From NCBI GenBank assembly GCA_019637955.1, contig JAHBUS010000001.1:372001-436000 (forward strand): a stretch of DNA of 64,000 nucleotides, read 5' to 3'. A program made the position numbers and the translations under genes. A model generated the notes under the pieces. The model saw only the letters and a program-made list of their open reading frames with translations, did no database searches and was not told the origin of the DNA. Shown piece by piece: positions 1 to 64,000 of this stretch. Every line of letters starts with the position of its first letter. Within the stretch, counting starts at the first letter, position 1. The stretch is from Pseudobdellovibrionaceae bacterium (lineage in GTDB: Bacteria > Bdellovibrionota > Bdellovibrionia > Bdellovibrionales > Bdellovibrionaceae).

Positions 1-936
1 GAACCACGCGATGATGTACTTCTTCAGCGCGATTCCAAGGTGCATCCCGAACGAATCGCCGGTGATCACGATGTCGCAGGCGTCGATACTGACCATGCCG
101 TCGCGAATGCCGGCGGACGTCGGGCTCTGAATGACCGCGAGTCCTTGGCCGATTTCGCGGTTGCGCGACTCATCTTCGGGCCCGCCCAAGAGGACCAAGT
201 TGCGGTAGCCCAGATCCAGCAAACGCTGAATCACCTGACGGTGGTACGAAACGGTCCACTTTTTAGCGGGCATCAACGGACCGCAGCCCGTGTTCAGTCC
301 GATCACGGGCTGATCCGGGCGGAGCGCCCACAGACGGCGGCGGGCGGCGCTCTCGGCCGATTCCGATGGCGTGAGCGTCAGGTCGTAGTCGTCCTGCCTG
401 TAAGGCCCCAACTCCAAGGCCTCGTGGATCAATTGGTTCTCGGTTTTTTGATTCACAAAAAATTTGTCGTGATTGCTGAGTCCGAGCTTCCAAAGCGTCT
501 CGGCCGCCGGGGTCGCCGGCAGAATCGCGCCGGTGCGGGCATCACTGGTAAAACCAAAGACCGCATCGGCTTGCGTGATCTTAAGAAGACCCGTCGCCAC
601 CAGCGATTTGTCGACGACGTACGCGACGTCGAATTCGAGCGCGCGCAGCGTGAGCTGGTCTTCAAGCGATGTCGTCAAAACGCGGTCGATCAAGCGGTGG
701 TTTTTGATCACGAGGTGCATGGGTGATTGAGTGACCCAAGTCAAATGCATCGACGGATGCCGGCGCTTCAAAGCCGCGAGCAAGGCCGTCGAACGCACCA
801 CCGCGCCCATCGCGCCCAGATGGATCATCAGCACGCGCAGCTGCGGGCGGTCCTTGGCAGGGCAACTCTCGTCACAAACCTCGCTCTTCCCGCAAGGCTT
901 GTATCCGTTAAAATGGCGGCAATCATGAATGGGCAC
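1..936 (-). CDS. Glycosyltransferase family 9 (heptosyltransferase-like), 3' end outside window
   Basis: Family 9 enzymes transfer heptose or related sugars onto the lipopolysaccharide core at the cytoplasmic face of the inner membrane. The frame is open from a GTG at 934-936 to the window edge, so the C-terminus is missing. An N-terminal Cys-rich segment (HDCRHFNGYKPCGKSEVC, then DESC) precedes the first Rossmann strand (LRVLMIHLGAMGAVVRST). Near the edge, ITGDSFGMHLGIALKK is the conserved donor-site motif of the family. An in-frame TAA lies just upstream, and GTG is the only conventional start available. It follows the DUF3108 lipoprotein gene by about 70 nt and is probably the last visible gene of the lipid A operon. 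The family is clear; the acceptor sugar is not. Confidence 0.85.
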   Translation of the reverse strand, partial: MPIHDCRHFNGYKPCGKSEVCDESCPAKDRPQLRVLMIHLGAMGAVVRSTALLAALKRRHPSMHLTWVTQSPMHLVIKNHRLIDRVLTTSLEDQLTLRALEFDVAYVVDKSLVATGLLKITQADAVFGFTSDARTGAILPATPAAETLWKLGLSNHDKFFVNQKTENQLIHEALELGPYRQDDYDLTLTPSESAESAARRRLWALRPDQPVIGLNTGCGPLMPAKKWTVSYHRQVIQRLLDLGYRNLVLLGGPEDESRNREIGQGLAVIQSPTSAGIRDGMVSIDACDIVITGDSFGMHLGIALKKYIIAWF

Positions 937-1005
937 CTCTTGATTTTAAACGAGGCGCGTGGATTTTGCCGGACGGCGAGGTCCAGGTCAGGTCCAAAGA
1001 CCTGC

Positions 1006-2121
1006 CTATTCGTCTTTTCCGGGATCGATGCTCACGACTTCGGACACCAGAGTTCCGATTTTGATCTTGGATTCGATTCGCAAAATGTACTTGCGGTCGT
1101 CATCACTCAGCCAAATGAAAATATCGCCGACCGGCTTGAAGTTGTTTTTCAACTGAACCTCCGGCTTGATCTTGATGGCATTGAAGTCGCCCGCGTCCGT
1201 CGAAAGCTTTTCTCGCTTGATGGCCTTACCGCGGAAAATCAGATTTTCGCCCGATCCGGCCGTGTCGGCGACGCGGAATGAATTTTCTTTCCCGACTTCC
1301 CAGTTGAACACGCGCATGTAGTAAATCGCCGAGAAGATGTTCTGCGAGTATTCGGGAACTTCGAAGCTCAGCTTCTTTTCTTCGGGACCGTCCTTCTTGG
1401 TGACTTTCTTCTCCCAGTAGTTGGCGGTCTTCTTGTCCCAATCAAAAAGAAAGCGCGCCTCTCGCAGCTGGCCCGACTCTTTGACGTGCAAGGTGAACAC
1501 CGACGGAATCAACGTTTCGAAGTCCACCATCGCCGAAACGTAGTCGTCGACCGAGTAGAACATGTCGAAGACCGAGGCGGTTTTAATCGCGGTGTTGAAG
1601 TGGTAGGACTTGCGGCCATTGACCTGCGCGAAAGGGCGCACGCTCATGGTCAAACGGCCCGCCGTGCTCGAGAAATAACTGACCTCGTGAACGACCTTTT
1701 CGCCCGCGCGGAACGGGTCTTTGATCGGCCGGCGGCCCACAAAGCCCTCTTGGCCTTCGAGTTCCGGTTCGTGCTTGGTCGACACCAAAACGGCCTTGGC
1801 CGTCTCTTTGGCGCCTTTTTTCTTGGCTTCTTTTTTCGGGGCGGGGGGCGGTGTCGGCTTCGCGGCCGCTTTCGCCGGAGTCGGCGATGGGGTGGCGACG
1901 GCCTTGACGGCGCCCGAGTCGGCGGCTGCCGGCGTGGGTGTGGTGGCGGCCTCCTCAGGCGGCTCGTTGGTCTCGATTTTAACCCGGTCGTCGAACTCCG
2001 AGATTTTTTTCATCTCGTCAGACTTGTCGTATTTCAAAAAGCTGGAAGCACAGCCCACGGCGATCAGCGTGGACACGGCCGAGACGGCCAGAATCGCGGA
2101 AGTTTTGATCGATCTCTTCAT
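1006..2121 (-). CDS. DUF3108 lipoprotein
   Basis: Lipoprotein of 371 aa of unknown biochemical role. Start chosen at the ATG giving MKRSIKTSAILAVSAVS with lipobox IAVGC; GGGAG lies 5 nt upstream, and the preceding lpxL-like gene stops 2 nt before it. A frame extending 42 nt further upstream has no support. After the lipobox comes a low-complexity Pro/Ala/Lys linker (about residues 50-120), then a DUF3108-type domain beginning near GRRPIKDPFRAGEKVVHEVSYFS in shorter blocks. Members of this family are periplasmic or outer-membrane associated. Its place at the end of a lipid A operon suggests an envelope job, but no reaction can be assigned. Confidence 0.85.
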   Translation of the reverse strand: MKRSIKTSAILAVSAVSTLIAVGCASSFLKYDKSDEMKKISEFDDRVKIETNEPPEEAATTPTPAAADSGAVKAVATPSPTPAKAAAKPTPPPAPKKEAKKKGAKETAKAVLVSTKHEPELEGQEGFVGRRPIKDPFRAGEKVVHEVSYFSSTAGRLTMSVRPFAQVNGRKSYHFNTAIKTASVFDMFYSVDDYVSAMVDFETLIPSVFTLHVKESGQLREARFLFDWDKKTANYWEKKVTKKDGPEEKKLSFEVPEYSQNIFSAIYYMRVFNWEVGKENSFRVADTAGSGENLIFRGKAIKREKLSTDAGDFNAIKIKPEVQLKNNFKPVGDIFIWLSDDDRKYILRIESKIKIGTLVSEVVSIDPGKDE

Positions 2122-2123
2122 GT

Positions 2124-3002
2124 TCACTCCCATGTTTTCCAGCGGCGGTGGACCCACATCCACTGCTCCGGGTGCCGCAGGATGATCCGCTCGAGCGCCC
2201 GATTGTATTCTGCGGTCATCTGGGCGATTTGTAAATCGCGGTTTTCTTCAGAAATCTGGGGGATCGGCCGGTCAAAATAGATCTGCAGGCGCCCGTCTTT
2301 GTCGGTCACCGTGTAAACCGGCACCACGGGCGAACCCGTTTTGAGCGCGAACAGCGCCAGACCGTAAGCGGTCCCCGTGCGGCGACCGAAAAAGGTCGAA
2401 TCGATGCCGTAGGGTTTTCCCATGAACTGGTCCAAAACGAAGATCACGACTTCGCCCGCATTGACCGCCTTGAGGATCTCGAACGGCGTCTTGCGTCCAT
2501 GGGGATCGATGAATTTGGTTCCCTTCATCTCCCGCACGCCGAACCAAAAATCGTTGAGCCACTTTTGTTTGAACTTTTTCGAAATCAAATGGCACGGAAT
2601 TCCGGCCATCGTCATCATCGCGGTTCCGACATCGCCGTTCCCCAGATGCAACGACAAAAAATAAACGCCTTTGCCTTGAGCGCGCGCGGCCTCGTAGTTT
2701 TCGATGTTATTGAACACCGCCCGCTGCCGAACGCTCTTGGGGCCTAGCTGCGGAAGTTTTAAAAATTCGAGAAAGTTGTAGCCCATCCAGTAAAGGCTCT
2801 CGCGCGCGATGCGCTTTTTTTCTTCTTTCGAAAGGTCCGGAAAAACGATGGTGAGATTGCGGTAAATCGTAAAACGCCGCAGGCGCAGCAAATCCCACCA
2901 TAAAAAACCGAGCGTCCACGCCACCGCTTTTTGCAGCCAACGCGGACACAGGTTCATCCAGAACCCGATGACTTTAGCGAACCAAAGACCGGAGTTTTTC
3001 AA
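2124..3002 (-). CDS. Lipid A late acyltransferase, LpxL/HtrB family
   Basis: Predicted inner-membrane acyltransferase (292 aa) adding a secondary fatty acid to the lipid A precursor. It carries the family HX4D catalytic motif (HLGNGD) at about residue 119 and an N-terminal hydrophobic anchor. The start is a TTG overlapping the end of lpxK by 29 nt; GGGAGAGG sits about 6 nt upstream, which supports it. The next Met is at residue 17. The chain matches the family's usual length of about 300 aa. Tight coupling to lpxK fits a 4'-phosphorylated substrate. LpxL and LpxM/LpxP-type specificity cannot be separated from sequence alone. Confidence 0.9.
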   Translation of the reverse strand: MKNSGLWFAKVIGFWMNLCPRWLQKAVAWTLGFLWWDLLRLRRFTIYRNLTIVFPDLSKEEKKRIARESLYWMGYNFLEFLKLPQLGPKSVRQRAVFNNIENYEAARAQGKGVYFLSLHLGNGDVGTAMMTMAGIPCHLISKKFKQKWLNDFWFGVREMKGTKFIDPHGRKTPFEILKAVNAGEVVIFVLDQFMGKPYGIDSTFFGRRTGTAYGLALFALKTGSPVVPVYTVTDKDGRLQIYFDRPIPQISEENRDLQIAQMTAEYNRALERIILRHPEQWMWVHRRWKTWE

Positions 3003-3957
3003 AAAAAACCTCTCCCGGCGCGATTTGCGCCTCCACCCCCGCCGTGCGCAGGCGCGGGATCAACTCGTCATCCTGAATTTTGACGGCGTCCTTCTCGGTT
3101 GTCACGAGCAGCGCGCGCGGGTCCTGGCTCAAAAACCGCTTGAACTCGGCCACTTCTCTCGCGCCGTAGACCTGGTGATCGGCAAAGCTCCACACCTTTT
3201 GCACCTGCGCGAAGTATTTTTTGCGGGCCTGCTCGGCAAACACGGCCGAGCGCCCCAGGCCCGAGAAAACTCCCAGGGGCACGGCTTCCACCTCGGGCCA
3301 GCGCGTGACGAAAGGCACCTCTTGGACCGGCACGCCCGCCGGTAAGTGCTCGCGGGTGCGGCGCACGAGATCGGGCTCCGCCCAATTCACTTTGGTCAGC
3401 AAAATCACATCCGCGCGCGCCAGGGCCGAGCGGTCCTCGCGGCCTCGGCCCAGCGGCAGCAGTTCGAAGGTCTTCTCGTCACCGGCATCAATCAGGACGA
3501 CATCCAGATCGCGTTCCAGCGCCCAGTGCTGAAAGCCGTCATCGACGATCACGACGTCAAATGGGCCGAAGTCGCGCTCGGCCCACGCCGCGGTCTCGGA
3601 TTTGCGAGGTCCCACAAAAACGCGCACGCCCGGAAGCGAGCGTGCGAGCAAAACCGGTTCGTCGCCATAATAGGCGGCCGCATTGGCGCGCGTGAGATCG
3701 ACTTCGGCCTTTGAAGACACTTGAGCTTTGTAGTTGCGGGACACGATGGCGACGGATTTACCGAGCCGCAGGCACTCGCGGGCCGTCGCCATGACGACCG
3801 GCGTTTTGCCCGTTCCACCCACGGTGAGATTGCCGATGCTGACGACCTTCGCCTTGAGACGCACTTTGCGCAGCCACCCCGAGCGGTACCCCAGCTGCCG
3901 CAGGCCGTTCGCGCCTCCCAGCAAGGAGCCAGCGGCCCGGGAGAGCAGCTTGCTCAC
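2974..3957 (-). CDS. lpxK: Tetraacyldisaccharide 4'-kinase LpxK
   Basis: Phosphorylates the 4' position of the lipid A disaccharide at the inner membrane. The 327-aa protein has the LpxK P-loop VGGTGKTPVV at about residues 46-55, preceded by SIGNLT, and the downstream VDDGFQHWALERD block that is diagnostic of the family. The start is GTG at 3955-3957, sharing GTGA with the lpxB stop. Neighbours are lpxB upstream and the lpxL-like gene downstream. The published lipid A of Bdellovibrio bacteriovorus carries mannose in place of phosphates, so an intact lpxK would imply later dephosphorylation if this strain shares that structure. That is inference. Confidence 0.95.
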   Translation of the reverse strand: MSKLLSRAAGSLLGGANGLRQLGYRSGWLRKVRLKAKVVSIGNLTVGGTGKTPVVMATARECLRLGKSVAIVSRNYKAQVSSKAEVDLTRANAAAYYGDEPVLLARSLPGVRVFVGPRKSETAAWAERDFGPFDVVIVDDGFQHWALERDLDVVLIDAGDEKTFELLPLGRGREDRSALARADVILLTKVNWAEPDLVRRTREHLPAGVPVQEVPFVTRWPEVEAVPLGVFSGLGRSAVFAEQARKKYFAQVQKVWSFADHQVYGAREVAEFKRFLSQDPRALLVTTEKDAVKIQDDELIPRLRTAGVEAQIAPGEVFFEKLRSLVR

Positions 3958-5096
3958 TGAAGATACTCCTCAAGGCTCGCGGCCACGCGCGCGGTCGCCC
4001 CCTTGTCACCCAAGTGTTTCTTCAGGTCGGCAAGATCGTCGCGCACTTTTTGCGCATAGATCGGGTCATCGATGTACCGGCACATCAGTTGAAACAGATC
4101 CTCGACGTTCGCGCCGCCTTGCCAGCGCTCGGGCACGATTTCGCGGCCCGCGATGAGATTCGGAAGACCGAAAAATTTCACGCCGCGAACCAACACCTTG
4201 GCGACAATCCCGGTGAGCCACTTCATCTTGTACATGATGACCATGGGTTTTTCGAGAAGCGCGACCTGGAGGGTCGCCGTGCCCGAAGCGGCCAAGATAA
4301 AATCGGCGAGATGGATCATCTCGAGAGGTTCGTCTTTTTGCATCATCAACGGGAACTTCAGATCCCCGAGCTGATCCTGCAGCTCCTCCTTGGTGCGCGT
4401 GGGCGCCACCATCAAAAGGATGCGGATGTTGGAGTATTTGAGGCACAAACGGCGCGCGATCTCGAGCTGCATCTGAAGATGCTGCTTGATCTCCCCGCGC
4501 CGGCTTCCCGGCATCAAACCGATGACGATCTCGTTTTCTTGAACCCCGCAGCGCGCGCGGTGGGACCGGCGGTACTCGGCGGTGAAATACTTGTCGTTCA
4601 GTTCGTCCAAGACCGGGTGGCCGACGAATTCGAAAGGAACATTTTTCGAGGCGTAGAATTCGCGTTCGAACGGAAACAGCAGCAAAACCTTGCGGCAGTA
4701 CTTTTTGATTTGCTCCACACGGCCTTTGCGCCACGCCCAGACCTGGGGACTGACGTAGTAAACGACCGGGATGCCCATGGCGTGCAATCGTTTCGAGAGC
4801 ATGAGGTTAAACTCAGGATAATCCATGACGACGACGAGCTTGGGACGTCGGCGAGCGGCTTCGGCGACCAGCCGGTTGAAAACCTCTTTGAGGTGCGCGT
4901 ACTGGTCGATGATTTCGCTCACGCCCACGACGGCCATCTCTTCTGATTTTCCGAGACGCTCAAAGCCCAAGGCTTCCATTTCGGGAGAGCCCACGCCGAA
5001 GAAGTGATAATCGCGCTTTTGCTTTTTCCAGAATTCCATCAAGCGGAGCGCGAAAAGACTGCTCGAAGCTTCGGCGGCCACGAACATGATTTCCAT
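3954..5096 (-). CDS. lpxB: Lipid-A-disaccharide synthase LpxB
   Basis: GT19 glycosyltransferase that condenses UDP-diacyl-hexosamine with lipid X to form the beta-1,6 disaccharide. The 380-aa chain opens MEIMFVAAEASSS and contains VVYYVSPQVWAWRKGR (about 118-133) and the GLMPGSRRGEIKQ donor motif (about 197-209), both typical of LpxB. Start set at the ATG at 5094-5096, which overlaps the preceding oxidoreductase stop by one base (TGATG). An upstream extension of the frame lies inside that gene and is not used. Its 3' end overlaps the lpxK GTG. Confidence 0.95.
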   Translation of the reverse strand: MEIMFVAAEASSSLFALRLMEFWKKQKRDYHFFGVGSPEMEALGFERLGKSEEMAVVGVSEIIDQYAHLKEVFNRLVAEAARRRPKLVVVMDYPEFNLMLSKRLHAMGIPVVYYVSPQVWAWRKGRVEQIKKYCRKVLLLFPFEREFYASKNVPFEFVGHPVLDELNDKYFTAEYRRSHRARCGVQENEIVIGLMPGSRRGEIKQHLQMQLEIARRLCLKYSNIRILLMVAPTRTKEELQDQLGDLKFPLMMQKDEPLEMIHLADFILAASGTATLQVALLEKPMVIMYKMKWLTGIVAKVLVRGVKFFGLPNLIAGREIVPERWQGGANVEDLFQLMCRYIDDPIYAQKVRDDLADLKKHLGDKGATARVAASLEEYLQ

Positions 5097-6028
5097 CACT
5101 GCTCCCCGATTCGGTCCATGAGGCGGTGCACCCACTCCATCGCGCGCAGGCCATCAACGCCGGGAACCGCGAGGTTCGGCTCGTGACCGAGCACGGCCTG
5201 CAGATAGGCGCGGGTTTCCGACAAGAGATTGTCGCCTTTGCCCGCGTTCATCGTTTGGATCACGGGAGCTTCGGGATTCTGAAACTGCGCCCATTGCACG
5301 TCGCCGGTCTGCAGATCGCAGAGAACGCTCTCGTGCCCGGCCAAAATACGCAGCGAACGGGTCATCACGGGCGCCACGCGCGACACCGAGACGAGGGCGC
5401 GGCGGCCTCCACCAAATTCGAACACGGCCTGCGCCCAGTCGAGCGACGGCGAGATCAGTTTGCCGCCTTGGGCATCGACCAACTTCAACTCGGTCGGGAC
5501 CAAGGTGCGCAGCAAATCCAAATCATGAATCATCAAGTCATGAATCACGCTCACGTCCGCCCCGCGCGTCTTGTAGGGCGCATGGCGGGAGAGTTCGATC
5601 ACGTGCGGACTCTTGATCAGCTCGCGCGCTTTTTGAAAGGCGGGGTTGAAGCGCTCGCTATGACCCACGCAGAGCTTGAGATTTTTTTGCGCCGCAAGCT
5701 GCAAAAGGATTTCGCTTTCGGCCACGGTCACGGTCATCGGTTTTTCCACATTGCAGTGGATTCCATTTTCCAAGAACAGCTGGGCCATTTCAAAATGGGC
5801 CCGGGTCACGGTGGCGATGGTGACCAGATCGACCTGACCGATCAAATCGCGCGGATTCGAAAAGGCGCGAACGCCCAACTCCGCGCCGACTTTTTCGGCT
5901 TGGTCTTTGAACAAATCGCAAACGCCAACGAGCTCCACGGGGAGCTCGGCTTCAAGTGCTTTGTATTTTTGCGCGTGGAAGCGGCCCAAATAGCCCACTC
6001 CCACAACCGCGGCCCGGAGTTTTTTCAC
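5096..6028 (-). CDS. Gfo/Idh/MocA oxidoreductase between lpxA and lpxB (GnnA-like candidate)
   Basis: NAD(P)-dependent sugar oxidoreductase of 310 aa. The Rossmann motif VVGVGYLGRFHAQKY is at the N-terminus and the EKP catalytic motif (NVEKPMTV) near residue 95. DVSVIHDLMIHDLDLL supplies the conserved C-terminal-domain His/Asp residues. The GTG start shares GTGA with the lpxA stop. In Acidithiobacillus ferrooxidans the Gfo/Idh enzyme GnnA is encoded between lpxA and lpxB and oxidises the 3-OH of UDP-GlcNAc, so that GnnB can install an amino group. No aminotransferase lies beside this copy. GnnA function is inferred from position and family. Confidence 0.85.
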   Translation of the reverse strand: MKKLRAAVVGVGYLGRFHAQKYKALEAELPVELVGVCDLFKDQAEKVGAELGVRAFSNPRDLIGQVDLVTIATVTRAHFEMAQLFLENGIHCNVEKPMTVTVAESEILLQLAAQKNLKLCVGHSERFNPAFQKARELIKSPHVIELSRHAPYKTRGADVSVIHDLMIHDLDLLRTLVPTELKLVDAQGGKLISPSLDWAQAVFEFGGGRRALVSVSRVAPVMTRSLRILAGHESVLCDLQTGDVQWAQFQNPEAPVIQTMNAGKGDNLLSETRAYLQAVLGHEPNLAVPGVDGLRAMEWVHRLMDRIGEQ

Positions 6029-6807
6029 TTCGCGATTCCTCGTTTCGAAGAGCGGATGAAGTTCACGAAGTACTGGATGTTCTCGGACATCTGGCATTTC
6101 GCTTCGATGCGCGCGAGCGCCTCTTCGATCGTGTCGGTCCCCATCAAAACGATGCGGATCGCCCGGTGAACGTTTTCCACCTCTTCGGGACTAAAACCGC
6201 GCCGGGCAAGACCGATCTTATTGGTCGCGCGGCAGACGGCGTAATTTCCCTGAGCCTTGGAGAACGGCAAGATGTCCTTGTTGACGACACTGCAGCCCGC
6301 GATGAACGAGCCCTTCCCGATGCGCGAGAACTGATTAAAGGCGCAAACGCCGCCAATCGTGACGTTGTCCTCGATGACCGTGTGTCCGCCCAAGTTGGTG
6401 TTGTTGGCGATCACCACGTTGTTGTGGATTTCGCAGTCATGACCGACGTGGGTGTAAGCCATCAGGTAGTTGTTGTTGCCGATGCTGGTGACTTTGGTGC
6501 CTTTGGTCGTCGCGATGTTGATGGTCGAGAATTCACGGATGACGTTGTTGTTGCCGATGCGAAGGGTGGTCGCCTCGTTTTTATAACCAATGTCCTGGGG
6601 CGGGCCGCCGATGGCCGAACCCGGAGCCAGGTGGTTGTTCTCGCCGATTTCCACGATCCCGTGGCGAGAGCCCAGGGTGACGTGGCCTTCGACGAACGTG
6701 CCTTTTCCGATCTTCACTCGCCCCTGAATCAAGCAATAGGGGCCGATTTCGACCCCATCGGCGAGTTCAACGTCGCCTTGAATGATACTGGTGGGATGGA
6801 CCTTCAT
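6025..6807 (-). CDS. lpxA: UDP-N-acetylglucosamine acyltransferase LpxA
   Basis: First step of lipid A synthesis: transfer of a 3-hydroxyacyl chain from ACP to the 3 position of the UDP-sugar, in the cytoplasm. The 260-aa protein begins MKVHPTSIIQGDVELADGV and is built of left-handed beta-helix hexapeptide repeats through about residue 190. The catalytic His lies in MAYTHVGHDCEIHNN (about 119-133). The C-terminal helical part contains AIRIVLMGTDTIEEALARIE. It starts 2 nt after the skp/ompH stop. fabZ and lpxD, which often sit between ompH and lpxA in Proteobacteria, are absent here. Confidence 0.96.
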   Translation of the reverse strand: MKVHPTSIIQGDVELADGVEIGPYCLIQGRVKIGKGTFVEGHVTLGSRHGIVEIGENNHLAPGSAIGGPPQDIGYKNEATTLRIGNNNVIREFSTINIATTKGTKVTSIGNNNYLMAYTHVGHDCEIHNNVVIANNTNLGGHTVIEDNVTIGGVCAFNQFSRIGKGSFIAGCSVVNKDILPFSKAQGNYAVCRATNKIGLARRGFSPEEVENVHRAIRIVLMGTDTIEEALARIEAKCQMSENIQYFVNFIRSSKRGIAK

Positions 6808-6809
6808 TC

Positions 6810-7313
6810 TTATTTTTCCTTTTCGAAGGCCTTAACCACGTCGTCCGTCAGATCGACTTCTTTCGAAGCGAACAGAACCGATTGCGTTTTGTTCTCGAGA
6901 ACGAGCGAGAAGCCTTTTTCTTTGGCCACTTTCTCGATCACGCCCTTCATTTTGTTGAGGATGGGCTTCACGAGCTCCTCTTCTTTTTTCTGGATCTCGA
7001 GTTGATTCTCGCCGACGGTTTTCTGGAAGCGCATCATCTCCTCTTGGAGCTCCATTTGCTTCTTGCCGAGAACTTCTTCGGAGAGAACGGACTTTTTCTT
7101 TTCGAGATCTTGGCCCATTTTCTCGATGTCGGCTTTTTTCTTATCGAGCTGAGTTTTGCGCTTTTGGTATTCGCCATCGAGCGACTCTTTGGCTTTTTTG
7201 CCGGCCGCGGTGGCCTGAATTGCTTTTTGAACGTCGACGTAACCGACTTTGCTTTCGGCCATCGAAACGCTGGCGGCCATCAGAACCGTGAGCAGAGCAG
7301 AGACAAACTTCAT
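6810..7313 (-). CDS. OmpH/Skp-family periplasmic chaperone
   Basis: Holdase for unfolded outer-membrane proteins in the periplasm. The 167-aa chain has a signal peptide (MKFVSALLTVLMAASVSMAES), the family's opening strand KVGYVDVQKAIQATAAGKKA, then a long Lys/Glu-rich coiled coil (about residues 40-110) and a return strand GFSLVLENKTQSVLFAS. Length and layout match Skp. It sits between bamA and lpxA, the usual bamA-skp linkage, so assembly factor, chaperone and lipid A genes are probably made together. Confidence 0.93.
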   Translation of the reverse strand: MKFVSALLTVLMAASVSMAESKVGYVDVQKAIQATAAGKKAKESLDGEYQKRKTQLDKKKADIEKMGQDLEKKKSVLSEEVLGKKQMELQEEMMRFQKTVGENQLEIQKKEEELVKPILNKMKGVIEKVAKEKGFSLVLENKTQSVLFASKEVDLTDDVVKAFEKEK

Positions 7314-7371
7314 AGAAACCTATCCTTTCGTTCGTCCAAAGGACGAGCTATTTGCAAAAACGAACTTCAAA

Positions 7372-9915
7372 TTAAAACGGCGACCCGATCGAGAACTCGA
7401 ACACCACCGTGTCCGGCGACGTCTCGGTGGGCTTGAGCGGGAAACCCCACTCGAAGCGCAAGGGACCGATCGGAGAAAACCATCTGAAACCAAAACCGAC
7501 GTCGCTATAAAAATTCTCGGCGGTGATGTCGTCTTCGGCCTGACCGACATCGTAGAAGGTCACACCTTTGATCCCGGCTTCCGCGATGAGCGGGAACTCA
7601 AACTCCATTTGGTACAAGAGCTGCTGCTTACCACCGAAGGGCTTGTTCGCCAGGCGGTTCGCGTCGTCGGGAGAACGGCTGTAAGGCGGCGCGATCAAAC
7701 GGTCGTACGTCATCTGCGAGTACTTCGTGCGGCCCACACGGAAGAAGCGGTAACCGCGCAAGCTGTAGGGACCACCGAGCAGGAACAGTTCATTGAACGG
7801 CGGCTCTTTGCCCGGCTCGAGCGACGTGATCGCCGAGTACGACAAGTTGTTGCGCCAAACGACTTCCCAGAACAGCTTTTTGAAGTAGCGACCGGTCAGG
7901 TTCCCTTTGGTGTACTTGAGGTTTCCGCCAAGGCCGGCGTACTCGAGCGAGCCCGAGGCGAACCCACCCTTGCTGGGCGAGAAGCGGTCATTGCGGCTGT
8001 CGTACTCGAGGATCCCGGTGATCGAGCTGGTGTCGCCGCTCGCGGTGTCGAGGGGGAACAGCTCGAGATCCGTGATCACGCGCTCAACGTTGTTGGCATC
8101 GGTCTCTTTCAAGACGTCGAGATTGGCCTTCTCGTACTTGTATCGAACCGACGCAAAGAGGTTGTCGTCGATCGGGTGACCCAAACGGACGGCCGCGCCT
8201 TTTTTGTTTTCGTAGTAGTCGTAGCGGTTCGCGTAGCTCTCGAACGCATCGAAGCCCGCCGACCAGTCCGAATCGTTCACGTGAGGTTCGGTGAAGTTCA
8301 AGTTGTAGGTCGAAATATCACGCGAGATGTTCAGACCCGCGCCCAGTTTTTGACCTTTGCCGAGGAAGTTGGACTGATTAATTTGGCCTTGCAGCTGGAA
8401 GCCCGTCGCACTTCCGTAGCCCGCACCGAGCTGAATGCTCCCCGTGTTGCGCTCTTTGACCACGATGTCGATGTTCATGACATCGGGTTGATCCGGCGGG
8501 GCCGACGTTTTGAAAGTCACCTCGTCGAAGAAACCCAGACGCTGGATGTTCTCGACCGACTTGCGGCGGCTGGTTTCGTTGTAAAGCTCGCCCTCTTTGA
8601 TTTTGAGTTCGCGGCGCACGACCTTGTCGCGCGTTTTGGCGTTTCCGACCACGTTGAACTGGCCGAAGTAGACCTTGTTGCCCTTGTCGAACTCGAAGGT
8701 GATGTCGACTTTGCGCTCTTTTTCGTTGATGCGCGTGCGGGGGATCACGTTGGCGTAAGCGTAACCGAGATCGCCGTATTTCGCCTGCAACTCGCTCAAG
8801 TCTTTTTGCAGAACTTCATACGAGAAGATCTCGCGCTTATTGATCTCGATGGCGCCTGCGAGTTCATCGCGGCCGAAGAGCAGGTCACCGGCGAAGTCGA
8901 TATCGCCCACGTCGAACTGCTCACCCTCCTCGATGCGGATGGTGATGTAGATGTTCTTGCGATCGGGAGTCACGTAAACTTGCGGGCGGTCGATCTTGAC
9001 CTGCACGTAACCTTCATTGAAGTACAAGAAACGCAGGATCTGCATATCCCGGTCGAAAGCGTCCTGTTTGTACGCGCCCGAACCGCTCAAGAAGCTGAAG
9101 TAACCACCCTCACCCGTGATCATGCGGCTTTTGAGCTGACCGTCTTTGATGCGGCGGTTGCCCAGGAAGGTGATTTTTTTGACCTTCACCTTGTCGTTCT
9201 CTTTCACGGTCATGAGAAGCTTGACGGTTTCACCCTTGGTGACGTCTTCGACTTTGGGTTCGATCTTCGCGAGGAAGAAACCCTTGTCTTCGTAAAGCTT
9301 CTGCATCTTCTCGACGGCGTCGCGGATTTTACCCATATCGAGAATTTCGTAAGCCTTAAGGCCCGAGGCCTCTTGCAGCTCCTCGGTTTTCAATTCCGAA
9401 TTGCCTTCAAAAACGATCTCGGCGATCGAGGGCTTCTCGACGACCTTGTAAATCACGGTGACTTGCGAGCCGCTGATGTCGCGGTAAACCTGAACGTCGT
9501 AGAAATAATTGGATTTGAAGAGCGATGTGACGTCCTCTTTGATCAGGCCGTCCGTGTAGGGACCGCCGACTTGCGTTTTCAGGCGCGCGAGGACGGCGTC
9601 CTTTTCGATCTTGCGGTTGCCTTCGACTTCGATCGCCGAAACGGTCAAGCCCGGCACGGGAGCCGGCGCCGCCACGACCGCGCGCTGATTGCGAGCGGCG
9701 GGAGCCGCATTGCGCTTGGGCGTTTGCGCGGCCCGATTGGTGGTCGCGGTTTTCGCGCGGACATTTTTTTTCGGAGAGTTTTGCGCCGGCGTGGTTTTAC
9801 GCGGATCGGGTTTCACCTGAATGGTTTGCGCGGGCGCGGACAAAGCCAAGACCAAAACGCCGAGCGCGGCCAAAGACTTCTGTACAGACAGGACAAAGAT
9901 GGGCTTTTGGGGCAT
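7372..9915 (-). CDS. bamA: Outer membrane protein assembly factor BamA
   Basis: Core of the BAM complex that inserts beta-barrel proteins into the outer membrane. About 847 aa: signal peptide, a basic Ala/Pro-rich linker to about residue 85, five POTRA domains (from VSAIEVEGNRKIEKDAVLAR to roughly residue 440), then a 16-strand barrel. The barrel has the L6 motif SLRGYRFF and ends with aromatic IGSPF. The ATG at 9913-9915 has GGTGAG upstream; an in-frame GTG 15 nt earlier is an alternative. A candidate promoter lies at 9956-9984. Skp follows after a short gap. Confidence 0.96.
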   Translation of the reverse strand: MPQKPIFVLSVQKSLAALGVLVLALSAPAQTIQVKPDPRKTTPAQNSPKKNVRAKTATTNRAAQTPKRNAAPAARNQRAVVAAPAPVPGLTVSAIEVEGNRKIEKDAVLARLKTQVGGPYTDGLIKEDVTSLFKSNYFYDVQVYRDISGSQVTVIYKVVEKPSIAEIVFEGNSELKTEELQEASGLKAYEILDMGKIRDAVEKMQKLYEDKGFFLAKIEPKVEDVTKGETVKLLMTVKENDKVKVKKITFLGNRRIKDGQLKSRMITGEGGYFSFLSGSGAYKQDAFDRDMQILRFLYFNEGYVQVKIDRPQVYVTPDRKNIYITIRIEEGEQFDVGDIDFAGDLLFGRDELAGAIEINKREIFSYEVLQKDLSELQAKYGDLGYAYANVIPRTRINEKERKVDITFEFDKGNKVYFGQFNVVGNAKTRDKVVRRELKIKEGELYNETSRRKSVENIQRLGFFDEVTFKTSAPPDQPDVMNIDIVVKERNTGSIQLGAGYGSATGFQLQGQINQSNFLGKGQKLGAGLNISRDISTYNLNFTEPHVNDSDWSAGFDAFESYANRYDYYENKKGAAVRLGHPIDDNLFASVRYKYEKANLDVLKETDANNVERVITDLELFPLDTASGDTSSITGILEYDSRNDRFSPSKGGFASGSLEYAGLGGNLKYTKGNLTGRYFKKLFWEVVWRNNLSYSAITSLEPGKEPPFNELFLLGGPYSLRGYRFFRVGRTKYSQMTYDRLIAPPYSRSPDDANRLANKPFGGKQQLLYQMEFEFPLIAEAGIKGVTFYDVGQAEDDITAENFYSDVGFGFRWFSPIGPLRFEWGFPLKPTETSPDTVVFEFSIGSPF

Positions 9916-9955
9916 CGTCAATTCGCTCACCAGCTCAACCGAGCTTAAGTCAAAA

Positions 9956-9984
9956 ACGTTAGAAGTCTTCAGTACTTACGTCAA
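9956..9984 (-). promoter_or_regulatory. Candidate sigma70-type promoter for bamA
   Basis: On the minus strand TTGACG and TAACGT are separated by 17 nt, about 40 nt upstream of the bamA start. The -35 is a good match and the -10 is weak (3 of 6). No other recognisable promoter lies in the 90-nt gap between lolD and bamA. Confidence 0.35.
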
Positions 9985-10019
9985 TTCAGAGGGGAGCCTA
10001 ACAAGCACCCCTAGGTAAG

Positions 10020-10706
10020 TCAAAATGAATTCTGGGCCCATCCACCGTCTGAAATTCGCAGCACTCGCGAAAACTTCTGTGCGAATCCCGCATCATGCGT
10101 GACGACAACAAGCGTGAGTCCGTACTGTTCTTTGAGCTGAAAGAAGAGTTTTTGGATCATCTGGGAGTTTTTCGAGTCCAAATTGCCTGTTGGTTCATCA
10201 GCAAAGAGCACCTGAGGACGGCGAACCAGCGCGCGCGCGATAGCGACGCGCTGCAACTCCCCGCCCGAGAGCTGCGACGGAAAGTGATCGGCGCGGTCGC
10301 GAAGACCGAGTGTTTCCAAAAGATGCAGGGCCTTGGCTTTCGCCGCCGCTTTGCTTTCGCCGGCGATCCGGCAAGGCATCATCACGTTCTCGACCGCCGT
10401 GAATTCGGCGAGCAAATGGTGAAACTGAAACACGAAGCCCATCTTGGCGCTGCGAAAGAGCGCGAGCTCCTCTTCGCTCTTGGCGAAAAGATTGTCGTCT
10501 TCAAAAAAAACTTCGCCTTCGCTGGGATGATCGAGCGTTCCGAGGATGTGGAGCAGCGTGCTTTTGCCGGCGCCCGAAGCGCCGACGATGCACACGGCTT
10601 CGCCGCGTTTGATCTCAACATCCAACCCTTTGAGAATGCCCAGTTCGGAAATGCCTTGCGCGTAAGATTTGCGGATGCCCTTGGCCCTTAAAATCACGTC
10701 ACTCAT
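10020..10706 (-). CDS. lolD: Lipoprotein-releasing ABC transporter ATPase LolD
   Basis: ATPase of the Lol complex that extracts lipoproteins from the inner membrane for delivery to the outer membrane. 228 aa with Walker A VGASGAGKSTLLH, Q-loop FQFHHLLAEFTA, signature LSGGELQRVAIARAL and Walker B VLFADEPTGNLD. The start is the ATG at 10704-10706, overlapping the lolC stop by 8 nt. An extension of the frame upstream lies inside lolC. Encoded with one LolC/E-type permease, which suggests a homodimeric (LolF-like) or mixed permease. Confidence 0.93.
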   Translation of the reverse strand: MSDVILRAKGIRKSYAQGISELGILKGLDVEIKRGEAVCIVGASGAGKSTLLHILGTLDHPSEGEVFFEDDNLFAKSEEELALFRSAKMGFVFQFHHLLAEFTAVENVMMPCRIAGESKAAAKAKALHLLETLGLRDRADHFPSQLSGGELQRVAIARALVRRPQVLFADEPTGNLDSKNSQMIQKLFFQLKEQYGLTLVVVTHDAGFAQKFSRVLRISDGGWAQNSF

Positions 10707-11928
10707 AGCGAAGCCCTTCCACGGCCGAGAGCCGCGCGCCTTGCCGGGCGGGCGCGAGCGTGGCCAATCCACAGATGATCATGGTCACCGAGAAAATCGC
10801 GAACAGATCCCAGAAACGAAACACGAGATCGATGTGATCCAGTTTATAAACGCTGCCCGGGAGCAGCGTGAACAGATTCTGCCCGAGCATGAAGGCCAAA
10901 CCCAAAACGCCTCCCAAGGCGAATCCGGTCAAACAGCCCGCCAGGCCCAAGATCAAACCCTGAAACGAGAAGACCTTGATCAAGTCCCTTGGACTCATGC
11001 CGATCGCCTTAAAAATGCCGATGTCGGGGTAACGCTGAATCACCGAAATATAAAGCGAGCTCGCGACATTGAACGCCGCCGCGAGCACGATGATCAAAAT
11101 CACGAAGAACAGCACCACCCGCTCGATCTTGATCGCCTCAAAAATATTTTCGTTGAGCTCATGCCAGTCGCGCACGCGAAACCCCGGCCCCATGGCGAGC
11201 GACAAGCGTCCCGCGCTTTCGCGCGCCTTCGTGTAGTCTTTGAGGCGCACCAGCAGGCCCGAGTAGCGCGTGCCCACCCCCGAGACCTCTTGCACGGCGG
11301 CCATCGACGAGACGATCAAGCGCTCATCGAACTCGTATTTGCCGAGATCCAAGATCCCCGCCACGCGAAAGGTCGCGACTTTGCGTTTAAATGTGTTCGG
11401 ATCGTAGTCGTTGGCCAGCGGCACGACCACGCGGAAGGTGTCCCCCGGTTGCAGCTCGAATTTTTTGGCGAGGCCCTTGCCGATCATCGCGCGCGCGATG
11501 CCGCCCTCGCTCCCCAGATCAAAATGCCCCGCGATCACGCGGCGGTCGAGCGCGAGCACTTGCTGCCAGCGTTCGGGATCAAGCCCCTGCAGCAAGGCGC
11601 CCGAAATTTTTCCTTTGGCGGCGGCGACCGACTCCACCCACAACACACGGGTGCTGGCGACGGTGTCGGGTTCAAGCTGCTGAAGTTTGGCGTGAAGATC
11701 GCCATCGCTGTCGCTCACGCCCTGAGGTTTGAGCACTTGCAGATGGCCGGTGAGGTCCGAGACGGCACGCTGAAGCGTGGACTCAAAGCCGCTGACCACG
11801 GCCATCGACACCACGAGGCAGGCGACGCCGATCACGAGGCCCGCGAACGAAATCCACCCGGTCAGCCCGAGCGATTTCAGGCCGTCACGAAACAGAAGCC
11901 TCGCGGAGAGCTCGGCCCAAAATTTCAA
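10699..11928 (-). CDS. lolC: Lipoprotein-releasing permease LolC/LolE family
   Basis: Inner-membrane permease of 409 aa with the FtsX/MacB topology: one N-terminal membrane segment (GWISFAGLVIGVACLVVSMAVV), a large periplasmic domain, and three C-terminal membrane segments including FVILIIVLAAAFNVASSLYI. MSPRDLIKVFSFQGLILGLAG is the typical coupling-helix region. The start is a TTG whose TTGA overlaps the prfB stop; GGGAG lies upstream. Only one LolC/E gene is present here, as in bacteria that use a single permease type. Confidence 0.9.
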   Translation of the reverse strand: MKFWAELSARLLFRDGLKSLGLTGWISFAGLVIGVACLVVSMAVVSGFESTLQRAVSDLTGHLQVLKPQGVSDSDGDLHAKLQQLEPDTVASTRVLWVESVAAAKGKISGALLQGLDPERWQQVLALDRRVIAGHFDLGSEGGIARAMIGKGLAKKFELQPGDTFRVVVPLANDYDPNTFKRKVATFRVAGILDLGKYEFDERLIVSSMAAVQEVSGVGTRYSGLLVRLKDYTKARESAGRLSLAMGPGFRVRDWHELNENIFEAIKIERVVLFFVILIIVLAAAFNVASSLYISVIQRYPDIGIFKAIGMSPRDLIKVFSFQGLILGLAGCLTGFALGGVLGLAFMLGQNLFTLLPGSVYKLDHIDLVFRFWDLFAIFSVTMIICGLATLAPARQGARLSAVEGLRYE

Positions 11929-13068
11929 TTCGACGCTCCCGCGGGAGCACCGGTCTTCGGCAGAGACTCTTTTAAGAAGGCCATGATGAAGCCGTCCAAA
12001 TTTCCGCCCAAGACGTCGGACGCTTGGTTCGTCTCAAAGTCCGTGCGGTGGTCTTTGACCATTTGGTAGGGATGCAAAACGTACGAGCGGATCTGCGATC
12101 CCCATTCGTTCGCTTTTTTGCCGGACTCCATCTCCTCTTTTTTCTTTTGGCGCTCTTCGACTTCGCGCTGGTAGAGCGCGGCCTTGAGCATTTTGAGGGC
12201 CTTCTCACGGTTCTGGATTTGCGAACGCTGATTTTGACACTGAACCACGATGCCCGTGGGCAAGTGGTACATACGGACCGCGGAGTCGGTTTTATTGACG
12301 TGCTGTCCGCCCGCTCCCGAGGAGCGGAAGGTTTCGACCTTCAAATCTTCGGGACGGATTTCGATTTTGATCTCATCGTCGATCTCGGGCCACACGAAAA
12401 TGGACGAGAACGAAGTGTGGCGTCTCGCATTCGAATCAAACGGCGAGATGCGCACCAAACGGTGAACGCCGCTCTCGGCCTTGAGATAGCCATAAGCGTA
12501 AGGGCCCGTGATCAGGAGCGTGGCGGACTTGATCCCCGCGCCCTCCCCGTCGGACTGGTCGACGATCTCGCAGCCGAATCCGTGTTGATCGGCATAGCGG
12601 GTGTACATGCGCATGAGAATTTCGGCCCAATCGCAGGCTTCGGTGCCGCCCGCGCCGGAGTTGATCGAAAGGTAGGCCGAGTATGAATCGAGTTCGCCGT
12701 TGAGAACGCGCTTGAGCTCAAGGCCGCGGCCCACTTCGACGAGCGCTTCGATTTCGGCTTTGCCTTCGGCGAAGGTGGCTTCGTCATGCGCCTCAGTGGC
12801 CATTTCGATCAGCACCTGGGCATCGTCGAGACGCTGATTGAAGCTCTCGTACTCGCCGATCGCCTTCTCGAGAAAGGCCTTTTCTTTGTTCATTTTTTGC
12901 ATTTTATCCGGATCACCCCACAGGGCCGGATTTTCCGCCGACATGGCGAGCTCTTCGAGGCGACGCTTTTTGGCGTCTAAGTCAAAGATACCCCCGAAGC
13001 TCGGACGACAGCGCTTTGAGCCCGTCCAAATTCTTCTTCACTTCATAGGTTTCTGCGGCGATCGACAT
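11925..13068 (-). CDS. prfB: Peptide chain release factor 2, with programmed +1 frameshift
   Basis: RF2 recognises UGA and UAA and triggers peptide release. The first frame starts at the ATG at 13066-13068 (AGGAGG 8 nt upstream) and runs 28 codons to an in-frame UGA at 12982-12984. Skipping one T there enters the main frame, giving about 380 aa in total. The main frame has the SPF anticodon-like tripeptide (VRISPFDSNARRH) and the catalytic GGQ (SSGAGGQHVNKTDSAVR). The slip site matches the autoregulatory site of other prfB genes. The stop overlaps the lolC TTG start. A prediction that ignores the shift would start too late and lose the N-terminus. Confidence 0.95.
12981..12995 (-). promoter_or_regulatory. 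prfB programmed frameshift signal
   Basis: The minus strand reads GGGGGTATCTTTGAC: an internal Shine-Dalgarno-like G-run followed 3 nt later by CTT TGA C. It is nearly identical to the known RF2 autoregulatory site. Low RF2 makes the ribosome pause at UGA and slip +1. Confidence 0.93.
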
Positions 13069-13076
13069 GAAGGAAT

Positions 13077-13096
13077 CCTCCTGGTGCAAAGCACCA
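13077..13096 (-). promoter_or_regulatory. Hairpin abutting the prfB ribosome binding site
   Basis: A perfect 6-bp stem TGGTGC / GCACCA with a TTT loop (13082-13096) directly precedes, and shares one base with, the AGGAGG at 13077-13082. It could modulate initiation of prfB in addition to the frameshift. Function is inference. Confidence 0.4.
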
Positions 13097-13222
13097 AGAG
13101 ACCATAAGGCTCGGAGCAAAATCAAGCATCCATCGCAAAGCCGAACTCGCGGCGTTTCAATTTCACACTCGCGACGACCGGAGTGTGTTGACGCACACAG
13201 TCTCCGACTCGGAAATGCAAAT

Positions 13223-13678
13223 TTATCGGGATTTCAGCCGACCGAGGAGCGTTTCGAAAACCCGGTCTTGAAGCTGAAACATCTGGCGGGCTTCACGCTC
13301 ACCCAGCTCGTGGTCGTAACCCAGAAGATGCAAAATTCCGTGCAGCACCATGTAGCCCAATTCCTGCTGATAACTCAGCCCATGCTCGGCCGCCTGCTTT
13401 TTGAGGACCTCGGGGCACAGAACCAGATCGCCAAAGCCGCCTTCGGATTCGAAACTCAAAACATCGGTGGCGTAATCGCGTCCGCGGTACTGCTTGTTGA
13501 TTTTGCGCGCCTCGCGCCGGGACAGAAACACCAAGGTCAAATCGCCCTGGAGCCTCGCGCGGGCCTTGGCCGGCAAACCGCGCGCGAGCTCACGCTCGCA
13601 GGCCTTCACCCAGCGGCCGAGAAAAGCACGCGGGGTGCGGCTCTTCGATGAGTTGAGGATTTGCAGCTGAAGGCTCAT
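13223..13678 (-). CDS. ybeY: Endoribonuclease YbeY (rRNA maturation)
   Basis: Single-strand metallo-endoribonuclease acting in 16S rRNA 3' maturation and ribosome quality control. 151 aa with the zinc motif HGILHLLGYDHE (H-x3-H-x4-Y-x-H pattern, about residues 115-126). The central RGRDYATDVLSFESEGGFGDLVLCPEV block is also typical of the family. The ATG shares ATGA with the stop of the 7TM-HD gene, a conserved pairing in many genomes. The 154-nt gap to prfB suggests prfB has its own promoter. Confidence 0.93.
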   Translation of the reverse strand: MSLQLQILNSSKSRTPRAFLGRWVKACERELARGLPAKARARLQGDLTLVFLSRREARKINKQYRGRDYATDVLSFESEGGFGDLVLCPEVLKKQAAEHGLSYQQELGYMVLHGILHLLGYDHELGEREARQMFQLQDRVFETLLGRLKSR

Positions 13679-16092
13679 GAACGGCGGTTTCCGCCGCCGA
13701 ACAAGGGCGTGGGCACCGATTCCGAAGCACCGCCACCGGCGGCTTTCGGGTAATCGATGCGTTGATGGTAGATGCCGAGCAAAATGCGCGTGAACGCGGC
13801 TTCAACCTTCGAGAGGTCTTTGAGCGTCAGCGAGCACTCGTCGAGCTGACCTTCCATGAATTTGCGTTGAACGATGTTGCGCACGATATTTTGCAAACGA
13901 ACCGGCGTGGGCTCATCGAGCGAGCGCGAGGCCGCCTCGATCGAGTCCGCCAGCATGCAAAGCGCGGCTTCGCGGAACTGCGGCTTGGGACCCGGGTAGC
14001 GGAACTCATCCTCGGCCACTTCAGGGTCCGCATCGGCGCGCAGATCCAGGGCCTTGTTGTAAAAATACGAGATGAGCGTGGTGCCGTGGTGCTGCAAAAT
14101 CCCGTCGATGATCGGCTTTCCGAGCTTGGAATCCATGCCCATCTCGACGCCGTCTTTGACGTGCGCGACGAGCAGGGTCTTACTCATGTAAGGCGAAATG
14201 TGATCGTGAGGATTGTGACCGGGTTTCTGATTTTCGATGAAGTAGTTGGCGTGCTCCATCTTGCCGATGTCGTGGTAGTAGCACATCACTTTGCCGAGCA
14301 ACGGGTTGGCGCCGATTTCCTCGGCCGCCGCTTCCACCATCGAGCCCACCAACATTGAGTGGTGGTACGTTCCGGGAGCTTTGACGATCATGGTTTTTAA
14401 AAGCGGATGGTTCAGATTGCTGAGCTCGAGCAGTTTGACGTCGGTGGTGTAATTGAAGACCGACTCCAGCAGCGGGATCAGCATCATCGCCACCATCGCC
14501 GAGAACAGCCCGCCGATAAAACCGGCCGGGATCGAGCCGATCAACTCTTGCGTGAAGCCCTCTTGCTCGAGCTTCGAGATCGTCACCGTGAGCGCGACGA
14601 CCATCGCGTTGACCGCCCCCGCGCGAACGCCCGCCCAGTACAAATCGCTGCGCTGCTTGGTCGAGTAAACGCCCCGCGCGCCGGCGATCCCGCCCGCGAG
14701 CGTGAAGATCATGTAACCCAAATTCAGATCCGTCATAATCCCCATGACGATGGCCATGAAAGCCGAGAACAGCCAGACGACCTCGCCCGACGCGATCAAA
14801 AGGCCGACCAGCATCGGACCCGCCGCCACGGGAGCGGCGTACAAGAAAATTTCCGGAGGGATCACGCCGCCGAACTTCGTCACGAAGGCGGTCTCGGTCA
14901 GAAACACGAAGACTTTGGTGAAGACCACGATCACGATCGTGATCACGCCCATGACCAGAATGTCTTTGTTCTCGACTTTGACTTTGCCCATGGTGAAACG
15001 GCGCAGGTACTGGAAGAAGACGACCACCATCGCCAAGAAGAGAAGCGCGATGGCAAACGTCATCAGGTCCCGGCGCGATTCGGACCGGAGCGTCTCGATT
15101 TCTTTGATCAAAGCCATGTGAAACGGCTGGATCAGCGTGCCTTCGGAAACGATGACTTGATTCTTTTTCACCGAGATCGTGGTCGGCAGGACCGACCCCC
15201 GCGCCTGCTCGCGGCGCGACGAGATCTCTTGTTTGTTCAAGGTCAAGTTCGGATAAATCACGAGGCGCGCGAGGGCTTGGGCGTTGGAAATGTCCCGGCC
15301 GGTGGCGCGCTCCAGGCCACGGAAATCCTTGAGAACAAAGTTGTCGGTGTTGGTCGAATCCATGATCTCCTGCTTGCGCAGGTTGAACTCACGGCCCCGG
15401 TTGTTTTTTTGCAGCGTGCGTGCGAGCACGATGTTGGTCTTCGCGGGGATCGTCTTTTCGACGTTCTCGGCCAGCTTGTTTTGCGACCAGGCTTCGAGGT
15501 TGCGGATCACCACGTTCTCGATGCGGGCGCTGAAACGGTTTTGCACCAACCATTCGAAGATGTAATCCGAAACCGGCGCCCCGAATTCTTTTTCGAACTC
15601 GCCCTTGTGAATGAAAAACTCTTTGACCACCTCGTCGCGGCCGTCGGCCGTGCGGGGCCACTGCACGTTTTTAAGCTGATTGCGCATCAGACGGAACGAG
15701 CGGTACACCGCTCCCGAAACGCGCTCAAACACATTGGGATCAAAATCGAAAATCACGGGCACCGTCATCTCGGCGCGCACGCGCTTTTCTTCGGTGGTGA
15801 CTTCATCCACCATCTCGAACGACACGGGCGAATAGAGATCGGTTTTGGCGACATCGCCGACTTGGTAGTTCAAAGGCGTGCGCACTTCAAACGTGAGGGC
15901 GCTGGCGAGAATCAGACAGAACAGAAAAACAAAGGCGAAGCGGCGGAGCTGGAATTTCTCTTCAATATGAAAAAGAAAGCGGCCCAAGAAGGTGCGCTCA
16001 ATGCCAAAGCGATGCGTCCAATCCAGGAACCGCAGACTGTGGTCTTCATAATTTTCGCGCAGGTGTTTATCCTGCGGACCCTTCGGCTTCAT
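13675..16092 (-). CDS. 7TM-HD membrane phosphohydrolase (PgpH/YqfF-like)
   Basis: Membrane protein of 805 aa: a cytoplasmic N-terminus, one membrane segment (about 50-70), a long extracytoplasmic 7TMR-HDED-type domain to about residue 330, a block of seven membrane segments (about 335-545), then a cytoplasmic HD domain. The HD residues include YHHSMLVGSMVEAAA, YYHDIGKMEH and LQHHGTTLISYFY. In Firmicutes the PgpH members hydrolyse c-di-AMP. Whether this one does depends on a cyclase elsewhere, which is not visible. The C-terminal SLDEPTPVRLQNIVRNIV is family-typical. It is divergent from mazG and overlaps ybeY by 4 nt. Confidence 0.9.
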   Translation of the reverse strand: MKPKGPQDKHLRENYEDHSLRFLDWTHRFGIERTFLGRFLFHIEEKFQLRRFAFVFLFCLILASALTFEVRTPLNYQVGDVAKTDLYSPVSFEMVDEVTTEEKRVRAEMTVPVIFDFDPNVFERVSGAVYRSFRLMRNQLKNVQWPRTADGRDEVVKEFFIHKGEFEKEFGAPVSDYIFEWLVQNRFSARIENVVIRNLEAWSQNKLAENVEKTIPAKTNIVLARTLQKNNRGREFNLRKQEIMDSTNTDNFVLKDFRGLERATGRDISNAQALARLVIYPNLTLNKQEISSRREQARGSVLPTTISVKKNQVIVSEGTLIQPFHMALIKEIETLRSESRRDLMTFAIALLFLAMVVVFFQYLRRFTMGKVKVENKDILVMGVITIVIVVFTKVFVFLTETAFVTKFGGVIPPEIFLYAAPVAAGPMLVGLLIASGEVVWLFSAFMAIVMGIMTDLNLGYMIFTLAGGIAGARGVYSTKQRSDLYWAGVRAGAVNAMVVALTVTISKLEQEGFTQELIGSIPAGFIGGLFSAMVAMMLIPLLESVFNYTTDVKLLELSNLNHPLLKTMIVKAPGTYHHSMLVGSMVEAAAEEIGANPLLGKVMCYYHDIGKMEHANYFIENQKPGHNPHDHISPYMSKTLLVAHVKDGVEMGMDSKLGKPIIDGILQHHGTTLISYFYNKALDLRADADPEVAEDEFRYPGPKPQFREAALCMLADSIEAASRSLDEPTPVRLQNIVRNIVQRKFMEGQLDECSLTLKDLSKVEAAFTRILLGIYHQRIDYPKAAGGGASESVPTPLFGGGNRRS

Positions 16093-16158
16093 GATGCGTC
16101 ACCCTCAAAGCTGTTATCCTCTTGATCTCATCGGATTTTCAGCACAATTTCGTAAGCC

Positions 16159-17022
16159 ATGACTGGACCTTTGCCTGAAGTTCTACCCCTTTTCGAGACG
16201 CTCGTCGAGATCGTCGCACGGCTTCGTGGCCCCGACGGTTGTCCCTGGGACAAAGAACAGACTCAAAGTTCGCTGACTCAGTATGCCATAGAAGAGGCGC
16301 ACGAGCTCGCCGAGGCGATCGAATCTGGCCGTCAACAAGACGTCCTCGAGGAGCTGGGAGACTTTCTCTTTCAAGTCATCCTCCAGGCGCAGGTGGCTCA
16401 AGACGAAGGCCACTTCAACTTGGCCCAAGTCGTGGCCCAATTGAACGAAAAAATGATCCGCCGCCACCCGCATGTGTTTTCTGGCATGAACCTCGGCTCG
16501 ACCGAAGAGGTGTGGAAGAATTGGGAGAAGATCAAGGCGGGTGAAAAGAAAACCGCCCTGGAGCCCGCCCCTGGATCTTCGCCCGGCACGCCCGCGATCT
16601 TCAATTACCCGAAGAATCTCCCCGCCCTGCTCGCCGCCGCCAAAATCGGGCGCAAAACCGAAAACTGGAAATTCGACTGGGACACCCCCGAGCAGGTTCT
16701 CGAAAAAGTCGAAGAAGAGCTGCGCGAAACGGCCGAGGCCTTGGCGGAATTCCGTCAAACCTTCAAGGAGCGCCCCGTTCCCGAAACTCCCGGCCGCGAA
16801 CATCTCGAGCACGAGATTGGCGATCTTCTCTTTGCGACCTCGCAGCTCGCCCGGCACGTGGGTCTCGATCCCGAGGCCACTTTGCGCACGGCGAACCGGC
16901 GTTTTGAAAGACGCTTTCAAAACGTGGTGGCCCGCGCGGGCGTCTCCAAAGAGGAGTTTGCGGCTCTTCCGAATGAGCGCAAAGAAGCTCTCTGGCAACA
17001 GGTCAAAAAGGACGAAAAGTGA
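16159..17022 (+). CDS. mazG: Nucleoside triphosphate pyrophosphohydrolase MazG
   Basis: Hydrolyses (d)NTPs to NMP and pyrophosphate, cleaning the nucleotide pool. The 287-aa protein has two tandem MazG domains. The first has LRGPDGCPWDKEQT (about 18-31) and the metal-binding LEELGDFLFQVILQ. The second has the weaker VEEELRETAEAL and EHEIGDLLFATSQLARHVGLDPE. This is the E. coli-type layout with a roughly 50-residue inter-domain linker. Its stop overlaps the GTG of the glycosyltransferase, so the three genes from here to 19.6 kb are translationally linked. Their functional link is unclear. Confidence 0.93.
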   Translation: MTGPLPEVLPLFETLVEIVARLRGPDGCPWDKEQTQSSLTQYAIEEAHELAEAIESGRQQDVLEELGDFLFQVILQAQVAQDEGHFNLAQVVAQLNEKMIRRHPHVFSGMNLGSTEEVWKNWEKIKAGEKKTALEPAPGSSPGTPAIFNYPKNLPALLAAAKIGRKTENWKFDWDTPEQVLEKVEEELRETAEALAEFRQTFKERPVPETPGREHLEHEIGDLLFATSQLARHVGLDPEATLRTANRRFERRFQNVVARAGVSKEEFAALPNERKEALWQQVKKDEK

Positions 17023-17909
17023 AAGTCTACGATTGTTTCGCGTTCTTCAATGAAATGGACATCCTGGAACTTCGCCTGCGCGAGCTGAACGAGGTCGTCG
17101 ATTATTTCGTTCTCGTCGAAGCCACGCGCACGTTTCAGAAAAAAGAAAAACCGCTCTACTTTCAACAGAACAAAGAGCGCTTCCGCGAGTTCTTGCCGAA
17201 AATCATCCATGTCGTGGTCGATCAGTACCCGACGTTTTGGACCAAGTTCCGCCCCGTCACCACCTGGCATTACGACAATCATCAAAAAGAAGGCGCGATG
17301 AGCGGCATCAAAAACGCCGCGCCCGACGATTTGATCATCTTTTCGGACCTCGACGAGATCCCGCTCGCCAGCAAAGTCTTGGAGTACAAAAATAAACCCG
17401 GCATCCGGGTCTTCGAACAGTTTCAGGCCTATTATTTTTTGAACTACGTCTGCACGCGCATCCATGATTACGGCGGCAAAGCGATCGCCCAGCAGAACCG
17501 TGATGGTTTTGGCCGTTGGCGCGGCAGCGTGATGCTCGAAAAGAAACTTATCACCAACATGAAGGACGTGCGCAACTTCCGCGACGTCGAAGGTCCGCAC
17601 ATCACCGTCATTCGCGATGGCGGTTGGCACTTTTCGTACATGGGCGGCTTGGAAAAAGTCATGTACAAGATCCAGAGCTGGGCGCACCAAGAGTACAACA
17701 CGCCTGAGTTCAACACCAAAGAGAAGGTCTTGGACAACATCTTGAGCGGGCGCGATCTGTTCGGTGAAGGCATGACCTACCAACTTTTTGACGTTCGTGA
17801 TCCCCGCTTGCCATTTCCGAAAGATCTGATCCAGCACCCCGAGCGCTGGGCGCACATGGTGCGCTCCCCTGAGCAGCTCAAGCAAGAAGTGGACACTTTA
17901 CTGAAATGA
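17019..17909 (+). CDS. Glycosyltransferase family 17 (N-acetylglucosaminyltransferase-like)
   Basis: Family 17 includes eukaryotic beta-1,4-N-acetylglucosaminyltransferase III and bacterial homologues of unknown acceptor. The 296-aa protein opens KVYDCFAFFNEMDILELRL and has VDYFVLVEATRTFQ and the DxD-type FSDLDEIPLASK near residue 108, followed by GGWHFSYMGG, all typical of GT17. The GTG start shares GTGA with mazG, and the stop shares ATGA with the sulfatase-fold gene. No signal peptide, so cytoplasmic. Co-translation with a membrane sulfatase/phosphotransferase suggests building and decorating a surface glycan; that is inference. Confidence 0.88.
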   Translation: MKVYDCFAFFNEMDILELRLRELNEVVDYFVLVEATRTFQKKEKPLYFQQNKERFREFLPKIIHVVVDQYPTFWTKFRPVTTWHYDNHQKEGAMSGIKNAAPDDLIIFSDLDEIPLASKVLEYKNKPGIRVFEQFQAYYFLNYVCTRIHDYGGKAIAQQNRDGFGRWRGSVMLEKKLITNMKDVRNFRDVEGPHITVIRDGGWHFSYMGGLEKVMYKIQSWAHQEYNTPEFNTKEKVLDNILSGRDLFGEGMTYQLFDVRDPRLPFPKDLIQHPERWAHMVRSPEQLKQEVDTLLK

Positions 17910-19558
17910 ACCGCGAACGTGCGCTCTCCCAGCTCAAGTCGCTGAGCTACACGCTCCTCACCTGCGTGGTGATGGCGGGGGTCCTGTATGGCGTCGAAAC
18001 CGGTCTTTTCGCGCAGCGTGGGTGGCTCGAGCGCTTTCCGCGGCCGCTGCTGTCGTGGGCCGAAACCGCGGGCGTTTTGTTTCTGCTCGCGCTGGCGCTG
18101 AAGCCCCGCGGTTTTTTCGCTTCGGTCGTCGCGATCGGCCTTTTGGGTTACCTGCAGTGGCTGCACCTGGCTTACTTTGGAACCTTTATTCAGCCCAATT
18201 CGATTTATCTCACACTGACGAACATGGGTGAGGTTTTCGAAACCGCGCGCGGTTTCGTCGGACAGATCTTAATCCCGACGCTGGTTTTCGTTCTGCAAAT
18301 GGCCCTCTTGCGCGAGATCTTAAAACGCCTCCGCCCGCAAACCAACTTCGTGCCCGCACTCAAGTGGGTGCTCATCCTCGTCTTGCTCTACGCTCCCGTG
18401 CGCACCGCCGTCACGGGCAACACCTACGGCAAGCAGCCGCCGGTCCACGGTTTCGGCTTCTCGAACATGTACGGAAGCTTCTCTTACTTTTTTGGCAAAA
18501 TTTTGCCCTTTAAACTCACGCACCGTTCAGCACCGCTGCACTTGGAGCCGTTGCCGGTCGAAACTCTGCGCCCGCAGCGCCACGTGATCTTGATCATGGG
18601 CGAATCGCTGCGCTTCGACAACATGAGCCTGTTTGGCTACCACCGCCCGACCACGCCGCACTTGGACCGCCTGCTTGCGGACAATAAACTGATCGCGCGC
18701 AAGGGGTTCTCGGGCGGGGTTTCGACGGATGTGGCACTGCCGATGTTCTTCAATGGTCACCAAGGGTACGATGCCGCTCCCGTGATCATCAGCCAGAAGC
18801 GCTGCCTCTTCGCGCTCGCGCAGGCCAACGGTTTTGGCACCCGCTTTTTTAGCGCGCAGTCGCAGACCTCGCTCTCGCACATCTTGAATTACATCTGCCC
18901 CCAAGCGATCGACCACTTGCAGGTCGGCGCGCCTCTGGGGGCGGACGAAGAGAAGATGGGTTTTAACGACGAGATCTTAATCGACGCGATCAAGGCCGCG
19001 GACTTAAGCACCCCGCAGTTCATCGTCTTGCACCAGCGGGGCTCGCATTCGCCCTACGATTTGCGTTACCCCCGAACCGCCGCGGTCTTCTTGCCCGAAA
19101 AGGGCGACAGCTACGAGATCGAACAGATCAAGCACTACGACAACACGGTTCACTACACAGATTGGGTTTTGAGCGAAGTTCTCAAAGACATCGAGGCGCG
19201 CTCGAAGCTGCCCTTTGACTTGGTGTTTACGTCGGACCATGGCGAGGCGCTGGGCGAGGGCGGCGTGTGGGGTCACGTGATGCTCAACGAGTTCACGCAC
19301 CACATCCCTTTCGTGTTCTACAGCTCGGATTCAAAAAACGCCGCGTTCGCGGAGGCCTCAACATGGCCCGAGTTCACGAACCACCAGCAGATCAGCCGGC
19401 TCTTGATGCGAATGCTGGGTTACCGGCCGCCGCCGCCCGCACCGAGCAACACCTTTTTGGTCATGGGCTCGGACATGGACGGCCTCAATGGCGCCTGGCT
19501 GTTTGATTTCTCGGTGCAGCCTCCGGTTCGCATTCCCGAACCGGATCCCACCAAGTAA
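17906..19558 (+). CDS. Membrane-anchored sulfatase/phosphoethanolamine-transferase fold protein
   Basis: Inner-membrane protein (550 aa) with several N-terminal membrane segments (about 13-35, 45-70, 75-95, 110-135, 150-165) and a periplasmic alkaline-phosphatase-fold domain. HVILIMGESLRFDNMSLFGYH carries the first metal Glu, FIVLHQRGSHSPYDLRY resembles the EptA/OpgE core, and FDLVFTSDHGEALGEGG supplies the Asp-His metal ligands. The segment GGVSTDVALPMFFNG should contain the Thr nucleophile of phosphoethanolamine transferases (STDVALP). Sequence alone does not settle transferase versus hydrolase. It overlaps the GT17 gene by 4 nt. Confidence 0.85.
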   Translation: MNRERALSQLKSLSYTLLTCVVMAGVLYGVETGLFAQRGWLERFPRPLLSWAETAGVLFLLALALKPRGFFASVVAIGLLGYLQWLHLAYFGTFIQPNSIYLTLTNMGEVFETARGFVGQILIPTLVFVLQMALLREILKRLRPQTNFVPALKWVLILVLLYAPVRTAVTGNTYGKQPPVHGFGFSNMYGSFSYFFGKILPFKLTHRSAPLHLEPLPVETLRPQRHVILIMGESLRFDNMSLFGYHRPTTPHLDRLLADNKLIARKGFSGGVSTDVALPMFFNGHQGYDAAPVIISQKRCLFALAQANGFGTRFFSAQSQTSLSHILNYICPQAIDHLQVGAPLGADEEKMGFNDEILIDAIKAADLSTPQFIVLHQRGSHSPYDLRYPRTAAVFLPEKGDSYEIEQIKHYDNTVHYTDWVLSEVLKDIEARSKLPFDLVFTSDHGEALGEGGVWGHVMLNEFTHHIPFVFYSSDSKNAAFAEASTWPEFTNHQQISRLLMRMLGYRPPPPAPSNTFLVMGSDMDGLNGAWLFDFSVQPPVRIPEPDPTK

Positions 19559-19581
19559 AAGAGACGAGCGCGTTCGAAAAC

Positions 19582-20499
19582 TTACTTTCGGATAAATTCC
19601 ATCACGTCGTGCTCGGGAACTTGTTCCGAGACGAGCGAGGCTTTGACTTCAGGAGCGCATTTACGCGCGAGCAGCGAGTTCAAAGCGCCGATGGTCATTT
19701 GCTCGGCTTCGCCCGATTCGATCTCGTCGTGGCTCACGATGAGCGACAGGTTCGGATTCGCCCGCTCAAATTCAGTGCGGTAATACTTGTTCGAGCTGCA
19801 CGAAAACAATCCCAAGACTTTGAGTTTCGTCGGGCGCGCCGAGACGGCCTCCAAGACCGGGCGCAGGGGCAATTTGAACAAGTAGTTGAAACCGATCTGG
19901 GCGAGCGTTTGCCCCTCGAAGCTAGGGCCGCCGCCTAAACGCGAGTGCCCGCCGTAAAAGACGACATCGCTGGCTTGCAGCTCTTGATAGAAATGGGCTT
20001 TGATGGCCTGGCTGCGTTTGCGCTGCTCCCAGAACTTGTCATCCGGGTTCATGTTTTGATTGTCGAAGCTGGTGAGCGAGCTGGCGTAAAGATTGATGGT
20101 CACGGCTTGGCCGCCCACGGTTTTGGTGAGTTGGGTTTGCGTGGCTGTTTTCCGCGAGATTTTAAATCCGCAGACTTGCGCGGGTCCCTGACACTTCTCT
20201 TGGAGCACCCGGGCCATGGCCTGGGAGTTCACGAGATCAAACGTGCGGTCGCCAAAATTTTCGTAGCCGTAGAAAATCGAAATTCTCAAGGGCCCCGATG
20301 AGGGCAACTGACGGCGGTAGTCCGCGGGACAGCTGCGGGTGTTTTGCGCGTTCAATTTGTCGACTTGCTCGCGCAGGGTTTCGACGGCCTCTGGCAAACT
20401 TGGCGCTTCGTTCGAAGCGGGTGCGGCCGAAGCCACGTTCACGGTGAGGAGGGTTAAAAGACCGGCGGCAACATGGATTTTGAGGGATGGTTTTTTCAT
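19582..20499 (-). CDS. Exported protein with caspase/CHAT-like His-Cys arrangement
   Basis: Protein of 305 aa with a signal peptide (KIHVAAGLLTLLTVNVASAAPA) and a short coiled segment. The core has strand-plus-His DVVFYGGHSRLGGG (His185) and, after a helical region, strand-plus-Cys LKVLGLFSCSSNKYY (Cys234). This strand-GHS...strand-SCS spacing resembles the caspase-haemoglobinase (C14/CHAT) fold. No family hit can be claimed. Start set at the ATG of MKKPSLK because it gives a clean signal peptide; a longer open frame upstream crosses a GC-rich hairpin. No Shine-Dalgarno is visible. Convergent with the sulfatase-fold gene. Confidence 0.7.
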   Translation of the reverse strand: MKKPSLKIHVAAGLLTLLTVNVASAAPASNEAPSLPEAVETLREQVDKLNAQNTRSCPADYRRQLPSSGPLRISIFYGYENFGDRTFDLVNSQAMARVLQEKCQGPAQVCGFKISRKTATQTQLTKTVGGQAVTINLYASSLTSFDNQNMNPDDKFWEQRKRSQAIKAHFYQELQASDVVFYGGHSRLGGGPSFEGQTLAQIGFNYLFKLPLRPVLEAVSARPTKLKVLGLFSCSSNKYYRTEFERANPNLSLIVSHDEIESGEAEQMTIGALNSLLARKCAPEVKASLVSEQVPEHDVMEFIRK

Positions 20500-20519
20500 G
20501 AGCAAAGGCTTGTGCAAGA

Positions 20520-20543
20520 CCAGGCCCGGGCCCGGGGGCCTGG
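20520..20543 (-). promoter_or_regulatory. GC-rich hairpin upstream of the caspase-like gene
   Basis: CCAGGCCC and GGGCCTGG form an 8-bp perfect stem around a GGGCCCGG core, 20 nt before the start codon of the minus-strand gene. No T-run follows, so it is not a standard terminator for the MarR gene. It may lie in the 5' UTR. Confidence 0.4.
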
Positions 20544-20608
20544 AGCCCTCGTTTATTTGCTTTTCAGGGCGCTCCGGCTGAGATTTGCTCGACAAGCCGG
20601 AATTTCTT

Positions 20609-21103
20609 TCAGTCGCCGATCTGCAAGAGCTTACGCGTGATCGCGCGCAGGGCCTCACGTTCTTTGTCCGTCAGGATCCCGAAAAACGCCTCTTCGGCCC
20701 GGTTTCGGGCCGCACTCATTTTGACCAATGTGGTCTCACCCTTCTTGGTGAGAACGAGCTTCTTGGAACGGCGGTCCTCGGCTTGCGCCACGCGCTTCAA
20801 GTAGCCCAGCTCCTCGAGACCATCGAGCATGCGAACCATCGTCGCCTTGTCGATCGCCATGTAGCCGCCCAGCTCGACTTGGGTCATGGACCCCACGTTC
20901 GCCAGCATCGACAGAATTCCATACTGAGGCGCGACCACGCCGTAGGCTTTCAGCTCACTATCAACGAGGGAACGGCCGCGCATCGCCGCCTTCGATAAAC
21001 AATATCCCGCGTAGTTTTGCAGAGTTGGATGAATCTTGGGCCCCATCAGGCATCCGGGTTCTAAGGCCGCATCAACTTGTTTTCGTTCTCGCTTTTGTTT
21101 CAT
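20609..21103 (-). CDS. MarR-family transcriptional regulator
   Basis: Winged-helix repressor, 164 aa, likely dimeric. The DNA-binding part runs YGILSMLANVGSMTQVELGGYMAIDKATMVRMLDGLEELGYLKRVAQAEDRRSK in overlapping family blocks: the recognition helix is around AIDKATMVRMLDGLE and the wing around RVAQAEDRRSKKLVLT. It is divergent from the TolC-EmrA-EmrB operon, the usual arrangement of EmrR/MarR regulators of multidrug efflux, with an inverted-repeat operator between. The ATG at 21101-21103 has no strong Shine-Dalgarno; a later Met (MGPKIHP) is an alternative start. Confidence 0.9.
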   Translation of the reverse strand: MKQKRERKQVDAALEPGCLMGPKIHPTLQNYAGYCLSKAAMRGRSLVDSELKAYGVVAPQYGILSMLANVGSMTQVELGGYMAIDKATMVRMLDGLEELGYLKRVAQAEDRRSKKLVLTKKGETTLVKMSAARNRAEEAFFGILTDKEREALRAITRKLLQIGD

Positions 21104-21122
21104 CGTTAATCATTTTGACCAA

Positions 21123-21145
21123 AATAGTTTGCAGTATCAACTATT
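21123..21145. promoter_or_regulatory. Probable MarR operator
   Basis: Perfect 7-bp inverted repeat AATAGTT ... AACTATT with a 9-nt spacer (16 nt start to start) in the 60-bp gap between the divergent MarR and tolC-like genes. A TTGACC at 21115-21120 abuts it. Size and position fit a MarR dimer site repressing both directions. Confidence 0.65.
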
Positions 21146-21163
21146 ATTTTATAACCTCGTTTC

Positions 21164-22495
21164 ATGATGAAAAAGTACTGCTTCCACGTTCTTTCGGCCG
21201 TCTCATTCCTGGCGATCCTCTTTGCCTCGCTCGCCGGAAAAGCCCAAACGCCCGTGACGCTCCAGCAGGCCGTCGACTTGGCCTACTCGCACTCGCCGCA
21301 AATTTTAAAAGCCCGGTCGAGCGCCGAAGAGGCCTCCTGGAAACGCGTCGAGGCGCAAGCGACGTACCTGCCCACGCTGACCGGATCGGTCAATTACTTG
21401 GCGGACAAGCGCTACATGCTGACCGACGTCACCCTGCCCTCGTCTCCCGCGCCGATCACCATTCCGCAGATCGTTCCCACCACCATTTATAGCCTGACCG
21501 CGCAGTACAACTTGTTCGATGGGCTGGCGAGCACGAACCGCTTTCTCTCGGCACGCAAGTTCGAGAGCGCGGGGCAAAAAGAATCCGATTGGGCGCGCTT
21601 TCGCGTCGCCCGTGAGATCCAACTGCAGTTCTATAAAGTCCTCGCCTCAAAAACTTTGAAAGAGGTCGCCTCGGCGAACGTCAAAGTTCTCGAAGACCAT
21701 CTCAAAGATGTCGGTAACTTCCGCAAAGCCGGCATTTCCACCAATTACGATGTTCTTCGCGTTGAAGTTCAGGTTTCCGAAGCCCGCTCCGAACTGATGA
21801 ACGCGGAAGACAACGTTTTGATTGGCGAAGGCCGGTTGGGAGAGGCGCTGGGCGAAGAGGCCGCCTTCGATCCCCAGGGCGAACTCCCCGTTCCCAAGCC
21901 CGAGATGATCGCCAAGCTCGACGACCGCGACGTCGAATCGCGCCCCGACCTTGCGGCCATGGCCCTCAAGACCGAAGGCATGGACGATCTGGCCACGGCG
22001 GCTTCGAGGCACTGGGTGCCCCGCGTGTCTTTGTTCGGCACTTATCAATTCTACAACAACCGCACGAACGAAACCTTTAACAATGAAGACTTCCGCGAAG
22101 CGTATCAAGTCGGCGTGGCGCTGACCTGGAACTTCTTCGATGGGTTTTCGCAAATGGCCAAATCCGGCCAGGCCTTGGAGCAAAAGCGCCAAACCGATCT
22201 CTCTCTCCGGCAAGCGCGCCTGAAGGCCAAGCAAGATGTCGATCTCTGGAAACGCAAGTTTCAATACAACTGCGCAGTTTTCCGCTCGCGCCAAAGTGAT
22301 GTCGAAAAAGCGAGCGAGAGCGTGCGTCTCGCCAAAGAGGGCCGCCGCGTGGGCGCCCGCACCGAAACCGATCTCTTGGACGCGGAGGCCGAACTTCACC
22401 GCGCCAAGGCCGGAGCCGTGAACGCGCAGATCGGCGCCCTCGAAGCGTTGATCAACTTGGAACTCGCCACCGGCCGCAACTTGTCTCAACTCTAA
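21164..22495 (+). CDS. TolC-family outer membrane efflux protein
   Basis: Outer-membrane channel subunit (443 aa) of a tripartite pump. Signal peptide (CFHVLSAVSFLAILFASLAGKAQT), then TLQQAVDLAYSHSPQILKARSSAEEASW, the classical OEP helical repeat start. A second repeat begins near RPDLAAMALKTEGMDDLA. LFGTYQFYNN and ALTWNFFDGFSQMAKSGQA mark the two barrel/helix junctions. It is the first gene of the operon, followed by the EmrA-like and EmrB-like genes with short gaps. Start at the ATG at 21164 just past the operator. Confidence 0.92.
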   Translation: MMKKYCFHVLSAVSFLAILFASLAGKAQTPVTLQQAVDLAYSHSPQILKARSSAEEASWKRVEAQATYLPTLTGSVNYLADKRYMLTDVTLPSSPAPITIPQIVPTTIYSLTAQYNLFDGLASTNRFLSARKFESAGQKESDWARFRVAREIQLQFYKVLASKTLKEVASANVKVLEDHLKDVGNFRKAGISTNYDVLRVEVQVSEARSELMNAEDNVLIGEGRLGEALGEEAAFDPQGELPVPKPEMIAKLDDRDVESRPDLAAMALKTEGMDDLATAASRHWVPRVSLFGTYQFYNNRTNETFNNEDFREAYQVGVALTWNFFDGFSQMAKSGQALEQKRQTDLSLRQARLKAKQDVDLWKRKFQYNCAVFRSRQSDVEKASESVRLAKEGRRVGARTETDLLDAEAELHRAKAGAVNAQIGALEALINLELATGRNLSQL

Positions 22496-22522
22496 TTTTT
22501 AAAAGAACCAACGAGGACTCAA

Positions 22523-23368
22523 ATGGAAAAGAAACAGAAAATCTTCACGGCACTCGGCGCGCTCGCGGTCTTGGGCGGCGGCTACTTTCTTTATGAACAC
22601 TTCACTTACGCCACCACCGACAACGCGCAGATCGAGGCGCATTCGGTGATGCTCGCGCCCAAGGTGAGCGGCTTCATTCAAGCCGTCAACGTCACCGAAG
22701 GCCAGCACGTGCAGAAGGACGACATCCTCGTCGAAATCGACGGGCGCGATTTCGAAAATACGCTCCGCCAGGTCAAAGGCGAGCTCACCTCGATCGAAGC
22801 GCGCAAACGCGACGCCGAAAAGAACTTCAAACGCCTTGAAGACCTGGTCTCGAAAGGCGCGGTTTCGCAGCAGCAGTTCGACACCTCCACCGCCACCTTC
22901 GCCGAGGTGCGCGCCAAGTATGAGGCGATTTCGGCGCAGGTGGCGCAAGCCGAACTCAACCTGGCCAACACCAAGATCCGCGCGCCTGCCAACGGATTTA
23001 TCGCCAGAAAATCCGCCGAGGTCGGCCAGCTCGCCGCCCCGGGTGTTCCGCTCGTGGGATTTGTGAGTTCCGAATCGCGTTGGATCACCGCCAACTTCAA
23101 AGAGACCGAAGTCGCGGATATTAAAATCGGCGCCCCGGTCGACATCAGCATCGATGCCATTTCGAGCGGTTCTTTTCACGGCAAGGTGGCCGCGATCAGC
23201 TCGGCGACCGGCGCGACCTTCACGCTCTTGCCGCCCGACAACGCCACCGGCAATTTCACCAAAGTGGTTCAGCGCGTGCCGGTGAAAATTGAGTTCGACA
23301 GTCTGACGCCCGAGCAAATCGAAATGCTGCGCGCCGGCCTTTCCGCGTTCGTCAAAGTGAGAAAATAA
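22523..23368 (+). CDS. HlyD/EmrA-family membrane fusion protein
   Basis: Periplasmic adaptor (281 aa) joining the MFS pump to the TolC-like channel. One N-terminal membrane anchor (FTALGALAVLGGGYFLYEHF). The biotinyl-lipoyl half-motifs are SGFIQAVNVTEGQHVQKDDILVEID and IRAPANGFIARKSAEVGQ in shorter blocks, with a short coiled-coil hairpin between them (about 75-145). It is shorter than E. coli EmrA (about 390 aa) because the hairpin is reduced. RBS GAGGA lies 7-8 nt upstream. Confidence 0.92.
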   Translation: MEKKQKIFTALGALAVLGGGYFLYEHFTYATTDNAQIEAHSVMLAPKVSGFIQAVNVTEGQHVQKDDILVEIDGRDFENTLRQVKGELTSIEARKRDAEKNFKRLEDLVSKGAVSQQQFDTSTATFAEVRAKYEAISAQVAQAELNLANTKIRAPANGFIARKSAEVGQLAAPGVPLVGFVSSESRWITANFKETEVADIKIGAPVDISIDAISSGSFHGKVAAISSATGATFTLLPPDNATGNFTKVVQRVPVKIEFDSLTPEQIEMLRAGLSAFVKVRK

Positions 23369-23386
23369 ACTCCGGGGGGGGCTCTC

Positions 23387-24949
23387 ATGAGTCGCAATTC
23401 GATGCTGATCGTTTTCGTGGCGGTGCTCGCGAGCCTGCTCGAGATCATCGACACGTCCATCGTGAACGTGGCCCTGCCTTCAATGATGGGAAACTTGGGC
23501 GCGACCCTTGAAGACATCTCGATGGTGATCACCGGCTACGCGATCGCCAACGCCGTCGTTCTGCCGCTTTCGGCATGGCTGGGTGAGCGGATCGGACGCC
23601 GCAAATACTATCTGGGCTGCATTCTCTTCTTCACCGCGACGTCGGTGGCCTGCGGCTTCGCGCCGAACCTGTTTTTGCTGACCGTCTTCCGCATCCTGCA
23701 AGGGTTGGCGGGCGGCGCGCTTCTCCCCACCTCACAAGCTTTGATCTACGAACAGTTTCCCAAAGAAAAAGCGGGCATGGCCGGCGCCATCTTCGGGATG
23801 AGCGTGATGATCGGCCCGACATTGGGTCCGGTCATGGGCGGTTACCTCACCGACGAGTTCGGCTGGCGCTCGATCTTCAACGTCAATCTTCCCCTCGGTC
23901 TGCTCGCCTTTTTCGTCGGCCTCGCGGTCATTCGCAACCCCGAACACTCCAAACAGCCTGAAGGCGCGGTTCGCCCCAAACTCGATGCGGTGGGCTTGGG
24001 TCTGTTGGTCGCCGGGATCGGATGCTTGCAGTACGTGCTCGAGCGCGGTGAGGCCGACGACTGGTTCTCGTCGACCGCGATCATTGTGAACACCATTTTG
24101 GCCGTCGTGTGCCTCCCCACCTTCGTTTGGTGGGAACTCAAAGTTGAAAATCCCATCATCAACATCCGCCTCTTCAAACAGTCGATCGTGCGCAACGGCA
24201 CCCTACTCATGATGTTCGTGGGCTTCTTCTTGTACTCGGTGGTCTTTTTGCTGCCGGTCTTCGTGGGCCGCGTGTTTCATTACGATGCGACCCAGACCGG
24301 CGCCCTGTTCATTCCGGGCTCGCTGCTGACCATGGCCTTGATGCCGATGATCGGAAAACTCATGCAAGCCGGAAAGAACCCCAAGATTCTGATCCTGATC
24401 GGGTTCTTGAGCATCGAACTCTGCCTGTACATGATGACCCTGTTTTCGCCGCTCACCTCGAAGCCCGAATTGTACATGATGCTCTTCGTGCGTGGCTTCG
24501 CGTTGGCCTTCTTGTTCGTGCCGATCAACTCCTCGATCCTGAGCCAGTTTCACGGCGCGGCCCTCGGCCAAGTGTCGGGCCTCTTGAATCTGTTCCGGCA
24601 GATCGGCGGCAGCGTGGGCATCGCCCTGGTCGGGACGCTGCTCAATTCGCGCAGCCATCAGAACTACCTGGATCTGACGTCGAAAGTTTCGATGCTCAAC
24701 CCGAACACGCAGGCGTTCGTGAACCAAACGTCTCAGGGCCTTTCGAAAAAAATGGTCGAAGACATGGGACGCGCGAGCGGACACGACGCGACCTTGCAGA
24801 TCTTGTATTACAAAATTCAGAATCAGGTGTTCATGATGAGCTTTCTCCAGCTGATCACGGTGATCATGATCCTTTTCTCGCTGGCCTTCATCCCGCTTTA
24901 CCTGCTCCGCCTGCGTGAAAAACCGGTCTTGGTCACGGACGCCCACTGA
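23387..24949 (+). CDS. DHA2-family MFS multidrug exporter (EmrB/QacA type)
   Basis: Proton-driven drug exporter with 14 predicted membrane segments, 520 aa. Motif A-like WLGERIGRRKYYLG and the motif C region MSVMIGPTLGPVMGGYLTDE identify the 14-TM DHA2 subfamily; ASLLEIIDTSIVNVALPSM is the standard first segment (motif D1). Last gene of the tolC-emrA-emrB operon, ending before a 365-bp gap. Export substrates are unknown; the MarR regulator suggests induction by lipophilic or phenolic compounds. Confidence 0.93.
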   Translation: MSRNSMLIVFVAVLASLLEIIDTSIVNVALPSMMGNLGATLEDISMVITGYAIANAVVLPLSAWLGERIGRRKYYLGCILFFTATSVACGFAPNLFLLTVFRILQGLAGGALLPTSQALIYEQFPKEKAGMAGAIFGMSVMIGPTLGPVMGGYLTDEFGWRSIFNVNLPLGLLAFFVGLAVIRNPEHSKQPEGAVRPKLDAVGLGLLVAGIGCLQYVLERGEADDWFSSTAIIVNTILAVVCLPTFVWWELKVENPIINIRLFKQSIVRNGTLLMMFVGFFLYSVVFLLPVFVGRVFHYDATQTGALFIPGSLLTMALMPMIGKLMQAGKNPKILILIGFLSIELCLYMMTLFSPLTSKPELYMMLFVRGFALAFLFVPINSSILSQFHGAALGQVSGLLNLFRQIGGSVGIALVGTLLNSRSHQNYLDLTSKVSMLNPNTQAFVNQTSQGLSKKMVEDMGRASGHDATLQILYYKIQNQVFMMSFLQLITVIMILFSLAFIPLYLLRLREKPVLVTDAH

Positions 24950-25314
24950 TGTCCTAGACCTTCGTTTTATTGTTGAAAATCAACGACTTAGACTCTGTCT
25001 AAAAGCTGTTCAAAATCGCGCGGATTCGTGATCAAAACTTCAACGATCCGTGCGCCATTTCCTCCGTCGAAAAAACACCAGAAAACTTTCTTCCCGGCGA
25101 ATTGTCGAACCTCTCGCCAGTGACAAATTATTTTGAGGCTGCCTCAAAAAAACTTGGCCAAGCATTTCGCGAGCTTACGTTCATCCCCACTAAAAAATTA
25201 TTTGTATTCCCAAGGGTTCTCAACACTTTGGCGCGTTTTTCCGAATGTTCACTGTGCGGAGATACGATGAATCCACGCGGAATGGTTTCCGCCAATGGTT
25301 CATTAGGAGGATTG
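24950..25314. other. AT-rich intergenic region before the motor operon
   Basis: No convincing gene. It holds small hairpins: TTAGAC-TCT-GTCTAA, and TTTTGAGG-CTG-CCTCAAAA at 25131-25149, flanked by A/T on both sides. The second could terminate minus-strand or stray transcription. A frame upstream of the vWA gene is open from 25102, but its composition and lack of a signal peptide argue against translation. AGGAGG at 25305-25310 serves the vWA gene. The operon promoter presumably lies here, but I cannot place it confidently. Confidence 0.5.
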
Positions 25315-26373
25315 ATGAAACAGATGATGCTCAAACAGTTGGTGCTGACGCTTGCGGCGATTTCCTTTCTGTCGGCGTGCGATAAAGGCGAGCGCTCTTT
25401 TTCGATCCTCGCGGACGAATCCAACTTCTCGCAGTCTCCTGAGTTCGAAATCGTTCCCCAAAAGATCGATATCTTATGGGTGATCGACAACTCCGGCTCG
25501 ATGGCCACGTCGCAATCGCAGCTGGCGAACAATATGAACCGCTTCATCTCGCGCTTTCAGTCTTTGAAGTACGACTTCAATATGGCCGTCACCACGTCGG
25601 ACGCGGTCTTCGGCCAATTTTGGGGCGACGACTCCACACGTCTTTTGCGTGATGGGATTCCCGGCGAAACTTCATCGGGCGTTCGCATCATCAACAAAGA
25701 CACGCCGAATATGAGCAACGTGTTCATCACCAACGTCATGCAAGGAATCGATGGCAACGGTGATGAGCGTGCCTTCTCGAGCTTCCAATCGGTTTTGACT
25801 TACGGCCCGAACGCGGGTTTCCGTCGTGCCGGTGCCTTCTTGGCCATCATCATCCTTTCGGACGAAGATGACTTCTCGGCCACCACCGACGCCTACCTGG
25901 GCAACAACTACAACGATTCACGCCTGATTCCGGTTGCCAACTACAAGACCTTCCTCGATGGCCTGGTCGGTGTGGGCAATCACAGCGTGAACACCATTTC
26001 GATTTTGGACGAGGCTTGCCGCGTGCAGCTCGCGGACTCGTTCGCCGGCCGCATCGTGGGCCGCCGTTACAACCAACTCGCCGACCTGACCGGAGGCGTG
26101 AAGACTTCGCTCTGCGGAAACTTCGGCGACAACCTTCAGCTCATCTCGGACACCATCATCAATCAAAAGCTGGAAGTGTCGTTCAAGCTCACACGCGAGC
26201 CCCAAGTGTCTTCGATCGTGGTCCGCGTGAACGGCGCCTTGATTCCTCAAGATGCCGCCAATGGCTGGACTTACAATGCGTCGACCTTGACGCTCACCTT
26301 CCACGGAACCTCGGTTCCGCCGGCAGGGGCTTCGATCTCGATCGCCTACGACCCCGTTGGACCCAAGAACTAA
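25315..26373 (+). CDS. vWA-domain lipoprotein (CglB-like adhesin candidate)
   Basis: Predicted outer-membrane lipoprotein, 352 aa. Start at the ATG 5 nt after AGGAGG; signal peptide with lipobox FLSAC (Cys22). A von Willebrand A domain follows: KIDILWVIDNSGSM with the MIDAS residues Asp58, Ser60 and Ser62, then a Thr-bearing MAVTTSDAV and an acidic LSDEDDFSATTDA. The last 65 residues form a beta-rich tail (VRVNGALIPQDAANGWTYN). In Myxococcus gliding the surface adhesin CglB is a vWA outer-membrane lipoprotein. First gene of the motor operon. Homology to CglB itself is inference. Confidence 0.85.
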   Translation: MKQMMLKQLVLTLAAISFLSACDKGERSFSILADESNFSQSPEFEIVPQKIDILWVIDNSGSMATSQSQLANNMNRFISRFQSLKYDFNMAVTTSDAVFGQFWGDDSTRLLRDGIPGETSSGVRIINKDTPNMSNVFITNVMQGIDGNGDERAFSSFQSVLTYGPNAGFRRAGAFLAIIILSDEDDFSATTDAYLGNNYNDSRLIPVANYKTFLDGLVGVGNHSVNTISILDEACRVQLADSFAGRIVGRRYNQLADLTGGVKTSLCGNFGDNLQLISDTIINQKLEVSFKLTREPQVSSIVVRVNGALIPQDAANGWTYNASTLTLTFHGTSVPPAGASISIAYDPVGPKN

Positions 26374-26380
26374 GGAGCGG

Positions 26381-26974
26381 ATGAGTATGTTGAACATGGA
26401 AATCGCGACTTCGAACGAATGGCACTTGATGAAGGGTGAGCACCAATACGGTCCTTACACCTACGAAGCCATGGTTCAGATGAAGCAGAACAACCTGCTC
26501 TTCGACTTCGACTTCGTTTGGTCGCCCCACATGGACCAATGGACGATGGTGTCGGACTTGGCCGAGTTCTCGATGGACCGCATGAGCCGTCTCGTCGAGA
26601 AATCGCCCAGCTCCGAGGCGTTCAACAAACGCAGCCATGACCGCGTGGTCGTGGATCTGCCCTGTCTCGTTCACGACGAGACGCGCTTGTGGAAGGGCCG
26701 CGTGCAGAACCTCAGCGAAGGCGGTGCCTTGATTCTGGTCGAGAATCCGCTCTTTTTGCCCGGCGACATCATCACGCTGCACGTTCGCGGCGCAAACGGG
26801 ATGGAAAAGCCGTTCAACTGCACGGCGCAAATTTTGAACAAACGTTTGGTGAAAACAAAAATCCATCACGACACCGCCCTTCATTACGCCGTGAAATTTT
26901 TGAACCTCACCACGATCGGGACGACTGAAGTCAGCCGCATGGTCGGCCAGGCTTTGAAAACGAAAACAAAATAA
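26381..26974 (+). CDS. GYF-domain plus PilZ-domain protein
   Basis: Cytoplasmic protein of 197 aa. Residues about 9-60 form a GYF_2-like domain (WHLMKGEHQYGPYTYEAM, then VWSPHMDQWTMV). Residues about 75-175 form a PilZ domain with both c-di-GMP motifs intact: RSHDR (RxxxR) and NLSEGG (NxSxxG). The ATG at 26381 has AAGGAG upstream and starts 7 nt after the vWA stop. A GYF domain also occurs in Myxococcus GltJ. The fusion suggests c-di-GMP control of the motor encoded by the next genes. Confidence 0.88.
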   Translation: MSMLNMEIATSNEWHLMKGEHQYGPYTYEAMVQMKQNNLLFDFDFVWSPHMDQWTMVSDLAEFSMDRMSRLVEKSPSSEAFNKRSHDRVVVDLPCLVHDETRLWKGRVQNLSEGGALILVENPLFLPGDIITLHVRGANGMEKPFNCTAQILNKRLVKTKIHHDTALHYAVKFLNLTTIGTTEVSRMVGQALKTKTK

Positions 26975-27008
26975 CCAAAAGTTACTTAACACATAGAGGA
27001 GAGAGACA

Positions 27009-27731
27009 ATGACTTCATTTCTGCAATTCATCAATGATTCGGGCGTCGTCGGCTGGTGCATCATGCTCCTTGGACTCGGTTCTTTGGCACTGATCGTTGA
27101 ACGTGCCAACGTTCTGTACTTCAAATTCGGTATGAACACCGATGAGTTCATGACCAAGATCCAAACTTTGGTTCTGGCTCGCAAAACGGACGAGGCTTTG
27201 GTTCTTTGCAACCAAATGCAGGGCAAACCCCTCGCCAACTCGTTCAAAACCATCCTCGAAAAAGCGGACCGCGATGATGACACCATCTTCCAGGCTCACG
27301 ACATCGCGATGGCCGAGAACATGCCCCACTTGACCAAACGCCTTCACTACCTCTCGATGCTCGCCAACGTGGCGACACTGATGGGTCTCTTGGGTACCAT
27401 CCACGGTCTGATCCTCTCGTTCGCCGCGGTCGCGCAGGCCGACCCCGCGCAGAAGCAAGCCATGCTCGCCAACGGTATCGCCGTTTCGATGTACACAACG
27501 GCTTTGGGTCTCGTGGTGGCGATCCCCGCGATGATCTTCTACTCGTTCTTGGTTTCGCGCCAAAATGAGCTCGTGGAGCAAATGACCGAGAAGTGCGGAA
27601 AATTGACCGAGATGCTGACCGGTTCGCACATCCAGTCGCTCTCGCGCCAGGCGATCTTCCCCGACAGCATCGGTAAAGACACCGTCGCTGCAGGTAAGAC
27701 AACGCCTCCTCCTTCGAACCGCGCTTCTTAA
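27009..27731 (+). CDS. TolQ/ExbB/AglR-family motor channel subunit
   Basis: Inner-membrane subunit of a proton-driven motor, 240 aa. Three membrane segments: GWCIMLLGLGSLALIVERA (about 16-34), VATLMGLLGTIHGLILSFAAVA (about 120-140) and GIAVSMYTTALGLVVAIPAMIFYSFL in two blocks (about 158-185). The GTIHG and TTALGL motifs are the channel signature of TolQ/ExbB/MotA proteins. AGAGGAGAGAG precedes the ATG. Followed by two ExbD/TolR-like genes, the AglR-AglQ-AglS arrangement of gliding machines. Confidence 0.92.
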   Translation: MTSFLQFINDSGVVGWCIMLLGLGSLALIVERANVLYFKFGMNTDEFMTKIQTLVLARKTDEALVLCNQMQGKPLANSFKTILEKADRDDDTIFQAHDIAMAENMPHLTKRLHYLSMLANVATLMGLLGTIHGLILSFAAVAQADPAQKQAMLANGIAVSMYTTALGLVVAIPAMIFYSFLVSRQNELVEQMTEKCGKLTEMLTGSHIQSLSRQAIFPDSIGKDTVAAGKTTPPPSNRAS

Positions 27732-27747
27732 TTTTAGAGGGTGACGT

Positions 27748-28296
27748 ATGAGAAAACGGTTTAAACCGAAAATTTCACACAGCTACGAGTTTGAGCTCGA
27801 CCTCGCGCCGCTGCTCGCGGTGATGGTGAAGCTCGTTCCCGTGCTGTTGATCTCGAGCGCCTTCGTGCAGGTCATGGTCATCGAGACCGACCTGCCCCAG
27901 GCCGTTAAAGAAGCCGTGCAGAACCAAGAAGACAATAAAGACCTCGCTTCGGTGCAGATCGATGTCTCTCGTCAAGAGGGCATCAAAGTGATCGTCGCGA
28001 AACAAGGTCAACAGTCGGTCGAAAAGATTCCCGTCCTCACCGACGGCAGTTTCGATCTGCCGGCTCTGCACAAGCAATTGCAAAAGGTGAAAGCCGAAAA
28101 CCCGAAAGTGTTTAGGCTCGAACTCGTCCCTGGCGGTGACATCTCTTACAACGAGATCGTCAAAATCATGGATGAGGCCCGTAAGTCGCGAGACAAAGAC
28201 GTGCGCTTCCCGGTGTGGGATTCAACCAAGCAAAAGGACGTCGAGACGGACTACATGTTCCCCGACGTGACTTTCGCGAATGTGATGGAGGGCTAA
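27748..28296 (+). CDS. ExbD/TolR-like subunit lacking the conserved Asp
   Basis: 182 aa: short cytoplasmic N-terminus, one membrane segment (about 19-41) and a periplasmic peptidoglycan-binding-type domain. In TolR/ExbD the segment reads PLLD or PLID with the proton-carrying Asp; here it reads APLLAVMVKLVPVLL, so Ala24 sits at the Asp position. The remaining fold (VSRQEGIKVIVAKQ, GDISYNEIVKIMDEAR) is family-typical. It starts 16 nt after the TolQ-like gene and ends 3 nt before the second ExbD-like gene, so the two probably form a heterodimer. Confidence 0.85.
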   Translation: MRKRFKPKISHSYEFELDLAPLLAVMVKLVPVLLISSAFVQVMVIETDLPQAVKEAVQNQEDNKDLASVQIDVSRQEGIKVIVAKQGQQSVEKIPVLTDGSFDLPALHKQLQKVKAENPKVFRLELVPGGDISYNEIVKIMDEARKSRDKDVRFPVWDSTKQKDVETDYMFPDVTFANVMEG

Positions 28297-28299
28297 ACG

Positions 28300-28797
28300 A
28301 TGGCTTACCGACGTAAGACCCCCGATTATGCGCCCAAAGCAAAAACCTTCGCTTTGAACATCACGTCGATGACGGACATGTTCACGATCCTGCTCGTGTT
28401 CCTGCTGCAGACGTACTCAACCGCTGATTTTAAAGTTGAGCCCGTTCAAGGCGTGAGTCTTCCTCTTTCGAACGCAACAACGGAGCCGACCAAAGCGGTC
28501 CAAGTTTCGTTGACCAAGACCGAACTGATTATCGAGGGACGCACCATCGCTTCGCTCGATCAAGGTCACTTCGGCAAGGCGGATCTCGAAAGCTCGGACT
28601 CGAACTTTATCAAGCCGCTGTTCTCGGAGCTTGAAAAATTCGCCAAAGAAAAAGCGGACGATCCTTCCGTTAAGGAAGGAAAGGTCGTTTTTCAGGCCGA
28701 TTCATCGCTCAGCTACGACATGATCCGTAAGGTCATGTACACGGCCTCGATGGCCGGCTTCCCGAAACTCAAAATGGCAACTGTCGTGGGGAATTAA
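28300..28797 (+). CDS. ExbD/TolR-family motor subunit with proton-carrying Asp
   Basis: 165 aa with one membrane segment, LNITSMTDMFTILLVFLLQTY, which retains the conserved Asp (Asp26) that carries protons in ExbD/TolR/AglQ-S stators. The periplasmic part ends with DSSLSYDMIRKVMYTASMAGFPKLKMA, the standard family C-terminus. Immediately follows its Asp-less partner. With the TolQ-like protein it should form the ion channel that energises the TonB-like and TPR proteins encoded downstream. Confidence 0.9.
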   Translation: MAYRRKTPDYAPKAKTFALNITSMTDMFTILLVFLLQTYSTADFKVEPVQGVSLPLSNATTEPTKAVQVSLTKTELIIEGRTIASLDQGHFGKADLESSDSNFIKPLFSELEKFAKEKADDPSVKEGKVVFQADSSLSYDMIRKVMYTASMAGFPKLKMATVVGN

Positions 28798-28801
28798 CAT
28801 C

Positions 28802-31800
28802 ATGAAACAGCTTCTTCTGACCGCCCTCATCGTCTTGACCTGCAATCCCGTTTGGGCTCAAGCCAAAACGGACAAAGGTCTTTTGCCCGAGCTCAAACTC
28901 GACAAGAGCAATGAGGATCTCAATCAGAAGAAGGCCGTTCAATCGGAGGTCTTGATCACGAAATCCGAGATCAAGGCCATTCAAGCCCTAAACGCCGTTC
29001 TAAAAAAACAAAAAGGCTCGCCCAACGAACCCGATCTCTGGTTCCGCCTGGCCGAGCTCTACATGCGCCGCGCGAAATCGGGCCGTTTCTTCGACCTGAC
29101 TCGCGGTCAAGAAGACTCTCCGGTGAAGTTCGCTCCCCCGGACGTGCGTGACGAAAGCGCCGTCGCCAACCTCAAACAGGCCATCGGCATTTACACCAAA
29201 ATCGAGCGTGAGTTCCCGAATTTCCGCGAGATGGACGTGGCGATGTTCAACAACGCCTTCGCCAGTCAACAAATCGGCCAAAAGAAAAATGCCGAAGCCA
29301 CTTACGCGCGTCTGATTTCGAAATACCCGAAATCGATGCTGCTCCCCGACGCCTTCCTGGCTCAAGGGGAGATGTACTATGACGCCGGCCAGTTCACCTT
29401 GGCGCTGGAATCTTTCAAAGCCATCGAGAAGTTCCCTGGTTCGCGCGTTTATTCCTACGGTTTGTACAAGCAAGCCTGGGCTCACTACAATTTGAAACAA
29501 AACGACGAGGGCATCAATAAACTCCTCGACGTCGTAAAATTCTTCGACCCCAAGAACACGCAGAAAACGCGCGTGTCGCACAACCTGCGTTCGGAAGCCC
29601 TGCGCGATCTCGCCCTTTTCTTTGGTGAGAACAAATCGGCCGATGAGGCTTACGCGTTCTTCGCTAAAATCTGCACGCCCGAAGAGCTGGGCGAGTCGAT
29701 GATCAACCTCGGAAAACTCTACGACAGCCACGGCCGTCAAAAAGAGATGAACGTGTTCCTCGCGGAATACATCAAAAAGAACGACGATTCTCCTTTACGC
29801 ATCAAAGCCGAAATGCTCTTGATCCAAGGGAACGAAACTTTGAAGAACCGTCCCGAAGTCATCAAGCATATGGAAGCCGCCGCCGACGTTTGCCGTCCCA
29901 ATTCTTCGTGGCGCAAACTCTACCCCACGTCGTCGGAGGGAGATTGCGACTACGACTTGGCCAAGACCAATCTCGACATCGCCAAAAAATGGTGGGAACT
30001 CTGGCTTAAAAACAAATCGAACAAAGATATGGCGGATTTGACCGAGCGCGCCTTCAAGATCCACTTGGACCGCGAAGACCCTTTGAAGCCTGATGCCAAG
30101 TCGCACTATGCCTACGCCGAACTCTTGTTCCAACAGGACAAGTTCCGCGAAGCTTCGGTTCAATACGAATTCGCCGCTCAGAAATCGACCGACACCCAGA
30201 TCGCCCACGACGCCGCTTACTCGGCGCTCGTGTCGCTCGAAAAGGCCTCGCAGAAAAGCGAGAAGTCCGGCGACAACGCCAAACAAGTCGAGCTCGGCCA
30301 GACTTATTTGAAAAAATACCCTGCGGGCGTTCAAGCTTCTCAGGTCAAATACAAAATTGGTTTCATCGCCTACGAAGAGAAGAACTTCGCCGAGTCTGAG
30401 AAATGGCTGGGGCCCATTGCCCTGGATACCAAGCAAGACCCGACTTTGCGCACCCGCAGCCAAGACTTGATGCTCGACATGCTCAACGCCCGCGGCGATC
30501 TCGCGTCACTGCGCGACTTCTCTAAAAAGGTGATGGACGGCTCCGACAATGCGGACCGCAAGAAAAGCATGCATAAAATCATGCAGGAAGCCGACTTCAA
30601 CAGCATCCAGAAGGATATGGAGAAGGCTCAAGTCACCGAGAATATTCAAAAGCTCGTGACCTTCCACAACGAGAACAAAGCCTCGGGCCCCGCTTTGGCT
30701 AAAAAAGCGTTGAAGCAGGCGATGAGCCTCGCGTTCACGAACGGCCGCTCGCTCGAAGGCGCGGACCTGGCCATCCAGTACGCCCGCACTTATCCCGACG
30801 ACACCGAGACGACCGCGGCCCTGCGCGAAGCCGCCAAACATTACAACGAGCAAGGCTTCATGCTGCGCGCGGCCAGCACCTTCGAACTTCTGGCTCCCCG
30901 TCTCAAAGGCCAAGAGCAGACGCAAGTCTATGAGGCGCTCAGCGAGATCTACGTTCTTGAAAACCGCAAGCAAGACGCCCGCGAGTTCCTGGGCAAACTT
31001 CTGGACGGCGCCGATAAAAAAGAGCAAGGCAAAATCTACTCGCGCCTGATGCAGACTTACAAAGGCGAAGAGTCGTCGGCCGACTACGCCAAACTCGAGA
31101 ACAAGATCCTGTCGCTGAACATTCAGCCTTCGGCGTCGGAAATCTTGGTCAAACGCGTGCAGAAGCTCTTCGACAGCAAAAAATACACCGAAGCTTTCAA
31201 CTCGGCCAAATCTCTGGTCGGTTCGGATGCACCCCCCGCGATCCGCGCCCAGGCCCGTTTGATTCAAGCCAAAGTTCTCGAAACCGAGATGACGTCGGCG
31301 AGCACCAAGACCACGCTTGAGCGCCTGCCCTTGGTTCTGTCGATCAAAACCGAGAAACTCGAAAAAGCTCAAGCCGGCTTCTTGGCCGCGGCCAGCTACT
31401 CGAACGATCCCAACGTTCAGCTCTCGACGCTCGAGGGTCTGGCGCGCATCTACAAAAACTACGTGGAAACCGTGGGTTCGCCCATCATCAAAACGTCGAT
31501 GTCGGCGGAAGAGTCCAAGGCTCTGAAAGACGAGCTCACCAAACTCGTGACGCCCATCGAGCAGAAACAAAAAGACATCGAGAAAAAACTCATGGCGTTG
31601 GCGAAAGCCGAGAAAACGGCCACCACGGCGGAACTTGATTTCGTGAATCTGCCTTTGAATGAAACCGTGAAACCCCGCATCCCCGCCATCGCCTTCGAGA
31701 ACATGTCGCCCTACTTGCCCAAACTCACGCAAGTCGAAGGCCTGTTCGTTGAACGCGACAACGCGGTGACCGGCGCCTGCCAAACCGAAGCGAAAGACCT

Positions 31801-32548
31801 GCAAAAAGACCTCGCCGGCTTGATGGCCCTGGCCAACCGCTGCGTGGCTCAGAAGAAATTCACGCAGATCGAAAAAATCGCGGCCCGCATGGCGGAGCTT
31901 GAGCCCAAATCGGGCGCGGCTCCCTACTACCTGAGCCTCGCGGCGATGGGATTGGGCCTGAAAGAAAAATCGCTGTACCTGATCGAACTCGCGCTCAAGA
32001 AAAACTCGGACCGCACGTTCTTCTGGTATCAGAAGGCCGTCGCCCTCGGTGCGACGGGCGATCGTGCCGGTGCCAACCAGTGGATGATCAAAGCGTTCGA
32101 CGAGCGCCTTGATGCTTGGGAAACCAAATTGCTCCACGGCGTGGTGGCCTTCTCGCAAGGCGACTGCTTCTCGGTGACCGATGACTTCAAAGCCCTCCCC
32201 GCGAGCCAGGTTGAAAAATTCGATCTGACTCCCGCTTTCGCCGAGTGCATGGCGCAAAAAGGTGAGATCGACCAAGCCCTGGGCTTCGCGCAGAAGTCTT
32301 ATGATACGAAGAAGTCCCTGACTTTGGCCCTGCAGCTGGGACACATGGCTGAAGTCTATAAATCCGATTCGAAACTCGCGGCCCAAGCTTACGAGAAGGC
32401 CCGCTCGGTGTCGTCGGACGAGACCCAAAAAGAATGGCTGAAACGCAAAATTGAATGGCTTAACAACCCCGGAGCCGCCGTCTCCGAGACCTCTTCGCAC
32501 GTCAGTTCACAGGTCGCTCGAGGCACAGGTTTGGGAGGTGCACAATGA
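28802..32548 (+). CDS. Large periplasmic TPR protein
   Basis: 1248 aa with a signal peptide (MKQLLLTALIVLTCNPVWAQA) followed by many tetratricopeptide-type helical pairs over nearly the whole length, for example DLWFRLAELYMRRAKSG, LPDAFLAQGEMYYDAGQF, GSRVYSYGLYKQAWAHYNLK and PYYLSLAAMGLGLKEKSL. Very large TPR proteins are scaffolds of Myxococcus Glt machinery (GltD/GltI types), but the individual orthology here is inference. Begins 4 nt after the ExbD-like gene and overlaps the next gene by 4 nt. Probably periplasmic, binding envelope partners. Confidence 0.85.
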   Translation: MKQLLLTALIVLTCNPVWAQAKTDKGLLPELKLDKSNEDLNQKKAVQSEVLITKSEIKAIQALNAVLKKQKGSPNEPDLWFRLAELYMRRAKSGRFFDLTRGQEDSPVKFAPPDVRDESAVANLKQAIGIYTKIEREFPNFREMDVAMFNNAFASQQIGQKKNAEATYARLISKYPKSMLLPDAFLAQGEMYYDAGQFTLALESFKAIEKFPGSRVYSYGLYKQAWAHYNLKQNDEGINKLLDVVKFFDPKNTQKTRVSHNLRSEALRDLALFFGENKSADEAYAFFAKICTPEELGESMINLGKLYDSHGRQKEMNVFLAEYIKKNDDSPLRIKAEMLLIQGNETLKNRPEVIKHMEAAADVCRPNSSWRKLYPTSSEGDCDYDLAKTNLDIAKKWWELWLKNKSNKDMADLTERAFKIHLDREDPLKPDAKSHYAYAELLFQQDKFREASVQYEFAAQKSTDTQIAHDAAYSALVSLEKASQKSEKSGDNAKQVELGQTYLKKYPAGVQASQVKYKIGFIAYEEKNFAESEKWLGPIALDTKQDPTLRTRSQDLMLDMLNARGDLASLRDFSKKVMDGSDNADRKKSMHKIMQEADFNSIQKDMEKAQVTENIQKLVTFHNENKASGPALAKKALKQAMSLAFTNGRSLEGADLAIQYARTYPDDTETTAALREAAKHYNEQGFMLRAASTFELLAPRLKGQEQTQVYEALSEIYVLENRKQDAREFLGKLLDGADKKEQGKIYSRLMQTYKGEESSADYAKLENKILSLNIQPSASEILVKRVQKLFDSKKYTEAFNSAKSLVGSDAPPAIRAQARLIQAKVLETEMTSASTKTTLERLPLVLSIKTEKLEKAQAGFLAAASYSNDPNVQLSTLEGLARIYKNYVETVGSPIIKTSMSAEESKALKDELTKLVTPIEQKQKDIEKKLMALAKAEKTATTAELDFVNLPLNETVKPRIPAIAFENMSPYLPKLTQVEGLFVERDNAVTGACQTEAKDLQKDLAGLMALANRCVAQKKFTQIEKIAARMAELEPKSGAAPYYLSLAAMGLGLKEKSLYLIELALKKNSDRTFFWYQKAVALGATGDRAGANQWMIKAFDERLDAWETKLLHGVVAFSQGDCFSVTDDFKALPASQVEKFDLTPAFAECMAQKGEIDQALGFAQKSYDTKKSLTLALQLGHMAEVYKSDSKLAAQAYEKARSVSSDETQKEWLKRKIEWLNNPGAAVSETSSHVSSQVARGTGLGGAQ

Positions 32549-32841
32549 CAACAATGGGAACGCGCACCTTTGGTGCGACAACAACTCGACTAGCAAAAAG
32601 TCTGACTCTCTTGCTCGTGGCCGTCTTAGGGCTTGTTCTGGCTCTGCCGGCTCAGGCCAAGACGAAAACTGTCCGAAAAGTTCAAGAAGTGAACTTCGGG
32701 GAGATGAGTCTGAAAGGCACGATTCGCAACCCTGATGGAGCTTACCTGGTGCAGAAACGCGGGATCAAATTCATGCCCCTGTACGACGTACAGAAAGACA
32801 TGGACACCAAAATCCGCGATTCCGTCCAGTATGTGCGATGA
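32545..32841 (+). CDS. 98-aa exported protein of the motor operon
   Basis: Small protein with a long basic n-region, a hydrophobic core (LTLLLVAVLGLVLALPAQA) and a mature part of about 57 residues containing VQEVNFGEMSLKGTIRNPDG, then YLVQKRGIKFMPLYDVQ. I do not recognise a named family. The ATG is coupled to the end of the TPR gene (ATGA), with GGAGGTG upstream, and the stop overlaps or abuts the AgmX-like gene, so it is co-translated with both. A CGCACC-TTT-GGTGCG hairpin lies in the codons just after the start. Confidence 0.8.
   Translation: MTTMGTRTFGATTTRLAKSLTLLLVAVLGLVLALPAQAKTKTVRKVQEVNFGEMSLKGTIRNPDGAYLVQKRGIKFMPLYDVQKDMDTKIRDSVQYVR
32563..32577 (+). repeat. Operon hairpin copy 1 (CGCACC-TTT-GGTGCG)
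   Basis: Perfect 6-bp stem with a 3-nt loop, inside the first codons of the 98-aa gene. Closely similar hairpins recur at 35131-35145 and 37305-37319 in the same operon. Confidence 0.5.
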
Positions 32842-32849
32842 GGATGTGT

Positions 32850-34328
32850 ATGCAAAACTTATTGATTGAACAGCGCGGCCCCAACGGCCTTATGAAAACA
32901 TGGCGTTTGCGTCCTGACCAAGGCTCGGTGAGCTTTGGCAGCTCGAAGTTTGCGGAGCTGCGCTCCCCGATCGAGACCCTCAAGGGCATTCAAGGCGTTT
33001 TCGAGTACCGCGACGACAAATGGGTCTACGTGAATCTCGACGTGCGCACGCAAGAGACCGACAACGTCGTCGAACTCACGTTGGACAAACCCACCGAGAT
33101 CCGTGTCGGCACGATGTCGCTGCAAGTGATTCCGCTCGAAGTGCGCCGCACTTTGTTCCAAAGCCTGGAGAGCGCCGAGTTTCTGAAACCCGCTCCCGAC
33201 CGCAAGCCTTTTCAGTTGGTGACGACTTATCACGGCGCCAAATTGCTCGAGACGTTGGTTTTGCCTCTGGGAAAAACCTTCGTTTCGAAATTCGATGCGA
33301 CCTTCACGAAAATGGCGACTTCGCAAACCGAGTCGTGGATGCGCTCGAAACTGGGCGACCTCGAAATCTCCCAGCGCACCATCTACCTGACGTCGGTCGA
33401 AGCGATGAGCATGATCACCAAAGATCAGCTCATCGACGATGGCGGCCGCAAGACCATGTACGCAACGCTCGCGGGTTCCGCTTTGCTCGCGCTGCTCTTC
33501 TTGCTCTCGCCCAATTCGAAAACCGTGGAAGAGGTGGCCGTGGCCGCCGCTCCCCCGGTGGAGTACCGCGAGATGAAACTTACGCCGCCGAAAAAGAAGA
33601 AACAATCGGCGCCGATGCAGGCGCAAGTGCAGCCTCCGAAAGCGGAGCAGGCCAAAGCCGAATCGGCCCAGCCTGCGGGCGCGGCTCAAGCGTCGGGCGG
33701 CGGCAAGGCGGTCTCGGCGATCAAGGCTCTGGGTTCTTCGCGCATCTCGCAATTGATCGGTAAAATCTCGGCCTCGTCGGCCAAGTCGGCTAACATCGTC
33801 GTGTCAAACGGCGTCGCGGCCGGCTCAGCGCCGTCGGGACGCGCGCTCGCGGCCGTCGGGAACGTGACGACATCGGGCAAAGACTGGTCCGGCGACGGCA
33901 AAGGCCAAGGCGTGCAAATCGGCACGGCGGGCGTTGCGGGCGGCGGCTCGGTGAAAGGCATGGGCGGCATCGCGGCGGGTAAAACCGGCAGCGGCGGCGT
34001 CGGCCTTCTCGAAGAGGATGGCGAAGTGGTGGGCGGTTTGGACCGCGAGGTCATCGCGGCCTACATCCGCTCGAAACTCGGCGAGATCCTTTATTGTTAT
34101 GAACGTCAATTGTCGGCGCAGCCCGACCTGTACGGCAAAGTGGGCGTGAAGTTCACCATCGCCGGGACGGGCCAGGTGGAAACTCAGCGCATCGGCGAAA
34201 CAACTTTGAAAAACGGAACGGTCGAGGGCTGCATCCTCACGCGCGTGGCGAAATGGAAATTTCCCACACCCGAGGGTGGCACGAAGGTGATGGTCACCTA
34301 CCCCTTCCTGTTCAAGAGCACGAACTAA
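32850..34328 (+). CDS. TonB-like protein with AgmX/PglI C-terminal domain (GltG-like)
   Basis: About 492 aa. The N-terminal 100 residues (LIEQRGPNGLMKTWRLRPDQ...) resemble a small FHA-like beta domain by pattern only. Residues about 203-220 form one membrane segment (TLAGSALLALLFLLS), followed by a Pro/Ala/Gly-rich periplasmic linker. The C-terminal domain (REVIAAYIRSKLGEILYCYE, then TVEGCILTRVAKWKFPTPEGG) is the TonB-related AgmX/PglI domain. Cytoplasm-to-periplasm topology fits the GltG/GltJ role of transducing motor force. ATG at 32850 preferred because GAGG lies 6 nt upstream; ATGs at 32838 and 32844 are alternatives. Confidence 0.88.
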   Translation: MQNLLIEQRGPNGLMKTWRLRPDQGSVSFGSSKFAELRSPIETLKGIQGVFEYRDDKWVYVNLDVRTQETDNVVELTLDKPTEIRVGTMSLQVIPLEVRRTLFQSLESAEFLKPAPDRKPFQLVTTYHGAKLLETLVLPLGKTFVSKFDATFTKMATSQTESWMRSKLGDLEISQRTIYLTSVEAMSMITKDQLIDDGGRKTMYATLAGSALLALLFLLSPNSKTVEEVAVAAAPPVEYREMKLTPPKKKKQSAPMQAQVQPPKAEQAKAESAQPAGAAQASGGGKAVSAIKALGSSRISQLIGKISASSAKSANIVVSNGVAAGSAPSGRALAAVGNVTTSGKDWSGDGKGQGVQIGTAGVAGGGSVKGMGGIAAGKTGSGGVGLLEEDGEVVGGLDREVIAAYIRSKLGEILYCYERQLSAQPDLYGKVGVKFTIAGTGQVETQRIGETTLKNGTVEGCILTRVAKWKFPTPEGGTKVMVTYPFLFKSTN

Positions 34329-34374
34329 CAACACGAGAACTTAAAGAATTTGCATCACAGCCACGGGAGGCTCA

Positions 34375-35121
34375 ATGAAAACGGCACTCATGATTTTCGC
34401 AGCACTGACGGCCACAAGCTTAACCGCTTTTGCCCAAGCCAAAGACTCCAAAGACTCGGACAAACTCGACCTGAAAAAGCTCGAGGACAAGTACTGGGCC
34501 GCGAAGGACACCGATTTTTCGGTCGTGCAGAACCGCACGTACAACAAAGAAAAGCGCCCGTTCGTGACTTTGAGCTACGGTCCCATGGTCAATGACGAAT
34601 GGTCGGTCGGCCGCATGACCAACATCGCGGGCGGCTATTACTTCACCGAACGTTGGGGTTTTGAAATCGCGCACGAAATGGGCGACCTGAAAGAGAACGA
34701 CGGGTTGATTCAGATCAAGAGCTACAACGGTCTGCAGCCCAACTACAATAAATTCGTCAGCTACACGTCGGCGAATCTGATCTGGGTTCCGTTCTACGCG
34801 AAAATGAGCTTCATGGATCGCAAGATCGTTTACTTCGATATGCAGTTCGCGCTCGGCGTGGGGAACATGACTTACGAAAATCAGCTCGATCCCTCGGAGA
34901 CCAGCAACGAGAAGAAAACCACCCTGGGTTACAACTTCGATTTCACCCAGCAGCTCTTCTTCAGCGAACACTTCGCGGTTCGTTTAGACGTGAAGAACAA
35001 GTGGTCGAAACAGGATTTGATGCGTTACCGCGTGCAGGGTTCGGGATCGACGAGCCGTGACTTGGGCACCACCAACCGCCAAGACACCTCGATCCTGCTG
35101 GGTCTGACATTCTTCTATTAA
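34375..35121 (+). CDS. Outer membrane beta-barrel protein of the motor operon
   Basis: 248 aa with a signal peptide (MKTALMIFAALTATSLTAFAQA) and an amphipathic-strand region from about residue 60: PFVTLSYGPMV, TNIAGGYYFTERWGFEIAHE, IVYFDMQFALGVG, FAVRLDVKNKWS and a terminal SILLGLTFFY ending in an aromatic residue, the usual outer-membrane barrel signal. It resembles the outer-membrane barrel family found with myxobacterial gliding clusters (GltA/B/H-like). RBS GGGAGG lies 5 nt upstream. It probably gives the complex its outer-membrane exit or anchor. Confidence 0.85.
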   Translation: MKTALMIFAALTATSLTAFAQAKDSKDSDKLDLKKLEDKYWAAKDTDFSVVQNRTYNKEKRPFVTLSYGPMVNDEWSVGRMTNIAGGYYFTERWGFEIAHEMGDLKENDGLIQIKSYNGLQPNYNKFVSYTSANLIWVPFYAKMSFMDRKIVYFDMQFALGVGNMTYENQLDPSETSNEKKTTLGYNFDFTQQLFFSEHFAVRLDVKNKWSKQDLMRYRVQGSGSTSRDLGTTNRQDTSILLGLTFFY

Positions 35122-35130
35122 GTTTGACTG

Positions 35131-35145
35131 CGCACCGTTGGTGCG
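35131..35145 (+). repeat. Operon hairpin copy 2 (CGCACC-GTT-GGTGCG)
   Basis: Perfect 6-bp stem with a 3-nt loop in the gap between the barrel and the second TPR gene, 25 nt before the next start codon. Flanking bases (GCGACGAC) resemble copy 1. Confidence 0.5.
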
Positions 35146-35170
35146 ACGACTTGTGCCCATCGGAGGGCTT

Positions 35171-37300
35171 ATGCAAAAGGCATCTTGGACCGTCATCATT
35201 CTTGGAACTTTGCTCGCCGCCAACGCATCGGGCGAGCTGAAGAAAAAATCGGAAGGCCGCGCCGCCGATCCTTCACTCAAGGTGAAGCAGTCGGGCGTTC
35301 CGCAGTACGAAATTTACCAAAAGAAAAAAGTCGGCGGAAAGACGGAAGTCTACCGCGTGAAGAACATTCCCCGCCTGAACATCGGCGAGGAGGCGTCTTT
35401 TCAGTCGGCCGCGCTGCAAACTCCTGAGCTTCCCGCAGCGAAGAAATTAAAACTGACGGACGTCAAAAAACGTCCGGAAGTTCCGACGGTTTCGATCGAA
35501 AAGGCTTTGCAATGGGCCGGAAAACCCGTCACCGAGCCCAAAGTCGTCTCGGACCCCACGAAGATCGCCCAAGTTCCGTTTTTTCAAGAGCCCCTGCCCG
35601 TTCAAGATCCCAGCGTGATCAAGCCGGAGTTGAACCAGGTCGAGATCAAAGATCTGACCCCCGTGGAACTCAAAATGCTCCAGGCGCTGATCTTCCTCGA
35701 AATCCAGAAGAACTACCCGATGGCCCTGGGCCTCTTCGCCGAGCTTCTCGACGAAGCCCCCGAATTCCGCACCGAGGCCACCTACAACTTGGCGCTCACC
35801 GGCAAAGGCCTGGGTCTTTACTCGGAGTACCGTCACCAGATGCTCAAGGTTCTCGACGATAAAAAGACCGAGTGGCAAAAGCGCGCCGCGCTCAGCTTGG
35901 TTGAAAGCTCGGCCGAAGGCGACACCTCGTTGGTGTCGATCTTGGATCCCAAACTCGAGAAATTCAAAATCGAACTCGAAAAAACGGATCAGTATCAGCT
36001 CAACCGCGCCAAATACTACTTGGCTCAGGACGATCTGAAAACCGCCATCGCGGCCACCGAAAAAATCATGATGAATTCGCCCCTGTACAATGACGCCCTC
36101 TTCTTAAAAGGCGTTCTGTTGTACAAAAGCGGTCAGCCCGACACCGGCATCTTGACCGTGGCGTCGGCCTTGGCGGAGATCGAGAAAAAAGCGCCGCAAA
36201 GCGAACTCAAGTCGATCGCGGCCCTGACTTTGGCGCGTTTGTATTTCCAGACCGCCGACTACAAATCGGCGTTCCAGACGTACCTGAAAATCGACAAGGC
36301 CCACCCCGAATGGCCCACGGCCATGATCGAACAAGCCTGGTCGCAAATCTTGGCCGGAGATCACGAGGGTGCGGCGGGCAACATGTTCTCGTTGCACACC
36401 GATTTCTTTAAAAACACCTTCGCTCCCGAGTCGTACGTGGTGCGCACCGTGGGCTACTTGAACCTCTGCCAATTCGGCGATGGCGCCCGCGTGGTTCAAG
36501 ACATGAAAAAGCGCTACACGCCCGTTCAAGAGCGCATGCAGCAGTACCAGTCTTCGCACAAATCGGAACTCGAGTATTACGAGACCGTGAAGCGCTTTAT
36601 GAAAGACGGCACCTCGAAAGAGATCGACGGTCTTCCCCGCGGCTTCGTCTGGGCCCTGGCCCGTCACCCGAGCTTTATGCTCGAACAAAAGAACATCAAT
36701 TCGATCGAAGACCAGGTGTCGCGCTACAACCGCATCACCATGGATCTGATCAAACGCGAGAAGTTCCTGCTCGCCGACCAGGCTTTGGTGCGCAACCGCA
36801 TCATCGAGCTGAAGAAAAAACTCAAACCCAAAGAGACCACGCCCGAAATCGCCGATCTTGAAAAGCGCCTGCTCAGCTTTAAGATTCAGCACTTCATCGT
36901 TAAAAAGGCCCGCACTTCGATCAAAGACGTGCGCGCTCAGGGCCTGGCCCGTATCGACAAAGAGAAGCAGGAGCGCAAAGTGGCGGCCGGAAAAGCCCTC
37001 ACGAGCCGTTTCCAGAATCTGCTGAGCAATCTGACCACGTCGCTCGATCAGACCGACGTTCTTCAGTACGAGCTGTTCGCGGGCGCGGGTGAACACCTGC
37101 GCTACCAAGCCGCTGGCGGCGACATCGATCCCAAACAGGCCAAAGGCCTCAAACCCGAAGAGAACCGTCAGCTGAAATGGGAGTTCAAAGGCGAAGTTTG
37201 GGAGGATGAGCTCGGTCACTACCGCTCGTCGCTCAAAAACGTTTGCCCCGAAGTCGAAGACAATGGCGGCAACCAGGTTTCTTCCGTCGATAATAAATAA
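35171..37300 (+). CDS. Second large periplasmic TPR protein
   Basis: 709 aa; the ATG with GGAGG 5 nt upstream gives a signal peptide (ASWTVIILGTLLAANASGE). An N-terminal basic region is followed by TPR-like repeats, for example LKMLQALIFLEIQKNYPMAL, FRTEATYNLALTGKGLG, ALFLKGVLLYKSGQPDTGI and LARLYFQTADYKSAFQTYLK. The C-terminal third is a Lys/Glu/Leu coiled coil ending in a short Trp-containing domain. No lipobox, so likely soluble periplasmic. Probably a scaffold linking the inner-membrane motor to the outer-membrane barrel; the GltC/E/D assignment is left open. Confidence 0.83.
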   Translation: MQKASWTVIILGTLLAANASGELKKKSEGRAADPSLKVKQSGVPQYEIYQKKKVGGKTEVYRVKNIPRLNIGEEASFQSAALQTPELPAAKKLKLTDVKKRPEVPTVSIEKALQWAGKPVTEPKVVSDPTKIAQVPFFQEPLPVQDPSVIKPELNQVEIKDLTPVELKMLQALIFLEIQKNYPMALGLFAELLDEAPEFRTEATYNLALTGKGLGLYSEYRHQMLKVLDDKKTEWQKRAALSLVESSAEGDTSLVSILDPKLEKFKIELEKTDQYQLNRAKYYLAQDDLKTAIAATEKIMMNSPLYNDALFLKGVLLYKSGQPDTGILTVASALAEIEKKAPQSELKSIAALTLARLYFQTADYKSAFQTYLKIDKAHPEWPTAMIEQAWSQILAGDHEGAAGNMFSLHTDFFKNTFAPESYVVRTVGYLNLCQFGDGARVVQDMKKRYTPVQERMQQYQSSHKSELEYYETVKRFMKDGTSKEIDGLPRGFVWALARHPSFMLEQKNINSIEDQVSRYNRITMDLIKREKFLLADQALVRNRIIELKKKLKPKETTPEIADLEKRLLSFKIQHFIVKKARTSIKDVRAQGLARIDKEKQERKVAAGKALTSRFQNLLSNLTTSLDQTDVLQYELFAGAGEHLRYQAAGGDIDPKQAKGLKPEENRQLKWEFKGEVWEDELGHYRSSLKNVCPEVEDNGGNQVSSVDNK

Positions 37301-37304
37301 AGCG

Positions 37305-37319
37305 CGCACCGAAGGCGCG
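37305..37319 (+). repeat. Operon hairpin copy 3 (CGCACC-GAA-GGCGCG)
   Basis: A 15-nt hairpin like copies 1 and 2 but with one A-C mismatch in the stem, between the second TPR gene and the coiled-coil gene, just upstream of its RBS. Confidence 0.4.
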
Positions 37320-37332
37320 ATAAGAGGTGGAC

Positions 37333-37971
37333 ATGAGAACAACAATCTTTCTGACAGCACTGATGATGGCAACCCCCGCCTGGGCGCAAACGACCGCGCA
37401 AGGAGGCTTGGACCGCCTTCAGACGAACTACAACAATTCGAAATCGAATCTCGAGGATTACCAAAAAAACCTCAAGATCACCGAGGGCAATTTGACCGAG
37501 GTCTCCAAAGCGAAATCGCAGGTGGAAGCCCAGGACAAAGACGTGGCCAAGGCCTCGGAGGAGAACAAAAAGAACCTCGAAGCCGTGGGTGCGCGTGAAG
37601 CCGAGCTGAACGCCCTCATCCAAGACGAGCAAAAACAGATTCAGGCCGAGGAGCAGAAACTGCAAGAACTCGAAAAGTTGACGGCGCAGCTCAAAGACAA
37701 TCAGAAAAAGCGCCAAGCCAACATTCAAAATTACGAAGAGCAAAAACGCGGCGTCGCCTCCGAGAAAAAAGAGTGGCAGTCGCGCCAAGAGCAAATCGCC
37801 AAAACCCAGTCGCAAGTCAAATCGAAGCTCACGGCCTTGAGCGGCCAGGAGACCGATTGGAAGAACAAAAAACGCGGCTACGAAGGCGAAGTGGGCCGTT
37901 GGCAGAAGGAAGTCGACCGCGAGAAGAAGCTCGTCGACACCTACCAGTCCCTGTCCGAAGTGAAGGACTGA
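37333..37971 (+). CDS. Periplasmic coiled-coil protein of the motor operon
   Basis: 212 aa with a signal peptide (MRTTIFLTALMMATPAWAQT) followed by an almost uninterrupted charged coiled coil (about residues 25-205, rich in Glu, Lys and Gln). Two Trp-containing stretches (EWQSRQEQIAKTQSQ, WKNKKRGYEGEVGRWQ) break the pattern. No named family recognised. Last gene of the operon, with GAGG 5 nt upstream and a terminator about 50 nt downstream. A periplasm-spanning rod or spacer is a reasonable guess, no more. Confidence 0.8.
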   Translation: MRTTIFLTALMMATPAWAQTTAQGGLDRLQTNYNNSKSNLEDYQKNLKITEGNLTEVSKAKSQVEAQDKDVAKASEENKKNLEAVGAREAELNALIQDEQKQIQAEEQKLQELEKLTAQLKDNQKKRQANIQNYEEQKRGVASEKKEWQSRQEQIAKTQSQVKSKLTALSGQETDWKNKKRGYEGEVGRWQKEVDREKKLVDTYQSLSEVKD

Positions 37972-38024
37972 TTCCGGGCTTGATAACGGCGTGATCTCAA
38001 CTTGAGACGCGCCCGTTTAAACCG

Positions 38025-38059
38025 AAAGAGTTTGGCTCTAAAAGCCAAGCTCTTTTTTT
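38025..38059 (+). terminator. Rho-independent terminator of the motor operon
   Basis: AAAGAG-T-TTGGCT and AGCCAA-G-CTCTTT form a 12-bp stem with one internal mismatch around a CTAAA loop, followed by a T-run. Confidence 0.85.
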
Positions 38060-38177
38060 ATATTCGTTTCGCTCTAGAACGTGGATGAAACTTCATACAA
38101 AAAAACCCAATCTTGAGTCGAGAAGCCCCCGACTTCGCCGATAAGAGTGAGGACCGCAATTGATTGGGAGAGAATGA

Positions 38178-38549
38178 ATGAGCCTGCATATCGCGATTTT
38201 TGAGGACGACAAGGACTTGGCGGACCACCTGCAAGAGCTTCTCGAAGACCTCAACTACGATGTGACCGTTCTCTATAAGCTGGATCCCAAAGCCAACTGG
38301 AAAAGGGTGGACGTGATCCTGGCGGACTACCGCAACCAGATCGTGCGCTTCGGCGACGTCGTTAAACTGGGTCAAGAAAAGAACGTCCCGGTGATCGCCA
38401 TCTCGGGCGGCGACATGGACTACAAGCCTTGCTTGCAAAAACCCTTCTCGATCGAAGAGATGCAATCCGTGATCGTCAAAGCGATGATGAAAAAAGCCAA
38501 CGACGAGGACGATTCGCTCTTTTCGATCTTCCGCTCGCGCGCCGGTTAG
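38178..38549 (+). CDS. Stand-alone receiver-domain protein
   Basis: CheY-like single receiver, 123 aa, with no output domain. The acidic pair Asp10/Asp11 (FEDDKDL), phosphoacceptor Asp50 (ILADYRNQI), Ser76 (VIAISGG) and Lys88 (LQKPFS) are all present, so phosphorylation looks possible. The loop between beta3 and beta5 is short. It has its own position after the motor terminator and is convergent with murJ. Its kinase and target are not visible; a link to the motor operon rests only on proximity. Confidence 0.82.
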   Translation: MSLHIAIFEDDKDLADHLQELLEDLNYDVTVLYKLDPKANWKRVDVILADYRNQIVRFGDVVKLGQEKNVPVIAISGGDMDYKPCLQKPFSIEEMQSVIVKAMMKKANDEDDSLFSIFRSRAG

Positions 38550-38558
38550 ACTGAGAAG

Positions 38559-40178
38559 CTACCGGCCCAGACGCCGGCGTATTTTTGAACTGAAGGTGGT
38601 CCAGGTCGTCTGGAACTCTTCGACCTTCAAGGCGGCGCTCAGGCCCGCATAGACCACCGAACCCACCAAAATCGACAAGAGCAGCGCCGTCATTTTGCCG
38701 ATAAAGCTGATCCCGCCTTGCGTGCTGAACAGGCCGCGCAAAGGCTCGTAGACCATCAGCGCCCCCGCCATCACCGCCCCCATGAACAGAAAAACGGCAA
38801 AGCTCTTCAGAACCTTCCACCAACCGAAACGGCCGATGAAGTGGCGGTAAAACGCCGCCAGCAGCAGGAAGTTGAGCGAGCTGCTCAAAACCGACGAGAA
38901 GTTCAAACCGTAAAATCCGAAGCGGTTCATCAACACCGGCGCGATGCCAATGTGCATGACCAAACAGATGGCCGAAACCAAACCCGGGAACCAGGTGTTT
39001 TTCAGGGCGTAGTAAGTCGGCACAAACACGCGCACCAAGCTCGTCGAAATGATCAAGGCCGAGTAGATCTTGACCACGCCCGCGGTCATCAGCGCCTCGG
39101 CGGGCGTGAATTTTCCGCGTTGAAACAGGAGCTCCACGATCGGCTCGGCGAGCACGAACAAGCCGATCGCCGCGGGCACGCAGACGTAAAGATTCAAGCG
39201 CAGGTAGTAGTTGCTGGTCGACGACATCTCGTCGGCTTTGCCCTGGGCCCACATGCGCGAGAGCGTCGGCAGGAGCGCGGTCCCGATGGACACGCTCACT
39301 AGCGAGAGCGGCAGCTCCAGCAAACGGTCCGCGAGATTGATGAAGCTGATCGGCCCCTCGCCAAACTCGGAGGCAAAGCGCATGTTCACGAGAGTGGTGA
39401 TTTGCAAAAGACCCATCCCCAAGAGCCCGGGACCCATGCTGCGCAAAACGCGCCAGACATCGGGGTCGTTGAACGAGAACGTCAGTTTGGGCCAGTAGCC
39501 CGTGCGGCGCAAAGAAGGGATCAAAACCGCGGCCTGCACGATTCCGCCCACGATCACGCCCCAAGCGAGCGCCTGCCCTTCCCATTGCAGCCACGTGGTC
39601 GGGACCAGGGTCGCGGCGATGATGCAGACATTAAAGAAGGTCGGCGCCATGGCCGCCAGTCCAAAACGTCCCAGCGCGTTTAAGATCGCCATGAAGTAGG
39701 CGTAGGTGCAGACCAAAAAGATGTACGCGAACATGATTCGCGCCATCAGCACCGTCAGGTCAAACTTGCCGGGGACGGCGCGGTAGTTCTCGTCCAAAAG
39801 AAAGTTCAGCAAGGGCTCCGGAAAGATCGTTCCGATCGCCGTCAGAACCGCCAAGAGTAGAAAAAAGAGGGTGTAGAACCCGTTTACCAGCCGGTGCGAG
39901 CGCTCCAGGCCCGATGGGTCCAACCGGGTTTCGACGAACACCGGGACGAAGGCCACCGACAGCGAACCCTCGCCAAACAAACGGCGGAAGATATTCGGGA
40001 GCCGAAAAGCCACGTACCAGGCGTCGGTGACGGTCCGCGAGAAGAGGGCGGCAAAGAGAGATTCGCGCACCAACCCCAAAACTCGGCTGGTCAGGGTGCC
40101 CAGAGCCATTAAAACGGCTTGGACGACCACCTGCCCGCCCTTTTCCTGTTGCTGAGGCACATGCGGCGTGCTATTCAT
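38559..40178 (-). CDS. murJ: Lipid II flippase MurJ
   Basis: MOP-superfamily flippase (539 aa, about 14 membrane segments) moving lipid II across the inner membrane for peptidoglycan synthesis. The N-terminal block LGTLTSRVLGLVRESLFAALFS and IFRRLFGEGSLSVAFVPVF are diagnostic MviN/MurJ motifs. The C-terminal tail is basic (SKIRRRLGR). Divergent from rpsT with only about 30 bp between the start codons, so the two promoters must overlap each other's coding or leader regions. Confidence 0.95.
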   Translation of the reverse strand: MNSTPHVPQQQEKGGQVVVQAVLMALGTLTSRVLGLVRESLFAALFSRTVTDAWYVAFRLPNIFRRLFGEGSLSVAFVPVFVETRLDPSGLERSHRLVNGFYTLFFLLLAVLTAIGTIFPEPLLNFLLDENYRAVPGKFDLTVLMARIMFAYIFLVCTYAYFMAILNALGRFGLAAMAPTFFNVCIIAATLVPTTWLQWEGQALAWGVIVGGIVQAAVLIPSLRRTGYWPKLTFSFNDPDVWRVLRSMGPGLLGMGLLQITTLVNMRFASEFGEGPISFINLADRLLELPLSLVSVSIGTALLPTLSRMWAQGKADEMSSTSNYYLRLNLYVCVPAAIGLFVLAEPIVELLFQRGKFTPAEALMTAGVVKIYSALIISTSLVRVFVPTYYALKNTWFPGLVSAICLVMHIGIAPVLMNRFGFYGLNFSSVLSSSLNFLLLAAFYRHFIGRFGWWKVLKSFAVFLFMGAVMAGALMVYEPLRGLFSTQGGISFIGKMTALLLSILVGSVVYAGLSAALKVEEFQTTWTTFSSKIRRRLGR

Positions 40179-40209
40179 TCGCCCTTCAGGTTAACCAGGA
40201 GGCCTTACC

Positions 40210-40467
40210 TTGGCAAATCATAAGTCAGCAGCAAAACGTGCTCGCCAATCCCCCAAACGCGCCGCTCGCAATGCGAACGCGAAAAGCACCGTTAAAACTT
40301 TCGAGAAAAAGCTCATGAAAGCCATCGAAGCGAAATCCGCGGATGCAAAAGAGCTCTTGAAAGCTTACACCGCGAAAGCGATGTCCGCCGTTTCAAAAGG
40401 CGTTCTGAAAAAAGAGACCGTCAGCCGCAAAATCGGCCGCCTGTCGACTCGCGTTTCGGCAAAATAA
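40210..40467 (+). CDS. rpsT: 30S ribosomal protein S20 (TTG start)
   Basis: Small basic 16S rRNA-binding protein, 85 aa, opening ANHKSAAKRARQSPKRAARN, the S20 signature. The start codon is TTG with a strong AGGAGG 7 nt upstream; no ATG alternative gives the conserved N-terminus. E. coli rpsT also starts with UUG, which is needed for S20 autoregulation at the translational level, so the same control may exist here. Followed by a terminator. Confidence 0.96.
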   Translation: MANHKSAAKRARQSPKRAARNANAKSTVKTFEKKLMKAIEAKSADAKELLKAYTAKAMSAVSKGVLKKETVSRKIGRLSTRVSAK

Positions 40468-40510
40468 TCTCTCGAAGCGAGCTGGGAACCAGCTTCGTTG
40501 TTCGATTGAA

Positions 40511-40549
40511 AAGGACGAGCAAAGACCTTGGTTTTTGTTCGTCTTTTTT
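40511..40549 (+). terminator. Rho-independent terminator after rpsT
   Basis: GACGAGCAAA pairs with TTTGTTCGTC (one G-T pair), extended by flanking A/T, and a T-run follows. Located about 45 nt after the rpsT stop. Confidence 0.8.
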
Positions 40550-40560
40550 ATTTTGTGGAA

Positions 40561-40905
40561 TCAGTGTTCGTTGGCCGTTCGCGCGGTCACGAAATTGCGA
40601 ATCTCGCGGCGCCACTCAAACTTGAGGTTTTCAAACGAGACGCCGTACATGTACCGGCTGCCGCCCTCGTCTTTTTTGCTGCGGACCTCTCCGCGAACGG
40701 AAATAAACGCACCCTCGGGAATCTGAAAGCTCACGATCACGTGAGCCCCAATGGCCATGGCCTCTTCGCATTTAAAAGCGAGCCCACCCTCTCCAATCTC
40801 AAAACCCGAGGCGACTTTGTATTCGCCCAGGCAAAGAAAACCGACTCCCCGGCGGAATTTACGTCGGGGGTATTTGCGGCGCGTGGTGAACTCGGCATTG
40901 CTCAT
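40561..40905 (-). CDS. PilZ-domain protein with degenerate second motif
   Basis: 114-aa single PilZ domain. The first c-di-GMP motif is present (RKYPR within TRRKYPRRKFRRG), but the second reads EIGEGG instead of D/NxSxxG, so ligand binding may be weak or lost. The remaining strands (VIVSFQIPEGAFISVRGEVR, YMYGVSFENL) fit the PilZ barrel. Isolated between the rpsT terminator and holA on the opposite strand to rpsT. Confidence 0.8.
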   Translation of the reverse strand: MSNAEFTTRRKYPRRKFRRGVGFLCLGEYKVASGFEIGEGGLAFKCEEAMAIGAHVIVSFQIPEGAFISVRGEVRSKKDEGGSRYMYGVSFENLKFEWRREIRNFVTARTANEH

Positions 40906-40934
40906 GCCTTCTTATCGGTTTTGAGACAGGGAAA

Positions 40935-42002
40935 CTAGAGGCGGAGCGAGGCCTGCCCAGACTTGGGCTCCGACGCCGGACCTTGGTGCAGAGCACAGGT
41001 GCGGTAGATCAGATTTTCGAGCCAAATGTGCGCCGAAACGGGCGAGCTTTTGAGGGCCTTATCGGTCTCGGCCAGCACGACCAGCGCGGATTCGAGCTTT
41101 TTGGCGGTCCAGCTGCGGGCCTGCTTGACGTAATCGCCCAAGAAGTAGGGCGAGACTTGCGCGTGGTGCGCGAGCTTTTGCCCGGCCAGGCCCAGGGCCT
41201 CGCCTTGCTTGATCAAGAGCAAGATGCGGAAATGGCGCGCGACGAGCGCGACGATGCCCATCTCGGACTGACCTTGATCCATCAAACGAACAAGCTGAAT
41301 CAACGAGTTCACCCGGTCGGTGCGGGCGATCATCTCGGTGAGTTCGAACACGCTCTCTTCGCGCTTTTGCGACACGCACTGAGCGACGTCTTCGAGCTCC
41401 ACTTGCGTGCGTCCATCGCCCAAGAAGTCGACGAGCTTGCGCACTTCCGACTCGATCTCGGTCAAATGGTTGCCCGCCAAGCGGTGCAGGAGCTGAACGG
41501 CCTCGTCCGAAATCTCGAGGCCGTGGCCTTTGCAGATGTGACGGACCCAACCCGAAATTTGATTTTCGAAGGGACGCTTGAACTCGACGGTTTGCGCCTG
41601 TTCGATCAAGAGCTTCATCACGCGTTTGCGTTTGTCGATTTTAGAACCGACCAGGATGAAAACCGAGCTTTCCACGGGAGATTGAAACAAGGGCTCGAGA
41701 AGCTCCCACTCTTTGTCGGTGAGATCTTGCACTTCGCGCAGAATCACCACCCGGCGGGTCGACATCATCGGCAAAGTTTCGACTTCATCGCGCACCGAGG
41801 AGAGGTCGGCATCGGCGGCATAGAACGACGAGAAGTTGAAATCCGCGGCGCCGCCGTGCAGGGCGCACACCTTCACGTAGTTGACCGCTTGTTGAAGCAG
41901 GTAGGGTTCTTCACCAAAGAAGAAGTAAAGCGGCGCGAACTCTTGCGTTTCGAGGGCTTTTTCGACTTTGTTGTAAAACTGCTGCGACTCAAGCTGGGGC
42001 AT
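40935..42002 (-). CDS. holA: DNA polymerase III delta subunit
   Basis: Clamp-loader wrench that opens the sliding clamp, 355 aa. The N-terminal AAA-like domain starts near FAPLYFFFGEEPYLLQQAVNYV. RRVVILREVQDLTDKEWELL and GSKIDKRKRVMKLLIEQAQ follow. The lid region VQLLHRLAGNHLTEIESEVRKLV and the C-terminal collar KQGEALGLAGQKLAHHAQVSPYFLGDYVKQA (seen in shorter blocks) match HolA. Lies just downstream of lptE, the conserved lptE-holA pair. Confidence 0.93.
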   Translation of the reverse strand: MPQLESQQFYNKVEKALETQEFAPLYFFFGEEPYLLQQAVNYVKVCALHGGAADFNFSSFYAADADLSSVRDEVETLPMMSTRRVVILREVQDLTDKEWELLEPLFQSPVESSVFILVGSKIDKRKRVMKLLIEQAQTVEFKRPFENQISGWVRHICKGHGLEISDEAVQLLHRLAGNHLTEIESEVRKLVDFLGDGRTQVELEDVAQCVSQKREESVFELTEMIARTDRVNSLIQLVRLMDQGQSEMGIVALVARHFRILLLIKQGEALGLAGQKLAHHAQVSPYFLGDYVKQARSWTAKKLESALVVLAETDKALKSSPVSAHIWLENLIYRTCALHQGPASEPKSGQASLRL

Positions 42003-42029
42003 CAGTGCCTCTTTCCGTGCGGTTGACCG

Positions 42030-42581
42030 TTAGAAATTCTCGGTGATTCGGTCATGCGCCTCCGCCATCATGTCGGCGGCCATGACCTCAATGTTTTGCC
42101 TTCGGGCCGAAAGATTGTAAAGCGGATTAACCGTGTTGAGGCCGCCCTGAGTGACTTGGGGTGCCACGTAGGTGCGCTCGCGGTTCGGGAAATTTCCCTC
42201 CCACAAAACCGCGCGGTCGGCGACGCGGCGGAGGATGATTTTTGCGTCGATCAAGATGCGATACTCCGACGCGAGCACCACGCCTGACGGCAAAGTTCCG
42301 CCTTCTTTTTTACCGCCGGGCAGATATTGAATCGAGGTGATCTCGCCCTCGACGGTGACTTCGGATTGACTGGGCTCGACGATGCGGCCCGTGCGCGAGC
42401 GCTCGAACTCTTGAATCAAAGCGTTCGTGAATGCGACCTCGATTCCCGTCTCTTGAGTCAAGTTGCGGAAAACCGGAATCGTGATTTGACGGTAGCCGCC
42501 CGGAAGGCTGCGGTCCGGGCTGCCCAATCGATAGGCGCAACCGGTCGTCAGGAGCAGAAGAAACAGAAAATATCGCTTCAT
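42030..42581 (-). CDS. lptE: LPS-assembly lipoprotein LptE
   Basis: Outer-membrane lipoprotein that plugs and stabilises the LptD translocon. 183 aa from the ATG at 42579-42581; signal peptide with lipobox LLTTGC. The mature start CAYRLGSPDRSLPGGYRQITIPVFRNLTQETG (seen in shorter blocks) contains the family's IPVFRNLT segment, followed by FTNALIQEFERS. A longer frame upstream is not used because it would mask the signal peptide. Forms a pair with holA. Confidence 0.9.
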   Translation of the reverse strand: MKRYFLFLLLLTTGCAYRLGSPDRSLPGGYRQITIPVFRNLTQETGIEVAFTNALIQEFERSRTGRIVEPSQSEVTVEGEITSIQYLPGGKKEGGTLPSGVVLASEYRILIDAKIILRRVADRAVLWEGNFPNRERTYVAPQVTQGGLNTVNPLYNLSARRQNIEVMAADMMAEAHDRITENF

Positions 42582-42613
42582 CTTTTTTGATCCTAATTGG
42601 AGAATCTGTCCCA

Positions 42614-43753
42614 ATGCAAGCCTACAATGTCCTCGCCCCCGGGCCCGTCAATTTGCACCCCGAGGTCCAAAAGGCCCTCGCTCTCCCGATGATCCACCAC
42701 CGGACACCCGAGTTCGACGCGATTCTGAAGCGCGTTCTGACCCGCCTGAAGGTGATTTTCGAGACGGATCAGCCCTGTTTCGCCCTCACCTCCACGGGAT
42801 CCGGCGGGATGGAGGCTCTGCTCGTGAACACGCTCTCAAAGGGCGACCATGTCCTGGGCATTGATTCGGGAAAGTTTGGCGAACGTTGGTGCGAAATGGC
42901 CGAGGTTTTCGGCGCCCGCGTCACTGTTCACAAAGTGAAATGGGGCGAAGCGGTCAAAGTCGCCGATGTGCGCCGAATTTTGGAGCAAAATCCCGACATC
43001 AAAATCGTGATGTGCCAAGCCTGCGAAACCTCCACCGGTATCAAGCACCCGATCCAAGAGCTCGGGGCCTTGATTCATGAGCGCGCCCAGACGCTGTTCT
43101 TGGTCGACGGCATCACCGCGCTCGGCGCGTTTGCGCTGCCCATGGACGAGTGGCACATCGACGGTCTCGTCGGCGGCTCGCAAAAAGCCTTTATGCTGCC
43201 GACGGGCCTGGCGATGATCAGTTTTTCGAAAAAAGCCTGGAAGGCGATTGAGAACAACCCCCAACCGCGTTTTTATTTCGATATCCGCAAAGAACAAAAG
43301 GCCAACGCCAAAGGCGAGACTTTTTTCAGCTCGAACGTCACGCTCCTGCGCGCTCTGGATGTGGTGCTCGAGATGATCATGGCCAAGGGCCTCCCCGCGC
43401 ATTTCGCCGAGATCCGCAAACGGGCCGAGTTCACCCGCCTGTTCGCGCAAAAACTCGGGCTCAAACTGTACGCCGAAGTGCCCTCCGAAAGCCTGACGGC
43501 CGTGGTGGTTCCCGATGGGATGGATTCGCAAAAACTGCGTCTTTTACTCGAGGAGCGGTTTGGCATCACGCTCATGGGTGGACAGGATCAAGCCAAAGGA
43601 AAAATCTTGCGCATCGGCCACATGGGGCATATCACTCCCGAACAGATGATCGACGTGATGCTGAAGCTGGCCGAAATTCTCAAGTCCGAGAATCCCGGAC
43701 TCTCCTTGCCGCTTTCGCTCGAAAAAGAAATGCGGAGTTTCTGGAATGTCTGA
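42614..43753 (+). CDS. Class V aminotransferase (alanine/serine-glyoxylate aminotransferase family)
   Basis: PLP enzyme of 379 aa. Start at MQAYNVLAPGPVNLHPEV, the family's N-terminal PGP motif. FALTSTGSGGMEALLVN binds PLP phosphate, LFLVDGITALGAFALPMDEW holds the PLP Asp, and GGSQKAFMLPTGLAM has the Schiff-base Lys. It is immediately followed by, and overlaps by 8 nt, a phosphoglycerate-dehydrogenase-like gene. This suggests the pair works in serine synthesis, with this enzyme perhaps as the phosphoserine or serine aminotransferase. Substrate is inference. Confidence 0.88.
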   Translation: MQAYNVLAPGPVNLHPEVQKALALPMIHHRTPEFDAILKRVLTRLKVIFETDQPCFALTSTGSGGMEALLVNTLSKGDHVLGIDSGKFGERWCEMAEVFGARVTVHKVKWGEAVKVADVRRILEQNPDIKIVMCQACETSTGIKHPIQELGALIHERAQTLFLVDGITALGAFALPMDEWHIDGLVGGSQKAFMLPTGLAMISFSKKAWKAIENNPQPRFYFDIRKEQKANAKGETFFSSNVTLLRALDVVLEMIMAKGLPAHFAEIRKRAEFTRLFAQKLGLKLYAEVPSESLTAVVVPDGMDSQKLRLLLEERFGITLMGGQDQAKGKILRIGHMGHITPEQMIDVMLKLAEILKSENPGLSLPLSLEKEMRSFWNV

Positions 43754-44735
43754 GAAAAAGAATATCCTCATCACCGACCGCTTTAGCCAGGACGCCCAGC
43801 TCACGCTCGAGAGCCAGCCCTTTTTGACCGTTCGCCGCAGTCACGTTCCGCATTTGAAAGACGTGGATCTCGCGGGCGTGAACGCGCTCATCATCCGCAG
43901 CCGCACGCAAATTGACCGCGATGTTTTGACCCGGGCGAAAAACCTGCAGGTCATCGTCACCGCGACGAGCGGCTTTGACCATATCGACCTCGAGGCTTGC
44001 GCCGAGTGGGGCATCACCGTGATGTACACGCCGCGCGCGAATATCGAGAGCGCCGCGCAGTTGACCTGGTCCCTCGTGCTTTCGTGCGCCAACAAAGTTC
44101 AACAGGCGCACCGTGAAATCAAAGCCGGCAGCTGGGCGCGAGAGATGCTGGTGGGCACCGAACTCAGCCGCAAAACTTACGGCATCGTGGGCTTGGGCCG
44201 CATTGGCTCCCGCGTGGCCGAAATCGCCGAAGCCTTCGGCATGAACGTGATCGCGTTCGACCCCTACCAAGACGACGGCGTGTTCCGCGAGGTCGGCGCC
44301 GAGCGCGTCGCTTACGAAGAGATTCTCAAGCAAGCCGATGTGCTCAGCTACCACGTGCCCAAGACCAAAGAAACGCACTACATGCTCAACCGTTCGCACT
44401 TCGAGTACATCCACCGCGGCGGGATTCTGGTGAACACCTCGCGCGGCACCGTGATCAAAGAACAAGATTTGGTCGAAGCCCTGGACAACGGCTGGATCGG
44501 CGCCGTGGGGCTGGATGTCTTTGAAAAAGAACCGCTCCCGCGAAACTCCAAACTGATGAACTTTTCGAATGTGGTTTTGACCCCGCACTTGGGCGCGAAC
44601 ACGGCTGAAGCTTTCGCGAAAGCCAGCGAGCAAGCCGCGCTCAAAGTCATTCGGTTCTTCGTCGATGCTTCGACCGAAGACACGTTGCCACCGAAGGCCG
44701 CGTGGTACGGCGCAACTCCGCCTTGGCAGGATTGA
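43746..44735 (+). CDS. D-3-phosphoglycerate dehydrogenase-like 2-hydroxyacid dehydrogenase
   Basis: NAD-dependent 2-hydroxyacid dehydrogenase, 329 aa. Rossmann motif YGIVGLGRIGSRVAEIAEAFG; catalytic Arg in LVNTSRGTVI, Glu in GLDVFEKEPLP and His in VLTPHLGANTAEA. It lacks the ACT/regulatory C-terminus of long SerA forms. Overlap with the class V aminotransferase gene supports a serine-pathway role; glyoxylate or hydroxypyruvate reductase activity is the alternative. Followed by a palindromic terminator-like repeat. Confidence 0.88.
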   Translation: MSEKKNILITDRFSQDAQLTLESQPFLTVRRSHVPHLKDVDLAGVNALIIRSRTQIDRDVLTRAKNLQVIVTATSGFDHIDLEACAEWGITVMYTPRANIESAAQLTWSLVLSCANKVQQAHREIKAGSWAREMLVGTELSRKTYGIVGLGRIGSRVAEIAEAFGMNVIAFDPYQDDGVFREVGAERVAYEEILKQADVLSYHVPKTKETHYMLNRSHFEYIHRGGILVNTSRGTVIKEQDLVEALDNGWIGAVGLDVFEKEPLPRNSKLMNFSNVVLTPHLGANTAEAFAKASEQAALKVIRFFVDASTEDTLPPKAAWYGATPPWQD

Positions 44736-44736
44736 T

Positions 44737-44795
44737 AAAAACAATACCAGAATTCCGGTATACCGGGCGCCCGGTATACCTGGATTCCCGTTTTT
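44737..44795. repeat. Dispersed palindrome, copy 1, acting as bidirectional terminator
   Basis: A perfect 24-bp palindrome at 44757-44780 (GGTATACCGGGC and its complement) with partly complementary flanks to about 44747 and 44790, bounded by A5 on the left and T5 on the right. It lies between convergent genes. Its arms match a second copy at 54484-54533. Confidence 0.75.
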
Positions 44796-45570
44796 AGAAA
44801 CTAAAGCCCAATTGAATTTTGAGCGCGCCAAGCGCGGGGATCCGCCTGAAGACGGTCATCGCATCGTCGGCTTTGCCGCGTTTGCCGGGATCGGCACTCT
44901 TGTCGATAAACGGCGAATCTTGATTCAAAACCGCGAGCGGCCAATAGATCGCGAGCCAATCAAAGCTCCAGACGAAACCGTTCTTGAGCTGCCAGCGGTT
45001 GCCCAGCGCGAAGCTGGCGCCAAGAGTCTGCACCTTCATGAGTTCGACCGATGAGCGCGACACGCCCGGGACGGTGGCGAGGTAGTCATTTCCGAGATTG
45101 GCCGTGATCTCGTTCACGTAGCCGCCATAGGCGAAACTGAAGCTGTTGCGCGAGCTGAAAGAACGCAGCAAAAACGAGAGGCGCTGCTCTTCGATTTTTC
45201 CGATATCGATACCGAAGTAACCGATGCCCAAACTGCCGCGCATGTATTCAAGCTCGTAGGTTGTCTCGGGACTTTCGTTGTAAGCCGCCGTCAGGCCGTA
45301 CTTGGTGAGCACCCACATCTCAAGAAGCGTGTAGTTTGCCAGCACCGTGTACGGCGTTTGCGAACGCGCGGCCCGCGCTCCAGCAAAGGCTTGCTTGAAC
45401 TTCTCCGCCGCGCTCTGCCCACTCTCGACGGGCACGGGCGCCGCGCTCTGCCCACTCTCGACGGGCACGGGCGCCGCGATCGCCGGAGGCGGCGTGGGCG
45501 CGGGCTTTTCTTGGGCCTGAGCCAGAGAAATCGTGAACGTCAGAAGCAGCAAACCCATCCACTTTTTCAT
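44794..45570 (-). CDS. Exported barrel-like protein with duplicated N-terminal linker
   Basis: 258 aa from the ATG at 45568-45570 (ATGA overlap with the antiporter stop). Signal peptide (KKWMGLLLLTFTISLAQAQ), Pro/Ala-rich linker with two identical 11-residue units (APVPVESGQSA), then alternating strands such as SLGIGYFGIDIGKIEEQRLSFLL and FSFAYGGYVNEITANLG in shorter blocks. It ends ALGALKIQLGFSF with a terminal Phe, typical of outer-membrane barrels. No named family recognised. Co-translated with the CPA2 antiporter, for no evident reason. Confidence 0.78.
   Translation of the reverse strand: MKKWMGLLLLTFTISLAQAQEKPAPTPPPAIAAPVPVESGQSAAPVPVESGQSAAEKFKQAFAGARAARSQTPYTVLANYTLLEMWVLTKYGLTAAYNESPETTYELEYMRGSLGIGYFGIDIGKIEEQRLSFLLRSFSSRNSFSFAYGGYVNEITANLGNDYLATVPGVSRSSVELMKVQTLGASFALGNRWQLKNGFVWSFDWLAIYWPLAVLNQDSPFIDKSADPGKRGKADDAMTVFRRIPALGALKIQLGFSF
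45406..45471 (-). repeat. 33-bp perfect tandem duplication in coding sequence
   Basis: Two identical adjacent 33-bp units (45406-45438 and 45439-45471) encode APVPVESGQSA twice in the linker after the signal peptide. Identity at every base implies a recent duplication that keeps frame. Confidence 0.9.
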
Positions 45571-46796
45571 GCGTCTCCCTTTTGCGGCTGCGGCGGCAAC
45601 GCCCATCTCAGGAGCGGCCCCGTCATCAACGTGGTCACCAGCGCCATGATCACAAGCATGGTGAACAGTGTCGGCGTGAGAATGCCGAGTTGCAATCCAA
45701 TATTGAGAACGATCAACTCCACCAGACCGCGCGTGTTCATCAAGATCCCAAGGAGGGCCGCGTCTCGGCGAGAGCTGCCCGACAACAACGCGCCGGTGAA
45801 AGCTCCGCCAAATTTCCCCAAGATGGCCAAGACAATGATCCCACCGCAGACCCACCAATGCTCCCCGCCGGAGAGCAGGCTTAGGTTGGTCTTCAATCCG
45901 GTGAGCGCGAAAAATGCGGGCAAAAAGAGGATCGCGACGAGATCTTGCAGACGTCCGGTCACGTCCCTTGCGATCAAGCTGTCATGCGGAATGATGGCGC
46001 CGAATAAAAACGCACCGAAGAAGGCGTGAATGCCGATCAGGTCGGTTAAAGCCGCCGAACCGAGAGCGCCCAAGACCGCGAAGGCGAGCAAGGCCTGAGA
46101 AAGGCGCTCTGAGGTTTTTTCGATTTTCGGAAGAATCCTTTCGATCCATGGGCGGATCACGAAAATCATCGCCAGCACGTAAATGATCGTGAGGAAAATC
46201 GTGACCCCGGCGCTTGTCATCTGAGACCCCATGATGCCGGTCACCACCGCCACCAGGCACCACGCCGTGATGTCATCGATCGCCGCGCAAGTCAGGGCGA
46301 GATCCCCCAGCCGTGTGCGGTGCAAAGACGAATCTCCCAGAATTCGGGCCAACACCGGAAACGCCGTGATCGAGAGCGACACGCCCACGAAAAGCGCGAA
46401 CTCCAAAAAGCCCACGTTCGGAGGCGCGTAGCTTTCAAAGATCCGGGAGGCTAAAAAGAGGCCCAACGCGAACGGGAGCAAGATACTCATCTGCGAGACG
46501 ACCACCGCCGAACGGGCCGATTGGCGCAAACGCGGAAGGTCGATTTCAAGGCCCATGATAAAAAGATAAAGCGCGATGCCGATCTCGGCGATGTCTTTTA
46601 AAAAAATCAAAGCACCCGGATTAAAGACGGCGATCGAAAACTCCGGAAAGAGAGCTCCGACGAGCGACGGTCCCAGAAGAATTCCGCCGAGAACTTCACC
46701 CATCACCGAAGGCTGTCCCCAGCGGCGCAAGACCATACCGCAGAAGCGCGCGACAAGGATCACCAAAAGAAGCGTCAAGAAACTGGGCAGAGGCAT
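45567..46796 (-). CDS. CPA2-family cation/proton antiporter
   Basis: Membrane antiporter of 409 aa with about 12 segments. GEVLGGILLGPSLVGALFPE, the family's N-terminal motif, is followed by GLEIDLPRLRQSARSA, LTCAAIDDITAW (paired Asp ion site) and ALTGLKTNLSLL. No TrkA-N/RCK domain follows, so it is a short Kef/NapA-like form. The final ATGA overlaps the barrel-like gene. Ion preference (Na+ or K+) is not determinable here, though the Asp-Asp pair suggests electrogenic Na+/H+ exchange. Confidence 0.9.
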   Translation of the reverse strand: MPLPSFLTLLLVILVARFCGMVLRRWGQPSVMGEVLGGILLGPSLVGALFPEFSIAVFNPGALIFLKDIAEIGIALYLFIMGLEIDLPRLRQSARSAVVVSQMSILLPFALGLFLASRIFESYAPPNVGFLEFALFVGVSLSITAFPVLARILGDSSLHRTRLGDLALTCAAIDDITAWCLVAVVTGIMGSQMTSAGVTIFLTIIYVLAMIFVIRPWIERILPKIEKTSERLSQALLAFAVLGALGSAALTDLIGIHAFFGAFLFGAIIPHDSLIARDVTGRLQDLVAILFLPAFFALTGLKTNLSLLSGGEHWWVCGGIIVLAILGKFGGAFTGALLSGSSRRDAALLGILMNTRGLVELIVLNIGLQLGILTPTLFTMLVIMALVTTLMTGPLLRWALPPQPQKGDA

Positions 46797-46805
46797 GCAA
46801 GAACC

Positions 46806-47141
46806 CTATTCGTCGCGAAGGCGGACCTCAAGCACTTCGACATGAAAGATGAGGTTCGAATGGGGCGGAATTTTCGGCTTGCTTCTTTCGCCGTAGCCCA
46901 GATGCGAAGGAACGAAAAGCTCGCGGCGCCCGCCCGCTCGAATGCCCATCAAACCTTGATCCCATCCCTTGATCACCCGGCCCGCGCCAATCACAAATTG
47001 AAAGGGCCGTCCATGATCGTGCGAAGAATCGAATTTGGAGCCATCTTCAAGAAAGCCGTCGTAGTGGCAAATCAGCAGGGCGCCTTTGACGGCGGCCGGT
47101 CCTGAGCCCTCGAGCGTGTCGGTCATTTTGAGGTCTTTCAT
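46806..47141 (-). CDS. FKBP-type peptidyl-prolyl isomerase
   Basis: About 111 aa single FKBP domain without a signal peptide. LICHYDGFLEDGSKFDSSHDHGRPFQFVIGAGRVIKGWDQGLMGIRAGGRRELFVPSHLGYGE, read in blocks, holds the active-site Tyr, Phe, Asp, Val-Ile, Trp and Tyr residues of FKBP12-like enzymes. The ATG at 47141 is chosen; a TTG 12 nt upstream and an ATG 15 nt downstream are alternatives because no RBS is well placed. Sits between the antiporter and the divergent ClC gene. Confidence 0.9.
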   Translation of the reverse strand: MKDLKMTDTLEGSGPAAVKGALLICHYDGFLEDGSKFDSSHDHGRPFQFVIGAGRVIKGWDQGLMGIRAGGRRELFVPSHLGYGERSKPKIPPHSNLIFHVEVLEVRLRDE

Positions 47142-47238
47142 CCCTCTATTCAAACCACGAGCGCCGAGAGGTCAACTCCAGGACTTCGACGCATCGTTTC
47201 GATGCACGAGGCTGTGCCAAGGGGGAGCGAGGACTGCT

Positions 47239-48573
47239 ATGTTTTTGCGGATGAACGCACGGCACTTTCTCCACAACTCTCACGTCGCCGATTTCCAACG
47301 ACAGATTCTGTTCAACCTCCCGTTTTGGACGGCCGCGGGACTGACCGCCCTGATTTCGGTGGTCTACAACAAACTCTTCGGCCTTTGCGAGGAATGGGCC
47401 TTGGATCACGCGGCCTCATCCCTCATTCTTTGGACCGCCCCCGTGGCTTTGCTGGCGTCTTTCTTGATCGGTCATTTCTTTTCGCGCGAGGCCCTTGGCA
47501 GCGGAATTCCGCAAGTGATCGCCGCGGCCGAACTGGCCAACGAAGCGCCCGCGGGACTGCGCAAACTTCTTGGACTGCGTATGCTCGCCGCGAAAATCGT
47601 GGGGTCTTGCGTGTGCGTGCTGGGTGGAGGGGTCACCGGGCGCGAAGGCCCGACCTTGCAAGTTTCGGCCTCCGTCTTTTATCAACTCTCACGCGTTTGG
47701 CCCAAGCGTTTCACGGCGCCGTCGCTTCAGGGGATGATCTTGGCGGGCGGCGCGGCCGGATTGGCCTCGGCCTTTAACACCCCCTTGGGCGGCATCGTTT
47801 TTGTGATCGAAGAGCTCTCAAAGGCGCACATCAGCGTGATTCGCACCTCGGTCTTTCAGGCCGTGATCATCGCGGGGATTTTGGCGCAGCTGTTTTTAGG
47901 AAATTATCTTTACTTGGGGCACGTGTCCTTCGGTTCATTTCCGCTCGAAGCTTTGGCGCAAACCGCGCTGATCGCCGCGGTGGTGGGCTTTTTGGGCTCG
48001 GGCTTCGCCGAACTTCTTTACCGCATCACGCGCTGGCGGGCGCACCGTTCGTTTCGCGTGAAAATCGCGATGACTCTCCTCTGCGGCTTGCTTCTCAGTG
48101 CGAGCATCGCGGTCTGGCCCACGACTGTCGGCGCGGGCAAAACAACCATGGTCAAACTCCTCGAGCATCCCGAGGCCCCGGCTTCGCTCTCGCTCTCGGC
48201 GTCCCGAATGCTGGGCAATTTTCTGACGTACAATGCAGGCGTCATCGGCGGCGTGTTCGCGCCTTCGCTTTCGAGTGGAGCCGCGCTCGGCCAGTGGATC
48301 GCGCAGACGCTCGGGTTTGCCAGCGTCAAACTCATGATTCTGGTGGGCATGGTCGCGTTTCTCGCGGGCCTCACCAGATCGCCCTTTACGTCCTTCGTTT
48401 TGGTGCTCGAGATGAGCAACTCGCACGACATCATCTTGTACCTGATGCTGGCGTCGCTGTTCGCGAATCTGGCCGCACGTTTCGTTGGCAAAGAATCTTT
48501 CTACGAGCGCGCGGCCCACGATATTTTAAAAGCCCACGTGCCCGCGGCCCCCAGGGCCGAGCCGTCTACTTAA
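47239..48573 (+). CDS. ClC-family chloride/proton exchanger
   Basis: 444 aa, about 16 helices. Cl- selectivity motifs GSGIPQ, GREGPT (with the gating Glu that marks exchangers) and GGVFAPSLSSGA are all intact. No CBS domains. ATG at 47239 preferred, with GAGG 6 nt upstream; the open frame reaches further but lies inside the FKBP gene on the other strand. The 3' end overlaps the cupin gene by 8 nt, tail to tail. Likely role is acid resistance or charge balancing. Confidence 0.92.
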   Translation: MFLRMNARHFLHNSHVADFQRQILFNLPFWTAAGLTALISVVYNKLFGLCEEWALDHAASSLILWTAPVALLASFLIGHFFSREALGSGIPQVIAAAELANEAPAGLRKLLGLRMLAAKIVGSCVCVLGGGVTGREGPTLQVSASVFYQLSRVWPKRFTAPSLQGMILAGGAAGLASAFNTPLGGIVFVIEELSKAHISVIRTSVFQAVIIAGILAQLFLGNYLYLGHVSFGSFPLEALAQTALIAAVVGFLGSGFAELLYRITRWRAHRSFRVKIAMTLLCGLLLSASIAVWPTTVGAGKTTMVKLLEHPEAPASLSLSASRMLGNFLTYNAGVIGGVFAPSLSSGAALGQWIAQTLGFASVKLMILVGMVAFLAGLTRSPFTSFVLVLEMSNSHDIILYLMLASLFANLAARFVGKESFYERAAHDILKAHVPAAPRAEPST

Positions 48574-49084
48574 CAGCTCGGGGCGAAAGGCCCGCCAAGG
48601 CATCGGCGGGCCAAAACTGAGCCGGGTTCTCTTCGTCTTTATAGTAGCCCACCACCTGACCGTTTTGCAGAATCCCCTGCGGGCTCGTCTGCTTATTCGA
48701 GTCGGGGTAAAAGCATTGGTCATCAACCGGGTCATTGTACGAAATCGCCAACAACTTGAGTGGTTTGTCGCCATGATTGTAGAGGTTGTGGACCGACTCC
48801 GGCCCCGTCGAATAATAAAAAAGATCGCCCGCGACGACCTTGCCGAATTCGCCGTTGCAACGGACCGTGGCTTCGCCCTCCAGCACCAAGAACATCTCTT
48901 CTTCGGTGGTGTGATAGTGGTACGGGTACGAAAAATTCTTGGGCTCGATGATCGAGAGGTGAAAACCCAGCTTCTTCGCGCCAAAAATCTCGGAGATTTG
49001 CAGAAACGTTTTGTGGTAATGGGGCTGGCGCCGCGAAACTTCCAATTTGCTGTCGTGCGACTCAAACAAATTAACGACCTTCAT
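48566..49084 (-). CDS. Cupin-domain protein
   Basis: 172 aa with one cupin barrel: PYHYHTTEEEMFLVLEGEATVRC, read in blocks, holds the HxH...E metal motif, and GDLFYYSTGPESVHNLYNHG the second His. The C-terminal part has VGYYKDEENPAQFW. Substrate unknown; related proteins act on sugars or bind small ligands. Cytoplasmic, no signal peptide. Divergent from the BlaI-like gene by about 110 bp, so its promoter may be near the BlaI operators. Confidence 0.83.
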   Translation of the reverse strand: MKVVNLFESHDSKLEVSRRQPHYHKTFLQISEIFGAKKLGFHLSIIEPKNFSYPYHYHTTEEEMFLVLEGEATVRCNGEFGKVVAGDLFYYSTGPESVHNLYNHGDKPLKLLAISYNDPVDDQCFYPDSNKQTSPQGILQNGQVVGYYKDEENPAQFWPADALAGLSPRAVK

Positions 49085-49143
49085 CTGGACCTCCGGGCCG
49101 AATTAAAGCACATGCCGCTCTTCAGCATCCAGCTTTTCCGAAA

Positions 49144-49159
49144 TACTACAATCGTAGTT
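49144..49159. promoter_or_regulatory. BlaI-type operator 1
   Basis: TACTACA-AT-CGTAGTT, an imperfect BlaI/MecI/CopY dyad, 33 nt before the BlaI-like start codon. It lies exactly 22 bp (two helical turns) from operator 2, and a TTGACA (49158-49163) overlaps its right end. Confidence 0.75.
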
Positions 49160-49165
49160 GACAGA

Positions 49166-49181
49166 TACTACGCCTGTAGTA
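49166..49181. promoter_or_regulatory. BlaI-type operator 2
   Basis: TACTACG-CC-TGTAGTA dyad immediately downstream of a consensus TTGACA -35 element, covering the expected -10 region. Repressor binding would block transcription of the blaI-blaR1-like pair. Confidence 0.8.
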
Positions 49182-49191
49182 GTTTGAGCGC

Positions 49192-49587
49192 ATGGCAAAT
49201 AAGCTCGCGGACGTCGGTCCCCTCGAATTGAAAGTGCTCGGAATTCTGAACTCAGAGGCGAACGTCTCGGTTTCCGACATTCAAACCTCTCTGAAAAAGC
49301 AAGGTCATGACCTGGCCTACACGACGGTGATGACCGTCTTGGTGCGTTTGTACAATAAGGACTTGGTCACGCGGCAAAAAGAAGGCCGTCAGTTTTTGTA
49401 CGCCCCGGCAAAAAAGAACTCCTCACCCCTGAAGATTTTCGAGCGGATGAAAACCTCGCTCTTCGGAAGCGAAAAACTGCAACCGATTTTGGGCCTGCTC
49501 GAAGCGGACGACGGTCTCTCGCGCGAAGAACTTGAAGAACTCAAACGCGTTGTCGACGCGCGCCTCGGCCAGGAACGCAAACGATGA
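49192..49587 (+). CDS. BlaI/MecI/CopY-family transcriptional repressor
   Basis: 131 aa winged-helix repressor. LADVGPLELKVLGILNSEANVSVSDIQTSL and DLAYTTVMTVLVRLYNKDLVTRQKEGRQFLYAPA, read in blocks, are the BlaI DNA-binding core; the C-terminal dimerisation/cleavage part is shorter and acidic. It overlaps the M56 peptidase gene by 4 nt, the standard BlaI-BlaR1 arrangement. Dyads matching this family lie upstream of it and of the gene at 50799, so it probably represses both transcripts. Confidence 0.93.
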   Translation: MANKLADVGPLELKVLGILNSEANVSVSDIQTSLKKQGHDLAYTTVMTVLVRLYNKDLVTRQKEGRQFLYAPAKKNSSPLKIFERMKTSLFGSEKLQPILGLLEADDGLSREELEELKRVVDARLGQERKR

Positions 49588-50738
49588 CCTTTATCTTTTT
49601 CAACCTTTTGGTGAACTCCATCTTCTCGCTCGCGATCGGGCTGATGTTGGTGCAGTTCTTCATTTGGTTCTTCCGCGTGGGCACCACGCGCTGGAAGGTG
49701 TTTCTGCTATCGCTCCCGTTCTTAAAAATCGTCTACGATTTTGCCCGCGGCGTTCCGGAAAAATCGGTTTTATTTTCGGGCGTCGATCCCTTTAGTCTTC
49801 CGCCCAAACATCAGCTGCTCTCGATCGGCGCGGGGCTCGACGGCTGGACGCCCTACGTGAGCACCGTATTTTCGGTCAATGGTTTGGACGGCACTCGGTA
49901 CAACTCCAGCATTGGCGACTATCTTTTGATTTGGGTTCACCGCACGTTTGGCGAGAACATCCCGCTGATCATCGTGACCGGCGTGCTTTCGATCTCGCTC
50001 ACGCTGCTCGCGATTCGCTTGGTTCAGTACGTGCGCTTCGAACGGCAACGGCGCCTGGACCGCACCCTTCGCGCCGGTTCGAAAAGCCTCGCTCTCGGCC
50101 GTCGCCAAGTGGACGTGTACGTCTCCGACGCGTTTTCGGGAACACCTTTCACCGGCGGTCTTTTCAAGCCTTACATTTGCCTCCCCGCCGATGCGGTTCA
50201 AAAATTAACCTCACAAGAGCTCGAGGCCGTGATCGCGCACGAACTGGGTCACGTGCGGTACTATGATTTGCTCGTCACCGTTCTGATTCAAACCTTGGGA
50301 GACTTGTTCTGGTTTATTCCGGGCTACCGCTCTTTGAGCCGCAAGATCGACCGCCTCCGCGAGATCGTCGCCGACGGCTGGGCGGTCGCCTCGGGGGCGC
50401 ACGCGTCGTCTTTGGCCGCGGCCTTGCTCAAACTCAAAGAGATTCCCGACACCAGCCACCGCTTGGTCTTGTACTCGGCCTTCTTCCGCGAAAAATCACT
50501 CCTCAAAGAGCGGATCGAACGGCTCGTGGGCCGCACCGCCGAGAAGAGCCCTCGCTTTGGTTGGCAAAACCGTTGGATCCGCTACGCCTCGGCGGTGTTC
50601 ATCTCGATTGTCGTTCTGAACTCGGTCTTTGGCGGAAACTTCAAAGACGAAGCCCTCATGAAAACACCGGCGTGGGTGGACGGCTTGTTCGAAACCTCGT
50701 GCCTTTGCATCGGTCACAAATTTTACGCGCGCTCGTAG
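49584..50738 (+). CDS. BlaR1/M56-family membrane metallopeptidase without sensor domain
   Basis: 384 aa: N-terminal membrane segments, a cytoplasmic zinc-peptidase loop with LEAVIAHELGHVRYYD (HExxH) and a downstream REIVADGWAVASG third-ligand region, and a last membrane segment near residue 345. BlaR1 and MecR1 carry a C-terminal penicillin-binding sensor (about 585-600 aa in total); that domain is absent here. The signal must come by another route, perhaps one of the exported proteins encoded next. Expected job: cleave the BlaI-like repressor. Confidence 0.9.
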   Translation: MTFIFFNLLVNSIFSLAIGLMLVQFFIWFFRVGTTRWKVFLLSLPFLKIVYDFARGVPEKSVLFSGVDPFSLPPKHQLLSIGAGLDGWTPYVSTVFSVNGLDGTRYNSSIGDYLLIWVHRTFGENIPLIIVTGVLSISLTLLAIRLVQYVRFERQRRLDRTLRAGSKSLALGRRQVDVYVSDAFSGTPFTGGLFKPYICLPADAVQKLTSQELEAVIAHELGHVRYYDLLVTVLIQTLGDLFWFIPGYRSLSRKIDRLREIVADGWAVASGAHASSLAAALLKLKEIPDTSHRLVLYSAFFREKSLLKERIERLVGRTAEKSPRFGWQNRWIRYASAVFISIVVLNSVFGGNFKDEALMKTPAWVDGLFETSCLCIGHKFYARS

Positions 50739-50767
50739 TCAAACAGCGGCGTTTTTTTAACAACAAC

Positions 50768-50783
50768 TACTACAAATGTAGTA
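50768..50783. promoter_or_regulatory. BlaI-type operator 3
   Basis: TACTACA-AA-TGTAGTA, with perfect arms, 15 nt before the start codon of the exported 139-aa protein. The match to operators 1 and 2 puts that gene in the same regulon. Confidence 0.85.
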
Positions 50784-50798
50784 GAAAAGGAGAGAACC

Positions 50799-51218
50799 AT
50801 GAACACCATGAAAATGACTTTCGCCATCGCGGGCTTTTTACTGCTCGCCGCCACGGCCCAAGCCCAAGGGCGCACCGTGCGCGCCACCGAGCTGAGTGGC
50901 TCGATGTGGTCCGACCTCACCAAAGGTAAACTCAGCGATGTGGTGGTTGAATTCCGCCAAGGCGACGAGCTCCCTGTGACGTTCGAAGCCGAAGGCGACT
51001 TGATCGAAACGCGCCGGGCGTCGGTAAGCTACATCGGCGTAAAGAAAAACTTCTGGCTGCGCCTGAGCCAAAGGGACGTCGAGATCAGCTTTGACGGTGT
51101 GGCTTTCAAAAAATTGGGCGATGCTTTGAGCGGCAGTCTCGAGGCCGGTGCGGGCTCGGCGCAAAACGGCGGCGTGGCAGATGCGATCAACCTCATGTTC
51201 AAAGCGTACTTGAAATAA
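50799..51218 (+). CDS. 139-aa exported protein of the BlaI-like regulon
   Basis: Signal peptide (MTFAIAGFLLLAATAQAQG), then a mature domain of about 115 residues with alternating strands (DVVVEFRQGDELPVTFEAEGD, KKNFWLRLSQRDVEISFDG) and a short C-terminal helix. No named family recognised. Directly downstream of operator 3 with AAGGAGAGA as RBS, and 9 nt before the PDZ gene. It could be an effector or the ligand-sensing component missing from the BlaR1-like protein; that is a guess from context. Confidence 0.82.
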   Translation: MNTMKMTFAIAGFLLLAATAQAQGRTVRATELSGSMWSDLTKGKLSDVVVEFRQGDELPVTFEAEGDLIETRRASVSYIGVKKNFWLRLSQRDVEISFDGVAFKKLGDALSGSLEAGAGSAQNGGVADAINLMFKAYLK

Positions 51219-51227
51219 GGAGGCGAG

Positions 51228-51614
51228 ATGAAAGCTCTCCTGATTTTGTCTTTGTTGGCCGCTTCGTTCTTGGGAGGGCGCGTGCTCGCCCATGACATGA
51301 TGAAACTTGAAACCATCGTCGGCATTGGCGCCACTCTCAACAAGTTGGCGGACGGGAGCATTGAAGTCACCGGGTTGATTCCGGGCGCTCCGGCCGAGCG
51401 CGCGGGACTTGGCGTTGGTGATTTGATCACCGCTGTTCAGTCGGCACCGACGGCGCCGCTCATCGACACGCGTGCCTTGCCACTGGCCGACGTGGTCGGA
51501 CTGATTCGAGGACCCGAAGGCTCCACGGTCCTTCTCAAGATCGAGCGCGGCACCGACGCCCCGTTCACGCTCACGATCTTGCGAGAAAAATTTGAAATCG
51601 AAGACGAGATTTAA
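51228..51614 (+). CDS. Exported PDZ-domain protein
   Basis: 128 aa: signal peptide (LILSLLAASFLGGRVLAHD) followed by a single PDZ domain (TIVGIGATLNKLADGSIEV, PGAPAERAGLGVGDLITAV, VGLIRGPEGSTVLLKIERG) resembling the PDZ of C-terminal processing proteases but without a protease domain. RBS GGAGG lies 5 nt upstream. Co-transcribed with the 139-aa protein under operator 3. May bind C-termini of periplasmic proteins. Confidence 0.88.
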   Translation: MKALLILSLLAASFLGGRVLAHDMMKLETIVGIGATLNKLADGSIEVTGLIPGAPAERAGLGVGDLITAVQSAPTAPLIDTRALPLADVVGLIRGPEGSTVLLKIERGTDAPFTLTILREKFEIEDEI

Positions 51615-51620
51615 AGGCCG

Positions 51621-51650
51621 AAGGCCCGCTTCTATGAAGCGGGCCTTTTT
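51621..51650 (+). terminator. Rho-independent terminator after the PDZ gene
   Basis: Perfect 12-bp stem AAGGCCCGCTTC / GAAGCGGGCCTT with a TAT loop and a T-run. It lies 3 nt before the stop of the convergent L,D-transpeptidase gene and may work for both. Confidence 0.9.
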
Positions 51651-51652
51651 CC

Positions 51653-52171
51653 TTAACGGCGAAGCATGACGACCAAGGCGCCCACGGACGTACGTGCGTA
51701 CAAATCGGCGATGTCTTCATTCAGCATGCGCACGCAGCCGTACGACGCCGCGGTTCCGATCGAAGAGCGTCCGGCTTGAGTCGTTCCGTGAATGGCAAAC
51801 TGATCACGGTCCAACACCAGCGCGGCAAGGCCCATGGGATTGCGCGGATCTCCCGAGGCGATGTAATCCGGAATATCGGGATTGTCGCGGCGAACGACCG
51901 CTGGCGGCGCCCACGCGGGTTTCCAATGCTTGCTCTGAACACGGGCGTACCCTGTCCAGCGCTGACCTTCTTTGCCGGTGGCCACGGGGTAGCGGATCGA
52001 GCTCTCGCCCATCACGAAATAGAGGGCTTTTTCTTTCTCAAAAACCACGATGCTCCCGGCGGGATAGCCCGACACGGGAGTTTGGACCAAGCGCCCTTTG
52101 GCCTGAGCGCCGAGCGACGCTAAAATCACACCGATCACCAAAGCCATGGGCCGCATCATTTTGTCGATCAT
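51653..52171 (-). CDS. L,D-transpeptidase (YkuD family), exported
   Basis: Periplasmic cysteine transpeptidase that remodels peptidoglycan or attaches lipoproteins. 172 aa from the ATG at 52169-52171: signal peptide (MALVIGVILASLGAQAKG), then a YkuD domain with the catalytic HGTT...SYGCVRM motif (His about 135, Cys about 152). It lacks a LysM or other binding domain, so is minimal in size. The frame is open further upstream, but that extension has no signal peptide. Shares the terminator with the PDZ gene. Confidence 0.9.
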   Translation of the reverse strand: MIDKMMRPMALVIGVILASLGAQAKGRLVQTPVSGYPAGSIVVFEKEKALYFVMGESSIRYPVATGKEGQRWTGYARVQSKHWKPAWAPPAVVRRDNPDIPDYIASGDPRNPMGLAALVLDRDQFAIHGTTQAGRSSIGTAASYGCVRMLNEDIADLYARTSVGALVVMLRR

Positions 52172-52536
52172 CTGAACACTCTCCCAAATTTGTCGGCGAA
52201 AGCTCGCGCACTCTGCATTGGGGGGTGCCCGCGCTCCGCGAAATTGATTCCGCCCGAAAGCTTGCGAACCCGGTTCCAGGCGACTATTTACACGGCCGGA
52301 TGTCACCCACCGAGACAGTCCCATGACACCCATCGGAAGAAAGTCCGTGGTTTCGATCTCAAATCGTCGGCGGTCGTTCTCACCCCGCGGAAGGCCTTTT
52401 CTTTGAATTTCCCATTTGGACGTATCTAATCCGCTGGCGGCGTGGTCTACTGAACCCAGTTACATGTCCGTTCAAATAATTCATGAGATGGTCTTTTGTC
52501 TTCTGCGAATGGCTCCCTGCTTTTTTAGGAGGCAAA
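52172..52536. other. Divergent intergenic region between L,D-transpeptidase and RRM genes
   Basis: No gene supported. The plus-strand end is AT-richer and is probably the long 5' leader of the RRM gene, ending in TTTTTTAGGAGG. No clear -10/-35 pair stands out on either strand. A frame read upstream of the RRM start has no conserved sequence. Confidence 0.5.
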
Positions 52537-52842
52537 ATGGGTAACAAACTTTACGTCGGCAATCTTTCTTTCAGCGTTGATTCTGAGCAACTGTCACAAG
52601 TTTTCTCGGAATTCGGAACAGTCGCGTCTTCGAACGTGATCATGGACCGCGACAGCGGCCGCAGCAAAGGCTTCGGCTTCGTTGAAATGTCGGATGCGAG
52701 CGAAGCTCAAAACGCGATCGAAAAACTCAACGGTCAAGAGTTGAGCGGACGCGCGATGAACATCTCTGAAGCCAAACCGCAAGAGCGCCGTGATGGCGGC
52801 GGACGCGGCGGCGGTGGTGGTTTCGGTTCGCGCCGTTACTAA
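52537..52842 (+). CDS. RRM-domain RNA-binding protein
   Basis: 101 aa with one RNA recognition motif: RNP2 LYVGNLSF and RNP1 KGFGFVEM, followed by a Gly/Arg-rich tail (GGGRGGGGGFGSRRY). This resembles the bacterial and cyanobacterial RbpA-type glycine-rich RNA-binding proteins, often cold-induced. Start at MGNKLYVG with AGGAGG 5 nt upstream. A single-gene transcript with a long leader and its own terminator. RNA targets unknown. Confidence 0.92.
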   Translation: MGNKLYVGNLSFSVDSEQLSQVFSEFGTVASSNVIMDRDSGRSKGFGFVEMSDASEAQNAIEKLNGQELSGRAMNISEAKPQERRDGGGRGGGGGFGSRRY

Positions 52843-52871
52843 TCGACTTCGTTTTTTAGTTCGATCATGGG

Positions 52872-52904
52872 CAAGGCCGGCGAAATGCTGGCCTTGTTCT
52901 TTTT
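52872..52904 (+). terminator. Rho-independent terminator after the RRM gene
   Basis: CAAGGCCGGC / GCTGGCCTTG (one G-T pair) with a GAAAT loop, then TTCTTTTT. Confidence 0.85.
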
Positions 52905-52955
52905 GAAGGTTCTCGCAAATCGATGTCCACAACTCTTCACCGAAAGGACCTCAGC

Positions 52956-53432
52956 ATGCAGGCTCAGATCGTGTCTTTTAAATGTATCCTGAAGAACGCC
53001 ACCGGTCAGTTTATCAGCTCCTCTTTCAACCGCGACGTGCTCACCTCCACCAGCGAAGATGACCGCCCCTTAAAAGTTTTGGCGCAAACCCTTCAAGGCC
53101 TGAAGAAGGGCGAATCCCGGTCGATCCGCCTCACCGCCGCCGAGGCTTACGGATTTTACGATCCGCAAAAAGTGATTCTGTTCCCGCTCAAAAAAATTCC
53201 GGACTTTCAAAATGCCCGCTGCGGACAGATGGTGAATATCGTCTCCAAATCCGGCAAACGGCGCACCTACCGCATCTTGCAGATGCACGGAGATATGGTC
53301 TCGCTGGATGAAAACCATCCCTTGGCCGGCCAGGACCTGATTTTTGAAATCGAGGCCGTCGAAAAACGCGACGCCACCTCCGAAGAGATCGCGGACGCTC
53401 AAAACCTGGTCGCTCAACAGTGGGTGCATTGA
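52956..53432 (+). CDS. SlyD-like FKBP peptidyl-prolyl isomerase
   Basis: 158 aa without a signal peptide. GLKKGESRSIRLTAAEAYGFYDPQKV and DENHPLAGQDLIFEIEAVE, read in blocks, are SlyD-family hallmarks (the NHPLAG motif flanks the chaperone 'insert in flap'). The His-rich metal-binding tail of E. coli SlyD is missing. Some active-site aromatic residues of FKBPs are replaced, so chaperone activity may outweigh isomerase activity. ATG at 52956 preferred (AAAGGA 8 nt upstream). The stop overlaps the zinc-ribbon gene (TGATG). Confidence 0.83.
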   Translation: MQAQIVSFKCILKNATGQFISSSFNRDVLTSTSEDDRPLKVLAQTLQGLKKGESRSIRLTAAEAYGFYDPQKVILFPLKKIPDFQNARCGQMVNIVSKSGKRRTYRILQMHGDMVSLDENHPLAGQDLIFEIEAVEKRDATSEEIADAQNLVAQQWVH

Positions 53433-53635
53433 TGACGGCCAAAGTGCGATGCCGCAACATGAACCACGGCCGCAGCAACGTCTTGATCCGTCACTGCACG
53501 GATTGCGGCGAAACGCTCAACGCCACGGTTCGAAATTCTTGCAACGAGCAGCTCCACGCCGAGCGCCGCAAGCACCGAAATCTGTTTTGCCACGACTGCG
53601 GCAAAAGCCTCACGACCAGCACGCGCCCGAAATAA
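53432..53635 (+). CDS. Small double-CxxC zinc-ribbon protein
   Basis: 67 aa, basic, with two CxxC knuckles (HCTDCGETLN and FCHDCGKSL) separated by a His/Arg-rich stretch with a further Cys, arranged like a treble-clef or rubredoxin-type zinc ribbon. No named family recognised. Translationally coupled to the SlyD-like gene (TGATG). Too short to be an enzyme; nucleic-acid binding or an adaptor role is possible. Confidence 0.7.
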   Translation: MTAKVRCRNMNHGRSNVLIRHCTDCGETLNATVRNSCNEQLHAERRKHRNLFCHDCGKSLTTSTRPK

Positions 53636-53654
53636 GGGCGGCGTGACCTGCGTA

Positions 53655-54038
53655 TTATTTTTTCTTCGTCGGGCTCTTCGCTAGAGTCTTCGACTGACTT
53701 TTGGACTGATTAAATTTGACGGCGGCGCGAATCAGCGCCTTGAGCGCGCGGGCGTTGATCTTCTCGCCTTCGCGGATGTCGATCGCGCGCCGGGTGCTTC
53801 CCTCGAGGCTGGAATTGAAAAGCTTCGACGGATCTTTCAGCGACGCGCCTTTGGCGAAGGTCATCTTCACGACGCTCTTATAGGTCTCGCCCGTGCAGAT
53901 GATCCCGTCGTGCGACCACGTCGGGACTCCCCTCCACTTGAGCTCTTCGACCGCTTCGGGATCGGCCTCGGTGATGATCTCGCGGATCTTTTCGATCGTC
54001 TCGGCTCGCCAGTCGCGGGTGTTTTTGGTCTTCGTCAT
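53655..54038 (-). CDS. DUF1801-family protein
   Basis: 127 aa. EAVEELKWRGVPTWSHDGIICTGETYKSVVKMTFAKGASLKDPSKLFN, read in blocks, matches the DUF1801/YdhG domain, and the C-terminal REGEKINARALKALIRAAV is typical. A Lys-rich tail follows (SPTKKK). Start at the ATG giving MTKTKNTRDW; a longer frame runs into the region upstream of the four-helix-bundle gene without support. Biochemical role unknown. Confidence 0.85.
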   Translation of the reverse strand: MTKTKNTRDWRAETIEKIREIITEADPEAVEELKWRGVPTWSHDGIICTGETYKSVVKMTFAKGASLKDPSKLFNSSLEGSTRRAIDIREGEKINARALKALIRAAVKFNQSKSQSKTLAKSPTKKK

Positions 54039-54147
54039 GGGGAGAAGCCTAGTCCGATCCGTGAATTGCGACAAGTCCTGAGCCGATGAACTTTCGATGT
54101 TGAGCCGGAACCGAAATTGCGAGGTCTCGAGGTTCAAAGGAGCACCG

Positions 54148-54471
54148 ATGAAGACATTTAGAACTCTTGAGCTGTCAGTTCAGTTTTATGAAATGGTTGA
54201 GGCTGAGAACATCAAAGGACACTTGCGAGATCAGCTGTTAAGGGCGAGCTCATCAATCTCTTTGAACCTTTCAGAAGGAAATGCGAAGCGGACGACCGCC
54301 GAGAAGAAACGTTTCTATCAGATCGCCTATGCCTCCGCGCAAGAGTGTAAGACGATCTTGCAACTAGCGAAGGCCGAGGGCGAGATTCGAGACCTCGCGG
54401 ACAAACTGAATGCGTGGATTTACAATTTATTAAAATCGGAAATTACGGTGCGGAATTTCGGGGAGACCTGA
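54148..54471 (+). CDS. Four-helix-bundle protein of the 23S rRNA IVP / S23 family
   Basis: 107 aa all-helical protein. FRTLELSVQFYEMVEAENI, LRDQLLRASSSISLNLSEGNAKR, YQIAYASAQECKTILQLAK and LADKLNAWIYNLLKSE are the four helices of the family found as intervening-sequence proteins in 23S rRNA genes and related to the Avd protein of diversity-generating retroelements. No rRNA lies nearby. Codons such as TTA, AGA and TCA and a lower GC set it apart from its neighbours, suggesting recent arrival. AAAGGAG lies upstream. Palindrome copy 2 follows directly. Confidence 0.85.
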   Translation: MKTFRTLELSVQFYEMVEAENIKGHLRDQLLRASSSISLNLSEGNAKRTTAEKKRFYQIAYASAQECKTILQLAKAEGEIRDLADKLNAWIYNLLKSEITVRNFGET

Positions 54472-54483
54472 AGACCTGGGACT

Positions 54484-54533
54484 GGGATCCGGGTATACCG
54501 GTTAACTTGTATACCGGGATTCCGGTATTTTTT
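54484..54533. repeat. Dispersed palindrome, copy 2
   Basis: About 15 bp of imperfect stem (GGGATCCGGGTATAC against GTATACCGGGATTCC) around a CGGTTAACTT loop, followed by GGTATTTTTT. Read in reverse complement, it aligns with copy 1 at 44742-44789 over both arms. May terminate the four-helix-bundle transcript. Confidence 0.7.
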
Positions 54534-54536
54534 GAT

Positions 54537-54612
54537 TGGCGTCCCCAAGGGGATTCGAACCCCTGCATCCTCCGTGAAAGGGAGGTGTCCTAGGCCTCTA
54601 GACGATGGGGAC
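54537..54612 (-). tRNA. tRNA-Glu (anticodon TTC)
   Basis: Full cloverleaf on the minus strand: acceptor GTCCCC/GGGGAC, discriminator G, anticodon loop CTTTCAC, T-loop GGTTCGAATCC, encoded CCA. Close to the E. coli tRNA-Glu sequence. Confidence 0.96.
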
Positions 54613-54627
54613 CTTAGGAAAAAAATT

Positions 54628-54703
54628 TGGTGGCTCGCGATGGATTCGAACCATCGACCCCTTCATTAAAAGTGAAGTGCTCTACCAGCTGAGCTAGCGA
54701 ACC
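54628..54703 (-). tRNA. tRNA-Lys (anticodon TTT)
   Basis: Acceptor GGTTCGC/GCGAGCC with one G-T pair, D-arm TAGCTCAGCTGGTAGAGCA, anticodon loop CTTTTAA, T-loop GGTTCGAATCC, discriminator A and encoded CCA. It lies 15 nt upstream of tRNA-Glu in the same direction, so both are probably processed from one transcript. Confidence 0.96.
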
Positions 54704-54769
54704 ACGTATCTAACGAGATGGCCAATTTAATGATTTTCTAACACCAGTCAACGGCAATCTTTAGTTTGC

Positions 54770-56128
<1,359 letters not shown>

Positions 56129-56295
56129 TCAAAGCCCGAGGTGGGGTCAACCAAGAGAGCTTGAGCTCTGCCCAAGGACGTCACTTGTCATGGTCTCAGC
56201 CAGCCCCAGGGGTGCCTGCTCGCATTAAACCGCCGGCCGCCCTCCCCACCAATTGCAAGAAGCCTCTCGGACGCGCACATTGACGGGAGCTTTCC

Positions 56296-56760
56296 ATGCA
56301 AAGACGGGTGTTTTTAACGCAAATGTTGGCCGGAGCCGCGGTTCTGACCCAATCCCGTGCGTTTGGCGCCACGCTCACCTCGGCCTGCCGAAATGATTTG
56401 CAGGGGGCCGGTATCCTCGGAAGCTCGATGGGCTTTTTTGAGGTTCGTCACCAACATGAGTTCTTTATTCCCGTGAACGTTTTGGTTCAGCCCCCCGCTC
56501 AGGGCTATCAGGCCCGCTGCACCTCCCCGATTTCGGGCAAAAGCGATCTTGAAGGCCTCAGCCGCCGCACCGACGACAAAGGTGCGCCGCTCGATCTCAG
56601 CCAGCACGCCCACACCGTGACCTTACTGCAAGAGCAATTGGAGCTCCTCGCGCAAGGGCGCTTTCTCGCGGTCGACATGCCCAAGTTTGGGCATCAGTTT
56701 TACTTCGTGGCCGATGACGCCACCCTCGCCCGCATCCGCCAAGAGCGGTCACGGCGCTAA
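56296..56760 (+). CDS. 154-aa exported protein with Tat-like signal
   Basis: The N-terminus MQRRVFLTQMLAGAAVLTQSRAFGA has adjacent arginines followed by VFL, like a twin-arginine signal, and a cleavage site near AFGA. The mature part contains GFFEVRHQHEFFIPVNVLVQP and ends with FGHQFYFVADDATLARIRQERSRR (read in blocks). No family recognised. Two Cys residues (about 31 and 75) could form a disulfide or bind a cofactor. RBS GGGAG. It starts a run of small exported genes. Confidence 0.75.
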   Translation: MQRRVFLTQMLAGAAVLTQSRAFGATLTSACRNDLQGAGILGSSMGFFEVRHQHEFFIPVNVLVQPPAQGYQARCTSPISGKSDLEGLSRRTDDKGAPLDLSQHAHTVTLLQEQLELLAQGRFLAVDMPKFGHQFYFVADDATLARIRQERSRR

Positions 56761-56804
56761 ATCGAAATCAAAATTCTGAAAACAAAACACAAAGGAGATT
56801 TCAA

Positions 56805-57239
56805 ATGAACAAAATGATCCTCGCCGCTCTCGCCACGGTTTTCTCGATGAACTTCGCCCACGCCGGTAGCAGCGTCACGTCTTTGGCTTGCAGCTCAGAG
56901 TCGGGCCGCACCATCATCTCGGGAATCTTGCCCGGTCAAGGTGAGATGGACGTGAACCTCAACTTCTCGATCGGCACCGCGATGAACATCCTCTCGGATA
57001 ACAACGGCGCCAAAGCCGATGTGAACCTCAACGCCCGCGCACAAAAAGTTTCGATCTCGGTCAAAAATGCGAGCATGTCGATCAACATCCAATCGATCGA
57101 TGGCGCGACCAAATTGTCGCACTCGTCGAATGGCACCAAGGGCGAATTCCGCGCTCTCGTGACCGGCACTCACCCCGCCACGGGCGAAGCGATTCCCCAG
57201 GCGATCGAAGTGCGCTGCCACGTTTCTGACGAAATCTAA
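56805..57239 (+). CDS. 144-aa exported beta-rich protein
   Basis: Signal peptide (MILAALATVFSMNFAHAGSS), then a Ser/Asn/Thr-rich mature part with repeated strand patterns (MDVNLNFSIGTAM, ADVNLNARAQKVSISVKNASMSINI) and two Cys residues near the ends (LACSSES, VRCHVSD) likely forming a disulfide. AAAGGAG lies 8 nt upstream. Followed by a terminator. No named family recognised; periplasmic or outer-surface location. Confidence 0.78.
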   Translation: MNKMILAALATVFSMNFAHAGSSVTSLACSSESGRTIISGILPGQGEMDVNLNFSIGTAMNILSDNNGAKADVNLNARAQKVSISVKNASMSINIQSIDGATKLSHSSNGTKGEFRALVTGTHPATGEAIPQAIEVRCHVSDEI

Positions 57240-57267
57240 TTTTCGACATCTTTTTGTCGATTCTCAG

Positions 57268-57296
57268 AGGCCGGTGCCCTTAGGACCGGCCTTTTT
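57268..57296 (+). terminator. Rho-independent terminator
   Basis: AGGCCGGT / ACCGGCCT with a 9-nt loop, then TTTT. About 28 nt after the stop of the 144-aa exported protein. Confidence 0.85.
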
Positions 57297-57388
57297 CTTT
57301 TTGGCGTGTCGCCGCGCGGGATTGATCCCGAAATCCGTTGAAGCCCTCCGTGAAGTTTGCCAGCCTCAAAGGCAAAAGGAAGGTCTTC

Positions 57389-57781
57389 ATGATCGCAAAA
57401 TCTTTGATTCTGGCCGCCGCTCTCGCGCTTTCGCCTTCGGCTTTTGCCGAAGAGCCGATCCGCATCGAAGTGGGCCGTTCTTACGAAAAATACTCCAACG
57501 AAGAGCTGCGCCGCCGTGTTTGGCAACTCGAGCGCGCCGTCGAACAGCTGCAGCGCCAGGTCTTTGAATTGGCCGTACGGCCCGGCTCACCGCCTTCGAA
57601 CACCGTGATGCCGCCGGTGACCGGCGCGATGTGGACCTGCCAAATGCAGTCGTTCGGAAAAACGCATGTGTCTTCGGGCGTGACCAAGGCCAGCGCGCTC
57701 GCGCAGGTCTTAAAAAAATGCAGCGATGCCACCAACGCGATTCACTGCAAAGAAAGCGATGTGAAATGTGACAACGAATAA
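57389..57781 (+). CDS. 130-aa exported protein with coiled-coil segment
   Basis: Signal peptide (IAKSLILAAALALSPSAFAEE), a short heptad-repeat helix (YSNEELRRRVWQLERAVEQLQRQVFELAV in blocks), and a C-terminal Cys-containing domain (MWTCQMQSFGKTHVSSGVTKASALAQVLKKCS in blocks) of the kind seen in small periplasmic proteins. Start at the ATG with GGAAGG upstream; a longer frame from 57338 would add a basic extension before the signal peptide. No named family recognised. Confidence 0.75.
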   Translation: MIAKSLILAAALALSPSAFAEEPIRIEVGRSYEKYSNEELRRRVWQLERAVEQLQRQVFELAVRPGSPPSNTVMPPVTGAMWTCQMQSFGKTHVSSGVTKASALAQVLKKCSDATNAIHCKESDVKCDNE

Positions 57782-58262
57782 CAAAATGAAGTTCAACGAA
57801 AAAACCGATCTGATCTTGGAGCGCACGCTCGACGTGCCTCGATCCGCCGTGTGGGAGGCTTGGACCACGCCCACGTCGATGACCCATTGGTTCTGCCCCA
57901 AACCTTGGACGGCACCTACGGTCGAAATCGATCTGCGTCCCGGCGGAAAGTTCCGCACCGTCATGCGCTCACCCGAGGGCCAAGAGCACGACAACACCGG
58001 CTGCTTCTTGCACATCGAGAAAGGCACGCGCCTGGTTTGGACCGACATGCTCACGGAGGATTTTCACCCGGCGGCTTCCGGCGGATTCATGACCGCCGCG
58101 CTCGTGCTTGAAGACGCGCCTGGCGGCGGCACCAAGTACACGGCGTACGCGTTTCACCGCACGCCCGAAGACAAAGCCACGCACGAAAAAATGGGATTCA
58201 AAGAAGGATGGGGCACGGTCGTCGACCAACTCGTCGCCCACATCAAGAGCGGCAAACGCTAA
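57768..58262 (+). CDS. AHSA1/SRPBCC-family protein
   Basis: About 164 aa START-like ligand-binding fold of the AHSA1 group: LILERTLDVPRSAVWEAWTTPTSMTHWFCP at the N-terminus, VEIDLRPGGKFRTVMRSPEG in the middle and KMGFKEGWGTVVDQLVAHI at the end (read in blocks). Ligand unknown; relatives include Hsp90-activator-like and stress proteins. The GTG at 57768 overlaps the previous gene by 14 nt; an ATG at 57786 is an alternative. Neither has a strong RBS. Confidence 0.85.
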   Translation: MTTNNKMKFNEKTDLILERTLDVPRSAVWEAWTTPTSMTHWFCPKPWTAPTVEIDLRPGGKFRTVMRSPEGQEHDNTGCFLHIEKGTRLVWTDMLTEDFHPAASGGFMTAALVLEDAPGGGTKYTAYAFHRTPEDKATHEKMGFKEGWGTVVDQLVAHIKSGKR

Positions 58263-58264
58263 CG

Positions 58265-59800
58265 TTATCGAGACACGGGCGGGTACACCAAACCCGCCCC
58301 GGGTCCGAGCGGCCAGCCGAGCGAAATCCAAACGAACAGCATCAACGACCACAGCACCAAAAATCCGAGCGAGTACGGAAGCATCAAGGCGATCACGGTG
58401 CCGACACGCGCTTTCGGGTCGTACTTGGCCGCAAAGGCCAAAATCAGCGGAAAGTACGACATCAAGGGCGAGACGATGTTGATCACCGAGTCGGCGATCC
58501 GGTACGAAGCCTGCGTGAGCTCGGGCGAAATCCCGAGCAACATGAACATCGGCACGAAAACCGGCGCCATCAACGCCCACTTGGCCGAGGCGCTGCCGAT
58601 AAAAATATCAAGCACGCACGTAAATAAAATAAAACCGATCATCAGCGGAATCGGACCGATCCCGGCCGTCTTAAACATCACCGAGCCGTGAACCGCCAAA
58701 ATCAGGCCCATGTTCGAGGCATTGAAAAGACTGATAAACTGAGCCGCGAAGAACACGAGCACCAGGTAGGGCGCCATGGTCGCCATCGACTCCTGCATCG
58801 CCTTGACGACGTCGTTCGTGTCTTTAAAAGTCTTGAGCGTGAGTCCGTACGCCAGGCCCGTCAGCGAAGCGAAGATAAAAATCACCGCCACCACGCCCTT
58901 GAGCACGGGTGAGTGCAAAACATCGTGCGAGTTGGGGTCGCGCAAGAACCCGTCTTCGGGAATCAAGCCCCCGAGCAGCACCAAGGCCAGCCCCAGAGCC
59001 ACGAGACCCGCATTTCGCAGTCCGCGCTTTTCCAAAGACGTGAGGCGCTCGAGCACCGGGTCTTGAACGTCGCCGCGATAAGGCCCCAAAAACGGAATCG
59101 TGACTTTGTTGGCGATCAAGGTGCCGGCGCCGACAATCAGCAGCGAGGACACGGCCATGAAGTAATAGTTCACGAGCGGATTGACGGTGTAGCCAGGATC
59201 CACGATGCGCGAGGCCTCTTGCGTGAGTCCCGCCAAAAGAGGATCGACGGCGCTGACTAAAAAGTTCGCCGCGTAACCGCCCGACACCCCGGCGAAACAA
59301 ATCGCCAACCCGGCCAGTGGGTTCAGCCCGGCGCTGTGAAAGGCCATCGCCGCGAGCGGAATCAACAGAACGTAGCCGATATCACCCGCGGTGTGCGACA
59401 AAATTCCCGCGACCAAAACCGCCGGCGTGAGCAGCGCGCGCGGCGAGCGCAAAACCACGCTGCGAATCAGCGCCGAAAGCAATCCGCTTTTCTCCGCCAG
59501 ACTGAATCCCAGCATCGCGACGAGCACCGAACCCAAGGGGGCAAACCCCGCGAAGTTTTTGACCATGTCCGAGATCATCAGGTGCAGGCCCACCACCGAC
59601 AAAAGATTGACCGGGGCAATCGGCGCCTGCGTGAGCGGGTGCACCGCCGAGGCGCCAAGCCAACTCACCAAGGCCGAGATCACCAAAATGATCGCGGTGG
59701 ACAGGAGGAAGAGGATGGCCGGGTGCGGAAGCGCGTTTCCGGCGCGTTCAATACCGGCGAGCGCGCGGGTCGCGAAATTTTGCGGTTTATCAATTTGCAT
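58265..59800 (-). CDS. AbgT-family transporter (p-aminobenzoyl-glutamate type)
   Basis: Inner-membrane transporter of 511 aa. AGIERAGNALPHPAILFLLSTA and LLSVVGLHLMISDMVKNFAGFAPLGSVLVAMLGFSLAEKSGL, in blocks, are the AbgT N-terminal motifs; SHTAGDIGYVLLIPLAAMAFHSAG and ASAKWALMAPVFVPMFMLLGISPELTQASYRI, in blocks, follow. E. coli AbgT imports p-aminobenzoyl-glutamate; relatives such as MtrF export sulfonamides. Substrate here is open. It lies tail to tail with the AHSA1 gene, 2 nt apart. Confidence 0.9.
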   Translation of the reverse strand: MQIDKPQNFATRALAGIERAGNALPHPAILFLLSTAIILVISALVSWLGASAVHPLTQAPIAPVNLLSVVGLHLMISDMVKNFAGFAPLGSVLVAMLGFSLAEKSGLLSALIRSVVLRSPRALLTPAVLVAGILSHTAGDIGYVLLIPLAAMAFHSAGLNPLAGLAICFAGVSGGYAANFLVSAVDPLLAGLTQEASRIVDPGYTVNPLVNYYFMAVSSLLIVGAGTLIANKVTIPFLGPYRGDVQDPVLERLTSLEKRGLRNAGLVALGLALVLLGGLIPEDGFLRDPNSHDVLHSPVLKGVVAVIFIFASLTGLAYGLTLKTFKDTNDVVKAMQESMATMAPYLVLVFFAAQFISLFNASNMGLILAVHGSVMFKTAGIGPIPLMIGFILFTCVLDIFIGSASAKWALMAPVFVPMFMLLGISPELTQASYRIADSVINIVSPLMSYFPLILAFAAKYDPKARVGTVIALMLPYSLGFLVLWSLMLFVWISLGWPLGPGAGLVYPPVSR

Positions 59801-59984
59801 GCCCTTTCATAGCGGATACCAAAACAGCGGCAAGTGAAAAACACCGCTTTGTCGAGAACTCTGGAATTTTATGAAGAAGACGCCCTGAGTCTCTTGAGGA
59901 CACTTCATTTTTCTTTATTGAATTTGTAAACGCGCTCAACAAATCAACGTCCAAGGCGTGCGATGCTCATGGCTGGAGGTGTCC

Positions 59985-60341
59985 ATGCTCACGTATATCG
60001 ATCGGCCCGAATCCAAAACTGTCGAACTGATCGTGAACGGAAAGGTCCTAAAGGACGACTACATCAAAACCGCTGAACATTTGCAGGAAAAAATTGGCGA
60101 ATGGGGACGCATCAACATTCTCGAACACATTCAAAATTACGACGGCTTTGAGATCAGCGCGTTTTGGAAGAACATGAAGTTCGCGGCCGAGCACCTCAAA
60201 GACATCGCCAAATGCGCGGTCGTCGCGGACGAAGCCTGGATCCGTGGCCTCACCGACGCCGCGGATCCGGTTGTCCCGATCGAGGTCAAGGCCTTTCCTC
60301 GCGAGCAGCTTCCGCTGGCCCGCGAATGGGTGCGCCAATAG
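59985..60341 (+). CDS. SpoIIAA-like (STAS-related) protein
   Basis: 118-aa single domain with the pattern of the SpoIIAA-like/PF11964 family: an N-terminal strand with SKTVELIVNGKVLKDDY, a helix (DYIKTAEHLQEKIGEWGR), the RINILEHIQNYDGFEISAFW strand-helix and a C-terminal AFPREQLPLAREWVRQ. Members bind lipid-like ligands or act as anti-sigma-factor antagonists; neither can be decided here. GGAGG lies 6 nt before the ATG at 59985. Convergent, end to end, with the ABC-F gene. Confidence 0.8.
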   Translation: MLTYIDRPESKTVELIVNGKVLKDDYIKTAEHLQEKIGEWGRINILEHIQNYDGFEISAFWKNMKFAAEHLKDIAKCAVVADEAWIRGLTDAADPVVPIEVKAFPREQLPLAREWVRQ

Positions 60342-61856
60342 TCACGCTTTTCGCAGTTCAAGCCGGTCGGTGATCCCCAGTTCGTCGGCAAAGGCGCGGT
60401 CGTGACTCACCAACAAAATGGCTCCCTTGAAATCTCGCAGGGCCTTCTCTAAAAGCCTGAGCCCTGCGAGATCCAGGTTGTTCGTCGGCTCATCAAGCAC
60501 GATCAACTCCGGAATTCGCGCGCCTAAGAACATCCGTGCCAGACTAGCCTTGAGCGTTTCTCCCCCGCTCAGCGCGCGGACCTTCTGAAACACCTGTTCA
60601 CCCGTGAACCCGTAAAACGCGAGCTCGTTCCGCAGCTCCACTTCGGCGAAGCGCGAGTTTTCTTGGACGTTTTGCAGGACCGACAACTCGGGGTTCAAAT
60701 CGCCGTAGCGTTGATCCAACGAACACACGTCTTTTGCCCGGAGTTCAAGACGGCCCGCCGAGTCTCCCGGAACGCGCTGTCCGAGAAGAAGCTTCAGCAG
60801 CGTGCTTTTGCCGGTCCCATTCGCCCCGCTCAACTGCCAGCGAGAGGGGCCGCTAATCTGAAACGTCAAAGGTTCGGGCCAAAGGGTCCGCTGAGCACCG
60901 TTAAAACGAAAGTTGAACGCCTCGGCCGCCGCCAACACTTTGCCGGCGGGAACGCGCGCGCCTTCAAAATCCAAACGCAGAAACGGATCGGTCTTAAGCT
61001 CACCCCAGGCTCCGTCCACCGCGCTTTCGGCCGCGCGCACGTTTTGCGATTCACGCACCTCGATTTTGCTCATGGTTTTTTGCGCGCGTCGTTTTCTGGC
61101 GCCCAAGAGAATTTTTGGGATCCCCGAGTCTTCGGCTTTGGCGGCCGCCACGCGCTGGCGCTTTTCTTGTCTTTGGATCTTGTCTTCGCGCTCACGGGCG
61201 GCGGTTTTTTCGGCCGCCTTGAGTTTCTCTAGATTTGATTCGGCGCCGGCGCGCTCATGCGCCCGCGCGCCTTCATAAAACTCAAAGTCCCCGCCGTACA
61301 GAGAAAGGCCTTGGTTCGACAGCTCGTAAATACGGTCCACTTCGGCTAGGACCTCACGGTCATGACTAATGATCAAAAGCCCCATGGGCGCCTCGCGCAC
61401 GAAGCGCAAAACCAAATCCCGACCCTCGCGGTCAAGGTCATTGGTCGGCTCATCCAAAATCAAGTACGCAGGCCCAACCGCCAACGCCTTGGCGAGCCTT
61501 GCCCGGACCCATTCGCCGCCGCTCAGTTCGACGAGGCGGCGCTCCAGATTCAACGGCGCGATCAAATCTTGAATGAGGCTGGCCACCGTTTCGGGAGGCT
61601 CCCAAACGTCGGCCAGGTATTCACCCAGCGTCTCGCCCCCGCGTTCAGCTTTTTGCGCCAAAATAATCACCCGCCCTTGGCTGATCACCCGGCCCTCGGT
61701 GGGCATCACCTCGCCCGCCAGAATTTTGGCGAGCGTGGTCTTGCCAACGCCGTTGGGGCCGACAAGGCCCGAAACGCCTTCGCCCAAGTTCGCGGATATG
61801 TTTTTAAATAAAGAACGTCCAGCCACCTCGTGGCCAATTCGATTTAAAGTCAGCAT
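60342..61856 (-). CDS. ABC-F family ATPase
   Basis: 504 aa soluble protein with two ABC modules and no membrane domain, the ABC-F pattern of translation factors and ribosome-protection proteins. Module 1: GLVGPNGVGKTTLAK, LSGGEWVRARLA, YLILDEPTNDLD. A basic helical linker (about 205-270) contains the EARKRRA-like GARKRRAQKTMSK. Module 2: LSGANGTGKSTLLK, LSGGETLKASLA, LIVLDEPTNNLD. The linker resembles that of proteobacterial resistance-type ABC-F proteins, but a housekeeping role is as likely. Confidence 0.9.
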   Translation of the reverse strand: MLTLNRIGHEVAGRSLFKNISANLGEGVSGLVGPNGVGKTTLAKILAGEVMPTEGRVISQGRVIILAQKAERGGETLGEYLADVWEPPETVASLIQDLIAPLNLERRLVELSGGEWVRARLAKALAVGPAYLILDEPTNDLDREGRDLVLRFVREAPMGLLIISHDREVLAEVDRIYELSNQGLSLYGGDFEFYEGARAHERAGAESNLEKLKAAEKTAAREREDKIQRQEKRQRVAAAKAEDSGIPKILLGARKRRAQKTMSKIEVRESQNVRAAESAVDGAWGELKTDPFLRLDFEGARVPAGKVLAAAEAFNFRFNGAQRTLWPEPLTFQISGPSRWQLSGANGTGKSTLLKLLLGQRVPGDSAGRLELRAKDVCSLDQRYGDLNPELSVLQNVQENSRFAEVELRNELAFYGFTGEQVFQKVRALSGGETLKASLARMFLGARIPELIVLDEPTNNLDLAGLRLLEKALRDFKGAILLVSHDRAFADELGITDRLELRKA

Positions 61857-62039
61857 GAATGTAAAACCTCTTCCGAGCCGGAAGGCCCGATGGAATCGTC
61901 TGAGAAAAAAAGAAAGAAGAAGGTCTTACGATTTGCGCATAGGTACGGATTTAGAGCCCGTCCTCCAATTGAAACACATTCTTTTGCGGGTTTCAAGACA
62001 GCCCTTGTCTTTGCGCGAGGCTGGTTTAAATTCGCGCTC

Positions 62040-62582
62040 ATGAACAACCCCCGCGATCTGGCCCTGAAACGCTTGATCCGACTTTTGCAAGACGCTCACG
62101 CCGGCGAGCTCGCCGCGTTTCATGCGTACGACGGCCATTTCAAATCCGTCCGCGATCCCAAAGAGAGACAAGAGATTAAAAAAATCCGCGATGAAGAATG
62201 GGAGCACCGGGAGTGCCTCGCACGCTTTCTGGGCGAGATCGGCGCGGCTCCCCGGCCAGCCCGGGAATTCAAAATGAAGTGCGTGGGTCTCACCATCGGT
62301 TTTCTGTGCCGCATTGGTGGATGGCTCATCCCGATGTACGGCGCGGGCAAGCTGGAGAGCGGCAACATTGTCGAATACGAAATCGCGGCCCGCTTGGCCT
62401 TCACGGCCGGCCGTCACGAGTGGATCTCGCCGCTTTTGCACATGGCCGAAGTCGAGTGGGACCACGAGATTTACTTTCGGCAAAAGTTCCTGAGCCACCC
62501 CTTGGGACGGTATCTGCCCATGTGGCCCCTGCCTCCGCCCCGAACTGAAATCCGCGCCAAGGGCCCGCAAGCACTTTCGTAA
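62040..62582 (+). CDS. Coq7-like di-iron hydroxylase family protein
   Basis: Ferritin-like four-helix protein of 180 aa. Metal ligands appear as AHAGELAAFHAY, EEWEHRECL (ExxH), NIVEYEIAARLAF and MAEVEWDHEIYF (ExxH), the carboxylate-bridged di-iron pattern of demethoxyubiquinone hydroxylases. A central hydrophobic stretch (VGLTIGFLCRIGGWLIPMYG) suits interfacial membrane binding. The ATG at 62040 matches the family start; the open frame reaches 150 nt further but is basic and unconserved. Could hydroxylate a quinone precursor. Confidence 0.82.
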   Translation: MNNPRDLALKRLIRLLQDAHAGELAAFHAYDGHFKSVRDPKERQEIKKIRDEEWEHRECLARFLGEIGAAPRPAREFKMKCVGLTIGFLCRIGGWLIPMYGAGKLESGNIVEYEIAARLAFTAGRHEWISPLLHMAEVEWDHEIYFRQKFLSHPLGRYLPMWPLPPPRTEIRAKGPQALS

Positions 62583-62674
62583 GATTCGCTTAATGAGAAC
62601 AAAAACGACGCTTTTATCGATTTGAGCAATAAGTCCTTTTTCGCGATAGTAGCGGAGTAGGAGAATTTGCAAAC

Positions 62675-63709
62675 ATGATCTTGTTTCCTTTTGCTGAATA
62701 CTGGTGGTTTTACCTTGGCTTCGTCGCTTTTGTTCTGGTGGTGCTCGCCCTGGACTTGGGCGTCTTTCATAAAAATGCCCATGAGGTCTCCTTCCGCGAA
62801 GCCTCCATTTGGACCACGGTTTGGATCAGCCTCGCGCTGGTCTTCAATCTTCTTTTCTATTACTACGCGCAGTGGAAGTTCTCGGTGGATCCACGCTACC
62901 TCGCGATTCCGGGGTGGGATCCGTCCGCGCAAGCCCAAAACGTGGCGCTCGAATTCTTAACCGGCTTCGTCGTCGAGAAATCGCTCGCCATCGACAACAT
63001 CTTTATCTTCGCGGTGGTGTTCGGCTACTTCGCGATTCCGAAGATGTATCAGCACCGGATTTTATTCTGGGGCATCTTGGGCGCGCTCATCTTTCGCGGG
63101 ATCTTCATCGCGCTCGGCTCAGTGCTGATGCGCTACGAATGGGTCGTGATCTTCTTCGGCGGTCTTTTGATCCTGACCGGGATCAAAATGTACTTCGCGG
63201 GAACCGAAGAAACCGATTTGAGCAAAAACTTTTTGATCAAGTGGATGCGCAAAGTGTTTCGCATTCATCCCAAAATTGAAGGCCAGCACTTTTTCCATAA
63301 AATCGATGGCCTGTGGTACGTGACGCCGCTCTTCATCGCGCTGATCTTCTTGGAGCTGAGTGACATCATCTTTGCCGTGGACTCGGTCCCCGCGATCTTC
63401 GCCCTGACCAAAGAGCCTTTGATCGTGTTCACGTCGAACATCTTTGCGATTTTGGGTCTGCGTTCGATGTACTTCATGCTCGCGGGCGTGATGGACCGTT
63501 TCGCCTACATCAAATACGGCTTGGCCTCGGTTCTGATCTTCGTGGGCTTGAAAATGGTGTACCTGAACCACGCGTTCGGCGGAAAGTTCCCGATCACCTG
63601 GTCTTTGGCCATCATCGCCGTGTTGATTGGTGGCTCGATCGTGGTTTCGATCCTGATCGACGCGCGAAATCGTAAACTCGAGAAGTTAAAAATCGACGCC
63701 GGCCACTAA
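62675..63709 (+). CDS. TerC/Alx-family membrane protein
   Basis: 344 aa, about nine membrane segments. FVLVVLALDLGVFHKNAHEVSFREA, GFVVEKSLAIDNIFIFAVVFGYFAIP and LELSDIIFAVDSVPAIFALTKEPLIVFTSNIFAILGLRSMYF, in blocks, hold the conserved acidic residues of the family. E. coli Alx and Bacillus homologues export manganese, and TerC members help load metalloproteins after secretion. No yybP-ykoY riboswitch is visible upstream. GGAG lies 8 nt before the start. Confidence 0.92.
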   Translation: MILFPFAEYWWFYLGFVAFVLVVLALDLGVFHKNAHEVSFREASIWTTVWISLALVFNLLFYYYAQWKFSVDPRYLAIPGWDPSAQAQNVALEFLTGFVVEKSLAIDNIFIFAVVFGYFAIPKMYQHRILFWGILGALIFRGIFIALGSVLMRYEWVVIFFGGLLILTGIKMYFAGTEETDLSKNFLIKWMRKVFRIHPKIEGQHFFHKIDGLWYVTPLFIALIFLELSDIIFAVDSVPAIFALTKEPLIVFTSNIFAILGLRSMYFMLAGVMDRFAYIKYGLASVLIFVGLKMVYLNHAFGGKFPITWSLAIIAVLIGGSIVVSILIDARNRKLEKLKIDAGH

Positions 63710-63728
63710 GCCCGTCTATCATGAAGGC

Positions 63729-64000
63729 ATGAAGTATCAGGCCTTCATTTTCGATCTCGACGGCACCCTTGTGGACTCGGCCCTTGATTTTCAGGCGCTG
63801 CGCTCAGAGCTGGGATTGAGTCCGAACGACCCGATCCTCGAATCCATCGCCGAGTGGACCGAGGAGCGCCGCGCTTGGGCTCACGACGTGATTCATCAAC
63901 ATGAGCGGCGCGGGGCCGAGGTTTCGACGCTCATTCCGGGCGTCGCCGAATTTTTGACCCTGATCGCTTCCCGCCAAAAACCGGTGGCCCTGTTCACCCG
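63729..64000 (+). CDS. HAD-superfamily phosphatase (phosphoglycolate-phosphatase-like), 3' end outside window
   Basis: Only the first 90 codons are present. MKYQAFIFDLDGTLVDSALDF is motif I (nucleophile Asp in FDLDGT) of Cof/Gph-type HAD phosphatases; the following helical cap region has ERRAWAHDVIHQHERRGAE, and the frame ends near VALFTR, where motif II (hhhT/S) begins. Start at the ATG 20 nt after the terC stop. Substrate unknown. Confidence 0.85.
   Translation, partial: MKYQAFIFDLDGTLVDSALDFQALRSELGLSPNDPILESIAEWTEERRAWAHDVIHQHERRGAEVSTLIPGVAEFLTLIASRQKPVALFT

Follow-up and report, generated by a model that had tools for sequence, protein, structure and literature searches.

The operon described here, at positions 25315-37971 (+ strand) of the window, a 64,000-nt stretch from a Pseudobdellovibrionaceae bacterium (GCA_019637955.1, JAHBUS010000001.1:372001-436000), is the ortholog, gene for gene, of the already described Bd1473-Bd1483 operon of B. 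bacteriovorus HD100. Our explanation of it, as an Agl/Glt-kind motor used for gliding and built around a heterodimeric axle, would hold as a whole with a probability of roughly two in three. Bd1473-Bd1483 is one of four published HD100 "gliding" operons and was discussed as such from 2008 to 2012 (PMC2277423, PMC2797640, PMC3271064). We call the operon an Agl/Glt-type variant, not a strict member of the type, because its first ExbD-like subunit (ExbD1) is without the transmembrane Asp.

An eleven-gene operon orthologous to Bd1473-Bd1483

The operon comprises eleven co-directional genes, one more than the ten counted in a preliminary description of this DNA, in the order vWA lipoprotein, GYF-PilZ protein, AglR, ExbD1, ExbD2, GltD/E-like TPR protein, GltF, GltG, outer-membrane barrel, GltC and coiled-coil protein. 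The gaps between successive genes are 13, 34, 16, 3, 4, -4, -4, 46, 49 and 32 nt, and a plausible ribosome-binding site precedes most of the genes. The same description had pointed to co-directional genes with small gaps and one terminator at the end, and both observations held, with spacings from -4 to +49 nt and an intrinsic terminator (14-bp hairpin plus T tail) closing the operon at 38024-38056 (+); no other terminator-like site on the + strand of the region is as strong. No promoter was identified for the operon, a consensus scan having yielded fewer sites than shuffled sequence. Directly upstream lies a TolC-EmrA-EmrB type efflux set (21164-24949, +). Past the terminator, on the opposite strand, are a small receiver-like protein and murJ (38559-40178, -), which adjoins the operon here and is found close to the window-type operon in several same-family relatives too.

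For the comparison with HD100 we took genome G073 to be this strain, as its Bd0875 homolog matches the published protein in length (378 aa) and in D66, E213 and Y349 (PMC11003981). AgmX/PglI tails occur in G073 at 392, 786, 1396 and 2277 kb, among others, and in that order fit Bd0412-0420, Bd0828-0838, Bd1473-1483 and Bd2368-2377. The ortholog of the window operon is the 1396-kb locus, which carries the full eleven-gene set arranged as here, MIDAS gene first, with the PilZ protein and the coiled coil included. The described HD100 genes are Bd1483 (MIDAS), Bd1482 (PilZ), Bd1481 (aglR) and Bd1480 (aglQ); tags below Bd1480 were assigned by count, the eleven genes fitting Bd1473 to Bd1483. The two operons differ in that GltG identity is about 47-50% and the neighbouring genes are arranged otherwise. 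Gene-order comparison, which had been proposed as a check, recovered the same eleven-gene order in the relative BroJett040 as well and, with some variation, in dozens of further genomes, a recurrence of gene set and order far beyond chance. A GltG-like match of some kind was present in 274 of 291 genomes of the phylum, the strong full-length ones being in the same taxonomic order.

Motor, envelope and surface components

The third gene (27009-27731, +) encodes an AglR-like channel subunit of the TolQ/ExbB/MotA family (MotA_ExbB 1.3e-27), the ortholog of Bd1481, and the channel Thr residues are retained in the alignment. It is followed by ExbD1 in the AglQ position (27748-28296, +; ExbD 6.9e-17; ortholog of Bd1480) and ExbD2 in the AglS position (28300-28797, +; ExbD 2.7e-16), so that the TolQ-like channel with two ExbD-like subunits proposed earlier is upheld by Pfam. 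Since AglR and ExbD belong to the same superfamily as the import motors, and the best PDB matches are TolQ and ExbB, a Tol-Pal or ExbBD-TonB import system has to be weighed; we consider it highly improbable. The AglR protein scored 70 bits against a TolQ equivalog cut-off of 221 and 54 against an ExbB cut-off of 206, neither TolB nor Pal is among the eleven genes, and the partners GltG, GltC and GltF are present. In an AglR tree with the HD100 agl clusters and E. coli TolQ/ExbB as references, 42 window-type proteins formed one clade (support 96/96) to which neither the other Glt-linked clusters nor E. coli TolQ/ExbB belonged; the deep branching order of this tree was left unused because a MotA root gave an extreme branch. 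It is two other TolQ/ExbB-type loci of the same genome that group with the E. coli proteins. The HMM searches likewise returned Agl/Glt-type matches (GltG 4e-39, GltC 1e-30, GltF/CglF 3e-5). Grouping with Tol-Pal or Exb systems, which the preliminary description had named as the result that would overturn it, was thus not observed, and Tol-Pal/Exb membership was rejected on the widely missed cut-offs and the separate AglR clade.

Further comparison with the AglRQS-Glt system of Myxococcus xanthus (M1, G1, G2) was made via NCBIfam models, whose equivalog cut-offs are Myxococcus-tuned and were missed here. The TonB/AgmX-type transducer recognized earlier is GltG (32838-34328, +; GltG 4.3e-39, equivalog cut-off of 650 not reached; AgmX/PglI (SS) tail 1.2e-30). 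Like its Myxococcus counterpart it has an FHA domain and an SS tail, the whole consisting of a degenerate FHA, one transmembrane helix, a disordered linker and a TonB-like AgmX/PglI C-terminal domain. The FHA fold was found by Foldseek (1.3e-4), and Pfam FHA matched 19 of 41 aligned proteins; phosphopeptide binding by the window GltG is doubtful because its own FHA gave no Pfam match. Directly before it lies a gene for an exported 98-aa protein (32545-32841, +) with a match to the CglF model (2.7e-5, 24 bits), CglF being another name of GltF (PMC4488436). The match is weak alone, and position and size agree with it: gltF of M. xanthus encodes 89 aa and directly precedes gltG (PMC3169522). We identify the protein as GltF because of the match, the size and the place together. 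The preliminary description had been unable to name either this protein or the exported 212-aa coiled-coil protein encoded by the last gene (37333-37971, +); the former now has a name, and the latter belongs to no named family, yet is conserved at the end of most orthologous operons.

Two TPR proteins are indeed present, as had been claimed, although at 1248 and about 710 aa they are not both giant. The shorter one is a GltC-like periplasmic protein (35171-37300, +; GltC 1.1e-30, 107 bits against a Myxococcus equivalog cut-off of 450), read from an ATG with an upstream TTG at 35138 as a possible start. The longer one (28802-32548, +) is GltD-like and probably carries a GltE-like part at its C terminus. 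GltD and GltE models gave no match in the window copy (NCBIfam), and the case for fusion comes from orthologs outside the window's own family, where a gene of about 1000 aa is followed in the same place by one of about 300 aa with TPRs and a lipobox-like start. The long products of these split genes match residues 4-973 of the 1248-aa protein and the short ones residues 989-1210, and the short gene occupies the gltE position of M. xanthus; the resemblance of TPR proteins to one another qualifies the GltE identity. A 1231-aa form of the long protein is also present in a genome of family f2 (G014). The outer-membrane barrel seen earlier is confirmed as a 248-aa protein of the GltA/GltB/GltH type (34375-35121, +; TIGR04565, OMP_myx_plus, 72.7 bits against a cut-off of 60).

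The first gene (25315-26373, +), ortholog of Bd1483, encodes a 352-aa vWA/MIDAS protein, predicted to be a surface lipoprotein, with a lipobox Cys at 22 and DxSxS at 58-62. C22, D58 and S60 are invariant among 25 orthologs and S62 nearly so. Profile matches to a MIDAS adhesin (2.6e-14) and CglD (8.7e-8) were both below cut-off. A PDB sequence search with the protein returned nothing useful; a Foldseek search with its structure model (pLDDT 86.5) did match integrin beta heads (E 1.8e-9) and pilus adhesins, in accord with the vWA lipoprotein of the preliminary description. Elsewhere in the genome, a homolog of the prey-invasion MIDAS adhesin Bd0875 lies at C2:104961-106193 (L053; 308 bits, below the curated cut-off of 700). 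The second gene (26387-26974, +), ortholog of Bd1482, encodes a 195-aa protein in which the expected PilZ domain (Pfam 3.2e-13) is joined to a GYF_2 domain (2.9e-10) that had been overlooked. In the alignment the PilZ domain keeps the c-di-GMP-binding-type motifs RSHDR (RxxxR) and NLSEGG (NxSxxG), the second being variable in many orthologs.

The operon shares with M. xanthus AglR, two ExbD-like subunits, GltF, GltG, GltC and an outer-membrane barrel, its long TPR protein is GltD-like, and its vWA lipoprotein is comparable with CglB/CglD. It differs in being a single operon with one barrel and no GltI, GltJ or GltK gene, in the apparent fusion of GltE to GltD, in the joining of GYF to PilZ, in an AglQ-position subunit without Asp and in the extra coiled coil. 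Models for GltH, GltI, GltJ and GltK found nothing in the operon beyond the common GltJ tail and the one barrel, which is of unassigned type, and these four are reported absent from B. bacteriovorus. To call the set complete, as had been done, is therefore an overstatement; the nearest approach to the Myxococcus set in this genome is another of its five Agl/Glt clusters (the window's, L023, L024, L025 and L026). This cluster, L025 (contig C3), corresponds to HD100 Bd0828-0838 and contains two barrels, GltC, a long TPR protein, a GltE-like lipoprotein, GltF, GltG and motor genes; its GltC, GltF and GltG score better than the window's copies. L025 and Bd0828-0838 have the core of GltC, GltD, GltF, GltG and AglRQS in common with the window, and differ from it in that the two barrels come first, a GltE-like gene stands separately, the motor genes come last and Asp is kept in both ExbD subunits. 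In L023 (C1:688000-706000) and L024 (C14:66000-84000) the vWA gene is last, not first, and in L023 gltG is separated from the barrel gene by an additional gene for a lipoprotein-like product of 399 aa. The fifth cluster, L026 (C1:856000-874000), contains two barrel genes and an FHA-GltG/GltJ-like protein of 781 aa; none of the four described HD100 operons was assigned to it as a counterpart. At L029 (C8, ~316.6 kb) and L030 (C11, ~261.6 kb) there are short proteins with an AgmX/PglI tail, and no AglR-like gene was seen close to them. In family f9, the reduced loci L078 and L079 have PilZ, AglR, two ExbD and GltG, while their surroundings gave no match for TPR, GltF, barrel or GltC.

The proton-relay position of the ExbD pair

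An Asp in the membrane helix is a feature of ExbD, TolR and MotB. ExbD2 has it in all aligned operons. In ExbD1 the transmembrane proton-relay position is Ala24, not Asp (FELDLAPLLAVMVKLVPVL), and six residues earlier Asp18 replaces the usual Asn. The two positions change together: among the window-type or near operons of the alignment, the relay position is Ala, Ser or Gly in 35, all 35 of which have the earlier Asp, and the relay Asp is kept in 9, all 9 of which have Asn, the 35 being related and far from independent. ExbD1 of the HD100 ortholog shows the same Asp-to-Ala change. Both ExbD subunits keep Asp in the four other clusters of this genome and the three others of HD100, as do the two remaining ExbD proteins of this genome. 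Mapping on the tree put the number of changes at about four, of which well supported branches force two, and repeated origin or reversal of the swap is possible; an independent-pairs test found only two usable pairs, too few for significance. A search for compensating columns in AglR and ExbD2 between operons with and without the Asp returned differing columns that lack obvious mechanistic meaning. AglQ and AglS have been described as having a transmembrane Asp (PMC9389320). An ExbD/AglQ subunit without it was not found in the literature searched, papers outside that search being possible, and the swap appears to be undescribed.

Loss of the Asp is no decay, since ExbD1 is clearly under constraint; its transmembrane segment is almost unchanged across family f1. 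Read most simply, the residues suggest that AglR encloses a heterodimer of ExbD1 and ExbD2 in which there is one proton carrier of the usual kind, an obligate heterodimer being most likely because ExbD1 is without the relay Asp and its partner ExbD2 keeps it. A 2022 review describes as an open question whether AglR works with homodimers or with heterodimers of AglQ and AglS (PMC9389320). Without the Asp, a homodimer of ExbD1 would be unable to function in the normal manner, which would suit an axle formed by an ExbD2 homodimer, with ExbD1 outside it as a regulator or anchor. The near-invariant transmembrane segment and the tightly coupled swap, which suggest close packing in the motor, argue against that arrangement, as does the adjacency of exbD1 and exbD2 behind aglR in all these operons, and we regard it as rather unlikely. 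That there is a lineage of Agl/Glt motors with an obligate heterodimeric axle, one usual proton carrier and the other acid six residues cytoplasm-ward is a proposal we put forward tentatively, at slightly under even odds. If it is true, a 5:2 model would imply that the protons per turn are halved, or that the motor is a stepping or holding device.

Proposed mechanism and role in gliding

We propose a proton-driven motor of the Agl/Glt kind that would span the envelope and reach to a surface adhesin. AglR and the two ExbD-like subunits would assemble into an inner-membrane motor of 5:2 type, the axle being most likely the obligate ExbD1-ExbD2 heterodimer with its one canonical proton carrier. 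The motor would drive GltG through the GltG transmembrane helix, as two-hybrid data on the AglR-GltG interaction in Myxococcus suggest (PMC3169522), and the TonB-like end of GltG would transmit force to GltD/E, GltF and GltC in the periplasm and from there to the outer-membrane barrel. The surface MIDAS lipoprotein may then grip substratum, biofilm or prey. In the cytoplasm the GYF-PilZ protein probably switches the machine via a cyclic dinucleotide; Bd1482 has been proposed as a c-di-GMP receptor for gliding (PMC3271064).

Published HD100 data bear on what the machine might do. Insertions in Bd1481 and Bd1483 weakened predation on biofilms and left halos on lawns unaffected (PMC2277423), and expression of the operon rises during host-independent growth and falls in the early stage of predation (PMC2797640). 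On surfaces Bd1480 is induced, and its level drops in mutants of the cGAMP synthase Bd0367, which is needed for gliding (PMC9140294). Deletion of Bd1483 leaves predation normal (PMC11003981). These data point to movement on surfaces or in biofilms more readily than to entry into prey, and are suggestive only; with them, gliding on surfaces or in biofilms with the MIDAS adhesin is the use we consider most probable. A motor of the same kind might instead serve to shift or export a polymer or protein at the surface, as Agl-Nfs does when Myxococcus sporulates, or to make contact with prey. Agl-Nfs is reported to rotate a surface carbohydrate polymer (PMC3858216); the HD100 paralogs differ in expression pattern, and Bd0838 (aglS of a sister cluster) is required for prey attachment. 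The surface induction of Bd1480 and its tie to the gliding regulator Bd0367 speak against such a use, as do the operon's lack of any capsule or polymer gene and the unaffected invasion of the Bd1483 deletion mutant, and we judge it unlikely. Against our explanation count the preference of Luciano et al. for Bd0828-0838 as the gliding cluster, the normal predation of the Bd1483 deletion mutant, the missed Glt equivalog cut-offs and a literature search that yielded no gliding mutant of the Bd1473-Bd1483 operon; a 2026 review called the Bdellovibrio gliding machinery unidentified (PMC13104615). With five such clusters in this genome and four in HD100, the sister clusters could share or divide the task.

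The presence of the PilZ-GYF gene and the MIDAS adhesin alongside the motor genes makes one unit of second messenger, motor and adhesin. An axle subunit that naturally misses its proton carrier, here and in HD100, offers a simple genetic test of two questions, whether AglQ and AglS work as homo- or heterodimers, and which machinery drives gliding in Bdellovibrio.

Follow-up and report, generated by a model that had tools for sequence, protein, structure and literature searches.

The locus reported here has its described counterpart in Bdellovibrio bacteriovorus HD100. Bd1483 was entered in 2008 as a "putative protein in gliding motility cluster" (PMC2277423), Bd1473-Bd1483 was treated as a single operon in 2010 (PMC2797640) and its 5' end encodes the PilZ protein Bd1482 (PMC3271064). 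For Bd1483 itself, a lipobox and a MIDAS fold within a small β domain are described, as is detection in a surface secretome; its clean deletion leaves predation on E. coli without defect, and gliding is not among the reported phenotypes (PMC11003981). Transposon insertions in aglR (Bd1481) and Bd1483 weaken predation on biofilms to a similar degree: the mutants reduced a biofilm by only 36.2% and 38.4%, respectively, significantly less than the parent did (PMC2277423). As Bd1483 heads the operon, the phenotype of its insertion could be polar on the motor genes. Both bd1480 and the vWA gene bd3099 are induced on surfaces, and expression of bd1480 depends on Bd0367 (PMC9140294), the loss of which abolishes gliding (PMC9140294, PMC3271064).

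The gliding complex of Myxococcus xanthus includes GltA, GltB and GltC, which interact with one another (PMC4488436). CglD, the product of a contact-stimulatable gliding gene, is a predicted outer-membrane lipoprotein with a vWA domain (PMC4488436, PMC3325183). The first-pass annotation described the present gene as a CglB-like adhesin whose linkage to motor genes would extend an adhesin-motor unit beyond the myxobacteria. A MIDAS lipoprotein does head an Agl/Glt-type operon, and the arrangement is conserved and recurrent. As Bd1483 and its operon are published for HD100, however, neither the gene nor its motor linkage is new (PMC2277423, PMC2797640). Within the literature searched, the comparative pattern of vWA-motor linkage is new.

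The head gene and the operon

The window, the whole stretch of 64,000 nucleotides that was analyzed, contains an operon of 11 genes in the order vWA-PilZ-AglR-TolR-TolR-TPR-CglF-GltG-OMP-GltC-coiled-coil (Table 1). The vWA gene is the first, as the annotation had it: 365 bases separate its start from the end of the preceding ORF, and only 7 bases lie between its stop and the PilZ start codon. The later intergenic gaps are, in order, 34, 16, 3, 4, -4, -4, 46, about 16 and 26 bases. The operon has Agl/Glt-type architecture with a TolQ/TolR-type motor, a GltG-type transducer, a β-barrel and a GltC-type TPR protein. The matches to the GltG and GltC models are strong, yet below the equivalog cut-offs, whereas NF033768 and TIGR04565 are matched above theirs.

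Table 1. Genes of the motor operon, with positions in the window.
Feature	Position	Strand	Remarks
vWA/MIDAS lipoprotein, Bd1483 orthologue	25315..26373	+	352 aa; C-terminal β domain about 285-347
GYF_2 + PilZ protein, Bd1482-like	26381..26974	+	RSHDR and NLSEGG c-di-GMP motifs
AglR/TolQ/ExbB proton-channel subunit, Bd1481-like	27009..27731	+	71% identical to HD100
TolR/ExbD-type subunit 1	27748..28296	+	
TolR/ExbD-type subunit 2	28300..28797	+	
TPR protein	28802..32548	+	1248 aa; N-terminal signal peptide by inspection
CglF-like small exported protein	32545..32841	+	NF033764, 24 bits, under cut-off 90
GltG-like TonB-type force transducer	32838..34328	+	NF033760, 135 bits, under cut-off 650; NF033768 C-terminal domain over cut-off
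Outer-membrane β-barrel	34375..35121	+	TIGR04565 OMP_myx_plus, over cut-off
GltC-like TPR protein	35138..37300	+	NF033756, 107 bits, under cut-off 450
Exported coiled-coil protein	37327..37971	+	Final gene in the conserved order

The ATG at 25315 is preceded by an AGGAG Shine-Dalgarno sequence and the reading frame ends with TAA at 26371-26373. A sigma-70 promoter scan 5' of the gene gave nothing above shuffles. Further upstream (20609-24949), inspection of the translations showed a TolC/HlyD/EmrB-like efflux set with a MarR-type regulator in divergent orientation.

The signal peptide of the vWA protein is MKQMMLKQLVLTLAAISFLSAC, with the lipobox LSAC and the lipid-carrying Cys22. The DxSxS residues are Asp58, Ser60 and Ser62, exactly as annotated, and loop 3 contributes Asp183-Glu184. 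The description as an intact MIDAS has to be qualified for loop 2, where Glu151 (in the motif GDER) occupies the position of the Thr of alpha-type I domains. Glu at loop 2 is the residue of the integrin beta-type MIDAS.

The window comes from a genome of 3.77 Mb in the same family as HD100. Sequence similarity and gene order identify the vWA gene as the orthologue of bd1483, which has the expected position and strand in the HD100 genome (G004). The family alignment gives 51% identity between the two proteins and the search 53%; they belong to a common clade and share the lipobox, the MIDAS and the β domain, and gene order is identical through the operon. They differ in the residue that follows the lipid-carrying Cys, which is Ser in HD100 and Asp in the window; elsewhere in the family this position is Ser, Glu, Gln, Gly or Ala. 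In E. coli, Asp at this position is an inner-membrane retention signal, and the Asp of the window copy counts against placement in the outer membrane.

The neighboring PilZ proteins differ as well. The motif NLSEGG is canonical in the window and non-canonical in HD100. Among the 59 GYF-PilZ partners compared (window and L038-L163), RxxxR is retained in all and [DN]xSxxG in just nine, the window included. To judge from these motifs, binding of c-di-GMP by most of the partners, including Bd1482 of HD100, is doubtful, and control by a cyclic dinucleotide is likely for some of them only.

Predicted fold and relation to CglB and CglD

Generic Pfam vWA models do not match the window protein (best vWA-type E-value 0.02) and sequence searches found no relative of solved structure. 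The NCBIfam model of a Bdellovibrio MIDAS adhesin, NF052240, scores 53 bits, below its cut-off of 700. Thus, the vWA assignment relies on NF052240, the family alignment and the predicted fold. The model was built on an alignment of 33 viral homologues and has a pLDDT of 75.4 and a pTM of 0.73; single-sequence AlphaFold was useless (pLDDT 35). In this model, a Rossmann-like I domain carrying the DxSxS metal residues is inserted in a β domain, as in integrins. The top Foldseek matches in the PDB are integrin beta headpieces (E-value 1.5e-8 to an integrin beta chain), followed by the pilus adhesins PitA and SpaC. VIA-align superposes the model on the integrin alpha2 I domain with a Z score of 18.0 and an r.m.s. 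deviation of 2.8 (188 aligned residues).

The label "CglB-like" does not hold as a statement of kinship. CglB is of a similar size class (416 aa), has a lipobox and a vWA domain with DxSxS (beginning at Asp56, close to the position of Asp58 in the window protein), and its C-terminal β segment is related to that of the window protein. However, CglB has 17 Cys residues (17-21 among CglB proteins) and an invariant GGTPT in loop 2, in contrast to 3 Cys and GDER in the window protein and its family. The CglB model NF033757 (cut-off 200 bits) does not match the window protein at an E-value of 1, nor any of the 143 genomes of the class at 0.001, whereas the same tool finds it in 13 of 13 Myxococcaceae genomes. 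The absence of CglB from the class agrees with Luciano et al. (PMC3169522). Profile alignment (hhalign) of the window family with CglB reaches 92% over 60 C-terminal columns only, as compared to 277-331 columns for CglD and other myxobacterial MIDAS proteins. Orthology to CglB was rejected on these grounds. Closest kinship with generic BatA-type vWA proteins was likewise rejected (hhalign 1.3%).

With CglD, the profile match is full-length (99.5%, E-value 6e-23, 277 columns), which indicates that the I domain and the C-terminal segment are homologous. The CglD model NF033765 scores 30 bits with the window protein, short of its cut-off of 400, and matches 22 of 23 relatives weakly. CglD differs in having long repeats rich in Asp and a tail rich in Cys. 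A family of myxobacterial lipoproteins of 404 aa aligns with 99.8% over 331 columns. The closest myxobacterial profile is that of proteins combining choice-of-anchor-D with MIDAS (L166, L167, L172; 100%, E-value 6.5e-48, 278 columns across the I domain and the β domain), which differ in their length of about 1000 aa and their N-terminal repeats. By these profiles the window family is part of a MIDAS superfamily that includes CglD, and CglB is more distant. In the Myxococcus genome searched, the surroundings of CglB, CglD and the other vWA genes are free of motor genes to a distance of about 10 kb; the same holds for the choice-of-anchor-D proteins in M. xanthus AM003 (G143).

Distribution of motor-linked vWA genes

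Conservation of the operon was assessed in 32 sampled genomes of the family. A vWA gene stands at the operon head in 28 of the 32 family genomes; PilZ is missing from one of these loci (L040), and downstream genes are cut off in a few short contigs. The 28 proteins form a single clade (support 0.98-0.99) with HD100 and the window inside. All of them have Asp58 and Ser60; at position 62, 27 have Ser and one has Thr. In the remaining four genomes (L048, L049, L059, L060) the closest vWA gene lies elsewhere and groups in the tree with unlinked vWA genes of other families. Two of these genomes have a complete operon starting with PilZ-AglR, without vWA (L123, L124).

In other ARRANGEMENTS beyond the family, the best AglR match served to recognize the motor operon. 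In 6 of about 25 PilZ-type operons (L128, L144, L145, L146, L148, L156) a vWA gene of a separate clade lies between PilZ and AglR; the other 19 have no vWA gene next to AglR. This second clade comprises 10 sequences (support 0.96-0.999). Two further PilZ-vWA pairs (L161, L162) were picked because of the pair. The clade also includes lone PilZ-vWA pairs of HD100, probably Bd3100-Bd3099 as judged by position, and of the window genome (L127, L289). From these lone pairs it appears that, in the family of HD100 and the window, an old PilZ-vWA head became detached and that a Bd1483-type pair took its place. Elsewhere in the class, most families have their nearest vWA homologues away from motor genes. 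In several families the vWA lipoprotein gene is repeated in tandem, with two or three copies side by side (L089 2.9-7.1 kb, L073, L079).

HD100 and the window genome have two more complete clusters (clusters II and III, the operon described above being cluster I) with the order AglR-TolR-TolR-TPR-(CglF)-GltG-OMP-GltC-vWA, located in HD100 near Bd0411-0421 and Bd2367-2377. Relatives of the two tail vWA proteins were fetched from 66 genomes as closest relatives, with neighbors disregarded, and GltC directly precedes vWA in 60 of the 60 loci. A tail vWA gene is also present in G119 (L150), and in G110 (L089) three tandem vWA genes follow GltC at the end of the motor operon.

Vicinity by chance, or merely for co-expression, would explain such loci without any functional tie. 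In favor of this explanation, the closest vWA genes are unlinked and the motor operons mostly lack vWA in most other families of the class. Nevertheless, vWA genes are linked to motor clusters repeatedly and at fixed positions, in at least three separate lineages and across many genera. HD100 has 9 members of the vWA family, and its motor clusters take up about 48 kb of 3.78 Mb; simple arithmetic from these figures gives 0.1 vWA genes expected inside the clusters, as opposed to 3 observed (P about 2e-4). Linkage without function is thus very improbable.

The four motor clusters of HD100 differ in expression (PMC2797640; PMC12546842). The one nearest to Myxococcus aglRQS, Bd0828-Bd0838 (PMC3169522), contains the aglS that is needed for predation (PMC6561027). 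Neither in HD100 nor in the window genome does this cluster carry a vWA gene (L290, L293). Its gene order also differs (OMP-GltC-TPR-CglF-GltG-AglR-TolR-TolR).

Since the aglRQS-nearest cluster is a different one, without vWA, and the four are expressed differently, cluster I might serve another outer-membrane job, such as Nfs-like or TonB-like transport or organization of the surface, with the vWA protein as a receptor, a substrate-capture or an assembly subunit. Core complexes of Agl/Glt type do occur in bacteria not known to glide and as non-motility copies in M. xanthus (PMC3169522), and Nfs paralogues are named in PMC4488436. On the other hand, bd1480 is induced on surfaces and requires Bd0367, a protein without which gliding is lost (PMC9140294, PMC3271064), and Bd1483 was detected in the surface secretome (PMC11003981). 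These findings speak against a non-gliding job, which we consider unlikely.

Proposed adhesin-motor unit

We propose that the Bd1483-type protein is the MIDAS adhesin of an Agl/Glt-type motor, the strokes of which would be converted to traction on a bound surface. We give this reading a probability of roughly 60%. The lipid anchor would most likely reside in the outer membrane, and the integrin-like I domain, set into its small β domain, would hold a divalent metal by Asp58/Ser60/Ser62 and Glu151 and thereby bind a ligand on a surface or on prey. The AglR/TolR-type proton motor may drive the GltG-type transducer, which in turn would move an outer-membrane platform of the β-barrel, the GltC-type TPR protein and the CglF-like protein. 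If this platform holds the lipoprotein, motor strokes would become traction on whatever surface the vWA domain has bound. The GYF-PilZ protein probably serves as a gate on assembly or activity that responds to a cyclic dinucleotide. The vWA protein would accordingly work like CglB while standing outside the CglB family. The analysis shows the gene structure, the lipobox, the MIDAS residues, the fold class, the operon order and its conservation, the clade structure and the repeated linkage of vWA genes to motor clusters; the location of the protein at the outer membrane or cell surface, its ligand binding, its physical coupling to the motor and its role in gliding are what we infer.

GltC being a component of the M. 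xanthus gliding machinery, a gene adjacent to it could well encode a partner of the platform. Where a lipoprotein shares its operon with the motor or, as in the sister clusters, directly adjoins GltC, the most natural reading is that it serves as the platform's grip. The repeated recruitment of vWA genes to motors supports the unit, and this recurrence strengthens the idea without proving it. The many vWA-free operons of other families, the four family genomes with their vWA gene elsewhere, the vWA-free cluster nearest to aglRQS and the silent deletion of bd1483 count against it.

The same adjacency to GltC in clusters II and III can be read differently, as GltC is a soluble periplasmic protein in M. 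xanthus. The vWA lipoprotein might face the periplasm and act there as a scaffold, structural or regulatory, for the motor platform, never meeting an outside ligand. The Asp after the lipid-carrying Cys of the window copy would suit this arrangement, vWA domains often act inside protein complexes, and one further Cgl lipoprotein, CglC, is oriented towards the periplasm (PMC4488436). It is harder to reconcile with the almost fully conserved metal-site residues of the head clade and with a predicted fold of the integrin and pilus-adhesin type. Furthermore, the orthologue is found in the surface secretome, and Bd0875-mCherry, of the same superfamily, was detected on invaded prey (PMC11003981). 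A periplasmic scaffold is therefore quite improbable.

Beyond cluster I, the adhesin-motor unit can be extended, as a tentative suggestion that we hold possible, to the class as a whole. Within the Bdellovibrio class, Agl/Glt-type motors may have acquired dedicated "feet" independently from several MIDAS-lipoprotein lineages, each vWA-bearing cluster having its own adhesin with an integrin-beta-type metal site that stands in for CglB. Cluster I would encode its foot in the leading gene, clusters II and III directly behind GltC, and the clusters of other families between PilZ and AglR. If so, one cell runs several motors with different grip. Single deletions may then be masked by the other motor-linked vWA genes, which fits the silent deletion of bd1483. 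Bd1483, the Bd3099-type gene and the tail vWA genes of the Bd0411-0421 and Bd2367-2377 clusters are the named adhesin candidates, by which the partnership of adhesin and motor is directly testable in Bdellovibrio.

MIDAS proteins apart from motor genes

Bd0875, the MIDAS adhesin described in PMC11003981, resembles the window protein in its lipobox, in the MIDAS inserted in a small β domain and in the GDER of loop 2. The window protein, however, has no inserted segment matching the Bd0875 cap. No motor gene is present in the 12 kb examined around Bd0875. The gene assigned to Bd0875, at 827 kb, fits the published Asp66 and Glu213 (PMC11003981) given a GTG start, which supports the assignment of that genome to HD100. 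The choice-of-anchor-D and MIDAS proteins of Myxococcaceae seem uncharacterized.

The same architecture of MIDAS and β domain is encoded on 53 IMG/VR contigs (L227-L279; for example L227 5125-6813 and 7975-8853, and L246 5188-6804). The viral proteins inspected over their whole length combine a lipobox with choice-of-anchor-D-like repeats, and their contigs carry sigma-factor-like genes. To judge from these features, the viral MIDAS protein is a putative phage-borne, adhesin-like lipoprotein.
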